A DNA stretch of 64,000 nt from a virus. Under the pieces are notes generated by a model. The model saw only the letters and a list, made by a program, of their open reading frames with translations, was not told the DNA's origin and made no database searches. The stretch is taken from IMG/VR virus record IMGVR_UViG_3300031758_000004, positions 1-64,000 of that record; one strand, 5' to 3'. Shown one piece after another: positions 1 through 64,000 of this stretch. A program made the translations under genes and the position numbers. Each line of letters opens with the position of its first letter. Position 1 is the stretch's first letter.

Positions 1-150
1 TGACTCCCACTTGTACCAGATGTTCCATCATTTCCATTTAATCCAGAAATTCCGGAAGTACCAGATGTTCCATCATTTCCATTTATTCCAGAAGTTCCAG
101 AAGTGCCTTGACTCCCACTCGTACCAGATGTTCCATTAGATCCAGTTGGT
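1..150 (-). repeat. Gly-Thr-Ser coding repeats, block C (runs off window)
   Basis: Read on the minus strand this encodes tandem GTSGTSG triplets with Asn, Asp or Ile substitutions. These are coding collagen-like repeats within the fibre gene. They are not a CRISPR array: there are no spacers and the frame stays open. Confidence 0.85.
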
Positions 151-3089
151 CCTATCTGTGTGTACATAACCTGAGTAAATGTAGAAATCACACTAGGTAT
201 AGCAGGAATTATAGGTGATATACTTGATGGTAAATATTGAATTGATACTAAACTACTATCAGAATGCCACCACAATTCGACAGTATCATTTGGGTTTATT
301 GAAGTTCCAACATAATTTACAGTTGCTACTGTATAACCATACTCATTTGAATTTTTTCTAGCCGGTATATAAAATCTAGTTGTGCTATCTGGATAATCTA
401 ATCCATTATATTTTAACCATATATCAGCATAGTGGATATCAGCATCTGTATTTTGTAGTTGGATAGAATATATCATAGTGTATGTTCCTGGATTTTCAAT
501 CACCACACTACCTGTACCTGATAAGGAAAATCCAACTGATCCTGAATTAGTGTTAATACCCACTATTTGAGCAACACCAGGAGTAATAAATGGCTGAGTC
601 GTAAGATCAAGAAAGTTACCATAATAACCTAGTGCACCACCAACACCATTTACACCACTTGTTCCATTCAAACCTGATGTACCGGATGTTCCTGAAGTAC
701 CCACCCCCGAAGTTCCTGAAGTACCACTACCACCACCTGGATTAGTTGTTTGATAATATGTATTTCCACTATCATCAACAACCATATATTTAGTTAAACT
801 TGATGTTGATCCAATTCCTGTTATCGTTAAGTTATGTGTATTTGTTCTACCTTGACCAGTTACACTAAATGTAACACCATCAACACCACTTTGAACTTCA
901 AATACATTATCGGTTTCTAATGAACTTCCTCTTTTGATTGTAACAGCTCCTAAAGTAGAGTTAGTTACTATTTCTGGTGTAGATGAGTTATCATAAGCTT
1001 GTTGTAATGTAGTTGTTGATATACCACCAGATCCACCTAAGATCTCACCAAACTTAGAAACAAAATTAAATCTTGCCTGTGTGGGATCTGATAAGTTTGA
1101 AGCATTTTTATTAACAGATAAAATACCTATAAGAATACCATTATCTCTATTATTTGGATACTCAACATATAATTCTTCTTGTGCTGCTGAAATCGCTTCA
1201 GATAAAGATCCATATACTGTTTGACCATATTGAACTCTTACCAATCCAGTTGGGAATAAATATATTCTTTGATTTGTTGACGAACCATTACCACCACCTA
1301 CTACACTAATAACACCACCATTATCATAATGAGTAGGATCTATAAATGTTGTATTAGAAAATGTACCACCTATTTGAGTTCTATATTGAAAAGTTACCGG
1401 AGATTGACCACTAATATTAATACTATTTGGATTTAATTCATTATTAGTCCAATTTATACCATTACCCCAAAGAATACCAGTTGATGTATTAAACTCTAAA
1501 GTTGTACTATGAGCGGATGGTATAATTCCTTGATTTATTAATTTGATTGGTGACCATAAATCTCTCAATGCGGACATTGGTGATACATCATAATCAACAG
1601 TATTATTTACATTTAAAATGGTTTGTCTATCAGGGTGTACAACTTTACCTAAGAAGATATTTTGTCTTCTTTCTTGTGCTGTTGGAAATGTACCTTGTAA
1701 ATGTAATGAAGAACTAGCTGTTAATAAAACATAAGTACTATCAAATGTGTTTAAGTAAGGTGTTGTTATACTTGTAGTTCCACCATAAGTAATTTGTAAA
1801 ACTGTTGGTTTAATAGAATATGTACCTGTATTAGTTATAATCCAACCAGAAGCACTACCCACTGTAAATGTTGTACTACTAGTTTTAACAAGTCCCGAAT
1901 AATTATAAACACCTGTTGATATGACATTACCTTCTAATATATTTCTCTGTATATCAGTAAGAGATAAATTGATATCCTCATTATTAATTTCAACTTGTAG
2001 AGTTCCAATTGTTGAACTATTATTTGTAATATAACCAATTTGGTTAGTTCTTGATGAAAAATCTAATGTACTTGATGAGTTTATAAAACTACCTGGTGTT
2101 GTATCAGATAAATAAAGAATATCACCAATCGAATAAGCTGATAAATCAAGTCCCGATAAGATACCAGATGATATGGCAATACCCTCAGACGCAATTGGAA
2201 TATCAATATAAGCCAGACCAATTACTTGTTGATTTCCAACACCATTAGCAATTGACAAAGAGACACTGGGAATACCACTATATGATGACTGTATTTTAAG
2301 AGCAGATCCCTTAGGTATAATTGAACCAGTATTATTATAAACTCGGATAAATTGTTTAGTTTGTGGGTGATTAACTAACCAATTTAATCCATTACTTTCA
2401 ACAGTAAGAGTATCATAGAATGCTAAATTATATGACGATAGATTATCAATTAGCTGAGAAGAAGTTGTTTTTATTGTTATTATACCAGTTCCGGTATTTT
2501 TTATAATGAATCCTTTCCCTGAAAAACCTATTGCTGTCGGTAAAGTAATATCAAAAGTTCCATTAGCCTCAATATAGTGATCTGTATTGGATACCGAGTA
2601 GGTTGATGTTATATAAGCATAATTAGTAGAAACACTTGTACCTGATGTTCCTGAAGTGCCATTAGATCCAGAAGTCCCTGAAGTTCCATTTGTACCTGAA
2701 GTTCCATTTGTACCTGATGTTCCATTTATCCCTGATGTTCCGGAAGTTCCTGATAAACCAATTAACATTTGTTGCCAATGAGATGTATCTATATCAGGTG
2801 ATGACCAAGGAGCTGAACCAGTTAAATCAGAAATACATAAGTAAGCATTTCCATTATATGTAACAAAATCATAGTAGAAATACATCATCATCGAATCCCA
2901 TTCTCCTTGGAATAACATAGATGTTCCTTGTGGTCCTGTCGGACCTTGTGGACCAACAGAAGATGTACCACTTCCTAAATCTAAAAGATTTCCAAAACCA
3001 TCATAATATAAATCCGGTGTACCATGTACTACTTGAACCAATCTACCATATGTTCCGGAGACGGTTGCACCAGTAAAATCATAACTCAT
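1..3089 (-). CDS. Collagen-like tail or appendage fibre protein (partial, C-terminus outside window)
   Basis: Read leftward from an ATG at 3089, the frame stays open to the window edge for about 1029 codons. Residues 46-57 hold a true Gly-X-Y run (GPQGPTGPQG). Residues about 60-110 (GEWDSM...YNGNAYLC...W) resemble small carbohydrate-binding modules. Three blocks of Gly-Thr-Ser/Asn triplets then alternate with beta-rich, Ser/Thr/Asn-rich segments typical of trimeric phage fibres. No signal peptide is seen. A TTAATATATA motif lies just upstream of the start on the same strand. The neighbouring leftward cassette encodes protein-glycosylation-type enzymes, so this Ser/Thr-rich protein is a plausible substrate (inference). 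The exact fibre type is unknown. Confidence 0.85.
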   Translation of the reverse strand, partial: MSYDFTGATVSGTYGRLVQVVHGTPDLYYDGFGNLLDLGSGTSSVGPQGPTGPQGTSMLFQGEWDSMMMYFYYDFVTYNGNAYLCISDLTGSAPWSSPDIDTSHWQQMLIGLSGTSGTSGINGTSGTNGTSGTNGTSGTSGSNGTSGTSGTSVSTNYAYITSTYSVSNTDHYIEANGTFDITLPTAIGFSGKGFIIKNTGTGIITIKTTSSQLIDNLSSYNLAFYDTLTVESNGLNWLVNHPQTKQFIRVYNNTGSIIPKGSALKIQSSYSGIPSVSLSIANGVGNQQVIGLAYIDIPIASEGIAISSGILSGLDLSAYSIGDILYLSDTTPGSFINSSSTLDFSSRTNQIGYITNNSSTIGTLQVEINNEDINLSLTDIQRNILEGNVISTGVYNYSGLVKTSSTTFTVGSASGWIITNTGTYSIKPTVLQITYGGTTSITTPYLNTFDSTYVLLTASSSLHLQGTFPTAQERRQNIFLGKVVHPDRQTILNVNNTVDYDVSPMSALRDLWSPIKLINQGIIPSAHSTTLEFNTSTGILWGNGINWTNNELNPNSINISGQSPVTFQYRTQIGGTFSNTTFIDPTHYDNGGVISVVGGGNGSSTNQRIYLFPTGLVRVQYGQTVYGSLSEAISAAQEELYVEYPNNRDNGILIGILSVNKNASNLSDPTQARFNFVSKFGEILGGSGGISTTTLQQAYDNSSTPEIVTNSTLGAVTIKRGSSLETDNVFEVQSGVDGVTFSVTGQGRTNTHNLTITGIGSTSSLTKYMVVDDSGNTYYQTTNPGGGSGTSGTSGVGTSGTSGTSGLNGTSGVNGVGGALGYYGNFLDLTTQPFITPGVAQIVGINTNSGSVGFSLSGTGSVVIENPGTYTMIYSIQLQNTDADIHYADIWLKYNGLDYPDSTTRFYIPARKNSNEYGYTVATVNYVGTSINPNDTVELWWHSDSSLVSIQYLPSSISPIIPAIPSVISTFTQVMYTQIGPTGSNGTSGTSGSQGTSGTSGINGNDGTSGTSGISGLNGNDGTSGTSGS
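641..740 (-). repeat. Gly-Thr-Ser coding repeats, block B
   Basis: A second block of collagen-like GTSG triplets, preceded by a short glycine-rich linker (PGGGSG). It separates two beta-rich domains of the fibre. Confidence 0.85.
2632..2756 (-). repeat. Gly-Thr-Ser coding repeats, block A
   Basis: The longest N-proximal block, with alternating GTSG and GTNG triplets. It follows the carbohydrate-binding-like module and precedes a long beta-rich region. Confidence 0.85.
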
Positions 3090-3130
3090 AGTAGTATATA
3101 TTAAGTAACATGTGTCCAAACATGAATTAT

Positions 3131-3141
3131 TTAATATATAA
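3131..3141 (+). promoter_or_regulatory. Candidate phage late promoter motif TTAATATATAA
   Basis: The motif lies 18 bp before the start at 3159 and recurs before many genes in the window. It is analogous in position and AT content to the T4 late promoter TATAAATA. A reverse-strand TTAATATATAC copy serves the fibre gene that starts at 3089. Confidence 0.45.
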
Positions 3142-3158
3142 CAGAAATAAAATTTTAT

Positions 3159-3569
3159 ATGCCTTTAATTTACTCACCTTTATTAAACCAAGATGTAAAC
3201 TGGAGTGATTTGGAATATTCAGTTGGTAAAAAGTATTTAAAATGGGAAGAGGTAAATTTAAAATGGGAAAATGTTGAATTAACTTGGGATGAAGTTTTTA
3301 TTTTATTAGAAGTGGTATCACGCCGAGTGAGTGGTGGTGGAAGTGGATATCCACATAAAGGAGAATATGAAAAAAATAATCCATGGAGGCAACTAAATAA
3401 GGATTTAGGTAGAGAAAATACCGATAAAATAATAAAATTATATTGTAGAGTTAGAGGTATTGAATATGAAAAAATAAAAAATCCGAGAGAAGATATAAAA
3501 GTAACAATAAACGAGTTTGATCGTTTTTTAAACGATTCAATTAATATAAAAGTTGATTTTCAAAAATAA
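3159..3569 (+). CDS. Hypothetical protein with W-x-x-V repeats
   Basis: 136 residues, not recognised. Residues about 27-46 contain three short near-repeats (LKWEEV, LKWENV, LTWDEV) like a small beta-ladder. A Gly-rich turn (SGGGSG) and a Lys-rich C-terminal half follow. It starts the rightward pair between the fibre gene and a bidirectional terminator, and the ATG follows the late-promoter-like motif. Because of its place beside fibre genes a minor virion role is possible, but this is inference only. Confidence 0.6.
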   Translation: MPLIYSPLLNQDVNWSDLEYSVGKKYLKWEEVNLKWENVELTWDEVFILLEVVSRRVSGGGSGYPHKGEYEKNNPWRQLNKDLGRENTDKIIKLYCRVRGIEYEKIKNPREDIKVTINEFDRFLNDSINIKVDFQK

Positions 3570-3579
3570 TATATAAATT

Positions 3580-4266
3580 ATGGAAGATAATGATGTTTTT
3601 AGATTTGAAGATTTTCTAGGTGGTAATAAAATGGAAGATCTTAAAAAGATGAAGTCAAATCTATTAAAAGAAGGTTTGTTTTCAGATAGATATGAAGATG
3701 ATGAGGTTGATGAAGATAAAGAAATATTTACAAATATCAACGACGCCGCCGATGATGAAGATGAAATTGATCAAAGCTTAAATCCTTATAATAACTACAA
3801 TAGTGAGGAAGAACAAGAACAAGATGATTATTCATTTGATAATTCTTCAGAAGAGGAAGATTTGGAAGAAAATAACGAAAGTTATAATGATGAAGATTCA
3901 TATGTGTTATACAAAGATAAATCTGAAGAATTTATTTGTGATATAGCAATTGAAGGTGTAAGTCAAAAAGATACAGAAGTTAGATTAGTAATTGAATCAG
4001 CTGATTGGAATCTTATGTTTAAAGGTGAGGTTAAAAACGGTAAATGTATCATTCCTATTAAGAAATTAAGCCTTTTTAATGAAGGACAAAGAGGTAATAT
4101 AAAACTAGAAGTAAATGCTGATGGTAACTTATTCACACCTTGGAAAGATGAATTTATTGTTAAAGTATCTAAAAAGGTAACAGTTAATCTAAATGAAAAT
4201 AAAAAAATACGACCAATTAAAAAAGAAACTGGTGTAAAAGTAAAAGTAAACAAAAAGAGACCATAA
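3580..4266 (+). CDS. Acidic hypothetical protein with C-terminal beta domain
   Basis: 228 residues, function not recognised. Residues about 25-115 are dominated by Asp and Glu. The C-terminal part (about 118-210) is a compact beta domain (ICDIAIEGV...LVIESADWNLMF...LEVNADGNLFTPW). The last residues are Lys-rich. An acidic N-terminus joined to a folded C-terminus recalls phage scaffold or core proteins, but no family is assigned. It lies 10 bp after the preceding gene and ends in a strong terminator hairpin, so the two form a short operon. Confidence 0.65.
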   Translation: MEDNDVFRFEDFLGGNKMEDLKKMKSNLLKEGLFSDRYEDDEVDEDKEIFTNINDAADDEDEIDQSLNPYNNYNSEEEQEQDDYSFDNSSEEEDLEENNESYNDEDSYVLYKDKSEEFICDIAIEGVSQKDTEVRLVIESADWNLMFKGEVKNGKCIIPIKKLSLFNEGQRGNIKLEVNADGNLFTPWKDEFIVKVSKKVTVNLNENKKIRPIKKETGVKVKVNKKRP

Positions 4267-4279
4267 AGGTCTCTTTTTT
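4252..4279. terminator. Bidirectional intrinsic terminator
   Basis: AAAAAGAGACC pairs with GGTCTCTTTTT around a 5-base loop. It has a T-tract on one strand and an A-tract on the other, and lies between convergent genes ending at 4266 and 4282. Confidence 0.9.
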
Positions 4280-4281
4280 AT

Positions 4282-6633
4282 TTAAAAATTAAATTGTGGT
4301 AAAACATCTTCATCCAAGTTTGGCACTCTTATTAAACCAGAATTCATTATTGTGTCAATAACCATTTTACCAGTAATTGACTTAGTACATTCAAACTGTC
4401 TTTCAGTACCTTTATGATCCGGACACCAATTCCAATCACCAGCATCTAATCTATATCTATTGTAACAACCATTACAAACTGAATCATTGAAAATTCTAAA
4501 TACATTCTCACCTTCAAATTCAGAGATTGGTTTACTAAATCCTGATATCAAGAATGTTGGGACTCCTATTGTCCAAGATACCCAACTCAAACCAGAACCA
4601 ACTCCTATAAAAAACTCACAAGATAACATTGTTTCCATTAGTTTCTCCATTGATCCCTCTGGTAATTTCACACATCCTTCTGGATGTTTATTACCCATAT
4701 AATTATCACCTTCTTTAGAAAGAATCATAACTTCATATCCACTAGCCTTCAAAAAATAAACAACTTCCTGCCATCCAGTTGGATTATTCCAGTATTTAGT
4801 TTGTGCAGTTGAGTGAATTGCTATACCAACTCTTTTCTTTTTTTCTACTTTTGGTAAGTTAATTTTAGCTCTGACATATTCAAAATCCAAACCTAGTATA
4901 TCAGCTGATGTTTTTCCAAGTGGAATTTCTTTAAAATCTGTTGGATTTTTATCAAACTGTACAGTATTATCCTCATTATAAAACCAACCAATATTATACA
5001 TAGCATAGATGTGATTCACCACTGATCCCGGTTCAACAAATTCAATTTCTGGATAAGTTTCCTTAAATAGGTGATTCCAGAAAGTTGAACATATAACCTC
5101 ACAATTCCATTTTTTTCTAAATTCATCAACATATGGAAACCAAGCCAATGTATCGCCAATTGATCTCGATTCTAATGTTATAAAAACTCTCTTACCCGTA
5201 GCATCATACTTTTTATCATAGATTAATTCTTCACCATCCCAGACTTTACATGTGTACTCTTCAAAATACTTCTTATTTGTTTTTGTCCACATATTACTAC
5301 CAATGGTTGTTGAATATTCACAAAACCCCTTTGAATTCCAGAATTCAACTTTAAATTGTTTATTCAATTTTGACTTAACTTCAATATAAGCACCTCCAAT
5401 ATAATGATTTAAAATACTAACATCCTCATATTTTGGATTGATATTGATATCAGATTTTTCTATATTATCATAGAAATTTAAAAGTTTTTCCTCAAAATTT
5501 GAATTACTATTACTAATTAAATTATGAATTTTATCAACTTCATTTAAATCCTTCACACAATGAAACCCGAAGATATTATTTTTATCATATGGAAATCTAG
5601 ATTGAAATGGATATCCTTTACCGTGTTTATTCATATCAACTGGTAACTCATACCCATCATATTTATATTCTAAAAAGAATTTAACATCATTTGAATTAGA
5701 AACATTTATAAAGAACCAAAACATTTTAGGTATTATATTATTCTTCCATAGAATGCAATTGAATAATATTTCATCATGTAAAAACTCTTTCTCACAAATA
5801 GTCTCAACTTCTTCTAAATCACAAACAGACTTCCATTCTTCAAATATTGATTTATGTGTTTGATTAAAAATAACAACATTTGTTAAACAATATGGTGATG
5901 TTTGTTTATCAACTCCCAATAATTTTCTTGTTAAATCGCCAGGTGTATAGGCACCATTAACAAAAGTATAATCCCAACATCCTCTTTGTAAAATTGGACC
6001 ATCCGTTATGTATTTAGCATATTCAAAAATTTCAGATATATTATCTCTTACTTGAATATCAGAATCTAAAAATACATAGTCCTTATATCCTCTAGAAATA
6101 GCATCTAAAAATGCTGTCGGTTTTGTAAATTGTATATAATGCGGATTGTTAAGATCTCTACTAATATCAATTTTAATATTTTTTATTCGATTATTATTAT
6201 ACATGGTTTCATAACCAATTGTATAATGAAGTATATCTATATTAGTTAATTTAACTAATTGATTAATTAATTTTATAGTTAAGTCTTCATACTTTTTATT
6301 AGAAACCAAAACAAAACATTTTGATCTATCATTTATAACTTGATCATAAATTAATCTATCATTTGAATAAATTTTTAAGAAATACTCTTTATCACCCCAA
6401 GTTGATCTGAAATCTTTATTCATAATAAAAAATGATTTTTTATTATCAACATCTTCTTTGTTTGGTATGATATTAGTTTTTTCAAAAATTAAATCATCGA
6501 AAAATATATTTTTCAAATTAATTAAACAATTTTCAAAAAATTTATCAGTGTTATTTTTTATTTCTAAAAAATCACCATTTATTTTAACATCAAAACTCAT
6601 AAATATATTATATTTTTTCGGCGTAAATAACAC
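4282..6633 (-). CDS. Bifunctional glycosyltransferase: GT-A domain + autotransporter-type O-heptosyltransferase (Aah/TibC-like)
   Basis: 783 residues. The N-terminal half (about 1-370) looks like a GT-A glycosyltransferase with a DxD-type motif (FLDSDIQ). The C-terminal half (about 400-775) matches the bacterial autotransporter O-heptosyltransferase family (Aah, TibC). It has SIGDTLAWFPY, KYWNNPTGWQEV, FFIGVGSGLSW and FLISGFSKP...SEF, and the metal-finger cysteines in CNGC...WNWCPDHKGT...FECT. Family members O-glycosylate Ser of surface proteins with heptose. It is the last gene of a leftward overlapping trio beside a Gly-Thr-Ser fibre. The sugar and target here are not known. The heptosyltransferase domain assignment is strong; the N-terminal domain is less certain. 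Confidence 0.9.
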   Translation of the reverse strand: MLFTPKKYNIFMSFDVKINGDFLEIKNNTDKFFENCLINLKNIFFDDLIFEKTNIIPNKEDVDNKKSFFIMNKDFRSTWGDKEYFLKIYSNDRLIYDQVINDRSKCFVLVSNKKYEDLTIKLINQLVKLTNIDILHYTIGYETMYNNNRIKNIKIDISRDLNNPHYIQFTKPTAFLDAISRGYKDYVFLDSDIQVRDNISEIFEYAKYITDGPILQRGCWDYTFVNGAYTPGDLTRKLLGVDKQTSPYCLTNVVIFNQTHKSIFEEWKSVCDLEEVETICEKEFLHDEILFNCILWKNNIIPKMFWFFINVSNSNDVKFFLEYKYDGYELPVDMNKHGKGYPFQSRFPYDKNNIFGFHCVKDLNEVDKIHNLISNSNSNFEEKLLNFYDNIEKSDININPKYEDVSILNHYIGGAYIEVKSKLNKQFKVEFWNSKGFCEYSTTIGSNMWTKTNKKYFEEYTCKVWDGEELIYDKKYDATGKRVFITLESRSIGDTLAWFPYVDEFRKKWNCEVICSTFWNHLFKETYPEIEFVEPGSVVNHIYAMYNIGWFYNEDNTVQFDKNPTDFKEIPLGKTSADILGLDFEYVRAKINLPKVEKKKRVGIAIHSTAQTKYWNNPTGWQEVVYFLKASGYEVMILSKEGDNYMGNKHPEGCVKLPEGSMEKLMETMLSCEFFIGVGSGLSWVSWTIGVPTFLISGFSKPISEFEGENVFRIFNDSVCNGCYNRYRLDAGDWNWCPDHKGTERQFECTKSITGKMVIDTIMNSGLIRVPNLDEDVLPQFNF

Positions 6634-8185
6634 CCATTTTATTTTCTATTATATAATTACCACAATTATGACTCCATTTTGATAATTTAAATTTAAATCC
6701 ACAATATGTTAGTTTCTCTAAAATACTCATAGCTCTATAATTATCATTATTGTGATATTCTATTATAATTCTTTTTATCTTTTTAAGGTTTTCATTTGTT
6801 ATAGTTTCAAAGAAATCATACTCAGCACCTTCAATATCAACCTTCATCAAATCTATCTCACTCTCATCAATAAATTCTTCAATTAGTTTATTCGGTGTTA
6901 TAGATTGAACTCTAACTTCTTTTCTCTCCATATCATTTCCATTAGCATCAGTATGATATAAAGAAGAAACAACCGAACCTATACCTGGACTTGTATAAAA
7001 TACAATTTCACCATCAACTGATGAAATTGCCTTATCTATAATTCTTATTTTAGAATTCTTACTCCACATTCTATTTAGAATATCTACATTTGATTGGTCT
7101 GCTTCTATCATATATGTTTTTATATCTCTCTCAATAAAAGATATACTCGACATACCATAATTTGCACCAATGTCAACATAATTATTAATTTCATCAATGT
7201 TAAAACTAAATAAATCATAGATACTCATATCATTAAAGTCGGAAAACTCATTGAACTTAACTTCAGTATCTTTAATTAATTTAAACTTATTAGAAAGTGG
7301 ATGCTTTAAGTCAAAATCTTTTATTAAAATATTTTTTCTAATAACTTGATTTTCTAAGTATATTTCTAAGTAAAACCCATTTACTGACTTATTAATATTT
7401 AAACTAAATGGTGGTATAAACCAAAAAATTAAATTCTGTTTTAAATCAAAATCTCTATTCAAATAAATACAGATATCGGTATAATAGTCAAATATTCTAA
7501 AGTGAACATTGTTCATATCTTCACTATTATTCATAATAAAGAATTTTGTTTCTTCAGGAGAATACCAAAAATCTATTTTATTGTAGTTATAAAAACAAAG
7601 ATCTATCTTATTTTGACCATAAAATTCATATTTATCACTAAACGAATATATTTTATCTAAAACATTATTATTTCTAAAATTAGCCTCCCAACAGTTTTCT
7701 AAAACTGTGTTTACTAAAAACATTTCTTCAATGCTTCGGAAAAATGTTATATTTGTAAGTAAAAAATCTATATTAGTAAAGAATGAATTTGTACAAATGA
7801 TATTAGTTCCCCAATTACAAGAAACAAATTGATATCCATCTATATTCCATTTTTTAAACTCATTAACATCAACTATTTCAACATCATAAGTTATCTTATA
7901 AGTATAATTAATTGATTGATCTTTTAAATGTTTTAAACAAATTTCAATTAAATTACTTTCTGCAACACCGTGTGAATATTTTCTATCATCAACAATATTT
8001 TTTTGTTGATAAAAATAAAAGTCACACATTTCCTGAATGTTTTTATCTAAAGGTGAGTGACTTGCTAAAACTAAGTAATAATTTTCTCTACTAATAGTTT
8101 TTAAATTCTCTATAAGTAAATTCAAACCTTCATCTGATGTATGAAAGTATGTAATGATAAATCCTATTTTAGTGTCTGTCTTCAT
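6608..8185 (-). CDS. Bifunctional GT-A-like glycosyltransferase + FkbM-family methyltransferase
   Basis: 525 residues. Residues 1 to about 215 look like a GT-A nucleotide-sugar transferase: an opening beta-alpha unit (KIGFIITYFHTSD) and an acidic DVEI in the DxD position. A beta-rich linker follows. Residues about 335-510 are a clear FkbM methyltransferase with SAM-binding VDIGANYGM, then MIEAD, and a conserved MKVDIEGAEYD. FkbM enzymes usually O-methylate sugars, so the protein probably adds and/or caps a glycan (inference). It overlaps the upstream gene by 17 bp and the downstream gene by 26 bp, indicating translational coupling. The methyltransferase call is strong and the N-terminal call moderate. 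Confidence 0.85.
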   Translation of the reverse strand: MKTDTKIGFIITYFHTSDEGLNLLIENLKTISRENYYLVLASHSPLDKNIQEMCDFYFYQQKNIVDDRKYSHGVAESNLIEICLKHLKDQSINYTYKITYDVEIVDVNEFKKWNIDGYQFVSCNWGTNIICTNSFFTNIDFLLTNITFFRSIEEMFLVNTVLENCWEANFRNNNVLDKIYSFSDKYEFYGQNKIDLCFYNYNKIDFWYSPEETKFFIMNNSEDMNNVHFRIFDYYTDICIYLNRDFDLKQNLIFWFIPPFSLNINKSVNGFYLEIYLENQVIRKNILIKDFDLKHPLSNKFKLIKDTEVKFNEFSDFNDMSIYDLFSFNIDEINNYVDIGANYGMSSISFIERDIKTYMIEADQSNVDILNRMWSKNSKIRIIDKAISSVDGEIVFYTSPGIGSVVSSLYHTDANGNDMERKEVRVQSITPNKLIEEFIDESEIDLMKVDIEGAEYDFFETITNENLKKIKRIIIEYHNNDNYRAMSILEKLTYCGFKFKLSKWSHNCGNYIIENKMGVIYAEKI

Positions 8186-9812
8186 TGTATATTTTATCTA
8201 ATATTGAGTAACCAGCCGATTGTTTTGTTGGTGGTACTTCAAAAATTCCTGTTTTATATTGATCTAAATTCTCAACAAATAATAAATCAGATACATTCCA
8301 CTTAGCAGTTTGATACATTTTATCAATTATACCAAAACTTCTTCTTGGTATTAAATAAGCATGAGCTCCATAAAATTTATTAACTGTCCAATAATCATTA
8401 TATTTGTCAATTATATGTGAGTTATTATGATAACCAAAAGAAAACATCAATAAATCCGTTTTATTTAGAACATCACAAGCAAATTTAACCTTACTCATAA
8501 ACTCATTCATATCAATATCAATAACAGCATCACATTCAAATATGAAAATGAAATCCGAATCTGAGTTCATACCTCTATAAAAAGCGTCTTTATGTGCCAA
8601 ATAACAACCATAATGACCTGGTGTTAATTTACCACCTGGTTCCATACTTATTTTTTCCGGATATTGACAACTATCAGATGGAGGCAATTCAGTCCATCTT
8701 TTATTCACACAAGGAAAATAATCAATACCATAATCTTTTAATTTAGTTAAAGATATCATTGATTTTACTTCTCTATCGGTATCAATATCTGTTAACATAT
8801 GATAAGCAGATATTTTATATTCTTTATAATTATCTTCTACTTTCTCTTTATTATCTATAATAAACTCTTCTAATTTTAATGAATCTTTAATTAACTTTAC
8901 GTTATAATCAAAGTCATTTGTCAAAAATTCAACATTTTCATATTTAGAAAACTCACCTTTGTAATTAGATAAGTTATACATTAAAACACTCATATTATTG
9001 GATAATGCTTCGATAACAGATAATGGTCTATTTTCTAATTTAGATGTAAATAAGAAAAGATCCATACAAGAATAAAACTTGTGTAAATCACTTCGTTCAT
9101 CCCATAATGTGCAATTCTCAGGTCTATTATTAACTAATGGTCTCCAATATTCCTCAAAATTCCCAGCCATATTACCAAAGAAATGAAAATGAACTTTTTG
9201 ATCTAACATCATTTTAGCATATTCAAAGATTTCTGATTGATTTTTATTACTATTAAATAAACCAACGTTCATAACATGTTTATAACTTGGATCTAATCCA
9301 AGATCAATAAGTTTTTTATTTCTAAACTCACTGTTATCAACATCCATTGGTATTACTTCTGGTTTAGTTGAAATAGAATTATATTGAATCATATTTATAT
9401 CAGAAACAAACATAGTTCTATCTGGAAGATATTTCTTATCATCTTTATTAAATAAAGTACCATGTGTTGTTTCAGTTATAACATAATTATAACCACTTCT
9501 CATATCAATATAAATTGACTTTAGTATAGAATCATCGATAAATGTTTCAGGAAATTCTTCAAAATGTATTATATCTGGATTAATTACATCAATTAGATTA
9601 AATATATTTTTTTTATCATAAAGAGTAATTAATTTATCACCCAATATATCTTTAATTCTATTTTTTTGAATAACCAATCTACCACCAGTTATATCATCCC
9701 ACTCTACTAAGTAAACATCAAATTTTTTAACTAAAATCTCTATTTTTTTAAGTAAAAATTGTGGTAAACCACCAGTGGATAAATGCGGAGTAATTAATAA
9801 TAATTTCTTCAT
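8169..9812 (-). CDS. Bifunctional GT4 + GT25 glycosyltransferase
   Basis: 547 residues from the ATG at 9812. A longer frame to 9905 adds a hydrophobic stretch antisense to the next gene's start and was not chosen. Residues 1 to about 335 are GT-B/GT4: an N-terminal ITPHLSTGGLPQ loop, VGLFNSNKNQ, and FTSKLENRPLSVIEALS with the family Glu. Residues about 350-547 look like GT25, the LPS or collagen glycosyltransferase family: PGHYGCYLAHKDAF, an acidic FECDAVID, and a C-terminal GAHAYLIPRRS. It is the first gene of the three-gene leftward cassette. GT25 includes collagen galactosyltransferases, notable given the collagen-like fibre nearby. Confidence 0.85.
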   Translation of the reverse strand: MKKLLLITPHLSTGGLPQFLLKKIEILVKKFDVYLVEWDDITGGRLVIQKNRIKDILGDKLITLYDKKNIFNLIDVINPDIIHFEEFPETFIDDSILKSIYIDMRSGYNYVITETTHGTLFNKDDKKYLPDRTMFVSDINMIQYNSISTKPEVIPMDVDNSEFRNKKLIDLGLDPSYKHVMNVGLFNSNKNQSEIFEYAKMMLDQKVHFHFFGNMAGNFEEYWRPLVNNRPENCTLWDERSDLHKFYSCMDLFLFTSKLENRPLSVIEALSNNMSVLMYNLSNYKGEFSKYENVEFLTNDFDYNVKLIKDSLKLEEFIIDNKEKVEDNYKEYKISAYHMLTDIDTDREVKSMISLTKLKDYGIDYFPCVNKRWTELPPSDSCQYPEKISMEPGGKLTPGHYGCYLAHKDAFYRGMNSDSDFIFIFECDAVIDIDMNEFMSKVKFACDVLNKTDLLMFSFGYHNNSHIIDKYNDYWTVNKFYGAHAYLIPRRSFGIIDKMYQTAKWNVSDLLFVENLDQYKTGIFEVPPTKQSAGYSILDKIYNEDRH

Positions 9813-9886
9813 ACTACATTTTATATTTTTTATATATAAGTAAGTTTGGATAAAAACAAAAATCAAAACAAAAAGTATAAAAAAAT

Positions 9887-11209
9887 ATGAGTAATTTAAA
9901 AACACTTAATGATTTAGAAAATACAGAATTACTTAACTCTATGTTTAGTAATGATATAACCGTATTCGAAGATATTCAAGGAAGTAAAATATGGGTTAAT
10001 TGGAATGGTAAAGATTTTACTATAAAAGCAAAATCAATTAATAGTGATTCTATTAATCTAATTGATTTAGCTATGCAAAATTATTATAACCCAGCTATAA
10101 AATACTTAGATTCACTAGATAATAGAGTTAAATCACTTTTAAATAAAAAATGGTGGTTTTGTTTTGAGTACTTTCCTGATAATCAACCAGCAAATATAGA
10201 ATATGATAAACTTCCAAAAAATGGATTAGTATTAACATCTATTTATAAAAGTGGTAAATATGAGTTTAATATCGAAGAGATTGATGAATATTCTAGATTG
10301 ATGAATGTTGATATGATACCGGTTATATTTCAGGGTAAATTAACAGAGAGAATGATTGAGGCTATAAAGTATTTTTTAAACACAAGTGAAGAAGATTTAG
10401 AATATGTTTTTGGTGATAAGTCTTTTGCCTTTTTCTTTTATAAAATATTAAATCCACTCTCGGAAAATTCTTTTTTAATGCTTGATGAATTTCAAGAAAA
10501 TTTAGAAAAGCTAATTGTTAGAATAGATAGTAAAGATATATCATTTCAATTACTAAATCCACTATATAAAAGAGTAAGTAGTGATAAGTCAACTGACTAT
10601 GTGGAAATATACTCATTAATCTTAATTAACTTTTTGAATTTTTGTCAATCTTTAAATTTAGAAGATATTAAACTAAAAGGTACTAAAAAAGATGAGATTT
10701 ATATTTATCTAATTTGTAAGTTGTACAATTTTTATTTAGATGAAGTTAAAGATGACTTAGTAAATTTTGAGTTTATAATACCGGAATTTTTTGATAAAGA
10801 AAAATTTAAAATAAATAAAGAATTAATTCCAAACAAGATGACTAAAGAATATTTAGAATTAGATTCTAAACTTGAATATATCTTTAAAATAATTCTTGGT
10901 TCATTTAATAAGAAAAGAAAAAAACCAATTGGAGTTTTTACTGAAAATACGGTTAAGTTATTCAACTTATTTGTTGATGATATTGATAAGTATATTGATA
11001 GATACTTGAATAAGATACATGAAGTTGAGTTAACAAGATCTGGTCTTTTAGACTTTGATGAGTTTTTTGATATTCAATATGAAACAGATGCTGAAGGAGA
11101 AGTTTATCCAGATGTATTTGATGAAATACAAAAAGGATCAGAAGATAAAAAGAAAAAAGGTAAAGGTGGTAAAATAACATCAATAGTTGATGAGAAAGGA
11201 GTTAAGTAA
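9887..11209 (+). CDS. Ligase-like (nucleotidyltransferase-fold) protein, probably without the catalytic lysine
   Basis: 440 residues. The order of short motifs resembles phage RNA ligases: FEDIQGSK where a ligase has E-K-x-D-G-S, then a motif-III-like WWFCFEYFP, then VDMIPVIFQGKL, then EKLIVRI and FQLLNPLYKR. At the motif I position the AMP-accepting Lys appears to be Asp, and a motif V Lys appears to be Gln. If the alignment is right the protein is an inactive ligase relative, possibly structural or RNA-binding. The C-terminus is Lys/Gly-rich and overlaps the next gene. A completely different fold cannot be excluded from sequence reading alone. Confidence 0.45.
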   Translation: MSNLKTLNDLENTELLNSMFSNDITVFEDIQGSKIWVNWNGKDFTIKAKSINSDSINLIDLAMQNYYNPAIKYLDSLDNRVKSLLNKKWWFCFEYFPDNQPANIEYDKLPKNGLVLTSIYKSGKYEFNIEEIDEYSRLMNVDMIPVIFQGKLTERMIEAIKYFLNTSEEDLEYVFGDKSFAFFFYKILNPLSENSFLMLDEFQENLEKLIVRIDSKDISFQLLNPLYKRVSSDKSTDYVEIYSLILINFLNFCQSLNLEDIKLKGTKKDEIYIYLICKLYNFYLDEVKDDLVNFEFIIPEFFDKEKFKINKELIPNKMTKEYLELDSKLEYIFKIILGSFNKKRKKPIGVFTENTVKLFNLFVDDIDKYIDRYLNKIHEVELTRSGLLDFDEFFDIQYETDAEGEVYPDVFDEIQKGSEDKKKKGKGGKITSIVDEKGVK

Positions 11210-11382
11210 TGAGTATAAAAATGAAATCTGTTGAGGTGAGCACTAAAGCATTAAAAGCTGAATGGAGTGTTGAAATGGTGACAGATTTAAGTCATCATTA
11301 TGGTATTGATGATAATTTTTTAGAAGGTATTTTAAGATCCGAAATTAGAAGAAATAAGATAAAGAAAATTTTTAAAAAGTAG
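11209..11382 (+). CDS. Small basic hypothetical protein
   Basis: 57 residues. The ATG overlaps the previous stop (TAATG). It begins MSIKMKSVEV, has an amphipathic middle (WSVEMVTDLSHHYGIDD) and a strongly basic tail (RRNKIKKIFKK). Short proteins of this look often sit among phage structural genes, but no function is assigned. Tight coupling with the upstream ligase-like gene argues that it is real. Confidence 0.6.
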   Translation: MSIKMKSVEVSTKALKAEWSVEMVTDLSHHYGIDDNFLEGILRSEIRRNKIKKIFKK

Positions 11383-11392
11383 AACTAAAATC

Positions 11393-12646
11393 ATGATACA
11401 TGATATAATATCTATGAATTTAGAAGTCTTAGAAATTGAGGATAAAAAATTTCACTCAACTATCAGAAAAAAACTTGAAACTAAAAAATCAAGTTTACAA
11501 TTCTTACCAACTATCTTAGAAGAATTATCTGAAAATAAAAATTTTGAGTACAAAGGTGTAAAATTAAAATCATCTTATATAGTTGATATAATACACAATC
11601 TTATTTTAAAATATTATTTTAAAAAAGAGAATAAATTTAACTTAATGTCAACTATCCTAAAAGATAAGTATGGATATCTTTATAATTATTATATTGGATA
11701 TTTAGTAGATAATAATATACTAGAAATGATCTCCAATTACCAAGCTGGTAGAAATGCTAGAGTTTATAAAATAAATGATAAAGTTCTAAAAGGTAAAATA
11801 AATCGATATAGAAATTCGGATAATATTTTACTTAAAAAGTATCGAAATAATGTTTGTCAAATTGAAGAAGATGGTATTAAAAACAAACTTATAGATGATG
11901 ATATCAAAACGAAGTTAGTAGATGATCTTTTTTATATTGATATTCAATTTGATAGATCAATATTTTATTTAGATAATTTAAAAGATAATGATAGTGATAT
12001 TTATAATAGAAATAAATATTCAGTAGAGTGTATAAATGATAAACACATATTCTATCATTTTGATAATTATGGTAGAATGCACACAAATTTCACAATTTTA
12101 AAATCATTCATTAGAAAAAACTGTTTACTGATAGATGGTGAAGAAACTTGTGAAATTGATATCAACAACAGCCAACCTCTTTTTTTAACAAAAATAATTT
12201 CCGATAGTAACTCAAAATGGGTTAGAAGTGATGAGTTTGAATTATTCAAATATTTAACCATAAATGGTAAATATTATCAATATGTAATGGATCATTTAAA
12301 AACTACTGATAAAGGAATGGTTAAAGAAATGACTTACCGAGTTCTTTTTGGTAAGAATGCTTCCAATAGTAAAGCAGATAAAGTATTTTCTGAATTATTT
12401 CCATCAATACATTATTTTATAAAACTTTATAAAAAAGAAAAAGGTGATTATAAAATTCTATCATATGAATTACAAAGAGCAGAATCTAATTTAATTTTTA
12501 ATAAAATCATAAGAGATATAATGATTTTTTACCCTGAAGTAAAATTAGTTACTGTACATGATAGTATAATTATTCCTAAAAAATATAAAGAACCTATCGA
12601 AACAATTTTCAAAACCAAATTATTTGAAGAATTTAATATTTTATAA
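11393..12646 (+). CDS. Small PolA-like palm-domain polymerase
   Basis: 417 residues. The second half carries family-A-like polymerase signatures. There is a motif A EIDINNSQP (D256), a fingers-like stretch near residues 311-322 (KEMTYRVLFGKN), a conserved LQRAES, and a motif C TVHDS (D390). Family A DNA polymerases and T7-type RNA polymerases share this arrangement of a metal Asp in motif A and HD in motif C. The N-terminal 200 residues are not recognised and contain no visible 3'-5' exonuclease. It could be a template-dependent DNA or RNA polymerase or a primase. The window also has a family B replicase fragment, so this is not the main replicase. Confidence 0.65.
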   Translation: MIHDIISMNLEVLEIEDKKFHSTIRKKLETKKSSLQFLPTILEELSENKNFEYKGVKLKSSYIVDIIHNLILKYYFKKENKFNLMSTILKDKYGYLYNYYIGYLVDNNILEMISNYQAGRNARVYKINDKVLKGKINRYRNSDNILLKKYRNNVCQIEEDGIKNKLIDDDIKTKLVDDLFYIDIQFDRSIFYLDNLKDNDSDIYNRNKYSVECINDKHIFYHFDNYGRMHTNFTILKSFIRKNCLLIDGEETCEIDINNSQPLFLTKIISDSNSKWVRSDEFELFKYLTINGKYYQYVMDHLKTTDKGMVKEMTYRVLFGKNASNSKADKVFSELFPSIHYFIKLYKKEKGDYKILSYELQRAESNLIFNKIIRDIMIFYPEVKLVTVHDSIIIPKKYKEPIETIFKTKLFEEFNIL

Positions 12647-12678
12647 TTAATATATAACTATAAGATATTAATATATAA
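12647..12678 (+). promoter_or_regulatory. Two tandem TTAATATATAA motifs
   Basis: Perfect copies at 12647-12657 and 12668-12678 lie directly before the start at 12682. This is the only doubled instance noticed, and may be a strong or duplicated late promoter. Confidence 0.45.
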
Positions 12679-12681
12679 AAT

Positions 12682-13215
12682 ATGAACGGATTAGAAAGTG
12701 TACAATCTTCATATATAATTCTATCAGCTGATAGATTAAACGAAATGATTTCTGTTCTTTATTCAAAAGAATATCAAATCTTACCTATACAAGGTTATTA
12801 TAAAGGTAACTTTGAAGATTCTGTTATTGCTTGGGGACCAGATAATGATTCTTTAAGAAGAGATGCTATTTTCTTATTAGATCATTTTAATCAAGATTGC
12901 GCAATTGTAAAATACCAAGGAGATTCAAATGCTAAAAAAGTTTTCTTTGATGGTTCTGAACAACCACTGGGTTTACTTATGTATAATACCGATTCGGAAA
13001 ATAAATCATATTTACACAATGGTGTATCATTTTCGTTCGTAGAAGCAAAAAGATATTGGGTTCCAAAAACTATGGATGATTTAAAAGTTGGAATGATTGT
13101 TGAATACATGAACAACAATAAGTGGTATGAAAAAAAGATACAAAACCCAAAAGACGAATGGGATAGAATGTATAAATTACTACTTAAATATGATAAATTA
13201 AGAGTACCAGCATAA
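12682..13215 (+). CDS. Hypothetical protein, DUF3293-like N-terminal part
   Basis: 177 residues. The N-terminal two thirds follow the layout of small DUF3293-type phage proteins: a helix (SADRLNEMISVL), a strand with IQGYYKGNFEDSVIAWG, a second helix, then HFNQDCAIVKYQG. Function is unknown. It stands alone between doubled late-promoter-like motifs and a strong terminator, so it is a single-gene transcription unit and probably well expressed. Confidence 0.55.
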   Translation: MNGLESVQSSYIILSADRLNEMISVLYSKEYQILPIQGYYKGNFEDSVIAWGPDNDSLRRDAIFLLDHFNQDCAIVKYQGDSNAKKVFFDGSEQPLGLLMYNTDSENKSYLHNGVSFSFVEAKRYWVPKTMDDLKVGMIVEYMNNNKWYEKKIQNPKDEWDRMYKLLLKYDKLRVPA

Positions 13216-13243
13216 AAAAAGACATCTTATAGATGTCTTTTTT
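13214..13243. terminator. Bidirectional intrinsic terminator
   Basis: An A-tract plus GACATCT, loop TAT, AGATGTC and T6. It lies between convergent genes. Confidence 0.9.
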
Positions 13244-13246
13244 ATT

Positions 13247-13963
13247 TTATATAACTTTAAAACTACAATATTGTCTCTCCCAATTTGGTGTTTCTTTTAA
13301 GAAATATCTACCATTTCCCTCATCAAGAATACAAATAATTCCACTTTGATCTGTATTGTTTGTTCTAAAAACAATCACTTTATCAGGATCAATTGAATAA
13401 TCAACAAAGTGTTGAAGACCTGTATTAGATAACATATCTAAACAATCCACCATTTTATAAAAAACATTCTTTCCTAATATAACAGTTTTAGCAGGACCTA
13501 TTCTACCTTCAACAGCAATTAAGTTGGAAGCCATCATTACTTTAGAAATAAACTTTCTATTATCAGATCCATCTGGTGAGTTTGATAAAGTTAAATCTAA
13601 ATTAACAGGTGAATTCAAATTCAAGTTTGATTTGTCAATAAAGTCGATAATTTCATCATAAAGACTATCTTCTGATATATATCTTTTTGATTGAATACTC
13701 ATACTATAAACTTGTGGGGCTATAACACCACCAAAAGATAACTCATCTCTTAATGTCTGATCAGGAACTATATCCACTAAATCTTCTTCATTAGCCTCAT
13801 CAAGAACAACATCAATTGCGATGTTTCTTCTTTCCATTTTTTTCTTCAATCTTTCTTCTTCAGTTTCATACACAAAATCAATATAATTGACTTGTATTTG
13901 AGGTAGTGTATTTTTCTCCTCTTTAAAGTTTGAAATTATTTTTATTTTATCAAAAGTTGTCAT
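13247..13963 (-). CDS. Hypothetical protein, possible virion component
   Basis: 238 residues, not assigned. Residues 25-80 are charged and helical. From about 150, a stretch (KVMMASNLIAVEGRIGPAK followed by a beta-rich end) is weakly reminiscent of the C-terminal region of T4-type capsid proteins. The protein is far too short for a major capsid protein, so that resemblance is only a lead. It is transcribed leftward against a terminator, with a TATATA-type motif upstream shared with the divergent endonuclease gene. Confidence 0.5.
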   Translation of the reverse strand: MTTFDKIKIISNFKEEKNTLPQIQVNYIDFVYETEEERLKKKMERRNIAIDVVLDEANEEDLVDIVPDQTLRDELSFGGVIAPQVYSMSIQSKRYISEDSLYDEIIDFIDKSNLNLNSPVNLDLTLSNSPDGSDNRKFISKVMMASNLIAVEGRIGPAKTVILGKNVFYKMVDCLDMLSNTGLQHFVDYSIDPDKVIVFRTNNTDQSGIICILDEGNGRYFLKETPNWERQYCSFKVI

Positions 13964-13981
13964 ATTTATTGTCTTATTTTT

Positions 13982-13992
13982 TTAATATATAA
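13982..13992. promoter_or_regulatory. TTAATATATAA motif between divergent genes
   Basis: The near-palindromic motif lies 4 bp before the rightward ATG at 13997 and 18 bp before the leftward start at 13963. It could serve either strand. Confidence 0.4.
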
Positions 13993-13996
13993 CTTT

Positions 13997-14914
13997 ATGG
14001 ATGATAAGTTTTACAACTTTATAAAAAAGGCAAATGATGTGCATAACAATTTTTATAATTATGATAGAGTAAATTACATAAACGCGAAAACGAAGATACT
14101 AATTGGATGTCCTATACATGGATATTTTGAACAATTACCATATAATCATTTAATTGGTAAGGGTTGTAAAAAATGTGCAATTGATAAAAATAAAAAATCA
14201 TTCAGTAAAAGTTTGTCCAAATTCATTGATCAATCAAATAAAGTTCATAATAACTTCTACAATTATGATCAAGTAGAATATATTAATGATGGTACGAAAG
14301 TTCATATATCTTGTCCTATACATGGATATTTTGACCAAACCCCAAATAAACATCTTAGAGGACAAGGATGTCCTAGATGTAAAATACAAAAAACTAAAAA
14401 TACTAACATTAAAAAATACTCACAATTTTTCCCTAGCAAAGCGAATAATACACATGGTGTTCTATATGATTATTCGAAGTTAAATTATATAAATGCTAAA
14501 ACACCAGTGGAAATAATTTGCCCAAAACATGGATCATTTAAACAAATGCCATCAAATCACTTAGATGGTAAGGGTTGTCCAAAATGTAATCAATCTAGAG
14601 GTGAGAATAGAATAGAGAGATTTCTAATAAAAAATAATATAACATACGAAACACAGAAAAAATTTGATGATTGTATAAAAAATAAAAAATTATCATTTGA
14701 CTTTTGGTTATCAGATAAAAATATTTTAATCGAATATGATGGTATACAACACTTCAAACCACTGGGATTTCAAGGTGGAATGGATAAGTTAAAATACACA
14801 ATAGAATGTGATAAAATAAAAGATGAATATTGTAAATCTAAAAATATTCATCTTTTAAGAATTTCATATAAAGATTTTAATAAAATTGAAGATATTTTAT
14901 TAAATAATATTTAA
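13997..14914 (+). CDS. Zinc-knuckle repeat + PD-(D/E)xK homing endonuclease (copy 1)
   Basis: 305 residues. Three repeats each end in a C-P-x-H-G-x-F-x-Q-x-P-x(2)-H-L-x-G-x-G-C-x(2)-C knuckle and are probably DNA-binding. The C-terminal nuclease domain (about 205-300) has FDFWLSD...LIEYDGIQHF (D...ExD-type core) and LLRISYKD, as in Vsr-like or DUF559-like nucleases. Three other genes in this window share this architecture. It is a free-standing selfish endonuclease inserted between two leftward genes, and its 3' end overlaps the neighbouring glycosyltransferase by 4 bp. Confidence 0.85.
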   Translation: MDDKFYNFIKKANDVHNNFYNYDRVNYINAKTKILIGCPIHGYFEQLPYNHLIGKGCKKCAIDKNKKSFSKSLSKFIDQSNKVHNNFYNYDQVEYINDGTKVHISCPIHGYFDQTPNKHLRGQGCPRCKIQKTKNTNIKKYSQFFPSKANNTHGVLYDYSKLNYINAKTPVEIICPKHGSFKQMPSNHLDGKGCPKCNQSRGENRIERFLIKNNITYETQKKFDDCIKNKKLSFDFWLSDKNILIEYDGIQHFKPLGFQGGMDKLKYTIECDKIKDEYCKSKNIHLLRISYKDFNKIEDILLNNI

Positions 14915-15669
14915 AAATTATCATATTTATTTTTCATTCCAATTTTTGGAGAACTAGTCATGATTTGTTTACTCAATTCTTCTCTTGTTAATGACTTCAA
15001 TTTCGATAACAATTGTAAATTTCTCTGATACCACTTCATGTCAATTTTTTCTTTATCGTGATAAAGATGGTAACATCTTCCCGGTTGTTCATACCACGTT
15101 AAAAAGTTCTCCACCTTAACAGTTTGAAAGTCATCTTCACCTCCCCAAGAAATAAAGTCTTCGTTCCACCCTGCGATTTTTTTAATAGCATCCGTTCTAA
15201 ACATAGTTATACCTCCGGAGATGTTGATTTTTTGAATATCATTTTCACCCCTACCTGGTCTATCAATTTTTAACATCTCTTCTAATTGAAATCCACTTTC
15301 TTGTGGGTTTAAATCAACAACAGAATTATAAGGACTAACCATCTCAAACTGTTCTAATGATTTCAAACCACTTATAAATAGTTCAGGGTTCATTATCAAA
15401 TCACAGTCTGTAAAAACCGTAACTTTTGAATTAACGTGTTTTAAACCAACATTAAATCCCCAAGAACGGTTGAATGGCATTTTTGATTTTGTAAAGATAT
15501 GTTTTCCTGGAAAGTTTAAATGACCAATTTTAGAATGTGTATCTTGTTCAACTATTATTAATTCTACATTAGAAAATCCAGTTATCCACTCCAGTATTCT
15601 TTTTAGATTGTTCCATCTCTGTATATTGTGTCTGTATAAAATTATACAGCTAAAACTATATGAATTCAT
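14911..15669 (-). CDS. Family 2 / 7C-type glycosyltransferase
   Basis: 252 residues. It has a GT-A opening (SCIILYRHN), a VFTDCDLIMN DxD motif near residue 92, and a C-terminal galactosyltransferase-type segment with GGITMFRTDAI and GWNEDFISWGGEDDF. This matches the GT2 plus Glyco_transf_7C layout of sugar-polymer or N-acetylgalactosaminyl transferases. The acceptor is unknown. It is a fourth glycosyltransferase gene, separate from the 4-10 kb cassette, and may act on the same virion or host glycan (inference). Confidence 0.85.
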   Translation of the reverse strand: MNSYSFSCIILYRHNIQRWNNLKRILEWITGFSNVELIIVEQDTHSKIGHLNFPGKHIFTKSKMPFNRSWGFNVGLKHVNSKVTVFTDCDLIMNPELFISGLKSLEQFEMVSPYNSVVDLNPQESGFQLEEMLKIDRPGRGENDIQKINISGGITMFRTDAIKKIAGWNEDFISWGGEDDFQTVKVENFLTWYEQPGRCYHLYHDKEKIDMKWYQRNLQLLSKLKSLTREELSKQIMTSSPKIGMKNKYDNF

Positions 15670-15733
15670 ATATAATTTTTTTTCTTTTTATAGAAAATTT
15701 TAGTATCTTTGTTTAATATAAAGTATAATATTT

Positions 15734-16138
15734 ATGAATATAGTTGGTTGGAGAGAATTATTTCATTTTGTGGATCTTGGATTGGTTAATGTACCTGCTA
15801 AAATCGACACAGGTGCTTACAGTAATGTCTTACATTGTGACGAGATAGAGGAATTAGAAGGTAAATTACATTTTAGAATAGGCGATAAAAACTTCGTCTA
15901 TGAAAAATTCAAAACAATAAATGTTAAAAGTTCATTTGGTCATGAACAAGAACGTTATGCAATTCCCACAAGTGTTATTTTAGGAAATACTCCATATAAA
16001 TTATATGTTTCACTAAACAATCGTGATAATATGCAATATCCTATGTTAATAGGAAGAAGATTTCTACAAAAGTTCAACTTTATTGTTGATGTTAATAAAG
16101 AATGTTTAAATATAAATGATTTTTTTAAAAAAGTATAA
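15734..16138 (+). CDS. Retropepsin-like protease of the COG4067/RimB type
   Basis: 134 residues, close to the usual length. It has the family opening VGWRELFHFVDLGL, the aspartic-protease signature AKIDTGAYSNVLH (D27), VKSSFGHEQERYAIPT, and a C-terminal MQYPMLIGRRFL...VDV. The family is often called ATP-dependent zinc protease but is retropepsin-like, with the DTGA Asp as the catalytic residue of a probable dimer. RimB of this family acts with the RimK ligase, and no RimK is seen here. A TATCTTTG element at 15704-15711 may be a host-type -7 box. It overlaps the next gene by 23 bp. Confidence 0.85.
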   Translation: MNIVGWRELFHFVDLGLVNVPAKIDTGAYSNVLHCDEIEELEGKLHFRIGDKNFVYEKFKTINVKSSFGHEQERYAIPTSVILGNTPYKLYVSLNNRDNMQYPMLIGRRFLQKFNFIVDVNKECLNINDFFKKV

Positions 16139-16673
16139 TTTCTTTACTGGGACACCTAATCATATTTCCAGTGTACTCTTAGAAGTTGTTAACTTCCTTG
16201 AAGTTGATAATTATAATTATGTACTTTTCGCACCTAACAAAGAGAAAAGTTGTGGTCTTATATACGGACTACATAGTTGTATATTATTTAACAACTTTGA
16301 AGAGTTTGAAGAGTTAGTAAACGATAAGTCAAATCTATTTCGAGTTAACTTAATTGTAATTGATCTTTATCAATATAAAAGTCACCAAGTAACAAACTTC
16401 TTAAAAGTCATAGAAAAATTAGATTATAAATTCATTATAATTGCTAAAGAATATCACTACAAATCAACTGATGATGTAAATGATTTTCATGTTGAAATAA
16501 AATATAATCTTGATCCAAATATCACAACACCTACAAGTTTCAATGCCAATAGAAATTTACAATCTAAATTCATTAAAGATAATATCAATGGATGGACAAC
16601 CGAATTAGACAAATTGAAAGGTGCTTACATAAGAGATAAGAAAATTGATTCATTATTTGATGATGAAAAATAA
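16116..16673 (+). CDS. Hypothetical protein, possible degenerate RecA/P-loop fold
   Basis: 185 residues. Alternating hydrophobic strands and helices (NYVLFAPN, LIVIDLYQ, KFIIIAKE) look like a Rossmann or P-loop core. The N-terminal FFTGTPNHISS sits where a Walker A would be but lacks the GK[ST] signature. The Walker-B-like LIVIDLY is retained. Function is not assigned. It is translationally coupled to the retropepsin-like gene by a 23 bp overlap. Confidence 0.55.
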   Translation: MIFLKKYNFFTGTPNHISSVLLEVVNFLEVDNYNYVLFAPNKEKSCGLIYGLHSCILFNNFEEFEELVNDKSNLFRVNLIVIDLYQYKSHQVTNFLKVIEKLDYKFIIIAKEYHYKSTDDVNDFHVEIKYNLDPNITTPTSFNANRNLQSKFIKDNINGWTTELDKLKGAYIRDKKIDSLFDDEK

Positions 16674-16684
16674 GTTATTTAGAA

Positions 16685-16716
16685 TTTGTCTAAATAAAAT
16701 AAAATACGTATATTTG
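16685..16716 (+). promoter_or_regulatory. Bacteroidota-type promoter (TTTG-N20-TATATTTG)
   Basis: TTTG at 16685-16688 and TATATTTG at 16709-16716 match the -33/-7 consensus of the Bacteroidota housekeeping sigma factor. The start codon of the peptidase gene is 33 bp downstream. This suggests early or host-polymerase transcription. Confidence 0.75.
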
Positions 16717-16749
16717 TATATAATTAAACAATAATATATCTTCAATAAA

Positions 16750-17934
16750 ATGAGAATTACTAAAAAGTTTTTACAACTAACAAGGTTTACTTACCCACAC
16801 GGAACCGAGTTAGGTTTATTAAACAATCTACCAAAGGGATATCAAGAAGACGGTTTAGGAAACTACTATTTAGTTATTGGTGATAAACCAACAACTATGT
16901 TTACATGCCACTTAGATACAGCTGATAAAGCTCAGAAAAAGGTAAATCACGTATTTAATGGTAATATGATTGGTACAGATGGTACTTCTATCTTAGGTGC
17001 TGATGATAAAGCTGGTATGACTGTTATTTCCTATATGATATCAAAAGGAGTTCCAGGTCTTTACTACTTCTTTATTGGTGAAGAAGTTGGTTGTATTGGT
17101 TCAGGTAGATTAGCAAGAGAGTGGAAAAATACTGAGTTTTCAAAACATATCAACAAGTGTGTTAGTTTTGATAGACGTGGTACAACTTCAATTATTACTT
17201 ATCAAATGTTTGGTAGATGTTGTTCTGAAACATTCGCTGTTGAATTAGCAAAACGAATGAATGTTACAAACAACTCGATGAATATGAGACCAGATAGTAC
17301 TGGTATCTTAACAGACTCGGCTAAGTTTATGGACTTAATTCCAGAGTGTACTAATATTTCTGTTGGTTATTATGATGAACATACCACAAGAGAACGTCAA
17401 GATATTGAATACTTAAAAAGATTATGTAAAACAGTTTGTGAAATTGACTGGGAGACTTTACCAATTGAAAGAGATCAAAACAACTACGATGATGGTTGGA
17501 ATGATGATGATGGTTGGGGCTTTTGGGGAGGCGGAGGCGTTGGATATGGAGGTGGATCTTCATATTCTTCTCATAAGTCCAAAAAATATGTTTCTTCTAA
17601 TCCTAATTGGAGTACTGATTTTTTTACTCACGTTTATTTAAACGGTTCTGAAAAGAAAGTTTATTTACACAAAAAACAAATTGAGTTAGAAAAGAAAATG
17701 ATTCATAGTTGGTTATCAAATCAAATTGACTCATTTGATTTTGTAGAGATTATTTGGAATGGTCACTCACTTTACTCTGAGTCAGCATCAGGTAGAATTG
17801 AGTATGTTGGTAGTAGAAGTGATTTAATTGAACACTTACCAGAACTAAAAACAGTTCCTATGGAAGCAATATCTGAAACTATTCAGTTAGTAGAAGAAGA
17901 TGATTATGGATTTGATTTTGAAGATATGTATTAA
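16750..17934 (+). CDS. Zinc-dependent peptidase, M20/M28/M42-like
   Basis: 394 residues. The N-terminal 230 residues carry the di-zinc peptidase signatures: TCHLDTAD (metal His and Asp), LGADDKAGM (bridging Asp), FIGEEVGCIGS (catalytic and metal Glu), SFDRRG and a late YYDEHTTRE. An Asp/Gly/Trp-rich low-complexity linker (about 240-275) leads to a C-terminal region of unknown fold. The family includes aminopeptidases and deacylases. It has its own host-type promoter and terminator, so it is probably expressed early as a single gene. The substrate is unknown. Confidence 0.8.
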   Translation: MRITKKFLQLTRFTYPHGTELGLLNNLPKGYQEDGLGNYYLVIGDKPTTMFTCHLDTADKAQKKVNHVFNGNMIGTDGTSILGADDKAGMTVISYMISKGVPGLYYFFIGEEVGCIGSGRLAREWKNTEFSKHINKCVSFDRRGTTSIITYQMFGRCCSETFAVELAKRMNVTNNSMNMRPDSTGILTDSAKFMDLIPECTNISVGYYDEHTTRERQDIEYLKRLCKTVCEIDWETLPIERDQNNYDDGWNDDDGWGFWGGGGVGYGGGSSYSSHKSKKYVSSNPNWSTDFFTHVYLNGSEKKVYLHKKQIELEKKMIHSWLSNQIDSFDFVEIIWNGHSLYSESASGRIEYVGSRSDLIEHLPELKTVPMEAISETIQLVEEDDYGFDFEDMY

Positions 17935-17935
17935 T

Positions 17936-17967
17936 AAAAAAACCTCAGTTAAACTGAGGTTTTTTTT
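17936..17967. terminator. Bidirectional intrinsic terminator
   Basis: AAAAAAACCTCAG and CTGAGGTTTTTTTT around a TTAAA loop, between convergent genes. Confidence 0.9.
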
Positions 17968-18157
17968 ATCCTAGAATGATACCAGGTGATTTGTATCCTG
18001 CTTGAGAAACGATCTCTAACATTTGAGTAGATGTTAATTCCTTTGAATTCCAACCTCTTTTTCTTGAGTATTCATTGATGAATTTTTCTCTTAAAAGATT
18101 CATTTCTTCTACTGGAATAGTTTCATTCTTAATCATTTTAAGGTTTTTATCTTCCAT
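17966..18157 (-). CDS. Small hypothetical protein
   Basis: 63 residues, charged, predicted mostly helical, with a C-terminal hydrophobic patch (GYKSPGIILG). No family recognised. Its stop lies inside the T-tract of the shared terminator, and a TTAATATATAATC motif lies upstream on the minus strand. Confidence 0.55.
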   Translation of the reverse strand: MEDKNLKMIKNETIPVEEMNLLREKFINEYSRKRGWNSKELTSTQMLEIVSQAGYKSPGIILG

Positions 18158-18190
18158 ATTTTTTAATTATTTTTGATTATATATTAAAAT

Positions 18191-18198
18191 TATATTTG
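18191..18198 (+). promoter_or_regulatory. Possible -7 box TATATTTG
   Basis: Matches the Bacteroidota -7 element 14 bp before the start at 18213. The nearest TTTTG upstream is at a short 15 bp spacing, so the assignment is tentative. Confidence 0.35.
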
Positions 18199-18212
18199 TA
18201 TATTTATAAATT

Positions 18213-18452
18213 ATGAGTTTAACTATTTGGGATGAAGTAAATACTCCTGCTGGTAAGGGTATATTAACTTCTGTTACAACACCAGGAAATGGTCTTTATA
18301 TCGATTATGATAGTGCCAGATGTTCTGTTTATTATCAAAAAAGAGTTGAATACCAAGGAGGTCTTTGGATATCAAGAGAATGGAATTATAAAGAAATATT
18401 AGATTTAAATAAAGACCTAATAAGAGATAATAAATTAAATAAAATTTTATGA
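18213..18452 (+). CDS. Hypothetical protein (79 aa)
   Basis: A small beta-rich protein: MSLTIWDEVNTPAGKG, then GLYIDYDSARCSVYY, followed by a charged C-terminal helix. No family recognised, although the TPAGKGI and strand pattern resembles small SH3-like barrels. Its stop overlaps the next ATG (ATGA), so it is coupled to a membrane protein gene. Confidence 0.6.
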   Translation: MSLTIWDEVNTPAGKGILTSVTTPGNGLYIDYDSARCSVYYQKRVEYQGGLWISREWNYKEILDLNKDLIRDNKLNKIL

Positions 18453-18838
18453 TAACAATTACAATAAGCTTATTCCAATTACTTGGAGTCTTGGCTATTT
18501 TTTCATATAACTTTTATATGATTAAAAAAGGTAAATCAATTTTATATGATTTATCTACTGGTGTTAAATGCTATAACTGTAAATCCGAAACTGGACATCA
18601 AAGGAATACAATAGAAGATATTTCAAACACAAATAACTTCAAATTATGTAAAAGTTGTGAGAGAGACCAGAAATTAGATAACCTCGTAAATAAATTTAAA
18701 TTTGATAAGATTAAGTTTAAGAAATTTGCTTTGAGTGATAAATTCAATAAAAAATTAATTTTTTACTTTTTAGGTTATATTGCTTTTTGTATTTTAATTG
18801 ACGTTTTTCTCTCTTATTTTTTCAAATTAATTTCATGA
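18449..18838 (+). CDS. Small membrane protein with zinc-ribbon loop
   Basis: 129 residues with a hydrophobic segment at residues 1-24 and another near the C-terminus (about 106-127). The loop between them has C-x(2)-C...C-x(2)-C (CYNCKS and LCKSCE), a likely zinc ribbon. This predicts two membrane spans with a zinc-binding domain. Function is unknown; it may act at the host membrane. Confidence 0.6.
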   Translation: MITITISLFQLLGVLAIFSYNFYMIKKGKSILYDLSTGVKCYNCKSETGHQRNTIEDISNTNNFKLCKSCERDQKLDNLVNKFKFDKIKFKKFALSDKFNKKLIFYFLGYIAFCILIDVFLSYFFKLIS

Positions 18839-18917
18839 CAAAGACTTTGAATTTATGTTCTTTAGTATTTTCTTTATTTACTTTATATAGAACAAAGCTT
18901 ACAATGGAATAATTTAT

Positions 18918-18925
18918 TATATTTG
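18918..18925 (+). promoter_or_regulatory. Possible -7 box TATATTTG
   Basis: The element lies 5 bp before the start at 18931. No TTTG is seen at the expected -33 distance, so it may be a weak or leaderless host-type promoter. Confidence 0.3.
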
Positions 18926-18930
18926 TAATT

Positions 18931-19407
18931 ATGTTTGAAATAATTGGTAAAATAGAATTTGATCCTGTAAACGTGACTAAAAAACACGATAAGCAATCCT
19001 CATGGAAAAAAGTTGCTATGGTTAGATTTCAAAATAATGATGATACCTATGCTTATTATTCTTGGTTCTTAAAAAAAAGATTTAATTTAGTATTAAATAA
19101 ACCAATTCGAGGAACACACTTAACAATTATCAATGATATTGTTGATGATGAATTGTATATGATGAGTAGAGAGTTATTTCATGGTAAAGAAATAAAAATA
19201 CAATACGATCCATCTGATATAAGATCTAATAAAAAAGGTCACTGGTGGTTAAAAGCTTATTGTGATGATGCTCATAATATAAGAACTGTTATGGGATTAG
19301 ATCCTAAGCCTTATTTTGGTCTACACATTACAATTGGTTTGGCAACACACTTACAATTAGAACACTCTAAATATATTACTGATCAATGTATAAGGTTTGA
19401 TTTATAA
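18931..19407 (+). CDS. 2H phosphoesterase-like protein
   Basis: 158 residues. It has two H-x-T-I motifs, THLTIIND near residue 64 and LHITIG near residue 133, the spacing and form expected for the two catalytic motifs of 2H phosphoesterases. The family hydrolyses cyclic phosphates or ligates RNA ends. The gene is shortly followed by a HAD protein of the Swiss-Army-Knife RNA-repair type, which supports an RNA-end-processing role by context. It could also act on cyclic nucleotides. Confidence 0.55.
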   Translation: MFEIIGKIEFDPVNVTKKHDKQSSWKKVAMVRFQNNDDTYAYYSWFLKKRFNLVLNKPIRGTHLTIINDIVDDELYMMSRELFHGKEIKIQYDPSDIRSNKKGHWWLKAYCDDAHNIRTVMGLDPKPYFGLHITIGLATHLQLEHSKYITDQCIRFDL

Positions 19408-19409
19408 TT

Positions 19410-19420
19410 TTAATATATAC
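19410..19420 (+). promoter_or_regulatory. TTAATATATAC late-type motif
   Basis: A one-base variant of the recurrent motif, 4 bp before the ATG at 19424. Confidence 0.4.
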
Positions 19421-19423
19421 TAA

Positions 19424-20353
19424 ATGAAGTATATAAAAAAGTATAAATTATTTGAAAGTGTTTCTGATTATATAGAGTATTATCTAAATGTATTAGAAAC
19501 TGATGATGAGGAAATTAAATATATTTTAATAGATCTTATCGATTTAGGATATACAACATCCTATGATATAGCGTTTATGGGAGCTGATGGTAAACTAAGA
19601 GTAAATAAGAATAGTAGTGAGGTTAAACCAAGATTAATTTTAAAATTAAAGGCGCCGAGTAATATAAATGTTCAAAGAACTAAATATACAAATACAAAAT
19701 TACTTAGTTCTTTAACTAATACAACTAATCACATCATTAGTACTTTTGATGATAAATGTGATATTTATTATATGTTTGGTGGTGGTAGTTGGGATATAAC
19801 TTATGTATTTGAATTTCCTATTGAGAAGGATGATACTAAATTGAAATTCAATATAAATGACTTAAAAGAAATACTTATTAACTCATTTGTAAGTGATGAT
19901 GATTATTCTATGGAATTATCAAACTCAGAAAATGGATTTTCTAAAATTTCATTAAATCTCAATGATCGAAAATCAAAGTCGGAAGAATTATTAAATATAA
20001 TAACTAGAGAGAAGGAAAAGGATTTAGATTATGTTTCAAATGAAGAAGAGTCTATTGATATAATAAAAAAAACACTTATGAACTTTATTAAAAATCTTGA
20101 ATTAAAGTATAATATAAAATTTGAATTTGAGAGTTTAAAGAATAAAAGATTAGAAGATATCAAAACTCAACAATATATCAGAAATGCTATAATCTATTAT
20201 TATAAAAATGGTGATAAGATTGAGTTTATAAACTTAGGATATGAATCATCATTTAATGAATATAAAACAAGTATCAAAAGTGGATTTTTTAAAAAACGTG
20301 ATATTTGGATCGGTTTGGAAGATAAAATAAAAGTTGATTTTAAATTAGCATGA
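19424..20353 (+). CDS. Hypothetical protein with capsid-targeting-like N-terminus (paralogue A)
   Basis: 309 residues, not recognised. It begins MKYIKKYKLFES, one of fourteen similar N-termini in the window. Residues 28-60 (EEIKYILIDLIDLGY, MGADGKL) align by eye with the start of the next gene, so the two are probably tandem paralogues. The rest is a charged alpha/beta protein. It overlaps the next gene by 4 bp (ATGA). A virion-internal role is inferred only from the N-terminal motif. Confidence 0.6.
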   Translation: MKYIKKYKLFESVSDYIEYYLNVLETDDEEIKYILIDLIDLGYTTSYDIAFMGADGKLRVNKNSSEVKPRLILKLKAPSNINVQRTKYTNTKLLSSLTNTTNHIISTFDDKCDIYYMFGGGSWDITYVFEFPIEKDDTKLKFNINDLKEILINSFVSDDDYSMELSNSENGFSKISLNLNDRKSKSEELLNIITREKEKDLDYVSNEEESIDIIKKTLMNFIKNLELKYNIKFEFESLKNKRLEDIKTQQYIRNAIIYYYKNGDKIEFINLGYESSFNEYKTSIKSGFFKKRDIWIGLEDKIKVDFKLA

Positions 20354-20781
20354 AAATAAAGAAATTTAACGAAAATTTAAGTGATGATATCTTTGATGAT
20401 GAAGATAACTTAAAATATATTTTAACAGAGTTTTCTGATATTGGATTTAATTACGATATCAAATACACACTTTTTTATACAAAACCAAATGGTCAACTTG
20501 ACTGGTTAGGTGATATTAAAGAAAAGGATTTTTCTAAATATAGAGGTGTGAATGAACAAGTGTGTGCTTATCTAATTCAATTTGAAGAACTTTTTGAATC
20601 CGAAGTTGCTACTACTTATACTGATACGAGAGTTGGATTTTCAATACCTGATGATAGATACTTTCTTTTCCAAGAAAAAATAAAATATATTAAAGGAGTT
20701 ATTGAAAGAATGGGTTACGTATTTTCTATGTCAATTAGACAAAGTGGTTATTTTGAATTTCTTATTTTAGAGAAAAAATGA
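20350..20781 (+). CDS. Hypothetical protein with capsid-targeting-like N-terminus (paralogue B)
   Basis: 143 residues beginning MKIKKFNENLSDD. The following stretch (NLKYILTEFSDIGF, KPNGQLDW) resembles the opening of the upstream gene. C-terminal strands and a helix (KIKYIKGVIERMGYVF) suggest a small alpha/beta fold. Both ends overlap neighbours in ATGA junctions, giving a three-gene translationally coupled unit with the HAD gene. No function recognised. Confidence 0.6.
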   Translation: MKIKKFNENLSDDIFDDEDNLKYILTEFSDIGFNYDIKYTLFYTKPNGQLDWLGDIKEKDFSKYRGVNEQVCAYLIQFEELFESEVATTYTDTRVGFSIPDDRYFLFQEKIKYIKGVIERMGYVFSMSIRQSGYFEFLILEKK

Positions 20782-21188
20782 TTGTAATTTTTACAGATAT
20801 TGATGGTGTACTAAATCCTCATTGGAAAAAGAAGTGGGATAAAAAGGCGATTGCTTGTTATAATCGTTTATGTAAAGAGTTTGATCTTAAACCAGTAATA
20901 ACTTCTACCTGGAGATTAAATCATACAAAAGAAGAACTACAAAATGTTTTTACTAGTCAAGGAATTGATATAGAAATATTTGATTATACACCTCATATAG
21001 ATCAACAAGACAGAGGATTAGAAATAAAAGATTGGTTATCAAAAAATAAAGTTGATAATTATGTTGTTATTGATGATAGAGTATTTGATATAGAACCACA
21101 CGTTGATAATGTTATTAAATGTAGAAGTTGGATTGGTTTAACCGAAGAAGAATGTGATATAATAAGAAATATTTTAAGTCATGAGTGA
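20778..21188 (+). CDS. HAD-family phosphatase, Swiss-Army-Knife RNA-repair type
   Basis: 136 residues. It has the HAD motif FTDIDGVLN (D7, D9), a second-motif TSTW, and a late VVIDDR acidic pair. Short HADs with DIDGVL at the very start and SxW after about 40 residues belong to the family linked to RNA-repair polyproteins. The likely reaction is phosphate removal from a nucleic acid end or nucleotide. A 2H phosphoesterase-like gene lies 1.4 kb upstream. Confidence 0.75.
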   Translation: MIVIFTDIDGVLNPHWKKKWDKKAIACYNRLCKEFDLKPVITSTWRLNHTKEELQNVFTSQGIDIEIFDYTPHIDQQDRGLEIKDWLSKNKVDNYVVIDDRVFDIEPHVDNVIKCRSWIGLTEEECDIIRNILSHE

Positions 21189-21339
21189 TGATTTTTTCAA
21201 TAGTTTTAAAAAGCCAGAACCAAAACACGAACATAAAATAAAAGTGGTTCATTTTAAAAAAGAACCTTATGATATTTATATTGGTAGATTACCTAATGGT
21301 TTCAAACTTATTCAAGACCTTTTTATAGAATGGTTCTAA
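21181..21339 (+). CDS. Small protein with DUF4326-like motif
   Basis: 52 residues, overlapping the upstream stop by 8 bp. It contains KVVHFKKEPYDIYIGRLPNG, matching the core of DUF4326 (K-x-E-x-Y-D-x-Y-I-G-R). The usual W-G-N-P part that follows is missing, so the protein may be a truncated or minimal member. Function is unknown. Confidence 0.5.
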   Translation: MSDDFFNSFKKPEPKHEHKIKVVHFKKEPYDIYIGRLPNGFKLIQDLFIEWF

Positions 21340-21361
21340 GACAATTTAAATTAGAACTATT

Positions 21362-22144
21362 ATGCCAGAATATGTAGAAGTTAAGATAATGTCGGAATTT
21401 ATAAATGATAAAGTTTCTGATAAAAAATTCAACAAGTTTTTTCACGTAGAAAAAGGTAATATACCAAGAGAAGATAATTTTATTACAGATTTTAAAGTAA
21501 ATAGTAATTCAAATGGTAAAGAATTATTAGTTTATTTATATCATGATGTTACATGTTTTTCCTTTTCTGTCTTTATGGGAATGTCCGGAAATTGGAAGTT
21601 TGTACCAACTAATAAATGGAATGAAACAAAATTTGTTAGAATGCGTCTTGATACAACTGATGGTTGGTCTTTACTACTTTATGGTGGGTATATGGGACCT
21701 AAATATAAATTAGGTGGCTTTGGTGGTGTTAAAAGAGGTCCAGATCCTTTAAAAGAAAAGGATAAATTTAAGAAATTGGTTTTAGATAATATTGGTTGTA
21801 AAGCTTTTGATAAACAACTTGGCGAATCATTATTAAATCAAAAATACTTTAATGGAATAGGAGCTTATTTATTAGCTGAGATTATTGGTCGATTGGATTA
21901 CAATCCTCGTCGTACAATAAATCAATTAAATAATAAAGAATTAGAAGATCTTTTTGATATGATTATTAGGTGTTTTGAAGAATCGTATAGTTTTGGTGGT
22001 GGTGAGATAAAAGATTGGCAAAATCCATTTGGTGAAAATCGAATAAATGAATGGCTAAAGTTTTATGGTAATAAGGAAACTTGCTATAAAGAAAAATTTG
22101 GAACTAGGAATATATGGATTCAAAAAAAATGGATAATTACTTAG
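21362..22144 (+). CDS. Formamidopyrimidine-DNA glycosylase / Nei-like DNA repair enzyme
   Basis: 260 residues starting MPEYVEVKIM, giving the family N-terminal Pro nucleophile and Glu. The helix-two-turn-helix is clear (LLNQKYFNGIGAYLLAEIIGR). The C-terminal zinc finger is degenerate: only one cysteine (TCYKEKFG) is seen and the closing C-x(2)-C is absent, so this looks like a zinc-less finger. The role is base-excision repair of oxidised bases in DNA. Confidence 0.85.
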   Translation: MPEYVEVKIMSEFINDKVSDKKFNKFFHVEKGNIPREDNFITDFKVNSNSNGKELLVYLYHDVTCFSFSVFMGMSGNWKFVPTNKWNETKFVRMRLDTTDGWSLLLYGGYMGPKYKLGGFGGVKRGPDPLKEKDKFKKLVLDNIGCKAFDKQLGESLLNQKYFNGIGAYLLAEIIGRLDYNPRRTINQLNNKELEDLFDMIIRCFEESYSFGGGEIKDWQNPFGENRINEWLKFYGNKETCYKEKFGTRNIWIQKKWIIT

Positions 22145-22189
22145 GATGAACAATTCTTTTTATATATACTTAAAATAACTTTAAGAATT

Positions 22190-23047
22190 ATGAAAAAGTA
22201 TTATGTTTATACACTAAGCCACAATGATATAATTTTTTATGTAGGTAAGGGTACTAAGAATAGAATGTATGTTCATGAACAAAGAGCAATAAAAGGAATC
22301 AAATCTAATAATAATTCAGCTCTTTTTAATAAAATAAATGAAATATTAAAATTAGATCAAAAAATTGAATATACTAAAATTTTTGAAACTGATGATGAAC
22401 TCGAAGCATATAGAATTGAATATGAAAAAATTGATGAAATTGGCTTAGATAATTTATGTAACCTAACAAAAGACTATTTAAAAACCTCCGTATCGGATAT
22501 GGTTAAAATTGGACTTAAAAAATCAGAAAAATGGAAGGAAGCTATTGAAAATAAAAAAAGTGATGAGACTAGAGAATATTATAGAATTATAAATACTGGT
22601 GAGAAAAATCCTAGATATGGTAAAAAAAATACCAATGGACATATGGAATGTATAAAAAAATCCTTAATAGGTGTTCCAAAATCATTAGAACATAGAGATA
22701 AAATATCAAAGGCATTAACTGGTATAAAAAGAAGTGATGAATATAAAAATAAATTATCTGAGTCACTTAGAAATTCTGAAAAATTAAAAGAAGTCACACA
22801 ATCCATTGAATTTAGAAATAAACATAAATACAACACAACTAAAAGACATGAAGAGTTAATAACTTACTATTTTGAATACAATGGTAATATTATAATACAT
22901 AAAGGTGGTTTAAAAAATATGGCAGATAAATATGAAATAACCTTTTATAATCTAAAAAGATTAAGATACGGAATAATTACAGAGTATAAAGGATGGAAGT
23001 TCATATCAATGGATAATAAATCCACCATTAAAAACAATGAAGTTTAA
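22190..23047 (+). CDS. GIY-YIG homing endonuclease
   Basis: 285 residues. The N-terminus has YYVYTLSHND...FYVGKGTKNRMYVH, the GIY-YIG catalytic core. Further on, repeats of the GVPKSLEHRDKISKAL and GIKRSDEYKNKLSESL type are DNA-binding modules typical of Seg-like phage endonucleases. It is free-standing between a DNA glycosylase gene and a P-loop gene, and probably a selfish element. Confidence 0.85.
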   Translation: MKKYYVYTLSHNDIIFYVGKGTKNRMYVHEQRAIKGIKSNNNSALFNKINEILKLDQKIEYTKIFETDDELEAYRIEYEKIDEIGLDNLCNLTKDYLKTSVSDMVKIGLKKSEKWKEAIENKKSDETREYYRIINTGEKNPRYGKKNTNGHMECIKKSLIGVPKSLEHRDKISKALTGIKRSDEYKNKLSESLRNSEKLKEVTQSIEFRNKHKYNTTKRHEELITYYFEYNGNIIIHKGGLKNMADKYEITFYNLKRLRYGIITEYKGWKFISMDNKSTIKNNEV

Positions 23048-23082
23048 TTAGAAACTTTTGTCATTATAATAAATAAAATAGT

Positions 23083-23604
23083 ATGTTTGATAAAGATATA
23101 AACCTAATTATAGGAAGTAATTCCTTAGGGAAAACTTTTCTACTAAGAGATATAGTTGGATGTTTATATAACAGTAATATAATTTTCTTAGAAATTGATG
23201 GTACTAATTCACGATTCAAAGTAGAAAAATTAAAACATCTTTTCCTAAAAGTTTCCAATATAAAATCCAATTTACAATCAGATTTAATGATTATGGATAT
23301 GATTGATGAAATGGTAATTAAGAATAAAATAGATTATATTATAGTTGATGATATTGATTTTTTCAGTAGTGAAATATCTAAGAGAATATTGAATATAAAA
23401 ACAAAAAAGATACTTACCGTTACTAATCTTACTTTCAATAATGGTGGTTTCCCTAAAGAGAAAATTAAATTATTTTCAATACACCGACTGCCTGGATTAA
23501 ATCAAACTTTTGTATCAGTGGATGGTAATGTATATGAGATATCAAACTTTATTAAAACTATAAATAGAGATGAAAAAATAAATAAATTATTAGATGAAAA
23601 GTAA
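23083..23604 (+). CDS. P-loop ATPase
   Basis: 173 residues. It has Walker A IGSNSLGKT (residues about 10-18) and Walker B YIIVDDID (about 87-94), and a sensor-like TVTNLTF. The compact size fits a small AAA/RecA-like ATPase. No partner or process can be assigned. The next small gene begins inside its last codons. Confidence 0.7.
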   Translation: MFDKDINLIIGSNSLGKTFLLRDIVGCLYNSNIIFLEIDGTNSRFKVEKLKHLFLKVSNIKSNLQSDLMIMDMIDEMVIKNKIDYIIVDDIDFFSSEISKRILNIKTKKILTVTNLTFNNGGFPKEKIKLFSIHRLPGLNQTFVSVDGNVYEISNFIKTINRDEKINKLLDEK

Positions 23605-23767
23605 TATAAACGATGGATTGGATCCTAATAATCCAGCACATGAAATAATTATCAGAATTAATAACAGAAATGAGGAGTTATATGGTAAATACCACGGTGA
23701 TTGTGGTTTATTTGAACAATTTTGTTATTGTAAAAAAGAAAAGTTAGGTAATGAACAAAGCAGATAA
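23594..23767 (+). CDS. Small hypothetical protein with Cys cluster
   Basis: 57 residues. It overlaps the ends of both neighbours. It contains C-x(6)-C-x-C (DCGLFEQFCYC), possibly a metal site. No family recognised. The double overlap with thyA and the ATPase gene supports it as a real coupled gene. Confidence 0.55.
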   Translation: MKSNINDGLDPNNPAHEIIIRINNRNEELYGKYHGDCGLFEQFCYCKKEKLGNEQSR

Positions 23768-24581
23768 ATATTATATTGAAAATCTTAATAAGATATTAAG
23801 TGAAGGTTCTTGGGATGAAAATCCAAGACCAGTTTGGTCAGATGGTAAACCAGCTCATACAAAATTCATTACTGGAGTATTTGAAGAATATGACCTTTCT
23901 AAAGGTGAGTTTCCAATTACCACATTAAGAAATACTGCAATCAAAACTGGAATTAGAGAAGTTCTTTGGATTTATCAAAAACAAACTAGTTCATTAGAGA
24001 TTGCTCGTGAATTAGGAGTTAATTGGTGGGAAGAATGGAATATTGGTGATGAAACAATTGGTCAACGATATGGCGCTACTATCAATAGATATGATTTGAT
24101 GAATCAACTTTTATATGGTTTAAAAAATGACCCTTTTGGTAGAAGACACATTATTAATATGTTTCAATATTCTGATTTGAAAGAAACTAAAGGATTACAT
24201 CCTTGTGCTTATGAAACACTTTGGTCTGTAAGAAAAGTAGATGGTGAATATTATTTAGATATGACTTTAACTCAAAGATCAAATGACTATGTAATGGCTG
24301 GATACATAAATAAGATACAATATGTTGCTCTTCAGATGATGGTTGCTAGTCATTGTGGGTATAAAGTTGGTAAGTTCTGTCATTTAGTTCAAAATTTACA
24401 CGTTTATGATAGACACATGGATTCTGTAAAAGAGATTTTAGAAAGAAAACCTTTAGATATAAATCCAAAAATTTCATTAGTTCAAAAAGATAATTTTTAT
24501 GATTATACAGTTGATGACTTTATCATAGAAGGAATTGAGGGAATTCAAAAGTTAAGTCAGAAATTAGAAATAGCTGTTTAA
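23751..24581 (+). CDS. thyA: Thymidylate synthase
   Basis: 276 residues, a normal length. The catalytic Cys152 is in LHPCAYETLW. FGRRH supplies the phosphate-binding arginines, and QRSND with GYINKIQY forms the dUMP and folate site. The Asn kept in the last motif points to dUMP as substrate and not dCMP. GYINKIQY in place of the usual G-x-P-F-N-I resembles the divergent ThyA branch found in Firmicutes. It makes dTMP for phage DNA synthesis, complementing the ribonucleotide reductase downstream. Confidence 0.93.
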   Translation: MNKADKYYIENLNKILSEGSWDENPRPVWSDGKPAHTKFITGVFEEYDLSKGEFPITTLRNTAIKTGIREVLWIYQKQTSSLEIARELGVNWWEEWNIGDETIGQRYGATINRYDLMNQLLYGLKNDPFGRRHIINMFQYSDLKETKGLHPCAYETLWSVRKVDGEYYLDMTLTQRSNDYVMAGYINKIQYVALQMMVASHCGYKVGKFCHLVQNLHVYDRHMDSVKEILERKPLDINPKISLVQKDNFYDYTVDDFIIEGIEGIQKLSQKLEIAV

Positions 24582-24626
24582 ACTTATTATATTATATCCT
24601 ATATAAATAAAAAATATTTTTCTAAA

Positions 24627-25142
24627 ATGTCAGAAAATAAAGAATATACAATGAACGAGCTTAATGATGGTAAAACATTATATGAGTTTATACAAGAACA
24701 ACTAGCAGATGTAGATACAGATGAATTATCAGACGATGTCAGTGATGAAGTTCAAATTGAAATATCTCCTGAAAAAATATATTTTTGGACTAGAGTTTAT
24801 TTAAAAGATGAAAATCCTAATATAGAAATTGGTGATTATGTTACTCTAACATATACTACCTCCGGTGAAAAATTAAAAACGCAATTCTTCGCTTATGGTA
24901 AAACAGGTCTTGAAAGAAATCACGATGATGAATTAATTAATTACAATTCAGAAGATGATAAAAAAGTTTTATGTTTAATGGTTGAAGAAAAAGTTGTTAA
25001 TGAAAGTGAAGACATTCCATTTATCAGAACACTCTTTAAATTAGGAAGACATTACGAATATCAATTAGTAAAGAGAGATGAATTGCAATTTGTTGTAGAG
25101 AAAAATGGTATAATTTTAGACTATTTTGATTGCGATTTTTAA
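24627..25142 (+). CDS. Hypothetical acidic protein
   Basis: 171 residues. The N-terminal 50 residues are rich in Asp and Glu (QLADVDTDELSDDVSDE). The rest is a beta-rich domain (KIYFWTRVYLKDE, GDYVTLTYTT). No family recognised. It is followed by a terminator, so it closes the thyA transcription unit or stands alone. Confidence 0.6.
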   Translation: MSENKEYTMNELNDGKTLYEFIQEQLADVDTDELSDDVSDEVQIEISPEKIYFWTRVYLKDENPNIEIGDYVTLTYTTSGEKLKTQFFAYGKTGLERNHDDELINYNSEDDKKVLCLMVEEKVVNESEDIPFIRTLFKLGRHYEYQLVKRDELQFVVEKNGIILDYFDCDF

Positions 25143-25170
25143 TTTTCTTTTTTTTTTCATAGTTTAATTT

Positions 25171-25195
25171 CCCACACCAAAAGTGTGGGTTTTTT
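25171..25195 (+). terminator. Intrinsic terminator
   Basis: CCCACAC and GTGTGGG around a 5-base loop, followed by T6. Confidence 0.9.
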
Positions 25196-25261
25196 ATTTT
25201 AAAAAATTTAAACCATGTTGTAAATCATGAATATAACACATGTAAAAAATAATTTAATAAA

Positions 25262-26788
25262 ATGCTTATTGAAACACAATATTTGACAAATACGAAGAAA
25301 TTAGTTTGTAGTTATGTAGATAAAACCGGTGATATAAAACTTAAATATTATGACTGGGATAATCCAGTTAAATACGTTACTTGTGAGGAGAATGATCCTC
25401 AAAAACATCCAACTTATAAATCTTGGGATGGTAAATCAGTAAAATTGGTTCAAGTTGAGAGACCTGATAGATACGCAATCTATGAGTATTTAGACGCACT
25501 TCCAAAAGAAGAACAAGATGAGTTGTTTGAGTTTAACCTACCAAAGATTTACTTTATAGATATTGAAACTGAAATTATTGATGGTTTTCCTGAAGCTGCT
25601 GATATTAAAGATCAGCAAGGTAATGTTATACAAGAAGGAGCAGCTACTCAAGTTCTTTCAATATCAATTGTTTATGACGATAAAATTATCTTATTAGGTT
25701 TAAAGGATATGCCTGAAGATATGCAAGAACGTATAAGAACTAACACAAATAAATACTTTAAGAAATTTAATTCAGATTATAAGTTTAAGTATGTTAAGTA
25801 TGATGATGAGTTTGATATGTTATATGCTTTCTTTCATAAAATGGTTCCTAAAATGCCACTTTTAACTGGATGGAACTTCTTGAACTATGACTGGTTGTAT
25901 TTAGTAAACCGTTCTAGAAAAATATCCAAATGGATGAATGGTAAAGAATATAGAATCAATCCAAATGAATCATCGCCTTTAAAAAGATTGAATAAAATGT
26001 GGGGAACTGATTTTGAGGTACCAGCACATAGAATGATCTTTGATTACATGCAATTATATGAAATTTGTGATACTTCAATCAAGGTAAAAGAGTCATCATC
26101 ATTAGACTTTGTTTCTCAGAAATTAGTTGGTGTTGATAAAATTAAATATACAGGATCATTACAAAAACTTTATGAGGATGATTTTGAAACTTTTATGTAT
26201 TATAACGCTGTCGATAGTGTCTTAGTACAAAAAATTCACGAAGCAAGAAACTATATCTCTATTGTTTATGCGATCTCTTCATTATCGAGAATTAGAATTG
26301 TTGATGTTGTTTCTCAAATGAATAATGCTTTAGCTTCTTTAGCAATCACAGAAGGAGTTTTAAGAAATCGATTTAGAGAAATGGATAATATAGTTCTTTT
26401 CAAAGACGAAAAGGGAGATGGTGAATCAACTATTGCAGGTGGATGGGTTAAAGATCCAGTAGTCGGAATGAACAGATGGTGTGTTACTTATGATTTCAGC
26501 TCACTTTATCCCACAACACAACGTCAGTTTTACATAGCCCCTGAAAACTTCGTTGGTGTTCAATCAAGTAGAGATAAAACTATGTGTGAAAATGGTAGAG
26601 AAATTGATTTAAATAATCATGTGTTATGTGTAAATGGTGTAGTTTTCGAGAAAAGGTTATCACCCACACTCAAGATGTTGGAAGATATATATGCCGATAG
26701 AAAATATAATAAAAATATCATGATGAGCAAAAAGGAAGAGCTTAAAAAAGTACTTGATATGATCAAAGAATTGGAAAATGATATTTAA
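25262..26788 (+). CDS. Family B DNA polymerase, N-terminal fragment (gp43A-like)
   Basis: 508 residues. The 3'-5' exonuclease motifs are present: FIDIETE (D100, E102), GWNFLNYDW and YYNAVDSVLV. The palm begins with motif A YDFSSLYPTTQRQ (D411) and continues to YADRKYNKN. The protein ends at ELENDI just before the K-x(3)-N-S-x-Y-G helix and the D-T-D motif C, so the catalytic centre is incomplete. A homing endonuclease gene starts 10 bp downstream. Split gp43A/gp43B polymerases with an endonuclease between them are known in some T4-like phages. No C-terminal half is present in this window. Confidence 0.9.
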   Translation: MLIETQYLTNTKKLVCSYVDKTGDIKLKYYDWDNPVKYVTCEENDPQKHPTYKSWDGKSVKLVQVERPDRYAIYEYLDALPKEEQDELFEFNLPKIYFIDIETEIIDGFPEAADIKDQQGNVIQEGAATQVLSISIVYDDKIILLGLKDMPEDMQERIRTNTNKYFKKFNSDYKFKYVKYDDEFDMLYAFFHKMVPKMPLLTGWNFLNYDWLYLVNRSRKISKWMNGKEYRINPNESSPLKRLNKMWGTDFEVPAHRMIFDYMQLYEICDTSIKVKESSSLDFVSQKLVGVDKIKYTGSLQKLYEDDFETFMYYNAVDSVLVQKIHEARNYISIVYAISSLSRIRIVDVVSQMNNALASLAITEGVLRNRFREMDNIVLFKDEKGDGESTIAGGWVKDPVVGMNRWCVTYDFSSLYPTTQRQFYIAPENFVGVQSSRDKTMCENGREIDLNNHVLCVNGVVFEKRLSPTLKMLEDIYADRKYNKNIMMSKKEELKKVLDMIKELENDI

Positions 26789-26795
26789 TATATAA
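26785..26795 (+). promoter_or_regulatory. TTAATATATAA motif overlapping polymerase stop
   Basis: The motif overlaps the last codons of the polymerase fragment and lies 3 bp before the endonuclease ATG. The inserted gene may carry its own late-type promoter. Confidence 0.4.
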
Positions 26796-26798
26796 TTA

Positions 26799-27767
26799 AT
26801 GGCTATTAAAATAGATAAAGATGAAATTTATAAAAGACTTAAATTAAAACACCCAGAATATACATTTGATATGAGTGATTATTTAAACACACATTCAAAA
26901 ATAAAAACGATCTGTGATAAAGGTCATGAATCTATACAAACTGTTAAGAATTTATTAAAAGGACATGGATGTAATACTTGTGGTAATAATAGATCTTCAG
27001 AAAAACAAAAGTCGAATTTTGATGATGTTCTAAAAAAGTTTAGAAGTAAACATGGTGATAAATACGACTATTCTGATTTTGTTTATAAAAAAAATAGAAT
27101 AAATTCCACTATAAACTGCCCTGAGCACGGACCTTTTCAACAATCAGCTTGGTCACATATGAATGGAAATGGGTGTGCATCTTGTTCAAATAATAAAAAA
27201 TTAGATACTGAAAATTTTATAAAAAGAGCAAAGAGTGTACACACTATTAATTATGATTATTCAAACGTAGAATATGTTAACATGAAAACACCGGTTACTA
27301 TAATATGTCCAAAACATGGACCTTTCACTCAAGTACCAGCTACTCATGTTATATCAGGATCCGGATGTCCTGTGTGCTCACAATCATATGGAGAGAGATT
27401 AATTGAACTTTTCTTAAATAAAAATAAAATAAGTTATGTGAGACAGAAGAAGTTCAAAGAGTGTTCTTATAAACAATTACTACCTTTTGACTTTTTCTTA
27501 CCTGAATATAACACTTGTATAGAATTTAATGGAATACAGCATTATCAACCAGTTGAGTTATTTGGTGGCGAACCTAATTACAAACTTACTATATTAAGAG
27601 ATAGTATAAAACAAAAGTTTTGTGATGATAATAGTATTAAACTGATTATAATTAAACAAGATAGAAAACATATAGATAAAAAGGATGTTAATCTACAAAT
27701 AGAGAATATAATAAATATATTGAATATCAAGGAATCATTTAAGATTTTTAAAATTCAAAGATTATAA
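26799..27767 (+). CDS. Zinc-knuckle repeat + PD-(D/E)xK homing endonuclease (copy 2)
   Basis: 322 residues, same architecture as the gene at 13997. Three knuckle repeats, the first degenerate (CDKGHESIQ...GHGCNTC), precede a nuclease domain with FDFFLPEYNTCIEFNGIQHY. It sits exactly where the DNA polymerase gene is broken, implying insertion into a cleavable homing site in the polymerase gene. It ends before a terminator shared with the leftward genes. Confidence 0.85.
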   Translation: MAIKIDKDEIYKRLKLKHPEYTFDMSDYLNTHSKIKTICDKGHESIQTVKNLLKGHGCNTCGNNRSSEKQKSNFDDVLKKFRSKHGDKYDYSDFVYKKNRINSTINCPEHGPFQQSAWSHMNGNGCASCSNNKKLDTENFIKRAKSVHTINYDYSNVEYVNMKTPVTIICPKHGPFTQVPATHVISGSGCPVCSQSYGERLIELFLNKNKISYVRQKKFKECSYKQLLPFDFFLPEYNTCIEFNGIQHYQPVELFGGEPNYKLTILRDSIKQKFCDDNSIKLIIIKQDRKHIDKKDVNLQIENIINILNIKESFKIFKIQRL

Positions 27768-27780
27768 ACTATAAAATGAA

Positions 27781-27802
27781 ACCACTCAATCGAGTGGTTT
27801 TA
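27781..27802. terminator. Intrinsic terminator between convergent genes
   Basis: ACCACTC and GAGTGGT around AATC, with short flanking A- and T-tracts. Confidence 0.7.
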
Positions 27803-28465
27803 TACTTTTACGTATTTTATATCAAAATGAGGTAATTTTTCAGTAATTACTTTTCTAGCTTTTTTGATATACTTTGAATTATCATCATAAAAAATAGCTT
27901 TTTTAAATCCAGTTTCTTCAATTAATTGAACTATTTTATGACCTTTCCATTCACCTGCATTTCTATGATTTAAACTTGGGTACATATGTAAACCATATTT
28001 TGGTTTACTAAATCCTAAATCTTTAAGAGATTTTAAAATTTTATCTCTGATTATTTCTGGTCTAGCTGTTACAATACATTTATTTTCAACAGAATCATAA
28101 AGATCTTTTAAACTTTTAACCTCTTTTGGTAAACTATCATCTGATAGTGAAAACTCATTTGGTGGTAATAGATAAACTCTTAAACCTTTTCTTACCCAAT
28201 ACTTTGAATTCGATGGTATTTCTAATTGATTATTAGGATCTTCAAAATAAATTCTCCCATCTAAATATTTTAATAAATTTTTATCTACATCGATTTCATT
28301 TATACACTTATTGACTAACTCTTCAACACTAACATCTTCCTTTAAGTAGGGAATTGCTAACTCCTCAAATTCAGGAGTTTCAACTAATGTATCGTCAAAA
28401 TCAAAAATATATAAAATATCTTGATTGACGATACCTTTGAATTCAAAAAACTTTTTAATCTTCAT
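27800..28465 (-). CDS. HAD-superfamily hydrolase
   Basis: 221 residues from the ATG at 28465, which overlaps the previous gene by 11 bp and gives the N-terminus MKIKKFFEFKG. A longer frame from 28480 is less likely. HAD motifs: YIFDFDDTLVET (motif I), IVTARP (motif II, Thr), KGHKI (motif III Lys) and IFYDDNSKYI (motif IV). This is a phosphatase of the T4 PseT-phosphatase-like or RNA-repair-like HAD type. The substrate is unknown. The N-terminus matches the capsid-targeting-like pattern shared by many genes here. Confidence 0.8.
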   Translation of the reverse strand: MKIKKFFEFKGIVNQDILYIFDFDDTLVETPEFEELAIPYLKEDVSVEELVNKCINEIDVDKNLLKYLDGRIYFEDPNNQLEIPSNSKYWVRKGLRVYLLPPNEFSLSDDSLPKEVKSLKDLYDSVENKCIVTARPEIIRDKILKSLKDLGFSKPKYGLHMYPSLNHRNAGEWKGHKIVQLIEETGFKKAIFYDDNSKYIKKARKVITEKLPHFDIKYVKV

Positions 28466-28637
28466 AAAAAAATATCTCATTTAGAAGTGATTTTATACCA
28501 TCTCCAAAATGTTCAATACACATAGTATATATTTCTTCTGAAAATTCATATCCTTCAATAATTAAAGAATTGACATATTCTTTTACATCTTCTGATGTTG
28601 TGTATATGTTAAAATCATCATAATCTAGTAAATACAT
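28455..28637 (-). CDS. Small acidic hypothetical protein
   Basis: 60 residues (MYLLDYDDFNIYTT...), mostly helical and acidic. Not recognised. It overlaps the HAD gene by 11 bp, so the two are probably cotranslated. An AAATATATAAG motif lies upstream on the minus strand. Confidence 0.5.
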   Translation of the reverse strand: MYLLDYDDFNIYTTSEDVKEYVNSLIIEGYEFSEEIYTMCIEHFGDGIKSLLNEIFFYED

Positions 28638-28696
28638 AAGGGAAAAAAGTTTATTTTTCTTATATATTTACTAAAAAATATAAAAAACCTCTTTTT

Positions 28697-29674
28697 TTAA
28701 ACATTTTTTATAAGATTTACGAATTCTTTGAAACTTTTAATACTTTCATTTAAAATTTCATCTAAAATAGAATTTAACTTAGAGTAATCCTTGTATGATA
28801 TTCTAAATAATTTTATATTGTTATTTTTACAATAATCATTTTTACTTATATCTCTCAATTTCTGATTGTTAAACTCCGCATCACCTCCAAATCTCACTCT
28901 TGGTTCAAAATGTTGAATACCATCATATTCAATACATATATTTTTTAATGGTAAAAAGAAATCCATCTTTAATTTAGTTCCAGGTATTATTCTTTGTTCT
29001 TCAAATTTTATATTTTTAGATATAAGAAAATTTCTTATAAATTTCTCACCCTTTGATATTATATTTCTATAACAAACAGGACATCCTTGTCCAGATAAAT
29101 GTTTATCAGGTCTTTGTTTAAATTCACCATGATCAGGACATATTATAATAGATGCTTCTCTATTATTTATATACTCAAATTTTGAATAATCATATTTATT
29201 TTGGTGTATTATATTAGATCTTTCTGTAAATATATCTCTTGTTAATTTATTTTTACCACACAAATTACATCCTTGATTTTGTCTTAAATGATTATTTAAT
29301 CTTTTAGAGAAAAAGCCATGTACCGGACATATTATATCACTTATAACAGCAGTTTGCCCTGTTCCATTTATTTTGCATTTAGAATAATCATAATCATACA
29401 TTTTTTCCAATCTATCAATAATTGTTTTATCATCTAACTTGTTTAATTTTTTAACTCCCGTTAATTTCTCCGCAATTTTCAATTGTGAACACTTTTTACA
29501 ACCATTTCCATTCATATGTGATTTAGGTATTTGTTCAAAATAACCATGTATCGGGCATTTAATTTTAACAGGTGTGTATTGATTTATATAATTAACATTA
29601 TCATAATTAAATTTATCACCATGTTTATCTTTTGATCTATCTATAAACTCTTCATATGTTATCTTTTTTGGCAT
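28697..29674 (-). CDS. Zinc-knuckle repeat + PD-(D/E)xK homing endonuclease (copy 3)
   Basis: 325 residues from the ATG at 29674 (MPKKITYEEF). A longer in-frame start at 29815 would be antisense to the helicase gene and was rejected. Knuckle repeats include CPIHGYFEQIPKSH and CPDHGEFKQRPDKHL. The nuclease core has MDFFLPLKNICIEYDGIQHF. It is divergent from the DinG-like helicase gene, with a shared TATATA-type promoter region. Confidence 0.85.
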   Translation of the reverse strand: MPKKITYEEFIDRSKDKHGDKFNYDNVNYINQYTPVKIKCPIHGYFEQIPKSHMNGNGCKKCSQLKIAEKLTGVKKLNKLDDKTIIDRLEKMYDYDYSKCKINGTGQTAVISDIICPVHGFFSKRLNNHLRQNQGCNLCGKNKLTRDIFTERSNIIHQNKYDYSKFEYINNREASIIICPDHGEFKQRPDKHLSGQGCPVCYRNIISKGEKFIRNFLISKNIKFEEQRIIPGTKLKMDFFLPLKNICIEYDGIQHFEPRVRFGGDAEFNNQKLRDISKNDYCKNNNIKLFRISYKDYSKLNSILDEILNESIKSFKEFVNLIKNV

Positions 29675-29714
29675 AAACTTTAATAAAACTTTATCATATA
29701 TATTAAAAAAAAGT

Positions 29715-31382
29715 ATGTCACTTAAAAAAGATTTAGCAAAATTTAAACCAAGAAAAGAACAGAAGGAAGCATTGGAATTTATAGATTCGGAATATAATAA
29801 AAATAAACTAAACAAGTTCTATCTACTTAATCTACCAGTTGGTACGGGTAAATCTTACTTAGCCTTAATGATTGCAGACTGGTATAAAAAGAATGTAAGT
29901 AAATTCGCAAGAGTTGATGTTATCACTAACAGTAAAATTCTACAAGACCAATACTCAGAAACTTACGAATCAATTTCTGATTTAAAGGGTAAAGAGAATT
30001 ATGAATGTGAATCTTATTCTTGTTCTTGTGCTCAAGGTGGTGAGTTTAATAGACTTAATAAAACAACTTGTGAATCTTGTCCATATACAAACGCTAGAGA
30101 GAACTATATTAGTGGTGGAATCTCTTTAACAAACTTTTATCTTTATATTCTTTATGCGATTTATAATCAAAAGTTAATGGAATCAAGAGGAGCTAGAGTT
30201 TTAATTGTTGATGAGTGTCATGAATTTGATGATGTTATGTCTGACTTTATCTCCATTAAGATAACTGAGACAATAGTTAAGAGGTTTAAATTTTCAAATG
30301 AATATGAGATTTTGAAAAAGTTAAAAGCTGTGAATACTATTCAATCATATGTTGATTTTCTTTCATATTTTAATGGTGAAATTTTAGATACCGTTGAGGG
30401 AATGGAGAAAGGAATGGTTAATACAAAAAGAGATGTTAAATCTGATAAAAGAGATTTGAAAATCTCAAAAGTTTTAAATAGTAAAAATAGTGACGTTAAG
30501 TTAATGAACTTAGTTACAGATTTAAAACAATACCAATTAAAAATAGAAGTATTCTTAAAAGAATATAAGGAAAATCCAAATAACTGGGTATTGGAATCTA
30601 ATTGGAATGAAAAAGCTAGACAAAAAGAATTATCCTTAGAACCAATTTGGTCTTTTGATTACTTAGATAAGTATGTTTTTGCTCACTATGATATGGTTTT
30701 TCTTATGTCTGGAACTATTTTAGATAAGAACTTATTTTGTAATCTAAACGGATTAGATGTTAGTAAAGCTGTTTACTATTCAATTGGATCTCCTTTTCCA
30801 TTAAAGAATAGACCTATTTTTTATATGCCATTGGGTAAGATGTCATTTAAAACAAAAGAAGAAACTTTTAAAAGATATATTCCTTATATACAGAAATTAT
30901 TAGATAAATATAAAGGTAAAAAAGGAGTTATACACACAAATTCTTTTGAACTGGCTAAATGGATTGAAGATTCAATTAAAGATCCAAGACTTATTTTCCA
31001 CGATTCATCTAATAAAGATGAGGTTTTGAAAATGCACTTTGAAAGTACAGAACCAACTGTTATTGTTAGTCCTTCAATGGATACAGGCGTTAGTTTTGAT
31101 AATGATAAAGCCCGTTTTCAAATTATTGCTAAAATTCCTTATCCTTCTTTAGCATCTCAGAAAAACAAAATGAGACAAGTCAATAATCCGGATTGGTATA
31201 GTTGGAAGACCTGTGCTGGGTTAGTACAAATGACTGGTAGACCAGTTAGATCTATAACTGATTATGCTGATACTATTGTATTAGATGGTGGATTTGGTGA
31301 TGTTATAAAACACTCTTCTCATTTTTTACCAGATTGGATTCAAGAGGCAATCAAAAGAGTAAATGTTAAAATAGACGCATAA
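29715..31382 (+). CDS. DinG/XPD-like superfamily 2 helicase
   Basis: 555 residues. It has Walker A NLPVGTGKSY (about 40-49), Walker B IVDECHEFDD, and between them four cysteines (C-x(4)-C-x-C...C-x(2)-C) in the position of the XPD/DinG iron-sulphur cluster. C-terminal motifs are SGTILD, SPSMDTGVSFDN and the arginine-finger-like QMTGRPVRS. The role is 5'-3' DNA unwinding in repair or replication. It is flanked by an endonuclease gene and a strong terminator. Confidence 0.85.
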   Translation: MSLKKDLAKFKPRKEQKEALEFIDSEYNKNKLNKFYLLNLPVGTGKSYLALMIADWYKKNVSKFARVDVITNSKILQDQYSETYESISDLKGKENYECESYSCSCAQGGEFNRLNKTTCESCPYTNARENYISGGISLTNFYLYILYAIYNQKLMESRGARVLIVDECHEFDDVMSDFISIKITETIVKRFKFSNEYEILKKLKAVNTIQSYVDFLSYFNGEILDTVEGMEKGMVNTKRDVKSDKRDLKISKVLNSKNSDVKLMNLVTDLKQYQLKIEVFLKEYKENPNNWVLESNWNEKARQKELSLEPIWSFDYLDKYVFAHYDMVFLMSGTILDKNLFCNLNGLDVSKAVYYSIGSPFPLKNRPIFYMPLGKMSFKTKEETFKRYIPYIQKLLDKYKGKKGVIHTNSFELAKWIEDSIKDPRLIFHDSSNKDEVLKMHFESTEPTVIVSPSMDTGVSFDNDKARFQIIAKIPYPSLASQKNKMRQVNNPDWYSWKTCAGLVQMTGRPVRSITDYADTIVLDGGFGDVIKHSSHFLPDWIQEAIKRVNVKIDA

Positions 31383-31410
31383 AAAAACTCACCAATTTGG
31401 TGAGTTTTTT
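31382..31410. terminator. Bidirectional intrinsic terminator
   Basis: A7 CTCACC, loop, GGTGAG T6, between convergent genes. Confidence 0.9.
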
Positions 31411-31435
31411 GTTTATAATTCGATGATACGTCAAA

Positions 31436-32059
31436 TTATTTCTTTTTATTTTTAGCTTCTTTAGCTGCTTTTTTCATTGGCTCTTTTTTATCACCATCTT
31501 TATCTAAATCTAAGAAATCTGGTTTAGCACCTTTTTTACCACCTTTTTTCTCATCTTTATCCTCTTTTTTACCTTCTTTCTCAGCTTTCTTTTTATCTAA
31601 ATAAGCTTTGAAACCAGCATTCATTTTTTCATTGAAACCTTTGAAAGACTCAACATAAGTATCTTCTTCAAAATTTTCATCCTCATCTTCGTCTTCATCA
31701 GAACCAAAATCTTCGTGAGAATACTCATCTTCTTCGTGAGAAAAATCTTCTTCGTCTTCATGACCAAAATCTTCGTGAGAATACTCATCCTCTTCATCGT
31801 TACACGGTTCACATTCTTCTTCATCAGAACCAAAATTATCAAATGATGAAATTCTTGATCCACCTAATGATGAATCTTCTTCATCACCCCAATTTTCTTC
31901 ATCATGATTAAATTCATCACCTTCTTCTTCGTCATGACCATAGAAATCATCTTCGTGACCGAAATCACCTTCTTCTTCATCATGACCATAGAAATCATCT
32001 TCTCTTTCAATTTCAGATTCAGGGTTGAAAAATTCATTAATTTTCTTTATAAATCTCAT
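31436..32059 (-). CDS. Acidic His/Asp/Glu repeat protein with EF-hand-like motif, probable head-core or internal protein
   Basis: 207 residues. The N-terminus MRFIKKINEFFNPE fits the capsid-targeting-like pattern. Residues about 20-130 are imperfect repeats of DDFYGHDEEEGD and EYSHEDFGHED types, extremely acidic with regular His. The C-terminal 55 residues switch to Lys-rich, containing FLDLDKDGDKKEPMKKA, an EF-hand-like D-x-D-x-D-G loop. T4-type prohead core and internal proteins are similarly charge-segregated, so a scaffolding or DNA-associated packaged role is plausible but inferred. Its complement also holds a long open frame, an artefact of composition. Confidence 0.65.
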   Translation of the reverse strand: MRFIKKINEFFNPESEIEREDDFYGHDEEEGDFGHEDDFYGHDEEEGDEFNHDEENWGDEEDSSLGGSRISSFDNFGSDEEECEPCNDEEDEYSHEDFGHEDEEDFSHEEDEYSHEDFGSDEDEDEDENFEEDTYVESFKGFNEKMNAGFKAYLDKKKAEKEGKKEDKDEKKGGKKGAKPDFLDLDKDGDKKEPMKKAAKEAKNKKK

Positions 32060-32128
32060 TTTATACGTTTTATTTTTAATTATATATTATTTTTTAAAAA
32101 CCGTTTTTTTACTTTTTATATATACATT

Positions 32129-33181
32129 ATGAAAGTTTTTAATTATTCAGAATTCTTGTTAGAAGAAGCAGGTGAAAGACTTAAAGGTCTATTTAAGTTA
32201 TCCAGAGAAGTTAAACATAAATTAAATATAATTATCAATAATTTTGATGATTCAGTGGGTAAAGCTTTGTTAGAATTAGATAGAAGTGAACAAGAAATGA
32301 CTTATATAAATCTACATAGTGAAGATAAAATACTTTATGTTCCAATGGATAAAGTCAAATCTTTTTTTGATAATCCAAGTGTTAATAGATTTGTTAAAAA
32401 ACAAAATCTAAATGATTTAATTAGAATTTACGAATTTAAACCAGATCCAGGAAAACTATATAATTATTATTTTGATACAAAGTTATCATTTACTGAGATT
32501 TATGTTGGTAGATTTGTTAAAAAATTATTAGGTGATACATTTAGTGATAAAGATATATCACTATTTGTGGAAAGATGGGTATCAACAAATACAAGTGGAA
32601 CTTTTCAAATATGGGGAACTGATAAAGTATTAGATGCTTATTGTACAGGTAATTATGAAGAATACTTGGGATCAACTTTAGACCATTCTTGTATGAATGA
32701 TGATCATTCTGTTAATTTTTATAGAGCTTGTCCAGGAGTTAAAATATTGGTACTACTTGATGATCAAGAATCTATAAAGGGTAGAGCTCTTCTTTGGGAA
32801 ACAACTTCTGGTAAAAAATTAATGGATAGAGTTTATTATAATACAGAGGCTGATTATCAAAAGTTTATGAAGTGGGCTATAGATAATGACTATTATACAA
32901 GAAGCAAGACTAGTAATTCAATTGACGCTTTTCATTGGAAAGGAAGTCCGTTAGTAGTTACACTAAAAGAAAAAGTAGTTTTTCCTAATATAGATGAATA
33001 TAGAAATGAAGATTTTCCATATTTAGATACATTTTGTTATTCACAAGGTGGTTTTGGTATGAATTATGAACCATCTGAACCTGGTAAATATTATAAACTT
33101 CAAGAAACGGATGGAACGGTTGAAGAGTTTTTTAATATTGATCCAAGTCAAAGAGATATGACACAAGATGATAATTGGTAA
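32129..33181 (+). CDS. Hypothetical protein, probable packaged virion protein
   Basis: 350 residues from the ATG at 32129, which gives the N-terminus MKVFNYSEFLLEEAG, close to the T4 capsid-targeting form. An upstream in-frame extension runs antisense through the acidic gene and was rejected. The middle contains a pattern I have seen in other phage proteins: a CMND...FYRACPGVKILVL segment, GRALLWE and MDRVYYNTEADYQKF. Its function is unknown. A TTTATATATAC motif lies a few bases before the start. Confidence 0.65.
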   Translation: MKVFNYSEFLLEEAGERLKGLFKLSREVKHKLNIIINNFDDSVGKALLELDRSEQEMTYINLHSEDKILYVPMDKVKSFFDNPSVNRFVKKQNLNDLIRIYEFKPDPGKLYNYYFDTKLSFTEIYVGRFVKKLLGDTFSDKDISLFVERWVSTNTSGTFQIWGTDKVLDAYCTGNYEEYLGSTLDHSCMNDDHSVNFYRACPGVKILVLLDDQESIKGRALLWETTSGKKLMDRVYYNTEADYQKFMKWAIDNDYYTRSKTSNSIDAFHWKGSPLVVTLKEKVVFPNIDEYRNEDFPYLDTFCYSQGGFGMNYEPSEPGKYYKLQETDGTVEEFFNIDPSQRDMTQDDNW

Positions 33182-33188
33182 TCTAAAA

Positions 33189-33199
33189 TTAATATATAA
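33189..33199 (+). promoter_or_regulatory. TTAATATATAA motif
   Basis: Lies 3 bp before the ATG at 33203. Confidence 0.4.
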
Positions 33200-33202
33200 T
33201 AT

Positions 33203-34006
33203 ATGAAAATTAAAAGATATAACGATATTGTAGTTGACTCAATGGTTGAACATTTTATACAATCACTTGAAATGGTAACAGAATCAGATGAAACTGAAAA
33301 TGAAGATTATAAAAGTGTACTAAGAAAAATAGTAAGTGATTTAAATCTTAATTTTAGATTAATTGGGACATTTGGATTTGGAATTGGTGCTTTTATGCCA
33401 ATTATACTTAATATAATGAAAAATGCAAGTTTATCACAAGTTGAAATAACAAAAGAAACAGTAGTTTTATTAGCATTAACATCACTTTCAATTATTTATT
33501 TAGAAGAAAAGAAAACTAAATCACCTAAAGAAGAGGTTGAAATGACAAAGGATTCGAAATCTATGCTTGAGGAATTGAGAATGAGAGGTATTGGTGATGG
33601 AATTGTTAAAAAAGTTATTAAATGTTTGAAATCAGTAACAGGTGTTTTTAAAATATTTGGTAAACACGTTGGTGCTGTTATTGGTGGTATTATAGATATG
33701 TTTGCTTATGGTGCTATGTTAGCTCCTATTTGTGTTTCATTAGCTGATATAATCAATAAATATAAACTTAACTTAGACACAATGCCTGAAAACTTTCTAA
33801 TGTTAGCTAGTGGTGTTGCGACTATTGTTGCTAAACACACAATAGCTCATGTTATTAAAAAATTAAAAAGTAAATTAAAACTTCCAAAGAAAATTGAAGA
33901 TAAAATAGAAGATGAAGTGGAAGAAATGGAAGAACCGACTATACAAAAGACACTAGGAAATAGTCGTTTAGGATCTGAAATAATAAATGATAATAAAAAT
34001 AAGTAA
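33203..34006 (+). CDS. Membrane-spanning protein with capsid-targeting-like N-terminus
   Basis: 267 residues. The N-terminus is MKIKRYNDIVVDSMVEHF. Hydrophobic segments at about 55-75, 86-100, 155-180 and 195-215 are glycine- and alanine-rich (GTFGFGIGAFMPII, GAVIGGIIDMFAYGAMLAP). They suggest several membrane helices separated by basic linkers. The C-terminus is Lys/Glu-rich. A packaged membrane-active protein could help form a channel during DNA ejection, but this is inference. It closes with a terminator. Confidence 0.65.
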   Translation: MKIKRYNDIVVDSMVEHFIQSLEMVTESDETENEDYKSVLRKIVSDLNLNFRLIGTFGFGIGAFMPIILNIMKNASLSQVEITKETVVLLALTSLSIIYLEEKKTKSPKEEVEMTKDSKSMLEELRMRGIGDGIVKKVIKCLKSVTGVFKIFGKHVGAVIGGIIDMFAYGAMLAPICVSLADIINKYKLNLDTMPENFLMLASGVATIVAKHTIAHVIKKLKSKLKLPKKIEDKIEDEVEEMEEPTIQKTLGNSRLGSEIINDNKNK

Positions 34007-34011
34007 AAATG

Positions 34012-34039
34012 AAAATCCTTAATATAAGGATTTTTTTTA
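34012..34039 (+). terminator. Intrinsic terminator
   Basis: AATCCTTA and TAAGGATT around ATA, then a T8 tract. Confidence 0.85.
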
Positions 34040-34095
34040 TTTAAACAAAGATTAGTTTATTTATATAATTCATGATTAAAAAATAATTATTATAA

Positions 34096-34824
34096 ATGAC
34101 TACTCCACAATTAGAGAAAGTATATTTTAATTACATTTTAAAGAACAAGAAATATTTTGAGATAGTAAAGGCTTATTTTTTTAGAAATTCGGAAATTCAA
34201 TTTGTTTACGGCGTAATTAGAGAATATATGTTGAAAGGTTCGGATGTTGAAATCCCAACTCCGAGACAAATTTTAGACATGGTTAACCTTCAAGATAAAG
34301 AAGGTATGATAACCAAAGAGATTTTAAAATCAATTCTTCAAGTTAATCTTGATGAATATGATGAGAAAAACTTTATAGAACCAAACTTTAATGGTTGGGT
34401 TTTAGCAAATCGATTAAAAACTGGTACAGTAGATATCATCGATGAAACTAGAAATCTAGATTCAATATCTGACTTTGATAAAGCAGTCGAAGCTGCTAAT
34501 AGAATTAAAGGTATTGTTGATGAGATGTCATCAACTAGATTTGTACAAGATGATGATATGGGTTCAGATTTTGATGAGGCTGAAAATCACGTACAAGATT
34601 CCTCAAAATTTAAAGTTAAATGTGGATTCGAAACCATTGACCATATGCTAGGTGGTGGATGGGATATTTCTACATTAAATGTAATAATGGCTGAAACTAA
34701 CAACGGAAAATGTTGTTCTTTTGATACGGTGATAAAAGTTAGAGATAAGAATAATGGTAATGTTTCAAATGTTGATTTTGGAACATTCTTTGCCAAAGTT
34801 AGTCAGTGGGGTGTTGATATTTAA
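34096..34824 (+). CDS. Replicative DNA helicase (gp41/DnaB-like), N-terminal half + split intein N-fragment
   Basis: 242 residues. Residues 1-205 are the helicase N-terminal domain and the start of the RecA core (CGFETIDHMLGGGWD...NVIMAETNNGK). The frame enters an intein exactly after the Walker A Lys: residue 206 is the intein Cys1 and CCSFDTVIKVR is block A. The remaining 36 residues end at a stop. The Ser completing Walker A is the first extein residue of the second half at 36472. Joining both exteins gives a 444-residue helicase, close to the length of T4 gp41 (about 475). The two halves are separated by an endonuclease gene. Confidence 0.92.
   Translation: MTTPQLEKVYFNYILKNKKYFEIVKAYFFRNSEIQFVYGVIREYMLKGSDVEIPTPRQILDMVNLQDKEGMITKEILKSILQVNLDEYDEKNFIEPNFNGWVLANRLKTGTVDIIDETRNLDSISDFDKAVEAANRIKGIVDEMSSTRFVQDDDMGSDFDEAENHVQDSSKFKVKCGFETIDHMLGGGWDISTLNVIMAETNNGKCCSFDTVIKVRDKNNGNVSNVDFGTFFAKVSQWGVDI
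34711..34821 (+). other. Split intein N-fragment in helicase (37 aa, atypically short)
   Basis: It starts at Cys1 directly after ...NNGK. Block A is present, but block B (T-x(2)-H) is missing here and is found in the C-fragment. Ordinary split inteins have N-fragments near 100 residues. A 37-residue N-fragment places this with the atypically split class, such as AceL-TerL. Confidence 0.85.
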
Positions 34825-34831
34825 TATATAA
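34821..34831 (+). promoter_or_regulatory. TTAATATATAA motif at helicase N-half stop
   Basis: Overlaps the stop codon and lies 16 bp before the endonuclease start at 34848. It could drive the endonuclease and helicase C-half separately from the N-half. Confidence 0.4.
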
Positions 34832-34847
34832 AAATAAAATATTAAGT

Positions 34848-36029
34848 ATGAATGCAGATGCTAAAAAAAGATATAAGGATATAGAATTTCCTTACACTTG
34901 TCCTATTAGTAATAGAATATTTGAGAGTTCACAGGGTTTATCTTGTTATGTTACAAAAACATTGAAAATGAATCATGAAGAGTATTATGATACTTATATA
35001 AATCACAGAGACAATTCTTGTTTCTTTTGTGGTAGTAAAGGTAAGTTTATTTCTATATCAAAGGGATATAGAAATTTATGTGAGAGTCAAGAGTGTGTTA
35101 AAAAATCATTTAACTCTCATAGTGTAGAGGGATTCATGTATAGAAATATGCTTTCTAGAGAAGAAGCTGAAGTTCAATTTAAAATAGAAAATGAAAGGCA
35201 GTTGAAAGAAAGGATTGAATCACAAAATAAATTAAGAAAAATAGATAAAAATTGGGACAAAAAAAGAAGTAGAAACTGTAAGTATTTTTGGATTGAGAAG
35301 GGATATTCTGAAAAGAATGCTATTTTAAAAGCAAAAGAGGTTATGGATGAAATTCATTTAAAAACCTCTATTAAATTAAAATCAAATCCTGAAAAATATG
35401 CACATAAATATCCAACGAAAAAGGAGTACTATTTAAAAAGAGGTTTTAGTGAAGAGGAGGCTATTGAAAAGATATCTGAAATACAAAATAGATTTTCGTT
35501 ACAAAAATGTATTGAAAAATATGGCAAAGAAGATGGTAAAATAGTTTTTGAAGAGAGACAGAGGAAATGGATCGAAACAATAGATTCAAAAACAGAAGAG
35601 GAGAAAATAGAAATTAATAGAAAAAAATTATTTAATAATGGTGGATATTCTAAAATTTCACAAAATCTTTTCTGGAGTATTTATGAGAACTTTAAAAATA
35701 ACAAAATTAATTTTGAAGAGTTAAACTCAGAAACCATTAGATATGATAAAATAAATAAAAGACATTATAGATTTGATTATGTTGATCATAGTAAAAAGAA
35801 ATGTATTGAATTTAATGGTGATTATTGGCACTGTAACCCTGATAAGTATAATGAGAGCTTTATACATCCTATATTGAAAGTAACATCAAAAGAAATTTGG
35901 AAAAAAGATATTGATAAAATCAATTGGTTTAGAAAAAGGGGTTATGAAGTTTTTATTGTTTGGGAATCTGAATATAGAAAAAACCCGAAACAAACCGTAG
36001 AAAAATGTATAAAATTTATTAATGAATAA
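34848..36029 (+). CDS. Vsr-like homing endonuclease lying between split-intein halves
   Basis: 393 residues. Cysteines near the N-terminus (SCFFCGSKGK, CESQEC) suggest a zinc-binding unit. Long charged helices follow (EEAEVQF, GYSEKNAILKAKE, GFSEEEAIEKISE). The C-terminal nuclease (about 300-390) has YRFDYVDH, CIEFNGDYWHCNPDKY and GYEVFIVWESEYRKNP, matching the Vsr-fold endonucleases described with fractured, split-intein genes. Its last 8 bp overlap the helicase C-half start. It probably cleaves helicase alleles that lack the insertion. Confidence 0.88.
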   Translation: MNADAKKRYKDIEFPYTCPISNRIFESSQGLSCYVTKTLKMNHEEYYDTYINHRDNSCFFCGSKGKFISISKGYRNLCESQECVKKSFNSHSVEGFMYRNMLSREEAEVQFKIENERQLKERIESQNKLRKIDKNWDKKRSRNCKYFWIEKGYSEKNAILKAKEVMDEIHLKTSIKLKSNPEKYAHKYPTKKEYYLKRGFSEEEAIEKISEIQNRFSLQKCIEKYGKEDGKIVFEERQRKWIETIDSKTEEEKIEINRKKLFNNGGYSKISQNLFWSIYENFKNNKINFEELNSETIRYDKINKRHYRFDYVDHSKKKCIEFNGDYWHCNPDKYNESFIHPILKVTSKEIWKKDIDKINWFRKRGYEVFIVWESEYRKNPKQTVEKCIKFINE

Positions 36030-36471
36030 TTTAGATAATTTTGAAGTAATAGAAGCAGATAGTCTATTAGAAGGTAAGTATGATAGACCGCTTTATGATA
36101 AATTCATCGAAGCATATGAGGTGGATAATTTTGAGGTATTGACCCCAAATGGATGGGTTAATATAGAGGGTATTGGTAAAACAATAAAATTTGAAGAATT
36201 TGAAATTATTACCTCCGGTGGTAAAAATTTAATATGCGCTGACAAACATCTATTATATAGATGTGATAATATGGACTTTTCATCAAAAAAATGTGATTTG
36301 ACAGAGATATATTGTGAGAAATTAGAATTGGGTAATTTTATAATGACAAAAGATGGACCGGAGCAAATTATGAATATATCAAAAACCGGAAAAAATTCAC
36401 ATATGTATGATTTACAACTATCAGAGGGTTCTAATAAACAGTATTATATAAATGATATTCTTAGTCACAAT
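36022..36471 (+). other. Split intein C-fragment in helicase (150 aa)
   Basis: It carries block B (SGGKNLICADKHLLY), block F-like YDLQLS and the terminal SHN. Extein Ser+1 begins at 36472. Residues 1-30 are unlike other inteins and may include an extension that arose with the split. Confidence 0.88.
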
Positions 36472-37191
36472 TCTCTTTGGATGCAAAATTTTGCCGTTAA
36501 ATCAGCAAATATGGGACACAATGTTCTTTATATCACTCTTGAAATGAGTGAGCGTAAAGTTATGAAGAGATTAGGTGCTATGAGGTTAAAAATTCCTATT
36601 AATGATTATGATAATCAATCTAAGGATGTTGAATTGATTAAATCTAAGATAGATGCTCTCAAACGAATAGAAGGTGGTGTTGATTTATTTGAAAATAAAG
36701 TTGGTAAAATTATAACTAAATTCTGGGCAGCCGGAACAGCAACTGTTAATGACTTTGATAATTATATTCAAAGATTAAAAGAAAAGAGAGGTATAAAAAT
36801 CGACCTAATTATAGTTGATTATATTACATTGATTGCTGCTAATAAAGGATCTAATGCTGATAATCTTTATACTAAGGGTAAACACTTAGCAGAGGGATTA
36901 AGAGCAATGGGAGCAAAATATATGTGTCCTGTTATAACTGGTGTGCAGGTTGCTAAAGATGCTTGGAACTCATCCGATATTACATTAGAAGCCGTACCTG
37001 AGTCAAAAGCAATAGCAGAGACTGCTGACACCTTCTTTGCTATCATCCGTACAGAAGAAATGAAAAGACAAAACTTATATAGATTTAAACTACTTAAACA
37101 AAGAGATGGTGATTTCTTAAAATCACAGATTAGATTGAGTTTAAATCCAGTTTATTTAACACTAGAAAACGATCAGTTTTTAGATCAATAA
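36022..37191 (+). CDS. Replicative DNA helicase C-terminal half preceded by split intein C-fragment
   Basis: 389 residues. The first 150 are the intein C-fragment and the remaining 239 are helicase extein starting SLWMQNFAVK. Helicase motifs present are YITLEMSERKV (H1a-like), Walker B IDLIIVDYITLI and a late VPESKAIAETAD. The half has no Walker A GK, so ATP hydrolysis needs splicing with the product of 34096. T4 gp41 works as a hexamer with gp61 primase, and no primase is seen here. Confidence 0.92.
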   Translation: MNNLDNFEVIEADSLLEGKYDRPLYDKFIEAYEVDNFEVLTPNGWVNIEGIGKTIKFEEFEIITSGGKNLICADKHLLYRCDNMDFSSKKCDLTEIYCEKLELGNFIMTKDGPEQIMNISKTGKNSHMYDLQLSEGSNKQYYINDILSHNSLWMQNFAVKSANMGHNVLYITLEMSERKVMKRLGAMRLKIPINDYDNQSKDVELIKSKIDALKRIEGGVDLFENKVGKIITKFWAAGTATVNDFDNYIQRLKEKRGIKIDLIIVDYITLIAANKGSNADNLYTKGKHLAEGLRAMGAKYMCPVITGVQVAKDAWNSSDITLEAVPESKAIAETADTFFAIIRTEEMKRQNLYRFKLLKQRDGDFLKSQIRLSLNPVYLTLENDQFLDQ

Positions 37192-37245
37192 GAAACAAAG
37201 ATAATAAAAAATTATATAAAACAATACAAAAAATAAAAAAAATCT

Positions 37246-38196
37246 ATGGCTAAAAAAGTTAGAGATGATGAAGAAGATTTCGATGATGAATTAGATAATG
37301 AAGTCGGTGATGAAATTATTGATGATTTAGACGATGAAGAAGATTTTGATGATGAATCAAAATCAGATTCTGATCTGAATTTAGACGATGATGACAATTT
37401 AGATATTTTGATTGAAATTGACGATGATGATTTAAATTTGATGGATGATGAGAAAAAAAGTTCAGAGGATGAAGATGATATAGTTCTTTCTAAACATAAA
37501 ATCGAAGGTAAACATTCATTAAAATATGATTCTATTTTTAAGGGTAAAAAAGAAGATCCTTTAAGTGAAGATGATATGGATGGATTTGCTTTTTATCATA
37601 AAGAAAGCATCGAAGTTGATAAATCATCAAACTACTATTTTGAATCTATTGATAATGAAAATTATATTAGAACAAAATTGGTTAAAGAAAGAGTTTATGC
37701 CGTTTTAACGGAACATACATCTCTTAATTTCATGAATAATCGAAGAAAACCTTCAAGATCAGATTTTAATCAATATTATACCTTATTGAAAAGAAATTTA
37801 GAAAGTGAAAGTTTTACTAATATAGAATTGTTTAATGAGTTAGCAGTTTATTTTTCAGATAATCTATTTAATATGTTTAAATTATTAGATAATAAATGGC
37901 GTAATTTGATAATAAAAGAATTACAAGAACATATTGGTAAAAACGCAAATTCTAAACAAGTTATGAATAGAAATATTTATGTTGGAACCGAAATAGAATT
38001 CATGTGGCATGATGAGTTTGGTGATGATAAATTAATTACTGGAGTTGTTTTAGAAACTAACTACGATGATTCAATGTTTAGAGTTGATTCTTATGAAAAT
38101 ATCTATGATATTCATATCAGTATTATAACAAAAATCTTAAATAACACAAAATTTAAGTATAATTTAAATAAACTTAACAACATTGATTTTTTATAA
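37246..38196 (+). CDS. Hypothetical protein with acidic N-terminal region
   Basis: 316 residues. Residues 5-80 are almost continuous Asp/Glu with Ser and Leu. Residues about 95-316 form an unrecognised folded domain with a helix-rich centre (LLKRNLESESFTNIELFNELAVYF) and a beta end (YVGTEIEFMWHDE). It lies between the helicase and ribonucleotide reductase genes. An acidic tail on a replication-region protein could mean DNA mimicry or an interaction surface; this is inference. Confidence 0.6.
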   Translation: MAKKVRDDEEDFDDELDNEVGDEIIDDLDDEEDFDDESKSDSDLNLDDDDNLDILIEIDDDDLNLMDDEKKSSEDEDDIVLSKHKIEGKHSLKYDSIFKGKKEDPLSEDDMDGFAFYHKESIEVDKSSNYYFESIDNENYIRTKLVKERVYAVLTEHTSLNFMNNRRKPSRSDFNQYYTLLKRNLESESFTNIELFNELAVYFSDNLFNMFKLLDNKWRNLIIKELQEHIGKNANSKQVMNRNIYVGTEIEFMWHDEFGDDKLITGVVLETNYDDSMFRVDSYENIYDIHISIITKILNNTKFKYNLNKLNNIDFL

Positions 38197-38283
38197 AATG
38201 AGCTATAAAAAATCAAAAAATTTTAAAGGTTTAATATTTTAAATAAAAAAACGATGAAATATATAAAAAACAAAAATTAAAAT

Positions 38284-39906
38284 ATGAGCATGATAAAAGT
38301 CACAAAAAGAAATGGTAAGAAAGAAACCGTTAATTTCAATAAGATTGTTGATCGTATAACACAACAAACTTATGGATTAGATCAAAAGTGGATAGCACCG
38401 TTTGAGATCGCACAAAAAGTTATTGAAGGTATTACACCAGATATTAAAACTTCTGTGTTAGATCAATTGGCAATGGAAACTGCGGCTTCTCTTACAACAA
38501 AACACCCAGATTACTCAGTTTTAGCAGCAAGAATCGCTATTACTTCTTTACATAAAGAAACTAAAAAGAGCTTTTCAGAAACAGTTAAAGATTTATATAA
38601 CTATGTAGATCCAATGACAGAGAAACATTCTCCAATTGTTTCTTTGGATTTTTACAACATTGTTAAAAAACACGCTGATGATTTAGATTCAGCTATTGTA
38701 CACTCAAGAGATCATAACTTTGATTACTTTGGTTACAAAACTTTAGAGAAATCTTACTTATTAAAAATTAATGGTAAAGTTGCTGAAAGACCTCAGTATA
38801 TGTATATGAGAACAGCACTTCAAATTTGGGGTGAAAACTTAGAAAAAGTAATTAAAACTTATAACGAATTATCAGAAGGTTATTATACTCACGCAACACC
38901 AACATTATTCAACTCTGGAACAGGTAGACCACAATTATCTTCTTGTTTCTTATTAGATACTGAATCAGATTCTATTGATGGTATTTTTAACACATTAAAA
39001 GAAGCTGCTCAAATCTCTAAAAACGCGGGTGGTATTGGTATCTCTTTTAACAAAGTAAGAGCTAAAGGAACTTATATTGCTGGTACAAACGGTACTTCAA
39101 ATGGTATTATTCCTTTCTTAAAAATCTATAATGAGACAGCGAGAGCGGTAGACCAAGGTGGTGGTAAACGTAAAGGATCAATTGCTATTTATATGGAACC
39201 ATGGCACGCTGATATTATGGACTTCTTAGATTTAAGAAAGAACCAAGGTAAAGATGAAATTAGAGCTCGTGACCTTTTCTTAGCAATGTGGATGAACGAC
39301 TTGTTTATGGAAAGAGTTGAGTTAGATGCTGATTGGTCATTAATGTGTCCTCACGAATGTACTGGATTGAATGAAACTTATGGTGAAGAATTTAACAAAC
39401 TTTATACTTCTTATGAAGCGGCTGGAAAAGCTAAAAGAGTTGTTAAAGCAAGAGAAGTTTGGAATAAAATATTAGAATCTCAAATTGAAACTGGTACACC
39501 ATACTTATTATACAAAGATTCAATCAATGAGAAATCAAATCAATCAAATATTGGAATGATACACTCATCTAATCTATGTTTAGATGGAGATACTTTAGTT
39601 AAGTGTAGAGTTGAAGGTGTAGAGAAAGAATTTGATATGGTCACAATAGATCTTATGTTTAAGAATGGTAAGAAAATAGAAGTTCTTTCTAGAGACTTAG
39701 AAACAGGAATTGATGAGTGGTGTTTGGTTGAAAACTCTGGTATAACCAATCATAATGCGGAAACTATCAAAGTAACAGATGAAAGTGGGAATTACATAAT
39801 CTGTACAGAGGATCATCAAGTTTGGACTCAAAATAGAGGATATGTTAGAGCTGGTGATTTAGAAGAAAATGATATTTTATTATTAAATGAAAAAGAACTT
39901 GTTTAA
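38284..39906 (+). CDS. nrdA: Ribonucleotide reductase large subunit, N-terminal half + split intein N-fragment
   Basis: 540 residues. Residues 1-431 are class Ia NrdA: an ATP-cone N-terminus (VTKRNGKKETVNFNKI), the redox Cys in PQLSSCFLLD, and NAGGIGISFNKVRAKG. The frame reaches ...HSSNL and then enters an intein at residue 432 (CLDGDTLVKC). The second half, which encodes the catalytic Cys, starts at 40804. Splicing would yield SNL-CAEI, a canonical radical-cysteine site, and an 852-residue subunit. The type resembles the eukaryote-like NrdA branch. No nrdB is present in this window. Confidence 0.93.
   Translation: MSMIKVTKRNGKKETVNFNKIVDRITQQTYGLDQKWIAPFEIAQKVIEGITPDIKTSVLDQLAMETAASLTTKHPDYSVLAARIAITSLHKETKKSFSETVKDLYNYVDPMTEKHSPIVSLDFYNIVKKHADDLDSAIVHSRDHNFDYFGYKTLEKSYLLKINGKVAERPQYMYMRTALQIWGENLEKVIKTYNELSEGYYTHATPTLFNSGTGRPQLSSCFLLDTESDSIDGIFNTLKEAAQISKNAGGIGISFNKVRAKGTYIAGTNGTSNGIIPFLKIYNETARAVDQGGGKRKGSIAIYMEPWHADIMDFLDLRKNQGKDEIRARDLFLAMWMNDLFMERVELDADWSLMCPHECTGLNETYGEEFNKLYTSYEAAGKAKRVVKAREVWNKILESQIETGTPYLLYKDSINEKSNQSNIGMIHSSNLCLDGDTLVKCRVEGVEKEFDMVTIDLMFKNGKKIEVLSRDLETGIDEWCLVENSGITNHNAETIKVTDESGNYIICTEDHQVWTQNRGYVRAGDLEENDILLLNEKELV
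39577..39903 (+). other. Split intein N-fragment in NrdA (109 aa)
   Basis: Complete blocks A (CLDGDTLV), N2 and B (CTEDHQVWT), ending NRGYVRAGDLEENDILLLN. The layout is very like NrdJ-type split inteins: a normal split position, unlike the helicase intein. Confidence 0.9.
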
Positions 39907-40786
39907 TTATGAGGATTTTATAACAGATAACATAGATAATACATCCTTTATCTATGTTTATCTGGATCCTAGAAAATCAGGAGACTATAAATATGGTGAA
40001 TATGAATTTAATCATGAACCTTTTTATGTTGGTGCTTCTAGTGGTAAAACTATACATGATCGAAAAGTTCGACATTTACAATACGCGAAAAACGATAAGG
40101 ATATAACAAATAATAATTACAAAAAGAATATAATAAAGAGTATATTATCAGATAAATTAGAACCAATTATATTGAAATATATTGATGGTATGAGTATATC
40201 AGATGCCTTTTTTAAGGAAAAAGATATGATACTAATCATTGGTAATAGATATGATAAGTCAGGACCTCTAGTTAATATATCAAAAGGAGGAGATGGTGGT
40301 GATAACTTTACTAATAATCCAAGAAAAGAGGAGATAAGAGAAAAGCATAGAAGAAATGCTTTAGGATCGAATAATAATATGTATGGTCTTCCTTTAGAAG
40401 AATATCCATCACATAAAGCAAAGTTGAGAGGAGAACATTGGAATATGGGTAGAACCGCGTCAATATCAACAAGAGAAAAGCTATCCAAACAAAGAAGTGG
40501 ATCTGGTAATAGTAGAGCTAAAAAAACTTTACTTTTTGATAAAGACTTCAATATAATTAGAGAATTTGATTATTGTTTTGATGTATCTAATTATATTAAC
40601 TCATCAAATAGGTCGGTTTCCAAGACCGCAAGTACAAATTCAAAAGAGGAAATGTATCCATATCATACAACAAAAGGTTATTATATAATCTATAAGGATG
40701 ATTGGGAAAATAAATTTAAGAATAAAGAAAATGAAATTAGAGAATATCTAAAGACATTTAAGAAAAATAAAAATCAATTTTCATAA
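39887..40786 (+). CDS. GIY-YIG homing endonuclease between split-intein halves of nrdA
   Basis: 299 residues. The N-terminal catalytic part has FIYVYLDPRKSG...EPFYVGASSGKTIHDRKVRH (a GIY-YIG variant with Y-V-Y and Y-V-G). The middle has SKGGDGGDNF and helical repeats like other phage GIY-YIG enzymes (NUMOD-type). It begins 20 bp before the NrdA N-half stop in another frame and ends 17 bp before the C-half. It occupies the same relative position as the Vsr-like gene in the helicase but belongs to a different nuclease family. Confidence 0.85.
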   Translation: MKKNLFNYEDFITDNIDNTSFIYVYLDPRKSGDYKYGEYEFNHEPFYVGASSGKTIHDRKVRHLQYAKNDKDITNNNYKKNIIKSILSDKLEPIILKYIDGMSISDAFFKEKDMILIIGNRYDKSGPLVNISKGGDGGDNFTNNPRKEEIREKHRRNALGSNNNMYGLPLEEYPSHKAKLRGEHWNMGRTASISTREKLSKQRSGSGNSRAKKTLLFDKDFNIIREFDYCFDVSNYINSSNRSVSKTASTNSKEEMYPYHTTKGYYIIYKDDWENKFKNKENEIREYLKTFKKNKNQFS

Positions 40787-40803
40787 AAAATAAAAAAAAT
40801 ATT

Positions 40804-40899
40804 ATGATCAAAATCGAAAAAGTAAAAAATAGACCAGTTTATGACATTACTGTGAATAAAAATCACAACTTTTATGCTAATAATATATTAGTACATAAC
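40804..40899 (+). other. Split intein C-fragment in NrdA (32 aa)
   Basis: Block F (YDITVNKNHNFYANNILVHN) with the usual terminal His-Asn. The extein Cys+1 starts at 40900 and is also the catalytic radical cysteine. Confidence 0.9.
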
Positions 40900-42165
40900 T
40901 GTGCTGAAATAGTTGAAGCGACAGGCGTTACTAAAACGCAAAAAGCTATTTTAGAAAATAAAGAGTTATTAGAGAAATTAGGGTTAGGTGAATTCTGGGG
41001 TCAAGAAGAAGTAAATGAAACAGCAGTTTGTAACTTAGCTTCTTTAGCACTTCCTAAGTTTATCAATAAGAATAAAACTTATAATTTTAATAAACTTTAT
41101 GATATTGCTTATGATGCGATTGTTAACTTAAATAATGTTATTGATGTTAACTTTTATCCATCACCATCAGCTAAATTTTCTAACTTATGTCATAGACCAG
41201 TTGGTTTAGGTGTTCAAGGATTAGCAGATGTTTTCTTTCAATTAGGATTACCATATGAATCTGAAGAGGCTAAACAATTAAATAAAGATATTTTTGAAAC
41301 TATCTATTACGCTTCAATTAAAGCTTCTTGTGATTTAGCTAAAGTACAAGGCACTTACGCAACTTATGAAGGTTCACCTATTTCACAAGGTAAATTCCAA
41401 TTTGATTTATGGGGAACTAAACCTAGTAAAAGATGGGATTGGGATAAATTAAGAGAAGAAGTTAAGAAGTATGGTGTTAGAAACTCTTTAACAACTTGTA
41501 TCATGCCAACAGCATCAACAGCTTCTATCTTAGGTAATGAAGCATCTTGTGAAGCTCAAACTTCAAATATGTACACAAGAAGTGTTCTTTCAGGAACTTT
41601 CATTATGGTAAATAAATATTTAGTTAAAGAATTAGTTAAGTTAGGATTATGGAATGAAAATTTAAGAAAGAAAATTATTGCTGAGAATGGTTCGGTTCAA
41701 AATGTACCTGAAGTACCAACTAACTTGAAAGAAATCTTTAAAACTGTTTATGAGATTAAACAAAGAGATGTTATCGAGATGGCTGCTGATAGAGGAGCGT
41801 TTATTGACCAAACTCAATCAATGAATATTTTTATGGATTCTCCAAACTTTGCTAAGTTGACAGCGATGCACTTCTATGGATGGGGTAGAAGAAACTTAAT
41901 GACCAATGAAAATGGTGAAGTTATTATCCCACAAGGAGAAAATATTCAAGTTATTTACGATTCAGAAGGTAAAGCAAGATGTTATAAAGATAAGAGATAC
42001 ACATTAAAAACTGGTATTTATTATTTAAGAAATAAATCAGCGGCAGACGCAGTTAAATTCACTGTACAACAAGATACGGCTAAGAAAACTGTTGAAGAAC
42101 AAATGGCTGAAATCTCGTGTAGCTTAGATTCAGATCCTGGTGAATGCATGGCATGCGGCTCGTGA
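40804..42165 (+). CDS. nrdA: Ribonucleotide reductase large subunit, split intein C-fragment + C-terminal half
   Basis: 453 residues. The first 32 form the intein C-fragment ending LVHN. The extein begins CAEIVEATG, whose Cys corresponds to the thiyl-radical cysteine of class I enzymes (E. coli Cys439). NETAVCNLASLAL supplies the second redox Cys (E. coli Cys462). The C-terminus ends C-x(7)-C-x(2)-C-G-S, the mobile redox tail of the eukaryote-like type. Splicing with 38284 is needed for activity. A terminator follows. Confidence 0.93.
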   Translation: MIKIEKVKNRPVYDITVNKNHNFYANNILVHNCAEIVEATGVTKTQKAILENKELLEKLGLGEFWGQEEVNETAVCNLASLALPKFINKNKTYNFNKLYDIAYDAIVNLNNVIDVNFYPSPSAKFSNLCHRPVGLGVQGLADVFFQLGLPYESEEAKQLNKDIFETIYYASIKASCDLAKVQGTYATYEGSPISQGKFQFDLWGTKPSKRWDWDKLREEVKKYGVRNSLTTCIMPTASTASILGNEASCEAQTSNMYTRSVLSGTFIMVNKYLVKELVKLGLWNENLRKKIIAENGSVQNVPEVPTNLKEIFKTVYEIKQRDVIEMAADRGAFIDQTQSMNIFMDSPNFAKLTAMHFYGWGRRNLMTNENGEVIIPQGENIQVIYDSEGKARCYKDKRYTLKTGIYYLRNKSAADAVKFTVQQDTAKKTVEEQMAEISCSLDSDPGECMACGS

Positions 42166-42192
42166 TATATAACTGATTATCAAATACTTATA

Positions 42193-42226
42193 AATGGTGA
42201 GAGTTTACTTTCGCCATTTTTTTTTC
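42193..42226 (+). terminator. Intrinsic terminator after nrdA
   Basis: AATGGTGA and TCGCCATT (one G-T pair) around a 10-base loop, then a long T-tract. Confidence 0.85.
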
Positions 42227-42336
42227 TATAAAAATAAATCTCTTTTAACGTCTCTATTTATTTTACTACAAAGTGGTTGTAAGTTGGTATAGTGATTTAA
42301 TCTAATAACATCCTCTTCTGTTTCAGATGATGGTAT
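42226..42336 (-). pseudogene. Relic of an HNH homing endonuclease C-terminus
   Basis: Translating the minus strand gives about 36 residues: IPSSETEEDVIRLNHYTNLQ, then PLCSKINRDVKRDLFL and a stop. This closely matches the C-terminus of the intact HNH endonuclease at 60459 (ETEEDIIKLNHYTNLQPLCS...). An in-frame TGA immediately precedes the relic and no HNH core remains upstream. A homing endonuclease gene therefore probably once occupied the nrdA-Ro60 interval and was lost. Confidence 0.8.
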
Positions 42337-42380
42337 TCATTACTTCTTTAGCTTTCATATTTTATATATTAAATTTGATT

Positions 42381-42400
42381 TGTACATTTTTGTACATTTT
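42381..42400. repeat. Tandem TGTACATTTT repeat, candidate operator
   Basis: Two adjacent 10-bp copies, each with a TGTACA palindrome, 77 bp upstream of a host-type promoter. This could be a regulator site, though no matching regulator gene is recognised. The rest of the 42.34-42.48 kb interval shows nothing else to me. Confidence 0.4.
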
Positions 42401-42476
42401 CTGTATAAAATCCACACTTTTTCGATTGTAATTTTAATTACACATATATAATCATATTAAAAAAATTAAAACTTTT

Positions 42477-42507
42477 TTTGGTAATTAAAATAAAAGATGT
42501 ATATTTG
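42477..42507 (+). promoter_or_regulatory. Bacteroidota-type promoter (TTTG-N19-TATATTTG)
   Basis: TTTG at 42477-42480 and TATATTTG at 42500-42507 with exact 19-bp spacing. This is the best host-type promoter in the window. It lies 90 bp upstream of the structured RNA region. Confidence 0.8.
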
Positions 42508-42968
42508 TAAAAGATTTCTGACTGAGATTTAACAAATGAAAATCTTTTAAAGAAATTTTAAACTTTTTAAAATATAAATATAAAATAAAAACAAAATTAC
42601 CGTAGTTAGAGAAAAGGTTACTTCGCAATTTTTAGGATAATTTCAAAACACACCTTATCTCAATTTTCTCGGTCATTATTAAAACAGACATAGCAATAGC
42701 TCTGAGATACTTCGAACTATAAATAACAATTCAGATCGAAAAGTGTCAAAAGCGACAGCTACGACTACCAAGAAGGTATATTCTCTGGAATATTCTGAGG
42801 TGAAAAAGTCCGTTAGTCTTCACGTTACGGAGACGAGTGGAATGGTCACTACAACCATTGATAGAGTTTCGGGAGAATTCTCTATGACGCTTAGGCTAAA
42901 CTTTCTTGTCTGTTACTTATTATAATGACCAGGATATACAAATGTATAGTTCTGGTCATTTTTTTTTG
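42508..42968 (+). ncRNA. Candidate structured RNA upstream of Ro60 (possible phage Y RNA)
   Basis: A non-coding interval with its own promoter and terminator and clearly higher GC than its flanks. Helices visible by eye: ACC+GAGAAAA (42599-42601, 42609-42615) with TTTTCTC+GGT (42664-42673); GATAA with TTATC (42636, 42655); TCTGA with TCAGA (42701, 42731); TCCGT with ACGGA (42809, 42827); AATGGT with ACCATT (42841, 42854); ATAGAG with CTCTAT (42861, 42880). The Ro60 gene starts 47 bp after the terminator. In bacteria Ro60 (Rsr) genes are commonly adjacent to Y RNA genes. The 5' end and the Y RNA assignment are inferred. Confidence 0.55.
42924..42968 (+). terminator. Intrinsic terminator of the structured RNA
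   Basis: AATGACCAG and CTGGTCATT form a 9-bp stem, with an inner ATATAC/GTATA pairing, followed by a T9 tract. Confidence 0.9.
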
Positions 42969-43014
42969 TAGAAATTAAAGAAATTAAAAATATTAAAATA
43001 AAATTAAAGAAATT

Positions 43015-43485
43015 ATGGCTAGATTTAACGCAACATTACCTAAACAAAAGACCTTAACTAATAACTTAGCAGGAGGTCAAGCTTATTCACAATCTGATGA
43101 ATTAGCATTAGTATCATTTTTACTAACATCATTTGTTAGTGATCAATTTTATAGATCATCTGATCAATCTTTGAATGAGTTGAAAAAACTTTTAATCAAA
43201 GTTGATCCTGTTTTTGCCGCTAAAGCAGCTATTTATGCCAGAGATAAGTTTGGTATGAGATCTGTTGCACATGCTTTAGCAGGTGAGTTAGCAAAGTATT
43301 TATCTGGAAAAGATTTTGCTAAGAATTTCTATGATAAAATAGTTGTTAGACCTGATGATATGATGGAGATATTAGCTTATTATAATACAAATTGTGGGAC
43401 TAAAATTCCTAACTCTATTAAAAAGGGATTCGCAAAATCATTTGATAGATTTGATGGTTATCAGTTGTCTAAATGGAAAAAATGA
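43015..43485 (+). CDS. rsr: Ro60/TROVE protein, N-terminal fragment
   Basis: 156 residues matching the start of a TROVE-domain Ro60 (Rsr) protein: ALVSFLLTSFVSDQFY, AIYARDKFGMRSVAHALAGE and the end DGYQLSKWKK. Ro60 is a HEAT-like ring that binds Y RNA and misfolded RNA. The frame stops where an intact protein would continue into the region found at the start of 44173. An HNH endonuclease gene lies between. No intein block or room for an intron core is visible, so the halves are probably translated separately and may assemble, or be inactive. Confidence 0.9.
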   Translation: MARFNATLPKQKTLTNNLAGGQAYSQSDELALVSFLLTSFVSDQFYRSSDQSLNELKKLLIKVDPVFAAKAAIYARDKFGMRSVAHALAGELAKYLSGKDFAKNFYDKIVVRPDDMMEILAYYNTNCGTKIPNSIKKGFAKSFDRFDGYQLSKWKK

Positions 43486-43520
43486 TATTTGAAAAATAAT
43501 ATATACTTAAAAAGTATATT

Positions 43521-44195
43521 ATGAGTTTTTTTATTTCAAAAGAAGATTTGGAGTATTTATATTTTGTGGAAAATTTATCTTACTCTAAAATTGAAAAAAA
43601 ATTAAACTTAAATCGAGGTGTTATATATCACTGGTTTAAAAAATATGAAATTAAACCAAGAAACTACTCAGATGCTGGTAAAGGTAGAAAATTTACAGAT
43701 GAACATAAGAAAAAAATTTCATTTTCAAATTCCAAGCCACATACCGAAGAGAGAAAAAAAAATATATCAAATTCACACTTAGGTAAAAATTTAACAGATG
43801 AGCATAAAGATAAAATAAGAAGTAAATTTATAGGACTTAGACCTGGATTTAAACACCCTATGTGGAAAGGAGGTAGATCCACATTTAGAAATAGATTACA
43901 ACAATCATCTCTATATAAGGAATGGAGAAAATCTATATATGATCGTGACTTATATAAATGTCAAATTTGTAATAGTGGTGGTAAATTAAATTCACATCAT
44001 ATTATAAAGTTCTCAAAGATTGTAGAGGATTACAATCTTTTAAAATACGAAGATTACATCATGTGTAATTTTCTTTGGGATATAGATAATGGAATTACAT
44101 TATGTGAAAAATGTCACCATAGTATAAAAGGTATAGAGGAAAAATTTGAAGAAAAATTTAAAAGTATAATTTATGAAAAAAAGAAAAATGTATAA
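43521..44195 (+). CDS. HNH homing endonuclease interrupting Ro60
   Basis: 224 residues. The N-terminus has a helix-turn-helix-like motif (LSYSKIEKKLNLNRGVIYHWF). Two GRKFTDEHKKKIS-like repeats (NUMOD-type) follow, then an HNH core: YKCQICNSGGKLNSHHIIKFS ending CEKCHH. The first and last Cys pairs bind zinc. Its 3' end overlaps the start of the Ro60 C-fragment by 23 bp. A free-standing selfish gene that broke the host gene. Confidence 0.88.
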   Translation: MSFFISKEDLEYLYFVENLSYSKIEKKLNLNRGVIYHWFKKYEIKPRNYSDAGKGRKFTDEHKKKISFSNSKPHTEERKKNISNSHLGKNLTDEHKDKIRSKFIGLRPGFKHPMWKGGRSTFRNRLQQSSLYKEWRKSIYDRDLYKCQICNSGGKLNSHHIIKFSKIVEDYNLLKYEDYIMCNFLWDIDNGITLCEKCHHSIKGIEEKFEEKFKSIIYEKKKNV

Positions 44196-45147
44196 ATTAG
44201 TTGACGTTGTTAACTTAGTACACCCAGTGCCAACAGAGAAAAACTCTGAAGCACTTAACTTATTAATCAATGATAAGTTAAAAAACACTGATACTTGGGA
44301 AGCTAAGTTATCAGCAGCTGGTCAATCAGCTGAGAACTCAGAAGATTTGGCACAATTAAAGGCTGATGCTTGGACAGAGTTAATCTCTACAAGAAAATTG
44401 GGTTACTTTGCTCTTTTAAGAAACTTGAGAAACATTGTCTCTCAAGCTCCACAATCTGTTACTGCGGCTTGTGAAATGTTGGTTGATGAAAAATTAATCA
44501 AAAAGAGTAGAGTTTTACCATTCAGATTCTCTACAGCTTATGAAGAAATCTCTAAGCTTCCTTCAAACAAGGAAACAAGACAAGTGTTAGTTGCTATCAA
44601 CAACGCTCTTGAAGTTTCAGTACAAAATGTACCAAAGTTTGAAGGTGAAACATTACTTGTAATGGACGTATCTGGATCTATGAGTGGTAGACCATCAGAA
44701 ATTGCGAGTTTATTCGGAGCAATTATTGCGAAAGCAAATAACTGTGACGTTATGACTTTCTCTACAAGTGCTAATTATAAGACTTACAATCCATTGGATT
44801 CTGTAATGACAATAAGAAGCTCTTTTAGATACTCTGGTGGTGGTACTAACTTTAAGTCTATCTTCCAAAATGCTAATAAGGCTTATGATAACATCGTTAT
44901 TTTAAGTGATATGCAAGGTTGGATTGGTTATACATCACCAAGTGCTGAGTTTAACCAATATAAGAAAAGATTTGGGGCTAATCCTTCAGTATTCTCTTGG
45001 GATCTTGCTGGGTATGGTACTTTACAACTACCTGAAAATGGTGTTTACTGTTTGGCTGGTTTTTCTGATAAAGTTTTTGATGTAATTGAATTACTAAAAA
45101 CTGACAGAAATGCGTTAGTAAACGAAATTAAATCCATTGAGATTTAA
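44173..45147 (+). CDS. rsr: Ro60 C-terminal fragment: end of TROVE + vWA domain
   Basis: 324 residues. It opens with YKLVDVVNLVHP, continuing directly from the N-fragment's last motif, then LGYFALLRNLRNI (end of TROVE). A von Willebrand A domain follows with MIDAS residues in VMDVSGSMSGRP, the GGGTNF threonine and ILSDMQGW. Start codons at 44173 and 44188 are both possible. The vWA domain closes the RNA-binding ring in Ro60. All recognisable motifs are intact, arguing that the fragment is still under selection. Confidence 0.9.
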   Translation: MKKRKMYKLVDVVNLVHPVPTEKNSEALNLLINDKLKNTDTWEAKLSAAGQSAENSEDLAQLKADAWTELISTRKLGYFALLRNLRNIVSQAPQSVTAACEMLVDEKLIKKSRVLPFRFSTAYEEISKLPSNKETRQVLVAINNALEVSVQNVPKFEGETLLVMDVSGSMSGRPSEIASLFGAIIAKANNCDVMTFSTSANYKTYNPLDSVMTIRSSFRYSGGGTNFKSIFQNANKAYDNIVILSDMQGWIGYTSPSAEFNQYKKRFGANPSVFSWDLAGYGTLQLPENGVYCLAGFSDKVFDVIELLKTDRNALVNEIKSIEI

Positions 45148-45151
45148 TAAC

Positions 45152-45182
45152 AAAAAACCCACTCATTTGAGTGGGTTTTTTT
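45152..45182. terminator. Bidirectional intrinsic terminator
   Basis: AAAAAACCCACTC, ATTT loop, GAGTGGG T7, between convergent genes. Confidence 0.9.
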
Positions 45183-45945
45183 ATTTCCATATATTTTCTA
45201 AATTTATTCTAGAGGTTATTTCAATAACTTTATCTCCTTTTTTGAGTGTGTATTTATGTAATCCTAAGAATTTATTTATTATACTATCAACTTTATATTT
45301 TTCATCATCATCTAAATCATTATTAAATATTTGAATTAGATTATCTATTTCATCATAAGTTAAAAAGTCTTTGTTACCAACAAAATAAACAAAGTTATAA
45401 TTATATTCATTATACTTTTCAGCACCCGGTTCATAAGATTTATCTATTAGAAATTGAGTTATTGAGTTTTCAACGCCTAATGATGGTAATGTAAATTTAT
45501 ATCCATCAATTAAAAACTCTTTTAATTCATTATTCCAATTTTTATTTAGATGTTTAAAATTAAAATAGTTAAAATTTTTTGATTCAAAATCAACAACGTG
45601 ATCTTCACCAAATTCATCAAAGTAGAAAATTTTAATCTTTTTATTCTTTGTAAATTTTACTATTTCAAAAAATAAGAAAATAACATCAATACTTTTTATA
45701 TACTCAAATGTATAACTATCTGGTATAATAATATTCTTCTTAACGATCTTCTTAACTTTTCTAAGAACTACACTTAAATCATCTATTACAAAGCCCATCT
45801 CATAGTCTTTTATATCTTTATCATTTGCTTTTTTGATAAAGACTTTAAAGTCATTATTATAAAAATAACCTTGTGATGGTAAGATACTTAAATCTATTTC
45901 TTTCTTTTTGGAAAAGATATTCTTTATAAAATCAATTATTCTCAT
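45181..45945 (-). CDS. Baseplate hub assembly protein, T4 gp26-like
   Basis: 254 residues from the ATG at 45945, preceded by a TATATATA motif. The signature ILPSQGYFYNND followed by an acidic FVIDDLSVVLRKV matches the opening of T4 gp26-like baseplate proteins. The centre has IDVIFLFFEIVKFT and the C-terminal half a helical pattern (LTYDEIDNLIQIFN) seen in the same family. It probably acts in assembly of the tail baseplate hub. The N-terminal MRIIDFIKNIF is amphipathic. Confidence 0.65.
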   Translation of the reverse strand: MRIIDFIKNIFSKKKEIDLSILPSQGYFYNNDFKVFIKKANDKDIKDYEMGFVIDDLSVVLRKVKKIVKKNIIIPDSYTFEYIKSIDVIFLFFEIVKFTKNKKIKIFYFDEFGEDHVVDFESKNFNYFNFKHLNKNWNNELKEFLIDGYKFTLPSLGVENSITQFLIDKSYEPGAEKYNEYNYNFVYFVGNKDFLTYDEIDNLIQIFNNDLDDDEKYKVDSIINKFLGLHKYTLKKGDKVIEITSRINLENIWK

Positions 45946-45996
45946 AAAATATATATATTTTTTTAGAGAGCTCATGTCAAGTTTATATATACAACT

Positions 45997-46716
45997 ATGT
46001 TAGTTCATGATGATTGCTTTAACTATATATCTAATTTAAAAGATAAATCAATTAGTTTGATATTAACAGATCCACCTTATCAAATATCCAAGTCATCAAA
46101 TTTTAAAAACTATTCAGATAAAGCTAATTCTGATATAATAACAAAGTATGGTAGTCACTCTATTGACTTTGGTGAATGGGATAAAGAAGAAATTAACTGG
46201 GATCTCTTATTTAAAGAATATTTTAGAATATTAAAAGATGGTGGTACTCTAATATTCTTTTTTGATATATGGAAGTCAACTATTATAAAAGAAATAGCCG
46301 ATAAGTATAAATTCAAACAAGCAAGAGTTTGTCAATGGCAAAAAACCAATCCAGTTCCTATAAATTCTAAAGTTAATTATCTTTCAAATGCTAACGAATA
46401 TTTTTTCACTTTTGTAAAAGGTAAGAAACCTACTTTTAACTCCGAGTATGATAATGGTGTTTATAGATATCCAATTTGTCATGGAAAAGAAAGATTGGAT
46501 CACCCAACTCAAAAGCCACTTAGTTTAATACAAGATTTAGTTAAAAAACACTCTAATGAAGGTGATTTGGTGTTGGATACTTTTGCTGGATCTGGTACAA
46601 CCGGTGAAGCCTGTCAAATTTTAAATAGAAAATATATTTTAATTGAAAAGGATGAAAATTATTTTTTATTGATAAAAAATAGGTTAGGAGAAAACAAAAC
46701 AGAAATAAATACATAA
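45997..46716 (+). CDS. DNA methyltransferase (beta-class N6-adenine or N4-cytosine)
   Basis: 239 residues. The catalytic TDPPYQIS (motif IV) precedes the SAM-binding DTFAGSGTTGEA (motif I), the permuted beta-class order. HPTQKP is also present. This is a DpnA/Dam-like solitary enzyme with no restriction partner visible, so it probably protects phage DNA from host restriction or marks it. The target sequence cannot be read from the protein. Confidence 0.9.
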   Translation: MLVHDDCFNYISNLKDKSISLILTDPPYQISKSSNFKNYSDKANSDIITKYGSHSIDFGEWDKEEINWDLLFKEYFRILKDGGTLIFFFDIWKSTIIKEIADKYKFKQARVCQWQKTNPVPINSKVNYLSNANEYFFTFVKGKKPTFNSEYDNGVYRYPICHGKERLDHPTQKPLSLIQDLVKKHSNEGDLVLDTFAGSGTTGEACQILNRKYILIEKDENYFLLIKNRLGENKTEINT

Positions 46717-46738
46717 AATAAAAAAATAATAAAGTAAT

Positions 46739-47140
46739 ATGTCTATTAAAATAAAAAATTCAGAATTATCAAGTGAAACAATATCAGCATTAAATACATT
46801 AATTGATACTGATATCAACGCTACTTGCGCATTTAGATTAACTAGAATTATCAAAGAATTATCTTCTATTGTTGAAGATAAAGCAAAATTAGAAAAAAGA
46901 TTAATCGAGAAATATACTGATCGTGATGAAAATGGACAACCTACTAAAGTATATAACCAAGATGGTCAAGAAGTAGAAGGTGCTGTTAATTTAACAAATC
47001 CAGAAGCATTTCAAAATGAAATGAATGACTTTTTAGAGTTGGAAAATGAAATTCCTTATGATAAAATAAATTTTGAAGATCTTAAATTGGAGACTGCTAA
47101 GGTAAAAGATTTAATAACATTAGAGTTTTTATTTAATTAA
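46739..47140 (+). CDS. Hypothetical protein, DUF1617-like
   Basis: 133 residues. The pattern of a helical N-terminus (SIKIKNSELSSETISALNTL), a central KLEKRLIEKYTDRDENGQPT and an acidic C-terminus (NEMNDFLELENEIPYDKI) resembles DUF1617-type phage proteins found near tail or DNA-packaging genes. Function is unknown. It is followed by a terminator before the fibre genes. Confidence 0.55.
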   Translation: MSIKIKNSELSSETISALNTLIDTDINATCAFRLTRIIKELSSIVEDKAKLEKRLIEKYTDRDENGQPTKVYNQDGQEVEGAVNLTNPEAFQNEMNDFLELENEIPYDKINFEDLKLETAKVKDLITLEFLFN

Positions 47141-47161
47141 AATTAAATTTTCTAAAATATA

Positions 47162-47190
47162 AAGTCCGATGTTAAATCGGACTTTTTTTA
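47162..47190 (+). terminator. Intrinsic terminator
   Basis: GTCCGAT and ATCGGAC around GTTAA, then T7. Confidence 0.9.
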
Positions 47191-47191
47191 T

Positions 47192-47202
47192 TTAATATAT
47201 AC
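47192..47202 (+). promoter_or_regulatory. TTAATATATAC motif before the fibre operon
   Basis: Directly after the terminator and 18 bp before the ATG at 47221. It probably starts transcription of the three fibre genes. Confidence 0.5.
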
Positions 47203-47220
47203 AAAAAAAGAATATATTAA

Positions 47221-48843
47221 ATGCCTGCTACATATAGTGTAAACATCGGTACTGAGTATGAAGCTTCGAGACTTCCAGATATATTAAGTGTACTAAAAAA
47301 TATTCCAGATAATACACACAAACTTATATCACCTAAAGATGTTAGAGATGCTTTTTTATCAACTTGGGCGAATTCACCAATTAAACAAACCACCACAACT
47401 GCTGGAACTGAATATATTGGTATAGATTCTGGTAATCCATCTAATCGTGATATAAAGCAAAAAATTTATTTAGGTAAAAGACAATTTGGTGGTAGTGATA
47501 TTTTAAATCCTACATTATTAAACAATACTAATAATGATATTTATATTTTTAATACAAAACCTGATACATCTACACAGAGTAATACTAGAATTGCAATTTT
47601 AGCAGGTACCAATTCATCTTTATATACACAAGCCCCTTATATAGAAAGTATTAGTGATGGAACAAAATTTGATTTTGAGTTTAGAAATCCATCAATTAAT
47701 AGTGGTTCAATTAACATCTATAGCTCAACTGGTAGAGTTTCTATCAACGGTATAATTTTTCCAACTGTTGCTGAATCATCCGCTTCTGCTTCAAATGGTA
47801 AAGTATTGAGATATTATGGTACTTATCCTAATGGTAGTTTAAGATGGGATAATACAAATGTTAGTATTGCTACTATTGGTAGTCCAGGAAGTCCAACAAA
47901 TATTTATGGTAGTACCGTTAGTTTAAATGGATACTCTTTAGAGTTTATAAATAATACAATAGTGCCAAGTAAAGTTGGTGGTATTGCAGTTGGAACATCT
48001 TTCTCATCAAACTCTTTTTATAATGGTAGTGGTTATCAAAATTGGCCTATTAGTGAAGTGTTGAGAAATTTATTATTTCCTTATATACCACCTCATATCT
48101 CAGTTGAGGCTATAAATACATCTAGTTTAAATAGTTATGCTGAAGTTGGAACAACCGCAACTTTAAACTTAAAATATAATCTTACAATATATCCAAGAGA
48201 AAGTAGTGAGTATGTTAGAGATTATTATGTAATTTCAAATGAGCCAAGTCCAATTGGAACAACTTTATACCCATTGGGTCAACCATATTGTGGTTTATCT
48301 TTTTCAACATCATTACCTGGTACAACATTTAGTGGAACGGTTAGTATATCTAAAAGTAGAGCAACATATGGAACCGTTAGCTTTGGTTTTCAAGTTTCTG
48401 ATAGAGATGGTTTTACAGCATCATCTTATCCTTATGGATTTAGTCATAGTGCTACTGCTTCATTTACCTATATTTACCCTATATTTTATGGTTTTACAAA
48501 TTCTGTTATTACAACAAATAGTTCGATATTTACAAGTGGAGTTACAACAATTTCAAAATTATTGCAACCATATCCAGGGGTAACTAATTCAGTTACATTT
48601 AATTCTACCGGTAGTGGATACTTTTATTTTTGTTTTCCAACAGCTTATTTTAATACCGTTGTATCTAGAATAAAGGATCCTAATGGATTTATATTATATA
48701 ATGGTGATTTATCTTCATCATTCTTTACTTATAGTACTGGATTATCAAACGCTAATTATGCTACTCCAACTAATTACACTGTTTGGAGAACAGTAGCTAC
48801 TTGTAGTTACTCACAAAATGGATCATTTGAATTTAAATTTTAA
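47221..48843 (+). CDS. Tail fibre/appendage protein (paralogue 1)
   Basis: 540 residues, Ser/Thr/Asn/Tyr-rich and beta-rich. Residues 30-180 include KLISPKDVRDAFLSTW, YIGIDSGNPSN and KIYLGKRQFGG, which recur in the next gene. The region around 230-265 (GSPTNIYGSTVSLNGYSLEF) is also shared. C-terminal segments look like immunoglobulin-like strands. It starts the fibre operon and ends 2 bp before the next ATG. Distal fibre or baseplate-wedge role by context. Confidence 0.75.
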   Translation: MPATYSVNIGTEYEASRLPDILSVLKNIPDNTHKLISPKDVRDAFLSTWANSPIKQTTTTAGTEYIGIDSGNPSNRDIKQKIYLGKRQFGGSDILNPTLLNNTNNDIYIFNTKPDTSTQSNTRIAILAGTNSSLYTQAPYIESISDGTKFDFEFRNPSINSGSINIYSSTGRVSINGIIFPTVAESSASASNGKVLRYYGTYPNGSLRWDNTNVSIATIGSPGSPTNIYGSTVSLNGYSLEFINNTIVPSKVGGIAVGTSFSSNSFYNGSGYQNWPISEVLRNLLFPYIPPHISVEAINTSSLNSYAEVGTTATLNLKYNLTIYPRESSEYVRDYYVISNEPSPIGTTLYPLGQPYCGLSFSTSLPGTTFSGTVSISKSRATYGTVSFGFQVSDRDGFTASSYPYGFSHSATASFTYIYPIFYGFTNSVITTNSSIFTSGVTTISKLLQPYPGVTNSVTFNSTGSGYFYFCFPTAYFNTVVSRIKDPNGFILYNGDLSSSFFTYSTGLSNANYATPTNYTVWRTVATCSYSQNGSFEFKF

Positions 48844-48845
48844 TT

Positions 48846-50384
48846 ATGGCAGGTACTTATAGTAAATATGATTCAACTTCTTACTACTCATTGAGTAGTG
48901 TTTTAGTATTGTCTGATTCAGGAACACAATCATATTCTTTTGGTAATAACTATGTTTATACTAACTTATTTGATAATGAGGATAAATTAATTTCACCAAA
49001 AATGTTGAGAGACTCTATATTATCAATATGGGACACAACACCATTTAAAGAGACAAGTGCTAGTGGTTCATATTATATTGGTATAGATACAGGAAATCCA
49101 AATGAAGATTTAACAAAAAAAATATATTTAGGTAAAAGGTATTATAGTAATGGTACCTATTCAACTACTGAAATAATGAATAATGATTTGTTGAGTAGTG
49201 AAGTGGATCTTTTCTTATTCAATACTAAGAAGGATTCTATAACACAATTACAAACTAAAATCGTTATTTTATCTGGTACAAACTCATCAATATACACTAA
49301 ATCACCATACATATCAAGTGATTATGTTGTTGGTACAACAGCTTCAAAATTAACTTTGAATTTAATAAATTCAAGTGGTGATATATCTTTATTATCACGT
49401 GGTATAGATCCATATACTGGCTTAAATACCAATTCTGGAGGTACTGTTTCTATTAATAATATTATTTACCCTACTATACAACAATCAACTGATGAGCAAA
49501 CAACCGATGGGTTAGATGGTAAGATACTAACATGGTTTAACGGAGGACTTACTTGGTCAAAAATTGAAGTTACTAATACTGATTGGGCTGGTGTCACTGG
49601 TTCTGAACTTAATTTATATGGTAATCCTGCTAATTTAAATGGTTATTCACTTGACTTTACTGATCATAGAATGGTTCCAATTAAAATCGGTGATATAGAA
49701 CCTGGATCTACTTTTTCAAAAAATAGTCTTTCCGATTTACTTAGTAGAATAATTTATGAATATCAAGCACCTGAATGTGATCTTGTATTAAAAACTAATA
49801 AATATTTAGAAGTAGGAACTTCACCAAAAATATTTTTAGATTATACTATCTATAAAAGAACAAATGATTTACTACCTACATTATTTACTAATATGATACC
49901 TAGTAGTTATGCTCCTATTTCTAGTCCTTATTCATTTAAAATAAATGGTGAAATAGAAGGAGCTGTTATAACACCATTACAAGCAACAACATCAACATTT
50001 ACTATGACTGTCAATGATGGATTAAATAGTAATAGTATAACAAAATCAGTTGTTGGTGTTTATCCTTATTTTTATGGATTTAGTACATTTAGTTCAATAA
50101 CAATAGCCAATTTATCCAGTTTAACTAAAAAAATTGAACCTAAAGAGGATAAAAGTTATGATATAACAGGTATTGGAAACTTCTTTTTTATATATGATAA
50201 AGATTATGGTACACTATCAAATATTTATAATAGTTATGGTGCTACTATATCAGCTTCGTTTTCATATACAACTAAAGTACTTTCATCACCAGATGGTTAC
50301 TGGCAATCAAAAGAATTTTATGTTTATAAGTGGGAGAGTGTTGAAATTGGACCTCCTTCAGAAATTTTCCAATTTGGATATTAA
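48846..50384 (+). CDS. Tail fibre/appendage protein (paralogue 2)
   Basis: 512 residues. The N-terminal half aligns by eye with the preceding gene (KLISPKMLRDSILSIWDTTP, YIGIDTGNPNED, KIYLGKRYY, NIIYPT, ANLNGYSLDF). The C-terminal halves are more divergent. Tandem duplication followed by divergence at the distal, probably receptor-facing, end is likely. It lies 18 bp before the third fibre gene. Confidence 0.75.
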   Translation: MAGTYSKYDSTSYYSLSSVLVLSDSGTQSYSFGNNYVYTNLFDNEDKLISPKMLRDSILSIWDTTPFKETSASGSYYIGIDTGNPNEDLTKKIYLGKRYYSNGTYSTTEIMNNDLLSSEVDLFLFNTKKDSITQLQTKIVILSGTNSSIYTKSPYISSDYVVGTTASKLTLNLINSSGDISLLSRGIDPYTGLNTNSGGTVSINNIIYPTIQQSTDEQTTDGLDGKILTWFNGGLTWSKIEVTNTDWAGVTGSELNLYGNPANLNGYSLDFTDHRMVPIKIGDIEPGSTFSKNSLSDLLSRIIYEYQAPECDLVLKTNKYLEVGTSPKIFLDYTIYKRTNDLLPTLFTNMIPSSYAPISSPYSFKINGEIEGAVITPLQATTSTFTMTVNDGLNSNSITKSVVGVYPYFYGFSTFSSITIANLSSLTKKIEPKEDKSYDITGIGNFFFIYDKDYGTLSNIYNSYGATISASFSYTTKVLSSPDGYWQSKEFYVYKWESVEIGPPSEIFQFGY

Positions 50385-50402
50385 AAATTTTATATATAGT
50401 TT

Positions 50403-52493
50403 ATGGCAATAGAAATTATAGATGGTTTTAAACTTAGTTCACCTAGACCAATAGATGATAGAATTGTAGCATCAGGATCAAATGCAAGAGATGCTATAGT
50501 ATATAAATATGAGGGCTTGAGAGTATTTGATACTAGTGAGGGAGTACCTTATGTTTGGGTAAATAATGGATGGAAGAAAGAAAATTCAACAGGTTTATCA
50601 GTTCCGACTACTATTATACCTACATTTACCGAAACAACTACATATAGACTGGGTCAGGTTTTAAAGGTTTTAAATTCTAATAACTTTCTTACTAATAGTA
50701 ATATGTTTGAGATTGAATACACAACACCAGCTGGTGTGATTACTGGTAAAACTATTGCTATAAATCATAACAATGCTAGCTCTGTTACATCTACTGCTAA
50801 GTTGGATGTATCTGGTACTATTAAAGCTACTTCATTTTCTGGAAATGGTGCTAATATTACAAATATAGTTCCTAGTAATTTTGATACATCCTCTTCTAAA
50901 ATTGTATTATCTCAAATTCAACCAGGAACTGCTGATTATATATTAAGAACAAATTCGGCTGGTAGTGCTCTTGAGTGGGTTGCTTCATCAGCTTTGTCTA
51001 GTGGTATTAGTATTAGCTCGGTTTCTACGAGTGGTGGTAGTTCAAATAACATACACTATCTTACTTCAGTACCCGATAATCAACCATCACAAAGTTCTTT
51101 ACTTATTTATAACCAAAGTGCTACACAAAGGATTGGTATTATACCATCAACTGGTCAAATATTGGTTAAATCAACATCATCACCTTCATCTCCACCTTAT
51201 TCATTTATTAATAATTTATCAAGTGGTATTTACTTATCTTCTACAAACCAAGTATCTATTTCAACATCAGGAAATCAAAGATTGGAGGTTGATTCTTCTT
51301 ATGTTAGAGTTCCATCCGGAAGTAGTAAATCTTCTTTAGGTTTAAGATTTGGTGGTACTGGTACAACATTTAATATATCTAATTATGGATTATATCAAGC
51401 TAGTACTTATATCAGTACAGTTGTTAATAGTGATGAGGTTCTTAGAGTTTTTACTAGTGGTTCATCACAAGGTTCTGGTTCTGTTAGAATTTATGGAAAT
51501 GGGGGTCTTTTAAGTTTGTTTGGTAGATCACAAGGAGGTTCTGATACTACTGCTGGTGGTACTTATATACAATTTTATAGAACTGGTGGATTAGACACAA
51601 CATTAACTCCAACTAGATCAGCTTATTTAGGATTTGGAAATTCTAACAATAGTACTTTTAACATCTATAATGAAATAACAAACAACTACATTCAACTTTC
51701 GAGTCTTGGCCAAACTCTAATATATTCTAATATCTCTAATGGGTATGGAACTCAAATAAAAAATAATGGAACATCACTTGCTTATGGCGTTTTAATAACT
51801 GCTAGATTTACAACATCTGAACTTTCTAGTAGTCGAACAATCACCAGATTTGATGTGGAAGATGGTTCAAATACTTATACAGCTGCTTATGTGAATTCTC
51901 AGGGTGTTCAATTGTGGGGATATACTGGAGTAGCACAGACACCAACCGTGTCTGGTACTATTACAAAACCATCACTGTGTTTTAATAATAGTACTTCAAC
52001 TGGTCTTTATTCAAGTGATCCGGGTGTGATTGGTTTTACCTCTCTTGGTGTTAAAAAAATGGAGATAAATAATCAAGGTGTGATGATTGGTAGAGTTAAT
52101 AATATCGTCAGTAATCATACATCCGGGTATATTGTATTTGTTAGAAATTCGAGTGGTGGTGGATTTGGTTACTATGGTACTCAAAAAGGTGGAGTGATTG
52201 CTGTAACTGATGTATCTGGAATCGGTAGTAGTTTTTCAACCACATCTGGTTGGATAACAGTTCGCATAACCTTCGCTTCTGGTACATTTACGGGTGGTCC
52301 TGATGATAACGTTGTTGTTTCCAATTTTGGTTTACAAGATACACATCCTAATATACTCTATTATTGTCAACATATATCGGGTAAAGTTATTGATTCCAGT
52401 ACTCTTGAAATAAGAATGCAATTTCAACCTTTGGCATCAGGTGGGTACACAATAAGGCTATGTTTTATGGTTGAATCGGTAGTCAATCCGTAG
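50403..52493 (+). CDS. Tail fibre protein
   Basis: 696 residues. The N-terminus (PRPIDDRIVASGSNARDAI, YEGLRVFDTSEGVPYVWVNNGW) is a typical short attachment module of phage fibre or T4 gp10/gp12-like proteins. A KATSFSGNGANITNIVPSNF segment precedes long Ser/Gly beta-helix-like repeats. The C-terminal domain is beta-rich. The most likely role is host-receptor contact. Last gene of the rightward fibre operon. Confidence 0.8.
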   Translation: MAIEIIDGFKLSSPRPIDDRIVASGSNARDAIVYKYEGLRVFDTSEGVPYVWVNNGWKKENSTGLSVPTTIIPTFTETTTYRLGQVLKVLNSNNFLTNSNMFEIEYTTPAGVITGKTIAINHNNASSVTSTAKLDVSGTIKATSFSGNGANITNIVPSNFDTSSSKIVLSQIQPGTADYILRTNSAGSALEWVASSALSSGISISSVSTSGGSSNNIHYLTSVPDNQPSQSSLLIYNQSATQRIGIIPSTGQILVKSTSSPSSPPYSFINNLSSGIYLSSTNQVSISTSGNQRLEVDSSYVRVPSGSSKSSLGLRFGGTGTTFNISNYGLYQASTYISTVVNSDEVLRVFTSGSSQGSGSVRIYGNGGLLSLFGRSQGGSDTTAGGTYIQFYRTGGLDTTLTPTRSAYLGFGNSNNSTFNIYNEITNNYIQLSSLGQTLIYSNISNGYGTQIKNNGTSLAYGVLITARFTTSELSSSRTITRFDVEDGSNTYTAAYVNSQGVQLWGYTGVAQTPTVSGTITKPSLCFNNSTSTGLYSSDPGVIGFTSLGVKKMEINNQGVMIGRVNNIVSNHTSGYIVFVRNSSGGGFGYYGTQKGGVIAVTDVSGIGSSFSTTSGWITVRITFASGTFTGGPDDNVVVSNFGLQDTHPNILYYCQHISGKVIDSSTLEIRMQFQPLASGGYTIRLCFMVESVVNP

Positions 52494-52514
52494 GTAATCT
52501 AATTGAACTACTAT

Positions 52515-53213
52515 TTAAACTTCCCTTTCGAACCACCAATTGAAGTAAATATAATTATCACCTACAAGGTTGTAAGTTTCATCACCATGTCTTACTATGA
52601 TTTTATCAGGGTGTGATCTTACAACCTCTATTTCTAAACCTTTATCCATGATTAGTTGTTTTCCAGTTTCAATTGAATAACAAATAATTTCATCATTTAT
52701 AAGTTTATATGTTCCTGGTTCTGGTTTTAACCACTCTTTGATAGTTTTAATTATCAATCCCTTTATTTTAATAACCCATTCTTTTGCTTGGTATAAATCA
52801 TAGTCTTTAAAAACTTCTGATTCTAGTTCAGCATTTGGACTAAAAATATTTTCAATAACCCCCCAATATTCTTTTTCACCAATTATAAAAGTTAAATAAA
52901 CATTATAATAAATATTATGAGATTTTAAAATTCTAAGTATTTTCATACTTTTTATATCTTGATCTTCAAGTGCTAATTTACCTCTTAGTTGAGCATAAGC
53001 ATTTGAACCTGATAATTTAAACATAATATCATTTATTCTAGCCATTGCTTGTCTAATAGCATCTTGGTTTTTATCAAACGCATTTAAAGATAATTTTGGA
53101 TCATCAACACCTGATATAGACCCAGCTGATGTCTCAGCACCAAATCTTTGAAGATTGAATTCGGTAAAACTTTCATTAAATTTTTCAAATTTTTTTATTA
53201 TTCTATTAGACAT
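52515..53213 (-). CDS. Hypothetical protein with capsid-targeting-like N-terminus
   Basis: 232 residues starting MSNRIIKKFEKFNESF. After the leader, LQRFGAETSAGSISGVDDPKL is Ser/Gly-rich. A helical part (ARINDIMFKLSG) leads into an alpha/beta domain (YYNVYLTFIIGEKEYWGVI) and a C-terminal VRHGDETYNLVGDN. No family recognised. The start overlaps the upstream endonuclease gene by 8 bp. A packaged or structural protein is suggested by the leader only. Confidence 0.6.
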   Translation of the reverse strand: MSNRIIKKFEKFNESFTEFNLQRFGAETSAGSISGVDDPKLSLNAFDKNQDAIRQAMARINDIMFKLSGSNAYAQLRGKLALEDQDIKSMKILRILKSHNIYYNVYLTFIIGEKEYWGVIENIFSPNAELESEVFKDYDLYQAKEWVIKIKGLIIKTIKEWLKPEPGTYKLINDEIICYSIETGKQLIMDKGLEIEVVRSHPDKIIVRHGDETYNLVGDNYIYFNWWFEREV

Positions 53214-54102
53214 TATCTTCTATTTTATTTTTTATATCATCTTTATAAGATATTCTTATTAGTTTGATATTATTAGAATTACAATAATTTGATTTTATCA
53301 AATCTCTTCTCTTTTGTATTTTAAAACTTTCTTGACCACCATAAAAATCAATAGGTTTGAAGTGTTGTTCACCATCGTATTCTATACAAATATTTAATTT
53401 AGGTAAATAAAAATCGAATCTTAATTCTTTTTTATAAAAACATTCTTTAAATGAGTGTTGACTTATATATTCTATATTATTAAATTCTAATATTCTTCTA
53501 ATCTCTCTTTCTCCTTTAGATTCTTGACATTTTGGACAACCAACTCCACTTAAATGTGAATGTGGCATTTGTTTGAATTTTCCATGTTTCAAACATATTA
53601 TATCAACTTTCTTATTCATGTTGATATACTCAACTAATTTATAGTCATATTTTTTCAAATGTATATTATTTGACCTTTCTATAAAAGTTTCAGTTGTTAT
53701 TTTTTTACATTTTGGACAATCTTGTCCTTTTAGATGATTATTAGGTGTTTGTTCAAATTCACCATGTTTTCTACATATTATTTTAACCTTTATCTTACTA
53801 CCTTTATAATCCACTTTTGAATAATCATACTTATCACCATTTAATAAGATAAAGTCATTAATTATATCTTTATTATTCTTTTTATTAAAATGTTTATCTG
53901 AGCATTCCGGACAATCTTGACCTCTTAAATGATTATTAGGTGTTTGTTCAAAAATACCATGAAATTTACATATTATTTTAACTTTAACTTTGTTATTAAC
54001 ATAAGATACTAATGAATAATCATACTCATCACCTCTTTTTGTGATACAATCTTCAATAAATGATTTAGTATTTTTCTTTTTAGTATTTCTTTGAATTGAC
54101 AT
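53206..54102 (-). CDS. Zinc-knuckle repeat + PD-(D/E)xK homing endonuclease (copy 4)
   Basis: 298 residues with three full C-x(2)-H-G-x-F-x-Q-[TM]-P-x(2)-H-L-[RKS]-G repeats and the nuclease core RFDFYLPKLNICIEYDGEQHF, then LIRISYKD. It is closest in layout to the copies at 13997 and 28697. Its last codons overlap the start of the 52515 gene, so it was inserted between that gene and its original promoter. Confidence 0.85.
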   Translation of the reverse strand: MSIQRNTKKKNTKSFIEDCITKRGDEYDYSLVSYVNNKVKVKIICKFHGIFEQTPNNHLRGQDCPECSDKHFNKKNNKDIINDFILLNGDKYDYSKVDYKGSKIKVKIICRKHGEFEQTPNNHLKGQDCPKCKKITTETFIERSNNIHLKKYDYKLVEYINMNKKVDIICLKHGKFKQMPHSHLSGVGCPKCQESKGEREIRRILEFNNIEYISQHSFKECFYKKELRFDFYLPKLNICIEYDGEQHFKPIDFYGGQESFKIQKRRDLIKSNYCNSNNIKLIRISYKDDIKNKIEDNV

Positions 54103-54104
54103 AT

Positions 54105-54118
54105 TTAATATATATTAA
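54105..54118. promoter_or_regulatory. Bidirectional TTAATATATATTAA palindrome
   Basis: A perfect 14-bp palindrome between divergent starts at 54102 and 54137. It contains the late-type motif on both strands. Confidence 0.5.
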
Positions 54119-54136
54119 AATTTAATTATTGAAAAT

Positions 54137-54454
54137 ATGAGAATTAAGAGATTTTTTGAAAATGAACAAGTTGAACTATCTAACGAAAGAGTAGATGAGA
54201 TTATCAATGAAGTTGAAGACTTTTTAGATGTTTTAAATGAAAAAAATAAATATTTAGAGTCATTAATAATTGAATTAAATAACTATAAAAATCTATCAGA
54301 TAAAGGAAATGATCAAATAGATGATTCTATAGCTTCTTTAGAGCTCGTTAAAAAAGATTTAGATAATACATTTGATAAGCTAGACACAACTTTAAGTAAC
54401 TTAAATTCATATAAAGATGAAGGTAGAAAATACCTTTATATAGAAAAGAAATAA
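54137..54454 (+). CDS. Coiled-coil hypothetical protein with capsid-targeting-like N-terminus
   Basis: 105 residues starting MRIKRFFENEQVE. From residue 18 on it is a continuous helix with heptad spacing (VEDFLDVLNEKNKYLESLIIELNNYK, in parts; SLELVKKDLDNTFDKLDTTLSNL). Likely a coiled-coil oligomer. Scaffold-like proteins often look like this, but no family is assigned. Confidence 0.6.
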   Translation: MRIKRFFENEQVELSNERVDEIINEVEDFLDVLNEKNKYLESLIIELNNYKNLSDKGNDQIDDSIASLELVKKDLDNTFDKLDTTLSNLNSYKDEGRKYLYIEKK

Positions 54455-54457
54455 ATT

Positions 54458-54616
54458 ATGTTTGTAGCTCCCGATCCTAATACAATTGTACTTGGTGGTC
54501 CTGGTTCCAGGTTAAATCCATATAGTCATTGGTTCCAACCATTTCAAATCACTCGTCATAAAATGAGAAAGAAAAAAATTGAAAAAATATATGGAATTAG
54601 TAGGAAAGAAAAGTAA
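54458..54616 (+). CDS. Small basic hypothetical protein
   Basis: 52 residues. The N-terminal half (VAPDPNTIVLGGPGSRLNPY) is Pro/Gly-rich and the C-terminal half strongly basic (RHKMRKKKIEKIYG). It begins 3 bp after the preceding stop and overlaps the next gene by 26 bp. Not recognised. Confidence 0.55.
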   Translation: MFVAPDPNTIVLGGPGSRLNPYSHWFQPFQITRHKMRKKKIEKIYGISRKEK

Positions 54617-54848
54617 TTTAGAACCTGGTTATGTTTTTGCTCCGTATATAATACAAACATCTAATCCTATAATTGATGGTAGTTTAAAACAGAATATTAG
54701 AAGGGTGAAAATAAATAAAGTTTATAACCTTAATAGAGAAATAAAAGATAGTCAATTTTCACCAAAAATGGCAGTTAAATCAAGATATTCTGTTACAAGT
54801 GTAAATAGTAATTATTTTGGAAAGATTGAAATAAAAAACCCACTTTAA
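54591..54848 (+). CDS. Small hypothetical protein
   Basis: 85 residues from the ATG at 54591; a TTG at 54579 would add four residues. It contains LEPGYVFAPYIIQTSNPII, a pattern seen in phage structural proteins, and a basic beta-rich C-terminus. Its stop codon lies within the shared terminator. Not assigned. Confidence 0.55.
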   Translation: MELVGKKSNLEPGYVFAPYIIQTSNPIIDGSLKQNIRRVKINKVYNLNREIKDSQFSPKMAVKSRYSVTSVNSNYFGKIEIKNPL

Positions 54849-54858
54849 AAGTGGGTTT
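54836..54858. terminator. Bidirectional terminator hairpin
   Basis: AAACCCAC and GTGGGTTT around TTTAAAA, overlapping the 3' end of the rightward gene and facing the leftward gene ending at 54865. Confidence 0.75.
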
Positions 54859-54864
54859 AATTAT

Positions 54865-55227
54865 CTATATAAAGTAATATAAGACTAATTTAACAAAATT
54901 TCTATCATCTCTTAAAAGTCTATTAATGTCGATAGAGATTTTTTCTGGATGAAATCCTCTAACTTCGGTTGACTCGATATCTTCTAGATGTAAACCTTCA
55001 CCTAATGTTAAGTACTCATTAACTTCAGATATTACATCTTTAATATCAATAGAGTTAAAGACTCTAATTCCATCAGAGTTTTTTGTTATCTCAATAATAA
55101 GGTAGTTATCTTTGTTATCAACCTTTGTTTTGAAATCAAATTTTTCTAATTTATATAAAATTCTTTCTAAGTTAGACTTAACTGGATCTAATTCATAACT
55201 CTCATTAAACCTTCTCAAATATTTCAT
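54865..55227 (-). CDS. Hypothetical protein with capsid-targeting-like N-terminus
   Basis: 120 residues starting MKYLRRFNESYELD, an almost ideal example of the shared leader. The remainder is a small alpha/beta protein (RILYKLEKFDF, YLIIEITKNSDG, LHLEDIESTEVRGF). It overlaps the upstream gene by one base (TAATG). Not recognised. Confidence 0.6.
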   Translation of the reverse strand: MKYLRRFNESYELDPVKSNLERILYKLEKFDFKTKVDNKDNYLIIEITKNSDGIRVFNSIDIKDVISEVNEYLTLGEGLHLEDIESTEVRGFHPEKISIDINRLLRDDRNFVKLVLYYFI

Positions 55228-55814
55228 TATTTAGTATATTTTAATTTGTAAAGTGTTTTATAAAGAAGAACTACAATATCATCAATAATACTATGTAAAT
55301 GAGTATCTTCCTCATTAATACATTTTCTCTCAACTTTAATAAAAGTAGCTAATTCATTGAAATATTCAATAGTATCTTTAGAAGCGGTTTCTTTTGTATC
55401 AATTACATCATATTCTTCAATAATACCATATTGACCTTGATATGCCTCTATCGTATCATCAATTAATTCCAAAACATCTTCATAATAATCACCAAGCGCT
55501 GTATGTTTAGCATGTGAACCCATATCACCTTTAACTTGTAAGTGATAAATATGTGCCATTTCTCTACTTTCAAATAATTTAGAGAAGAATTTACCCGGAT
55601 TTGAACCTTCGCCTAAGAATTGTTTTGGTTCTTCTTCACTTTGTGCCTGAGCTTGAGCCTGTGATTGTGCCTGAGATTGACTTTGAGCACCTTGACCTTG
55701 TAACATTTTTACAAGTTCATCTTTAGATAATTCATCATAATTTGTTGGAAGATTTGCGTCTTCGTTGAATTTTCTAAGTTTTGATTTCTTTTGTATATCA
55801 GAAAACCTTTTCAT
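55227..55814 (-). CDS. DUF5856-like, possibly ferritin-like, protein with leader and Gln/Ser/Ala linker
   Basis: 195 residues. The leader region MKRFSDIQKKSKLRKFNED is followed by a low-complexity linker of Gln-Ser/Gln-Ala dipeptides (about 43-58). The domain from about 75 has FESREMAHIYHLQVKGDMGS and HTALGDYYEDVLELIDDTIE, then AYQGQYGII, as in DUF5856 proteins. The His/Asp/Glu spacing recalls Dps/ferritin four-helix bundles that bind metal. The function is unproven. A TTAATATATAATT motif lies upstream on the minus strand. Confidence 0.65.
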   Translation of the reverse strand: MKRFSDIQKKSKLRKFNEDANLPTNYDELSKDELVKMLQGQGAQSQSQAQSQAQAQAQSEEEPKQFLGEGSNPGKFFSKLFESREMAHIYHLQVKGDMGSHAKHTALGDYYEDVLELIDDTIEAYQGQYGIIEEYDVIDTKETASKDTIEYFNELATFIKVERKCINEEDTHLHSIIDDIVVLLYKTLYKLKYTK

Positions 55815-55869
55815 AATAATATTTTAATTTTTAATTATATATTAAAAAGATAAAACTGAAAATTTCATT

Positions 55870-55880
55870 TTAATATATAA
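55870..55880 (+). promoter_or_regulatory. TTAATATATAA motif
   Basis: Lies 21 bp before the start at 55902 and precedes the operon with the 1267-residue protein. Confidence 0.45.
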
Positions 55881-55901
55881 CCTATAAAAATATTTTTTAC
55901 T

Positions 55902-56078
55902 ATGAAATACATCAATAAGTATATTAAAATGTTTGAAAACGAGGTTTTAGAAAGACCGGTTGTTAAAGAACAAACAAAAACAGCTACTGAAAAAGATGTT
56001 GTTGATAGATTAGAAAGAATCTATAAAGAACTTTCAAAAGAAGAAAAAAATGAAATCGATTCTTATTTCCAAAAATAA
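55902..56078 (+). CDS. Small hypothetical protein with capsid-targeting-like N-terminus
   Basis: 58 residues. It starts MKYINKYIKMFENEVLE and continues as a charged helical peptide (DVVDRLERIYKELSKEEKNE). It lies 8 bp before the large ankyrin protein gene. If the leader is cleaved after the Glu, a 40-45-residue packaged peptide would result, similar in scale to small T4 internal peptides (inference). Confidence 0.6.
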   Translation: MKYINKYIKMFENEVLERPVVKEQTKTATEKDVVDRLERIYKELSKEEKNEIDSYFQK

Positions 56079-56086
56079 TTAAAATT

Positions 56087-59000
56087 ATGAAATTAAAATT
56101 AAAAGACTTTTCACAATTTTTTGAAGAAGCTGATATTAAAAAGAACATCGGTCTTCCGAAAGATTTTACATCAAGAGCTGAAGAAGAAGCAACTAAAAAT
56201 TTAGGTATTAATATAGATCAACCAACTCGAAGTAGATTGATGGAATATGCTGATAAAGCTGATCAACTAATGGGTAGATCTATTCCAAAAAATCAGATTG
56301 AAGAGAAATATACTCAATTGGAAAACTTAGCAAAAAAAGTTATTGAGACTGAATATAAAGCAGTATTTGAGTTTCTACCAATTGAATTAGATATTAGACT
56401 AATCAGACCAGGTGAATCTGTTATGGGTGAAATGCCTGAATTGGGAAAAAAACAAGAACAACCTGGTGTTAGACCTGATTATAAAGAAGAAGAATCTCAA
56501 TCCGATGAAGAACAATCTGATGAAACTCAGTCACAATCTCAATCACAAGAAGACGACGATTTCTTTAGTTTTTTTGGAGGTGATGACGAAGAACAAGAAT
56601 CTAATGAAGAGGAAGATTTAGAAAATATTATTGAGCCAGAAGTAACTAATAAAGATGTCGCTATGGCTGTTGATAAAACACAAATCTTAAATATGATTAC
56701 TCAAGGTGCTGGTAAAGCAACCAAAGATATAATCAAGTTTTCTGAATTAATTTCCTCTGAATTAAAAAACATTTTAGGTGATAATTCTGGTGAGATTTTA
56801 AAATTATGGGGTCTTATATCAGATGAAGCTGATAAAGGTGACTGGACAACTCCTATACACATTAAATCAAATCTATTTAAAGATAATCCAGGTGGAATTG
56901 CAGGGGCTGTTAGAGTTTTGTGGGAAAGTAAAAACATATCATATGAATTAGAATTATTAAAAGAAAATTCTAATTATAGTAAAATTGTTGTTAAAGCATT
57001 TGGAGTTGATTTTCCTATGTTGATACATGAGGCTGTAAAAGGTATCTATATGATTTTACAATCACCAGCTATTAAAAAGAATAAGGAATTAGCTGAGGAA
57101 ATTAAAATGGCTACTTCTTCTTATATGGACGAAGCTTCTGATTTTAGATATGGACCATTAGCTCAAAAGATGTTTAGAGATTTTATTTATCATTGTAAAG
57201 ACGCTGATAGATATCCAAATATGGTTGAGAGAGTTTTATACTTTTTAGCAATGGATATTGATAATAATGGTAAATTTACGGATGAACAATTTTTGGAAAT
57301 AACAAAGAGTTTATTTTCTTCTTTTAATAAAGTCGTTGAAGGTGGTAAAATAGAGTTTACTATTAATGAAGAAAGATTTGTTGAATCGATTGCTAGAACT
57401 AAAATCGAAGAATTGATTAAAGAAGAAGTTGATTTTGAAGAAGAAATGGAAAGAATGGAAAGAGAAAAAGATCTTAAATCTGCTCTTCCTTCCGAAAACG
57501 AGCCAAAACAACCAGAGACAACGGTTGATGATGAAGAGGATGAAATTGAAAAATTAAAAAGAGCTACAGCTCAAAGAGAACAAGATTATAGTAATATGTC
57601 ACCAAGAGAAATCCAAGAGTTAATTGATGATGCTTTAGATAGTGGTGATTATGAAAAAGTTAAGTTTCTTTCTCAATTCTTAAAAGAAGGTAAAGAAATC
57701 TATTTAAGAGAAATAGAGATGTTGAATGAAAGAATTAAAATCAGAGAGAAATCAAAATTGATTAAATCCGAATTTATCTTAAATGAGAATTTAGATAAGG
57801 CTAAAAAGTTTATGAAAGATACTTATATCTTAACAACTGCGGCTAATAAAATTGGTTTAGAAAACTTATTTGATCAATCAACTTCTGATAAAATGAAACT
57901 AGAGTTAGGAAGAGGTGAGAAGAAAATACTTACACCTAATGACTTTACTTTAGTTGATTCTGAGAAAAGAAAAGAGTTATCAGGTGTGATGAGAACTATT
58001 CCGGTAAATGATGATAAATTAAGAGAGTTAATTACAACCCCTGAATTTAAATCAATTCGTGAAATAAAAACAACGGTTGATGGTAAAGAATATCAGTTGG
58101 ATAGAGATAATATTGGTTGGTTATTTAATTTTGTTTATTTCTATTACGCTGAGAATATATCATTAGAAGATTTAACAAACTTATATCAACAATTAATTGA
58201 GAATAAAGATATTCTTAATTTATTAGATAAACCTTTTGATTTAAACTTTATTGATATTAAAATACCAAATAATAATGAGAAATTAATTGACTCATTGAAT
58301 AAATTACCTGCTCAAAGAGCTTACAAGAGATTAGAGTCTGACTTACCACCACACCTAAAAAGAGATTTAAAAGATTCTCCTAATTATATCAAGGATCAAT
58401 TCAGAGATTTAGCCTCTTCTTTTAGTGAATTAGATCCAGAATTATATAAAGGTTTCTGGGGTCAGATGATGATGGATGATAGAGAAGGTTCGAAAACATT
58501 TGGTAAGGTTGTTTTTAGAAGTCCTATATCAAGATTTAAGACAATTATTGAGTTAATACAAAATGCGAATGGTTATCTTAACTCTTGTGGTAATGGTTCA
58601 TTTGATGAATTCTATAAAAAATTACAAGCTTGTAATATGAAATGGGGAGCATCTGGAGCAAAAGAAGTTTTCTTTGAAAAAGGAATTTTAATTTTAGAAG
58701 TTGCTTCTTATGAGGCTAATAGAATGCTAAATGGTCATACAACACACTGTATTGTTACAAGCCGTGGACAATGGGATGGTTATGTAAATAGCACAAATGG
58801 ACGATTAACTTATGAAAATAAACAATATTATATTTATAACTTTAATTTACCATCAACAAATAATATGTGGACAATTGGTGTAACAATTCAACCAAATTCA
58901 AGAAACTATATTAGAGCAGCTCATAATAAAACAGATGGTAATGTTGCTTCAAGACTAGTTGATATATTAAGAGACTGGGGTAAAGAATACGATATTAATG

Positions 59001-59890
59001 CTGATGCTGAAAAGAAAGCTAAAGAATTAGGAGCATCTGATTCTGATATTTCTAGTTATGGTCCAGTATTCGCTTTAATGAGACCACTTTCAAGTGAGGA
59101 ATTAGAAAGAAGAAGAAAATCAAGAGAAGCTGAAATTGAAATTACTAAACCTGGTAAAACAATTAAAGACTTAGAGGAATATGTTAAGAAATGGGGAGCT
59201 AGTATCAACCACCTTGATTATTCAACTAAGAAATGTGCTCTTGATTGGGCTGTCCAAGAAGATGATTTAGAGAAAGCTAAGTATATACTTGAAATGGGTG
59301 CTGATCCAAATGTTAGACAAATTAATGTTAATGGTCAGATGGTTCCTGATAAGAAAACAGCAGTTATTAATGGTGCTAAATCATTAGATATGATTAAGTT
59401 ATTGATTTCACACCAATCAATTGTAACACCAGTAGTTTATGAAACTATCAGTGGTGATATAAATGCGGTTGAGTTCCTATTGGATAATAATGTTGATCCT
59501 AATTTTGAAAATTCACTACCGGTTAGAAGATCTTGTAGAGGTTCATTTGATGACGCTAATTACAAAAGAACTGGTGACAGAGGTGAGAGTTACTTAACAA
59601 CATTTGAATTACTTGTTAAGAGAAATGTTAAGCTAACAGATTCAAGAGGAAGAATGATGGTTCTTAAATGGGCTTCTGAATACGCGAGATTGGATATTTT
59701 AGAATATTGTGCTAATATGGGAATTGAGTTTGGATGGATTCAAGCTTATACTTGGGCATATAACTCAAGAAAATTAAATAATAATGATCTTAAAGAATTA
59801 GCAGACTTCATAATACCTTATATTGAGAAATATGAACCTGAACAATGGAAAGAAACTTCTAAAGATAAAAAATGGCATTTAAGTTTATGA
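56087..59890 (+). CDS. Giant probable internal virion protein with ankyrin-like repeats
   Basis: 1267 residues. The leader is MKLKLKDFSQFFEEAD. Residues about 115-190 are a Ser/Gln/Asp/Glu low-complexity linker and about 430-520 a charged coiled coil. A central domain (about 700-990) includes YLNSCGNGSFDEFYKKLQAC and HTTHCIVTSRGQWDGY, of unknown fold. The C-terminal 240 residues carry ankyrin-like repeats (LDWAVQEDDLEKAKYILEMG and AVEFLLDNNVDPN). The leader suggests packaging in the head and the ankyrin repeats suggest a protein-binding role after ejection; both are inference. Confidence 0.7.
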   Translation: MKLKLKDFSQFFEEADIKKNIGLPKDFTSRAEEEATKNLGINIDQPTRSRLMEYADKADQLMGRSIPKNQIEEKYTQLENLAKKVIETEYKAVFEFLPIELDIRLIRPGESVMGEMPELGKKQEQPGVRPDYKEEESQSDEEQSDETQSQSQSQEDDDFFSFFGGDDEEQESNEEEDLENIIEPEVTNKDVAMAVDKTQILNMITQGAGKATKDIIKFSELISSELKNILGDNSGEILKLWGLISDEADKGDWTTPIHIKSNLFKDNPGGIAGAVRVLWESKNISYELELLKENSNYSKIVVKAFGVDFPMLIHEAVKGIYMILQSPAIKKNKELAEEIKMATSSYMDEASDFRYGPLAQKMFRDFIYHCKDADRYPNMVERVLYFLAMDIDNNGKFTDEQFLEITKSLFSSFNKVVEGGKIEFTINEERFVESIARTKIEELIKEEVDFEEEMERMEREKDLKSALPSENEPKQPETTVDDEEDEIEKLKRATAQREQDYSNMSPREIQELIDDALDSGDYEKVKFLSQFLKEGKEIYLREIEMLNERIKIREKSKLIKSEFILNENLDKAKKFMKDTYILTTAANKIGLENLFDQSTSDKMKLELGRGEKKILTPNDFTLVDSEKRKELSGVMRTIPVNDDKLRELITTPEFKSIREIKTTVDGKEYQLDRDNIGWLFNFVYFYYAENISLEDLTNLYQQLIENKDILNLLDKPFDLNFIDIKIPNNNEKLIDSLNKLPAQRAYKRLESDLPPHLKRDLKDSPNYIKDQFRDLASSFSELDPELYKGFWGQMMMDDREGSKTFGKVVFRSPISRFKTIIELIQNANGYLNSCGNGSFDEFYKKLQACNMKWGASGAKEVFFEKGILILEVASYEANRMLNGHTTHCIVTSRGQWDGYVNSTNGRLTYENKQYYIYNFNLPSTNNMWTIGVTIQPNSRNYIRAAHNKTDGNVASRLVDILRDWGKEYDINADAEKKAKELGASDSDISSYGPVFALMRPLSSEELERRRKSREAEIEITKPGKTIKDLEEYVKKWGASINHLDYSTKKCALDWAVQEDDLEKAKYILEMGADPNVRQINVNGQMVPDKKTAVINGAKSLDMIKLLISHQSIVTPVVYETISGDINAVEFLLDNNVDPNFENSLPVRRSCRGSFDDANYKRTGDRGESYLTTFELLVKRNVKLTDSRGRMMVLKWASEYARLDILEYCANMGIEFGWIQAYTWAYNSRKLNNNDLKELADFIIPYIEKYEPEQWKETSKDKKWHLSL

Positions 59891-60396
59891 AACATTTAAA
59901 AGAATTTAATCAATGGTTTACATCATCATCAACTGGTGGTGATGTAAATCTTGAATATACAAGTAAAGATAAGATTTACTATAATAGTCACAAAGTTACC
60001 TTAACTCATAATGGTAGAAGTGTTGAAGTAACCGCAAAATTTGATACCGGTGCTAAGTCATCAAGTATTGATTTTGGTGTTGCTGAGAAATTGGGTATAT
60101 CAAAAGAGTTATTAGAAAAATGTAAAGAATTAGAAAAAATTGATAGTATACCACTTACTGTTGGTAAACTTGAGAAAAGTAAAATAGAGTTTTTCTATAC
60201 TAATAAACTTAAAAAAGAATTCCCAGGTGATATATCTTATGTTAAGATAGTTAAATCTTCATCAGGTGTTTCTATTAGAGCTTTTGTTCCAGTACAATTA
60301 AGTTATAATGGTAGAGTAATAAAAACTAATGTTAACCTAAGAAATAGAAAAGGTCTTACTTGTGAGATGTTGGTTGGATTAGACGATATGTTATAA
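59887..60396 (+). CDS. Retropepsin-like protease with capsid-targeting-like N-terminus
   Basis: 169 residues from the ATG at 59887, which overlaps the preceding stop (ATGA) and gives MKHLKEFNQWF; an ATG 15 bp earlier is less likely. The core has VTAKFDTGAKSSSIDFG, the D-T-G-A/S-S aspartic protease signature, a central strand region, and CEMLVGLDDM, the second conserved hydrophobic-Gly element. It is probably a dimeric aspartic protease. A packaged or head-maturation protease is possible. It is distinct in sequence from the COG4067-type gene at 15734. Confidence 0.7.
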   Translation: MKHLKEFNQWFTSSSTGGDVNLEYTSKDKIYYNSHKVTLTHNGRSVEVTAKFDTGAKSSSIDFGVAEKLGISKELLEKCKELEKIDSIPLTVGKLEKSKIEFFYTNKLKKEFPGDISYVKIVKSSSGVSIRAFVPVQLSYNGRVIKTNVNLRNRKGLTCEMLVGLDDML

Positions 60397-60458
60397 AAAA
60401 AGTCACTCAATTAGAGTATTTGAAAACATTTCCATTTTAGTAAACTAATATATAGTTT

Positions 60459-61238
60459 ATGGAAAAAGAATGTAGTAAATGTAAAGAAATGAAAGATATA
60501 ACTGATTTTTATAAGAAGAAAAATGGTTATAGAAGTATTTGTAAAAAATGTCATAATGATCAATCAAAATTATATCATGAGATAAATAAAGATGTTATAA
60601 AACAATATAAAAAGGATTGGAGAAATAAAAATATTGATTCAATTTTAGAAAAAGATCAAATACGAAGAAATAATCTCACACAAGAGGATAAATTAAAAAT
60701 ATCCGAGTATAATAAAAAATGGAGAGATGAAAACGAAGATGAACAAAAGTTAAAAAAACAAGAATACTATCAAAACAACAGAGAAGAGTTTTTACTAAAA
60801 TCCAAAAAATATAGAGAGAATAACAAAGATAAAATAAAAGATTATCAATCTAATTATAAAAATATAAAAAATTACAAAAGAAGAGAAAGATTAAAAACTG
60901 ATATTTTATTTTCATTGGAAAAAAGTATAAGAAATTACATATATGAATGCTTTAAAAAAAATGGTTATAAAAAATCATCAAGAACCTATAATATATTAGG
61001 ATGCTCTTTTGAAGAATTAAAATTACATTTAGAGGCAAAATTTGAAGATTGGATGACATGGGAGAATAGAGGATTGTATAATGGTGAATTGAATTATGGT
61101 TGGGATATAGATCATATAATACCATTATCCACAGCAGAAACAGAGGAGGATATAATTAAACTAAATCACTATACAAACCTACAACCCCTATGTAGCTACA
61201 CTAATAGATATATCAAGAGAGACCACTTAGATATTTGA
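60459..61238 (+). CDS. HNH homing endonuclease with N-terminal zinc motif
   Basis: 259 residues. A zinc-finger-like start (CSKCKEMKDITDFYKK...CKKCHND) is followed by Lys/Glu-rich helical repeats (YKKDWRNKN, YNKKWRDEN, YYQNNREE). The HNH core is YGWDIDHIIPLS and NLQPLC. The C-terminus closely matches the relic at 42226. Its 3' end overlaps the convergent resolvase gene by 26 bp. The degraded hairpin at 60405-60430 may be a terminator cut by its insertion. Confidence 0.85.
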   Translation: MEKECSKCKEMKDITDFYKKKNGYRSICKKCHNDQSKLYHEINKDVIKQYKKDWRNKNIDSILEKDQIRRNNLTQEDKLKISEYNKKWRDENEDEQKLKKQEYYQNNREEFLLKSKKYRENNKDKIKDYQSNYKNIKNYKRRERLKTDILFSLEKSIRNYIYECFKKNGYKKSSRTYNILGCSFEELKLHLEAKFEDWMTWENRGLYNGELNYGWDIDHIIPLSTAETEEDIIKLNHYTNLQPLCSYTNRYIKRDHLDI

Positions 61239-61932
61239 ATATGATAAAACTATCACAAATATCCTCGTATGGTTTCGGAATAGTCGATAAACCTATAATA
61301 TCATCTTTAACTAACTTACAATGTTTAGACCAAAAATCGTTCCAATTACTATTTTCTATTATTGATAAAAAAACATCAGATTTTGTGAATTTTCCACCCG
61401 CTATACCTATATTATTTCTCCATTCTTCTTTTATCGTTTTCTTTTTCTTACCAACCTCTGTTATGATTGGTTTGTAAGTTAATTTACAAGATTCCAACTT
61501 TAAAGACGATGGTGAAAGAACTAAAATATCTTTTGTTATCCTATCAAACAATTTTTTTCTTAAAAGTGTTGAGAATGTAACAAGGTCTATTAAGTCACCA
61601 ACTTGAGCACCAAAGTTATAACCTTCGATACCAACTTTAGTTGGTTTTTTGATGTCTATATTTTCTAAAATATCTTCAATGATTTGATCAGTTATTTTAT
61701 CATAGTCTTTTAATTTTACCAATTCACCTTCTGAATAGTCTTTAAAATCTCTATATTCAACATACTTATAACTAACATATTGTTCAGCTAACTTAAACCA
61801 TTTAGTCATTCCTTTCTTACCCATCACTTTACTTTCTCTACAATAGTTGTAAATTTTGAATGTATTTCCAGAACTTACCACTAGTGCTGTTGATATAAGT
61901 GAGGGGTCTATTGCTACTATATTATACTCCAT
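61213..61932 (-). CDS. RuvC-like Holliday-junction resolvase / RNase H-fold nuclease
   Basis: 239 residues from the ATG at 61932; upstream codons need a TTG start and were not used. It has the RuvC-fold first strand VAIDPSLISTALVV (catalytic Asp), a second acidic VGIEGYNFGAQVGDL, and late acidic DICDSFIIF. The layout fits phage and poxvirus-type RuvC resolvases. It would resolve branched DNA before packaging. T4 uses endonuclease VII for this instead. Confidence 0.75.
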   Translation of the reverse strand: MEYNIVAIDPSLISTALVVSSGNTFKIYNYCRESKVMGKKGMTKWFKLAEQYVSYKYVEYRDFKDYSEGELVKLKDYDKITDQIIEDILENIDIKKPTKVGIEGYNFGAQVGDLIDLVTFSTLLRKKLFDRITKDILVLSPSSLKLESCKLTYKPIITEVGKKKKTIKEEWRNNIGIAGGKFTKSDVFLSIIENSNWNDFWSKHCKLVKDDIIGLSTIPKPYEDICDSFIIFKYLSGLS

Positions 61933-61966
61933 GTGAATATATATCAAAAAATATGTCTTCTATTTT

Positions 61967-61980
61967 TTAATATATATTAC
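61967..61980 (+). promoter_or_regulatory. TTAATATATATTAC motif
   Basis: Immediately before the ATG at 61982; a near-palindrome that may also act for the leftward resolvase gene. Confidence 0.4.
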
Positions 61981-61981
61981 T

Positions 61982-62470
61982 ATGAAATATTTAATGAATT
62001 TTATTATGATGAATGAAAGTATTGAAGGCTATTCTATTGATAAAAGAATGGATAGTGATGATTTTTTAGTTAATTATGAATTTACTGATTTAAATGATAA
62101 TAGATATTTAGTACAATTCAAGAATGATACTGTTGGTCCAAAGTCTAATCCAGTTTTAGGTAAATGTTATGAATTAACATATTATGTTTGGGATGAGGAA
62201 ATCAACAATTGGAATGTTAATAAGTTAGTAAACACAAATCTTTATAAAGTTTTAGTTACGGTATTTGGAACAATACTAAATGACTTTATTAAAAGAAAAC
62301 CTTGGGTCACAAGAATTAGATTTGAGGGACTAGCAAAAGAACAAGAAAGAGAATATGTTACACAAAGAACGAAAGCTTATTTAAGACATTTAAGAAACAA
62401 TCCAGTTCCAAACTTTAGTGTTGAGAATTTTGGAAATAATAGAATAACACTAATAAAAAATAAAATTTAA
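61982..62470 (+). CDS. Hypothetical protein with capsid-targeting-like N-terminus
   Basis: 162 residues starting MKYLMNFIMMNESIEGY, a variant of the shared leader. It has a beta-rich middle (YLVQFKNDTVG, CYELTYYVWDEE) and a C-terminal helix with WVTRIRFEGLAKEQEREYV. I have seen a similar RIRFEG-L...R-x(2)-[YL] pattern in other large phages, but no function is known. It lies 2 bp before the next gene. Confidence 0.6.
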   Translation: MKYLMNFIMMNESIEGYSIDKRMDSDDFLVNYEFTDLNDNRYLVQFKNDTVGPKSNPVLGKCYELTYYVWDEEINNWNVNKLVNTNLYKVLVTVFGTILNDFIKRKPWVTRIRFEGLAKEQEREYVTQRTKAYLRHLRNNPVPNFSVENFGNNRITLIKNKI

Positions 62471-62472
62471 AC

Positions 62473-62844
62473 ATGAACCGTCCAGAAGTAAGAATAGTTC
62501 AAAATCAAGAGATTGAAACTAATCAAAATCCTAACATTGATAATTGGGAAGCTGAACAATTATTAAGAAAGTATGGATATAAACCGGAAAATTCCAATAC
62601 TTTTCAACAACCTGAACAAATTGAACAACCTGGGATGACATTTGAGGAAATGATTGCTCAAGAAGAAAATAGAAGAAATCAAGAACGAATGAGAATGGAA
62701 CAACAAATGAGAGGTCCTAAACCAGTTTCATTTGATGGTAGAAATGGTTATTATTCACAAACTTCATATGGTACTGATAGTGATTCTGGATTTTCATTCA
62801 AGATTGAAGTTACTAGTGATATGAATATTCCTAAAAATTACTAA
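62473..62844 (+). CDS. Gln/Asn-rich hypothetical protein
   Basis: 123 residues rich in Gln, Asn, Glu and Met. A helical WEAEQLLRKYGYKPEN is followed by a long charged helix (FEEMIAQEENRRNQERMRME) and a Gly/Ser/Tyr-rich C-terminus. Not recognised. Its last codon overlaps the stop of the convergent gene. Confidence 0.55.
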   Translation: MNRPEVRIVQNQEIETNQNPNIDNWEAEQLLRKYGYKPENSNTFQQPEQIEQPGMTFEEMIAQEENRRNQERMRMEQQMRGPKPVSFDGRNGYYSQTSYGTDSDSGFSFKIEVTSDMNIPKNY

Positions 62845-63194
62845 TTTAATATCTGACTTAATTTTAATTCTCTTAATAACTGAATTAGTATAGGAGATGT
62901 TCTGAATGGAAAATAGTGATTTGGGACTTCTTCATTTAAAAACTTTTTAAAGTTTAAAATTATTGTAGTTTCTTTATAATCTGATTTTGATAAATCAAAG
63001 TGGTAAATTCCCTTTTTAAAAGACTCTTGTAGATGTGATAACGAACACAAGTCATAAAATCCGTTAATAAATCCAAACCATTTTTTCATAAGATATTCTA
63101 AATCATTATTGAATTCATATTCAGATAACTCATTTTCATTTAGTATTTTTAATACCAAATAGTTTTTATCACTTAATGTTATTTTATTATCCAT
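62841..63194 (-). CDS. Hypothetical protein
   Basis: 117 residues, helix-rich (YLMKKWFGFINGFYDLCSLS). No family recognised. It overlaps the end of the upstream FkbM methyltransferase gene by 16 bp, so the two are cotranslated; a role with the glycan-modifying enzyme is possible only by context. Confidence 0.55.
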   Translation of the reverse strand: MDNKITLSDKNYLVLKILNENELSEYEFNNDLEYLMKKWFGFINGFYDLCSLSHLQESFKKGIYHFDLSKSDYKETTIILNFKKFLNEEVPNHYFPFRTSPILIQLLRELKLSQILN

Positions 63195-63958
63195 TCTCTA
63201 CTATTATATAATTCATTTGGTATGGCAACAAAATCTAAACACAGACCAGATACGGTTTGAAAAGATATGCCTTCATTAAATCTTTTAGTAAAATAACCAT
63301 AATCATTTAATAAATTAACTACACTATTTTCATCCTCACCGTAATTTTGTAATTGATCTTCTTCGATTTCTATATAAATTATAGGACGATTTTTCATTAT
63401 AGTTTCTTTAGCACCCAATAAAACTCTTTTTTCATAACCTTGTACATCTATCTTAATTATAGATATATTTTCTATATTATAAGAATCTAATTTATGTAGT
63501 TGAACTAATTCATAATTTTCTTCAACACCAACATGAATATTTCCGAAATTAACAGGACCTTTATCAAAGTAATTGGGTTTTTCTATACTTATAAAACCCT
63601 CATTATCACCTAATGCTACATTAAAACAATGTACATTATCTAATCCATTGAAAAAAACATTTCCGCATAATTGATAGTAAATAATTCTTTGTGGTTCAAA
63701 TGAAAAGACTTTTCCATTATCACCAACTAAATTTGCAAATTCCACAGTTATTTGTCCATTATTTGCACCAATATCAACTACATTTGATCCAGATATATCT
63801 AAGTTGTTATCAACCAAAAATTGATATATCCAAGGTTCGTATAAGGTATTATTAAGAAGAGTTGATGTTACTGCATTATCATTCGGAAATAATAAATACC
63901 TTTTTTCTAAATTATCTCTTTTATTTGATATTGCTTCTATTCTAAATGTTGATTTCAT
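63179..63958 (-). CDS. FkbM-family methyltransferase
   Basis: 259 residues from the ATG at 63958; five upstream codons would need a TTG start. It has the SAM motif VVDIGANNGQITVEFA, then VFSFEPQ, and the family signature IIKIDVQGYEKRVLLGA with IYIEIEED. It is a stand-alone FkbM enzyme, probably a sugar O-methyltransferase, and the second in the window. It may cooperate with the glycosyltransferases near 4-10 kb and 15 kb. Confidence 0.9.
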   Translation of the reverse strand: MKSTFRIEAISNKRDNLEKRYLLFPNDNAVTSTLLNNTLYEPWIYQFLVDNNLDISGSNVVDIGANNGQITVEFANLVGDNGKVFSFEPQRIIYYQLCGNVFFNGLDNVHCFNVALGDNEGFISIEKPNYFDKGPVNFGNIHVGVEENYELVQLHKLDSYNIENISIIKIDVQGYEKRVLLGAKETIMKNRPIIYIEIEEDQLQNYGEDENSVVNLLNDYGYFTKRFNEGISFQTVSGLCLDFVAIPNELYNSREWIIK

Positions 63959-64000
63959 TTGAATTTTATTCAAATAAGTAGGTTTGTTTTAAAAAAGGAT

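Follow-up and report, generated by a model that had tools for sequence, protein, structure and literature searches.

What do the sugar-active enzymes that a phage encodes near its tail-fibre gene act on? The question arises from an uncultured phage (IMG/VR record IMGVR_UViG_3300031758_000004, 191,442 bases), of which we analysed bases 1–64000, hereafter the window. Here, a cassette of three leftward fusion genes lies close to a collagen-like fibre gene rich in Gly-Thr-Ser (GTS) triplets, and one of the encoded domains resembles TibC, which attaches heptose to bacterial adhesins. We consider it likely (probability about 0.8) that the cassette is a virion-glycosylation module whose TibC-like domain glycosylates the GTS fibre.

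Organization of the cassette and its surroundings

The three cassette genes (Table 1) overlap by 17 and 26 bases. In the preliminary description they had been presented as consecutive, overlapping double-domain fusions, and gene order, overlaps and fusions hold; the GT-A domain assigned to the N-terminal half of the middle gene could, however, not be substantiated, as this half gave no family match and no confident fold in a low-confidence model. The FkbM domain of the same protein scores above the family cut-off. For the first gene, the GT4 domain is supported by PF00534 (34.9 bits, cut-off 26.4, E 1.4e-8), and the GT25 domain, which stays below the cut-off in the window protein (PF01755, 21.5 against 24 bits), is matched in all five relatives (best E 1.1e-6) as well as by a GT25 chain in a PDB sequence search. 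Searching with the GT4 + GT25 protein alone returned no relatives beyond the window's own phage, and the others surfaced via the search with the FkbM protein. A beta-barrel module common to all three enzymes, hinted at by strand patterns, received no support from profile comparison.

Table 1. Position of the cassette, its domains and its neighbours in the window.
Feature	Position	Strand	Basis or remark
Collagen-like fibre 1, presumed glycan acceptor	3..3119	-	3' end cut by contig start; likely ATG 3089; PF01391
Small gene separating fibre from cassette	3159..3569	+	Conserved flank; homologues of 62-65% identity at equivalent site in L185, L007, L013
Acidic gene separating fibre from cassette	3580..4266	+	Conserved flank; equivalent site in L185, L007, L013
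Fusion of N-terminal beta domain, GT8-like GT-A and TibC-like O-heptosyltransferase	4282..6633	-	Likely start ATG at 6600
Aah/TibC-type O-heptosyltransferase domain	4345..5403	-	TIGR04414; PDB 4rb4; 4rap structure match
Iron-finger segment, four Cys equivalent to TibC C339, C342, C358, C370	4387..4476	-	Alignment; invariant in 82/82 viral sequences
GT-A (glycogenin/LARGE1-like) domain	5503..6327	-	Residues ~92-366 of 772-aa form; LDSDIQV (DxD-like) motif
Fusion of N-half of no matched fold and FkbM methyltransferase	6608..8185	-	Pfam, NCBIfam
FkbM methyltransferase domain	6689..7180	-	PF05050 53 bits; TIGR01444 72.9 bits (cut-off 37.7)
GT4 + GT25 glycosyltransferase fusion	8169..9812	-	Pfam, PDB search
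Conserved upstream flank of cassette slot	9887..11209	+	Homologue of 70-76% identity, equivalent site in L185, L007, L013

An identical contig (L002) completes the fibre gene, whose product measures 1193 aa; adjoining it in the same direction is another collagen-like gene, encoding 1022 aa. Fibre 1 matches the Pfam Collagen family (50 bits) and tail-fibre groups of PHROG; its commonest triplets are GTS (35) and GSS (5), and a single proline occurs across all X and Y positions. Further GTSG proteins are encoded at 66–74 kb, 154–156 kb and 169–170 kb of the phage record. The earlier statement that the cassette lies beside the fibre is correct as to proximity but not as to direct adjacency, since the gap of about 1,160 bases is filled by two genes on the opposite strand.

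On the other side, the gene at 11393–12646 encodes a conserved 417-aa neighbour of the cassette with a TVHDS motif that recalls family A polymerases; its protein had no PHROG match and no Pfam family above cut-off. The gene at 12682–13215, whose place next to the slot is conserved in L185, L007 and L013, matches a SAM lyase family weakly (24.5 bits, cut-off 28). Elsewhere in the window (38284–42165), the large subunit of ribonucleotide reductase is encoded by two ORFs (38284–39906 and 40804–42165) with a GIY-YIG-domain gene (39887–40786) between them, probably due to invasion by a homing endonuclease. The 1267-aa product of the gene at 56087–59890 carries ankyrin repeats towards its C-terminal end; its homologues among INPHARED phage records are confined to uncultured phages of >600 kb.

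A TibC-like enzyme with an altered base pocket

The third cassette protein scores 293.2 bits with the NCBIfam profile TIGR04414 (hepto_Aah_TibC; cut-off 200), and TibC (4rap/4rb4) is its sole PDB sequence match (4rb4, E 1.4e-57). In an AlphaFold2 model (mean pLDDT 75.8, pTM 0.52), the C-terminal half superposes on TibC 4rap (TMt 0.84, E 5.9e-31), so that sequence, profile and fold all place this domain inside the O-heptosyltransferase family, as had been proposed from the motifs. The GT-A assignment of the N-terminal half likewise agrees with the predicted structure, a GT8-like fold for which Foldseek returned glycogenin (E ~1e-7, TMt ~0.5) and LARGE1 as nearest.

In TibC, D110 serves as the base, T226 and K230 touch the beta-phosphate, W305 contacts heptose O4, R286 contacts adenine N1, and C339, C342, C358 and C370 bind iron and are required for assembly and activity (PMC4358343). 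In the alignment, D110, T226, K230 and W305 correspond to D494, T609, K613 and W684 of the window protein, and the four cysteines to C720, C723, C737 and C749. D110, K230, W305 and the cysteines are invariant in 82/82 viral sequences and T226 is found in 81. R286 is replaced by L665 in the window protein and by L, V, A or I in 81/82 viral sequences, and the position of P300 (here G679) holds G or S. These residues lead us to expect an active window enzyme whose base pocket has changed.

The enzyme follows the GTS repeat in viruses

Relatives of the enzyme, both fused and stand-alone, were collected from IMG/VR in non-random scans (at least 237 stretches, of which 80 were kept). A Gly-X-Y gene of at least eight triplets was present in all 16 long records examined, and it lay closer to the TibC gene than expected at random (combined p 3e-6, distance test), the single-record tests being mostly non-significant alone. 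For the reverse test, 50 viral records were picked solely by the motif GTSGTSGTSG on contigs of at least 15 kb and compared with 50 viral records carrying the motif GPQGPQGPxG and 50 matched by an arbitrary 14-mer. The TIGR04414 cut-off was exceeded in 18/50 GTSG records versus 1/50 GPQ-collagen records (Fisher, p 1.4e-5) and 0/50 controls (p 1.2e-6), where, as for the other p-values given here, the relatedness of the sequences means that independence is overstated. On contigs of at least 50 kb, the counts were 15 of 22, 1 of 18 and 0 of 13, respectively. The TibC-like enzyme is thus found to follow the Ser/Thr-rich repeat and not collagen-like repeats generally.

Only four INPHARED records contained relatives. 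Among them, the Microcystis phage Mel-JY01 (L089, PP395634.1) is a named isolate and the sole cultured phage found to encode the enzyme, a 1226-aa protein scoring 317 bits with TIGR04414, and an open GTSG-rich collagen-like frame (nt 2–2599, plus strand; 80 GTSG/GSSG/GTSS matches) lies just upstream of it. The database record annotates an antisense ORF (739–2298, minus strand) in place of the GTSG fibre frame, which is likely a common error for GTSG genes.

Conservation and exchange within the cassette

The preliminary description had suggested a search for the same three fusions beside repeat fibres in other phages, and four related loci were found. Three of them (L183, L185, L003) contain the whole three-gene order; in the fourth (L187), two genes, one GT-A and one TibC-like, take the place of the third fusion. 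All four lie near Gly-X-Y fibres. The split arrangement implies that the window fusion joins two otherwise independent proteins. In two further phages (L007, L013), the flanks are as in the window and the slot is instead filled by a single GT4 + TibC fusion. Hence, the TibC-like domain is constant while its partner enzymes vary, as would be expected if the former makes the protein–sugar bond and the others decorate it.

No published account of a phage fusion of this kind came to light, in agreement with the preliminary description, but such fusions are common in uncultured phages. Our literature search, which covered few subscription journals, returned no phage-encoded bacterial autotransporter heptosyltransferase (BAHT), no report on GTSGTSG in phages and no paper uniting heptosyltransferase, collagen-like and phage. 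As a side observation, a 7.5 kb contig binned as a Rickettsiaceae MAG (L549) encodes a TibC-like domain of 77% identity together with its own fibre and looks like a mis-binned phage contig.

Enzymes of the GT4, GT25, GT9-like and FkbM families are frequent in polysaccharide synthesis, and the cassette could accordingly modify host LPS or capsule, so as to exclude other phages or bring about serotype conversion. None of our results favoured this reading over fibre glycosylation. The TibC family consists of protein O-glycosyltransferases, no membrane segments were found in the three cassette proteins, and in phages and bacteria alike it is GTS-repeat genes to which the enzyme is linked, which makes an action on host polysaccharide very improbable.

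The same pair in bacterial chromosomes

A scan of bacterial genomes gave at least 33 loci, and 301 genomes of the order Methylococcales, to which Methylobacter belongs, were sampled. TIGR04414 matches above cut-off formed two classes, one of about 655 bits with R286 and one of about 300 bits with I, V or M at this position (class B, phage-type). A secreted GTS-repeat gene adjoins 8/9 phage-type TibC genes versus 0/13 R286 autotransporter-type loci, seven of which were drawn from a phylum-wide sample (p 2.8e-5). The DNA pattern GT[AS]x3 occurred in 10/301 genomes, namely in 6/9 with class B versus 4/292 others (p 1.7e-8), and in 6/6 class-B genomes carrying it, 3.6–5.1 Mb in size, it was located no more than about 1.5 kb from the TibC gene. 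The paired genes are co-directional, convergent or divergent. In genomes of the order (L588–L591, L593–L596), the GTS-repeat proteins beside the phage-type gene are small and secreted.

In the phylogenetic tree, a clade of autotransporter-type sequences (38 rows, TibC among them) is separated from a GTS clade of phages and bacteria (41 rows; SH-aLRT 100/100), and the switch of partner appears as a single event. The basal members L556 and L557 keep R286 and yet have GTSG lipoproteins alongside, so the change of partner may predate the loss of R286.

These data bear on two further explanations. Glycan genes and Ser/Thr-rich fibres could co-gather by accident where large aquatic phages of one host group have their variable regions, and GTS repeats might mark a host group rather than a substrate. 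TIGR04414 is missing from 32/50 GTSG records, though their contigs are mostly fragments, and together with the weak single-record distance tests this would fit an accidental linkage. Such a linkage is nevertheless very improbable given the near absence of the enzyme from GPQ-collagen phages of similar size and the close bacterial spacing in all three gene orientations. Secondly, the enzymes could glycosylate modified bases in phage DNA, since DNA-hypermodifying glycosyltransferases encoded by phages are known (Pyle et al., 2024, as cited in PMC12619734). The iron-finger family of TibC targets protein Ser, the cassette sits by fibres and the bacterial homologues adjoin secreted GTS proteins, and we regard a role in DNA modification as extremely improbable.

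The substrate put forward in the preliminary description, the phage's own fibre, is thus supported by the viral co-occurrence, by the recurrence of the cassette near Gly-X-Y fibres and by the bacterial pairing. The same type of enzyme next to the same repeat in many phages and bacteria probably coats the fibres with sugar.

The donor sugar

Provided that the fibre is glycosylated, heptose is the probable sugar. In 30/80 phage TibC loci, including L003 with the same three-gene cassette, a nucleotidyltransferase is encoded either by the adjoining gene or by the one beyond it. Only that of L003 was compared with NCBIfam; it matches HldE domain II best (97 bits, below the cut-off of 181.5), and its closest PDB chain is an ethanolamine-phosphate cytidylyltransferase (E 9.6e-24). 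A kinase usually comes after it; the two tested match HldE domain I best (TIGR02198, 97–132 bits, below the equivalog cut-off), with heptose-7-phosphate kinase (4e84) as closest PDB sequence. Compared with HldE itself, the relatives encode separate HldE-II-like and HldE-I-like proteins directly after the TibC-like gene, and the scores lie below the curated cut-offs. These HldE-like neighbours speak for heptose as donor, as had been tentatively suggested.

GmhA was found in 0/35 records searched, and the window phage had no match to GmhA, HldE-I or HldE-II. Synthesis of heptose by the window phage itself was discarded on these grounds; the phage would take the donor from its host, which fits the earlier suggestion of host-derived heptose. 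A Bacteroidota host is plausible from the GC content (28%) and the presence of Shine-Dalgarno cores at only 1/118 start codons. In another phage (L008, 11184–11567), a cupin-type, sugar-isomerase-like gene lies between the TibC-like and HldE-like genes and could take the place of a missing sugar isomerase.

The module could alternatively glycosylate protein in the same way but from a donor other than ADP-heptose, the nucleotide or sugar specificity of the TibC-like domain having changed. The loss of the adenine-contacting R286 and the G/S at P300 mean that the donor could differ; the cytidylyltransferase similarity and sub-cut-off HldE-II score of the relatives' nucleotidyltransferase, as well as the lack of HldE-like genes in the window phage, point in the same direction. 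Opposed to this are the invariant W305, which in TibC touches the heptose, and K230, the nearly invariant T226 and the heptose-kinase similarity of the neighbouring kinase, and we regard a different donor as rather unlikely.

Proposed mechanism and relation to known systems

The scheme that follows is inferred as regards the transfer itself, the residue and sugar involved, the succession of steps and the function. In the cytoplasm of the infected cell and ahead of fibre assembly, the TibC-like domain would move a sugar, probably heptose, onto Ser (or Thr) hydroxyls of the Gly-Thr-Ser repeats. The glycan could then be lengthened by the GT8-like, GT4 and GT25 domains and would probably be methylated by the FkbM domain. 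Likely purposes would be to stiffen the proline-poor triple helix, to protect the fibre against proteases or binders, or to adjust contact with the host. More tentatively, and with clearly less than even odds, the GTS-repeat protein and the TibC-clade transferase, in many phages with the HldE-like pair, could constitute a portable glycoprotein-fibre system common to phages and bacteria, in which dense heptose-based Ser/Thr glycans replace (hydroxy)proline in holding the collagen-like triple helix and added GT and FkbM modules make the outer glycan differ between phages.

Enzymes of the BAHT family (TibC, AAH; TIGR04414) form dodecamers and pass heptose from ADP-heptose to Ser. The phage enzymes share with them the fold, the iron-finger cysteines, the catalytic Asp, the Thr, Lys and Trp residues and a score above the curated cut-off. 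They differ in forming a separate, strongly supported clade, in lacking R286 and in being fused to other GT domains. Moreover, their partner is a GTS collagen-like repeat of fibres and secreted proteins, whereas that of BAHT is a strand-loop-strand autotransporter. The proposed fibre also resembles BclA of Bacillus, a Gly-X-Y surface protein whose O-glycans contain methylated sugars; BclA differs by its GPT repeats and other transferases, and to our knowledge no TibC-type enzyme acts on it. In mycobacteriophages, phage-encoded enzymes glycosylate virion proteins, in the available accounts at the C-termini of capsid and tail-tube proteins (Freeman et al., 2023, via PMC12619734, PMC10877033). 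Virion proteins would be targeted here, too, but by a TibC-clade enzyme and at fibre repeats.

The findings connect an enzyme family known from bacterial adhesins both with phage tail fibres and with a simple repeat, from which an acceptor sequence can be predicted for a clade of enzymes so far unstudied. One cultured phage and Methylobacter lend themselves to direct tests of the pairing. As host recognition resides in the fibres, a glycan coat would have consequences for their modelling, expression and display, and the GTS repeat, which is common in environmental phages and usually labelled "collagen-like", would become a signature of glycosylation.
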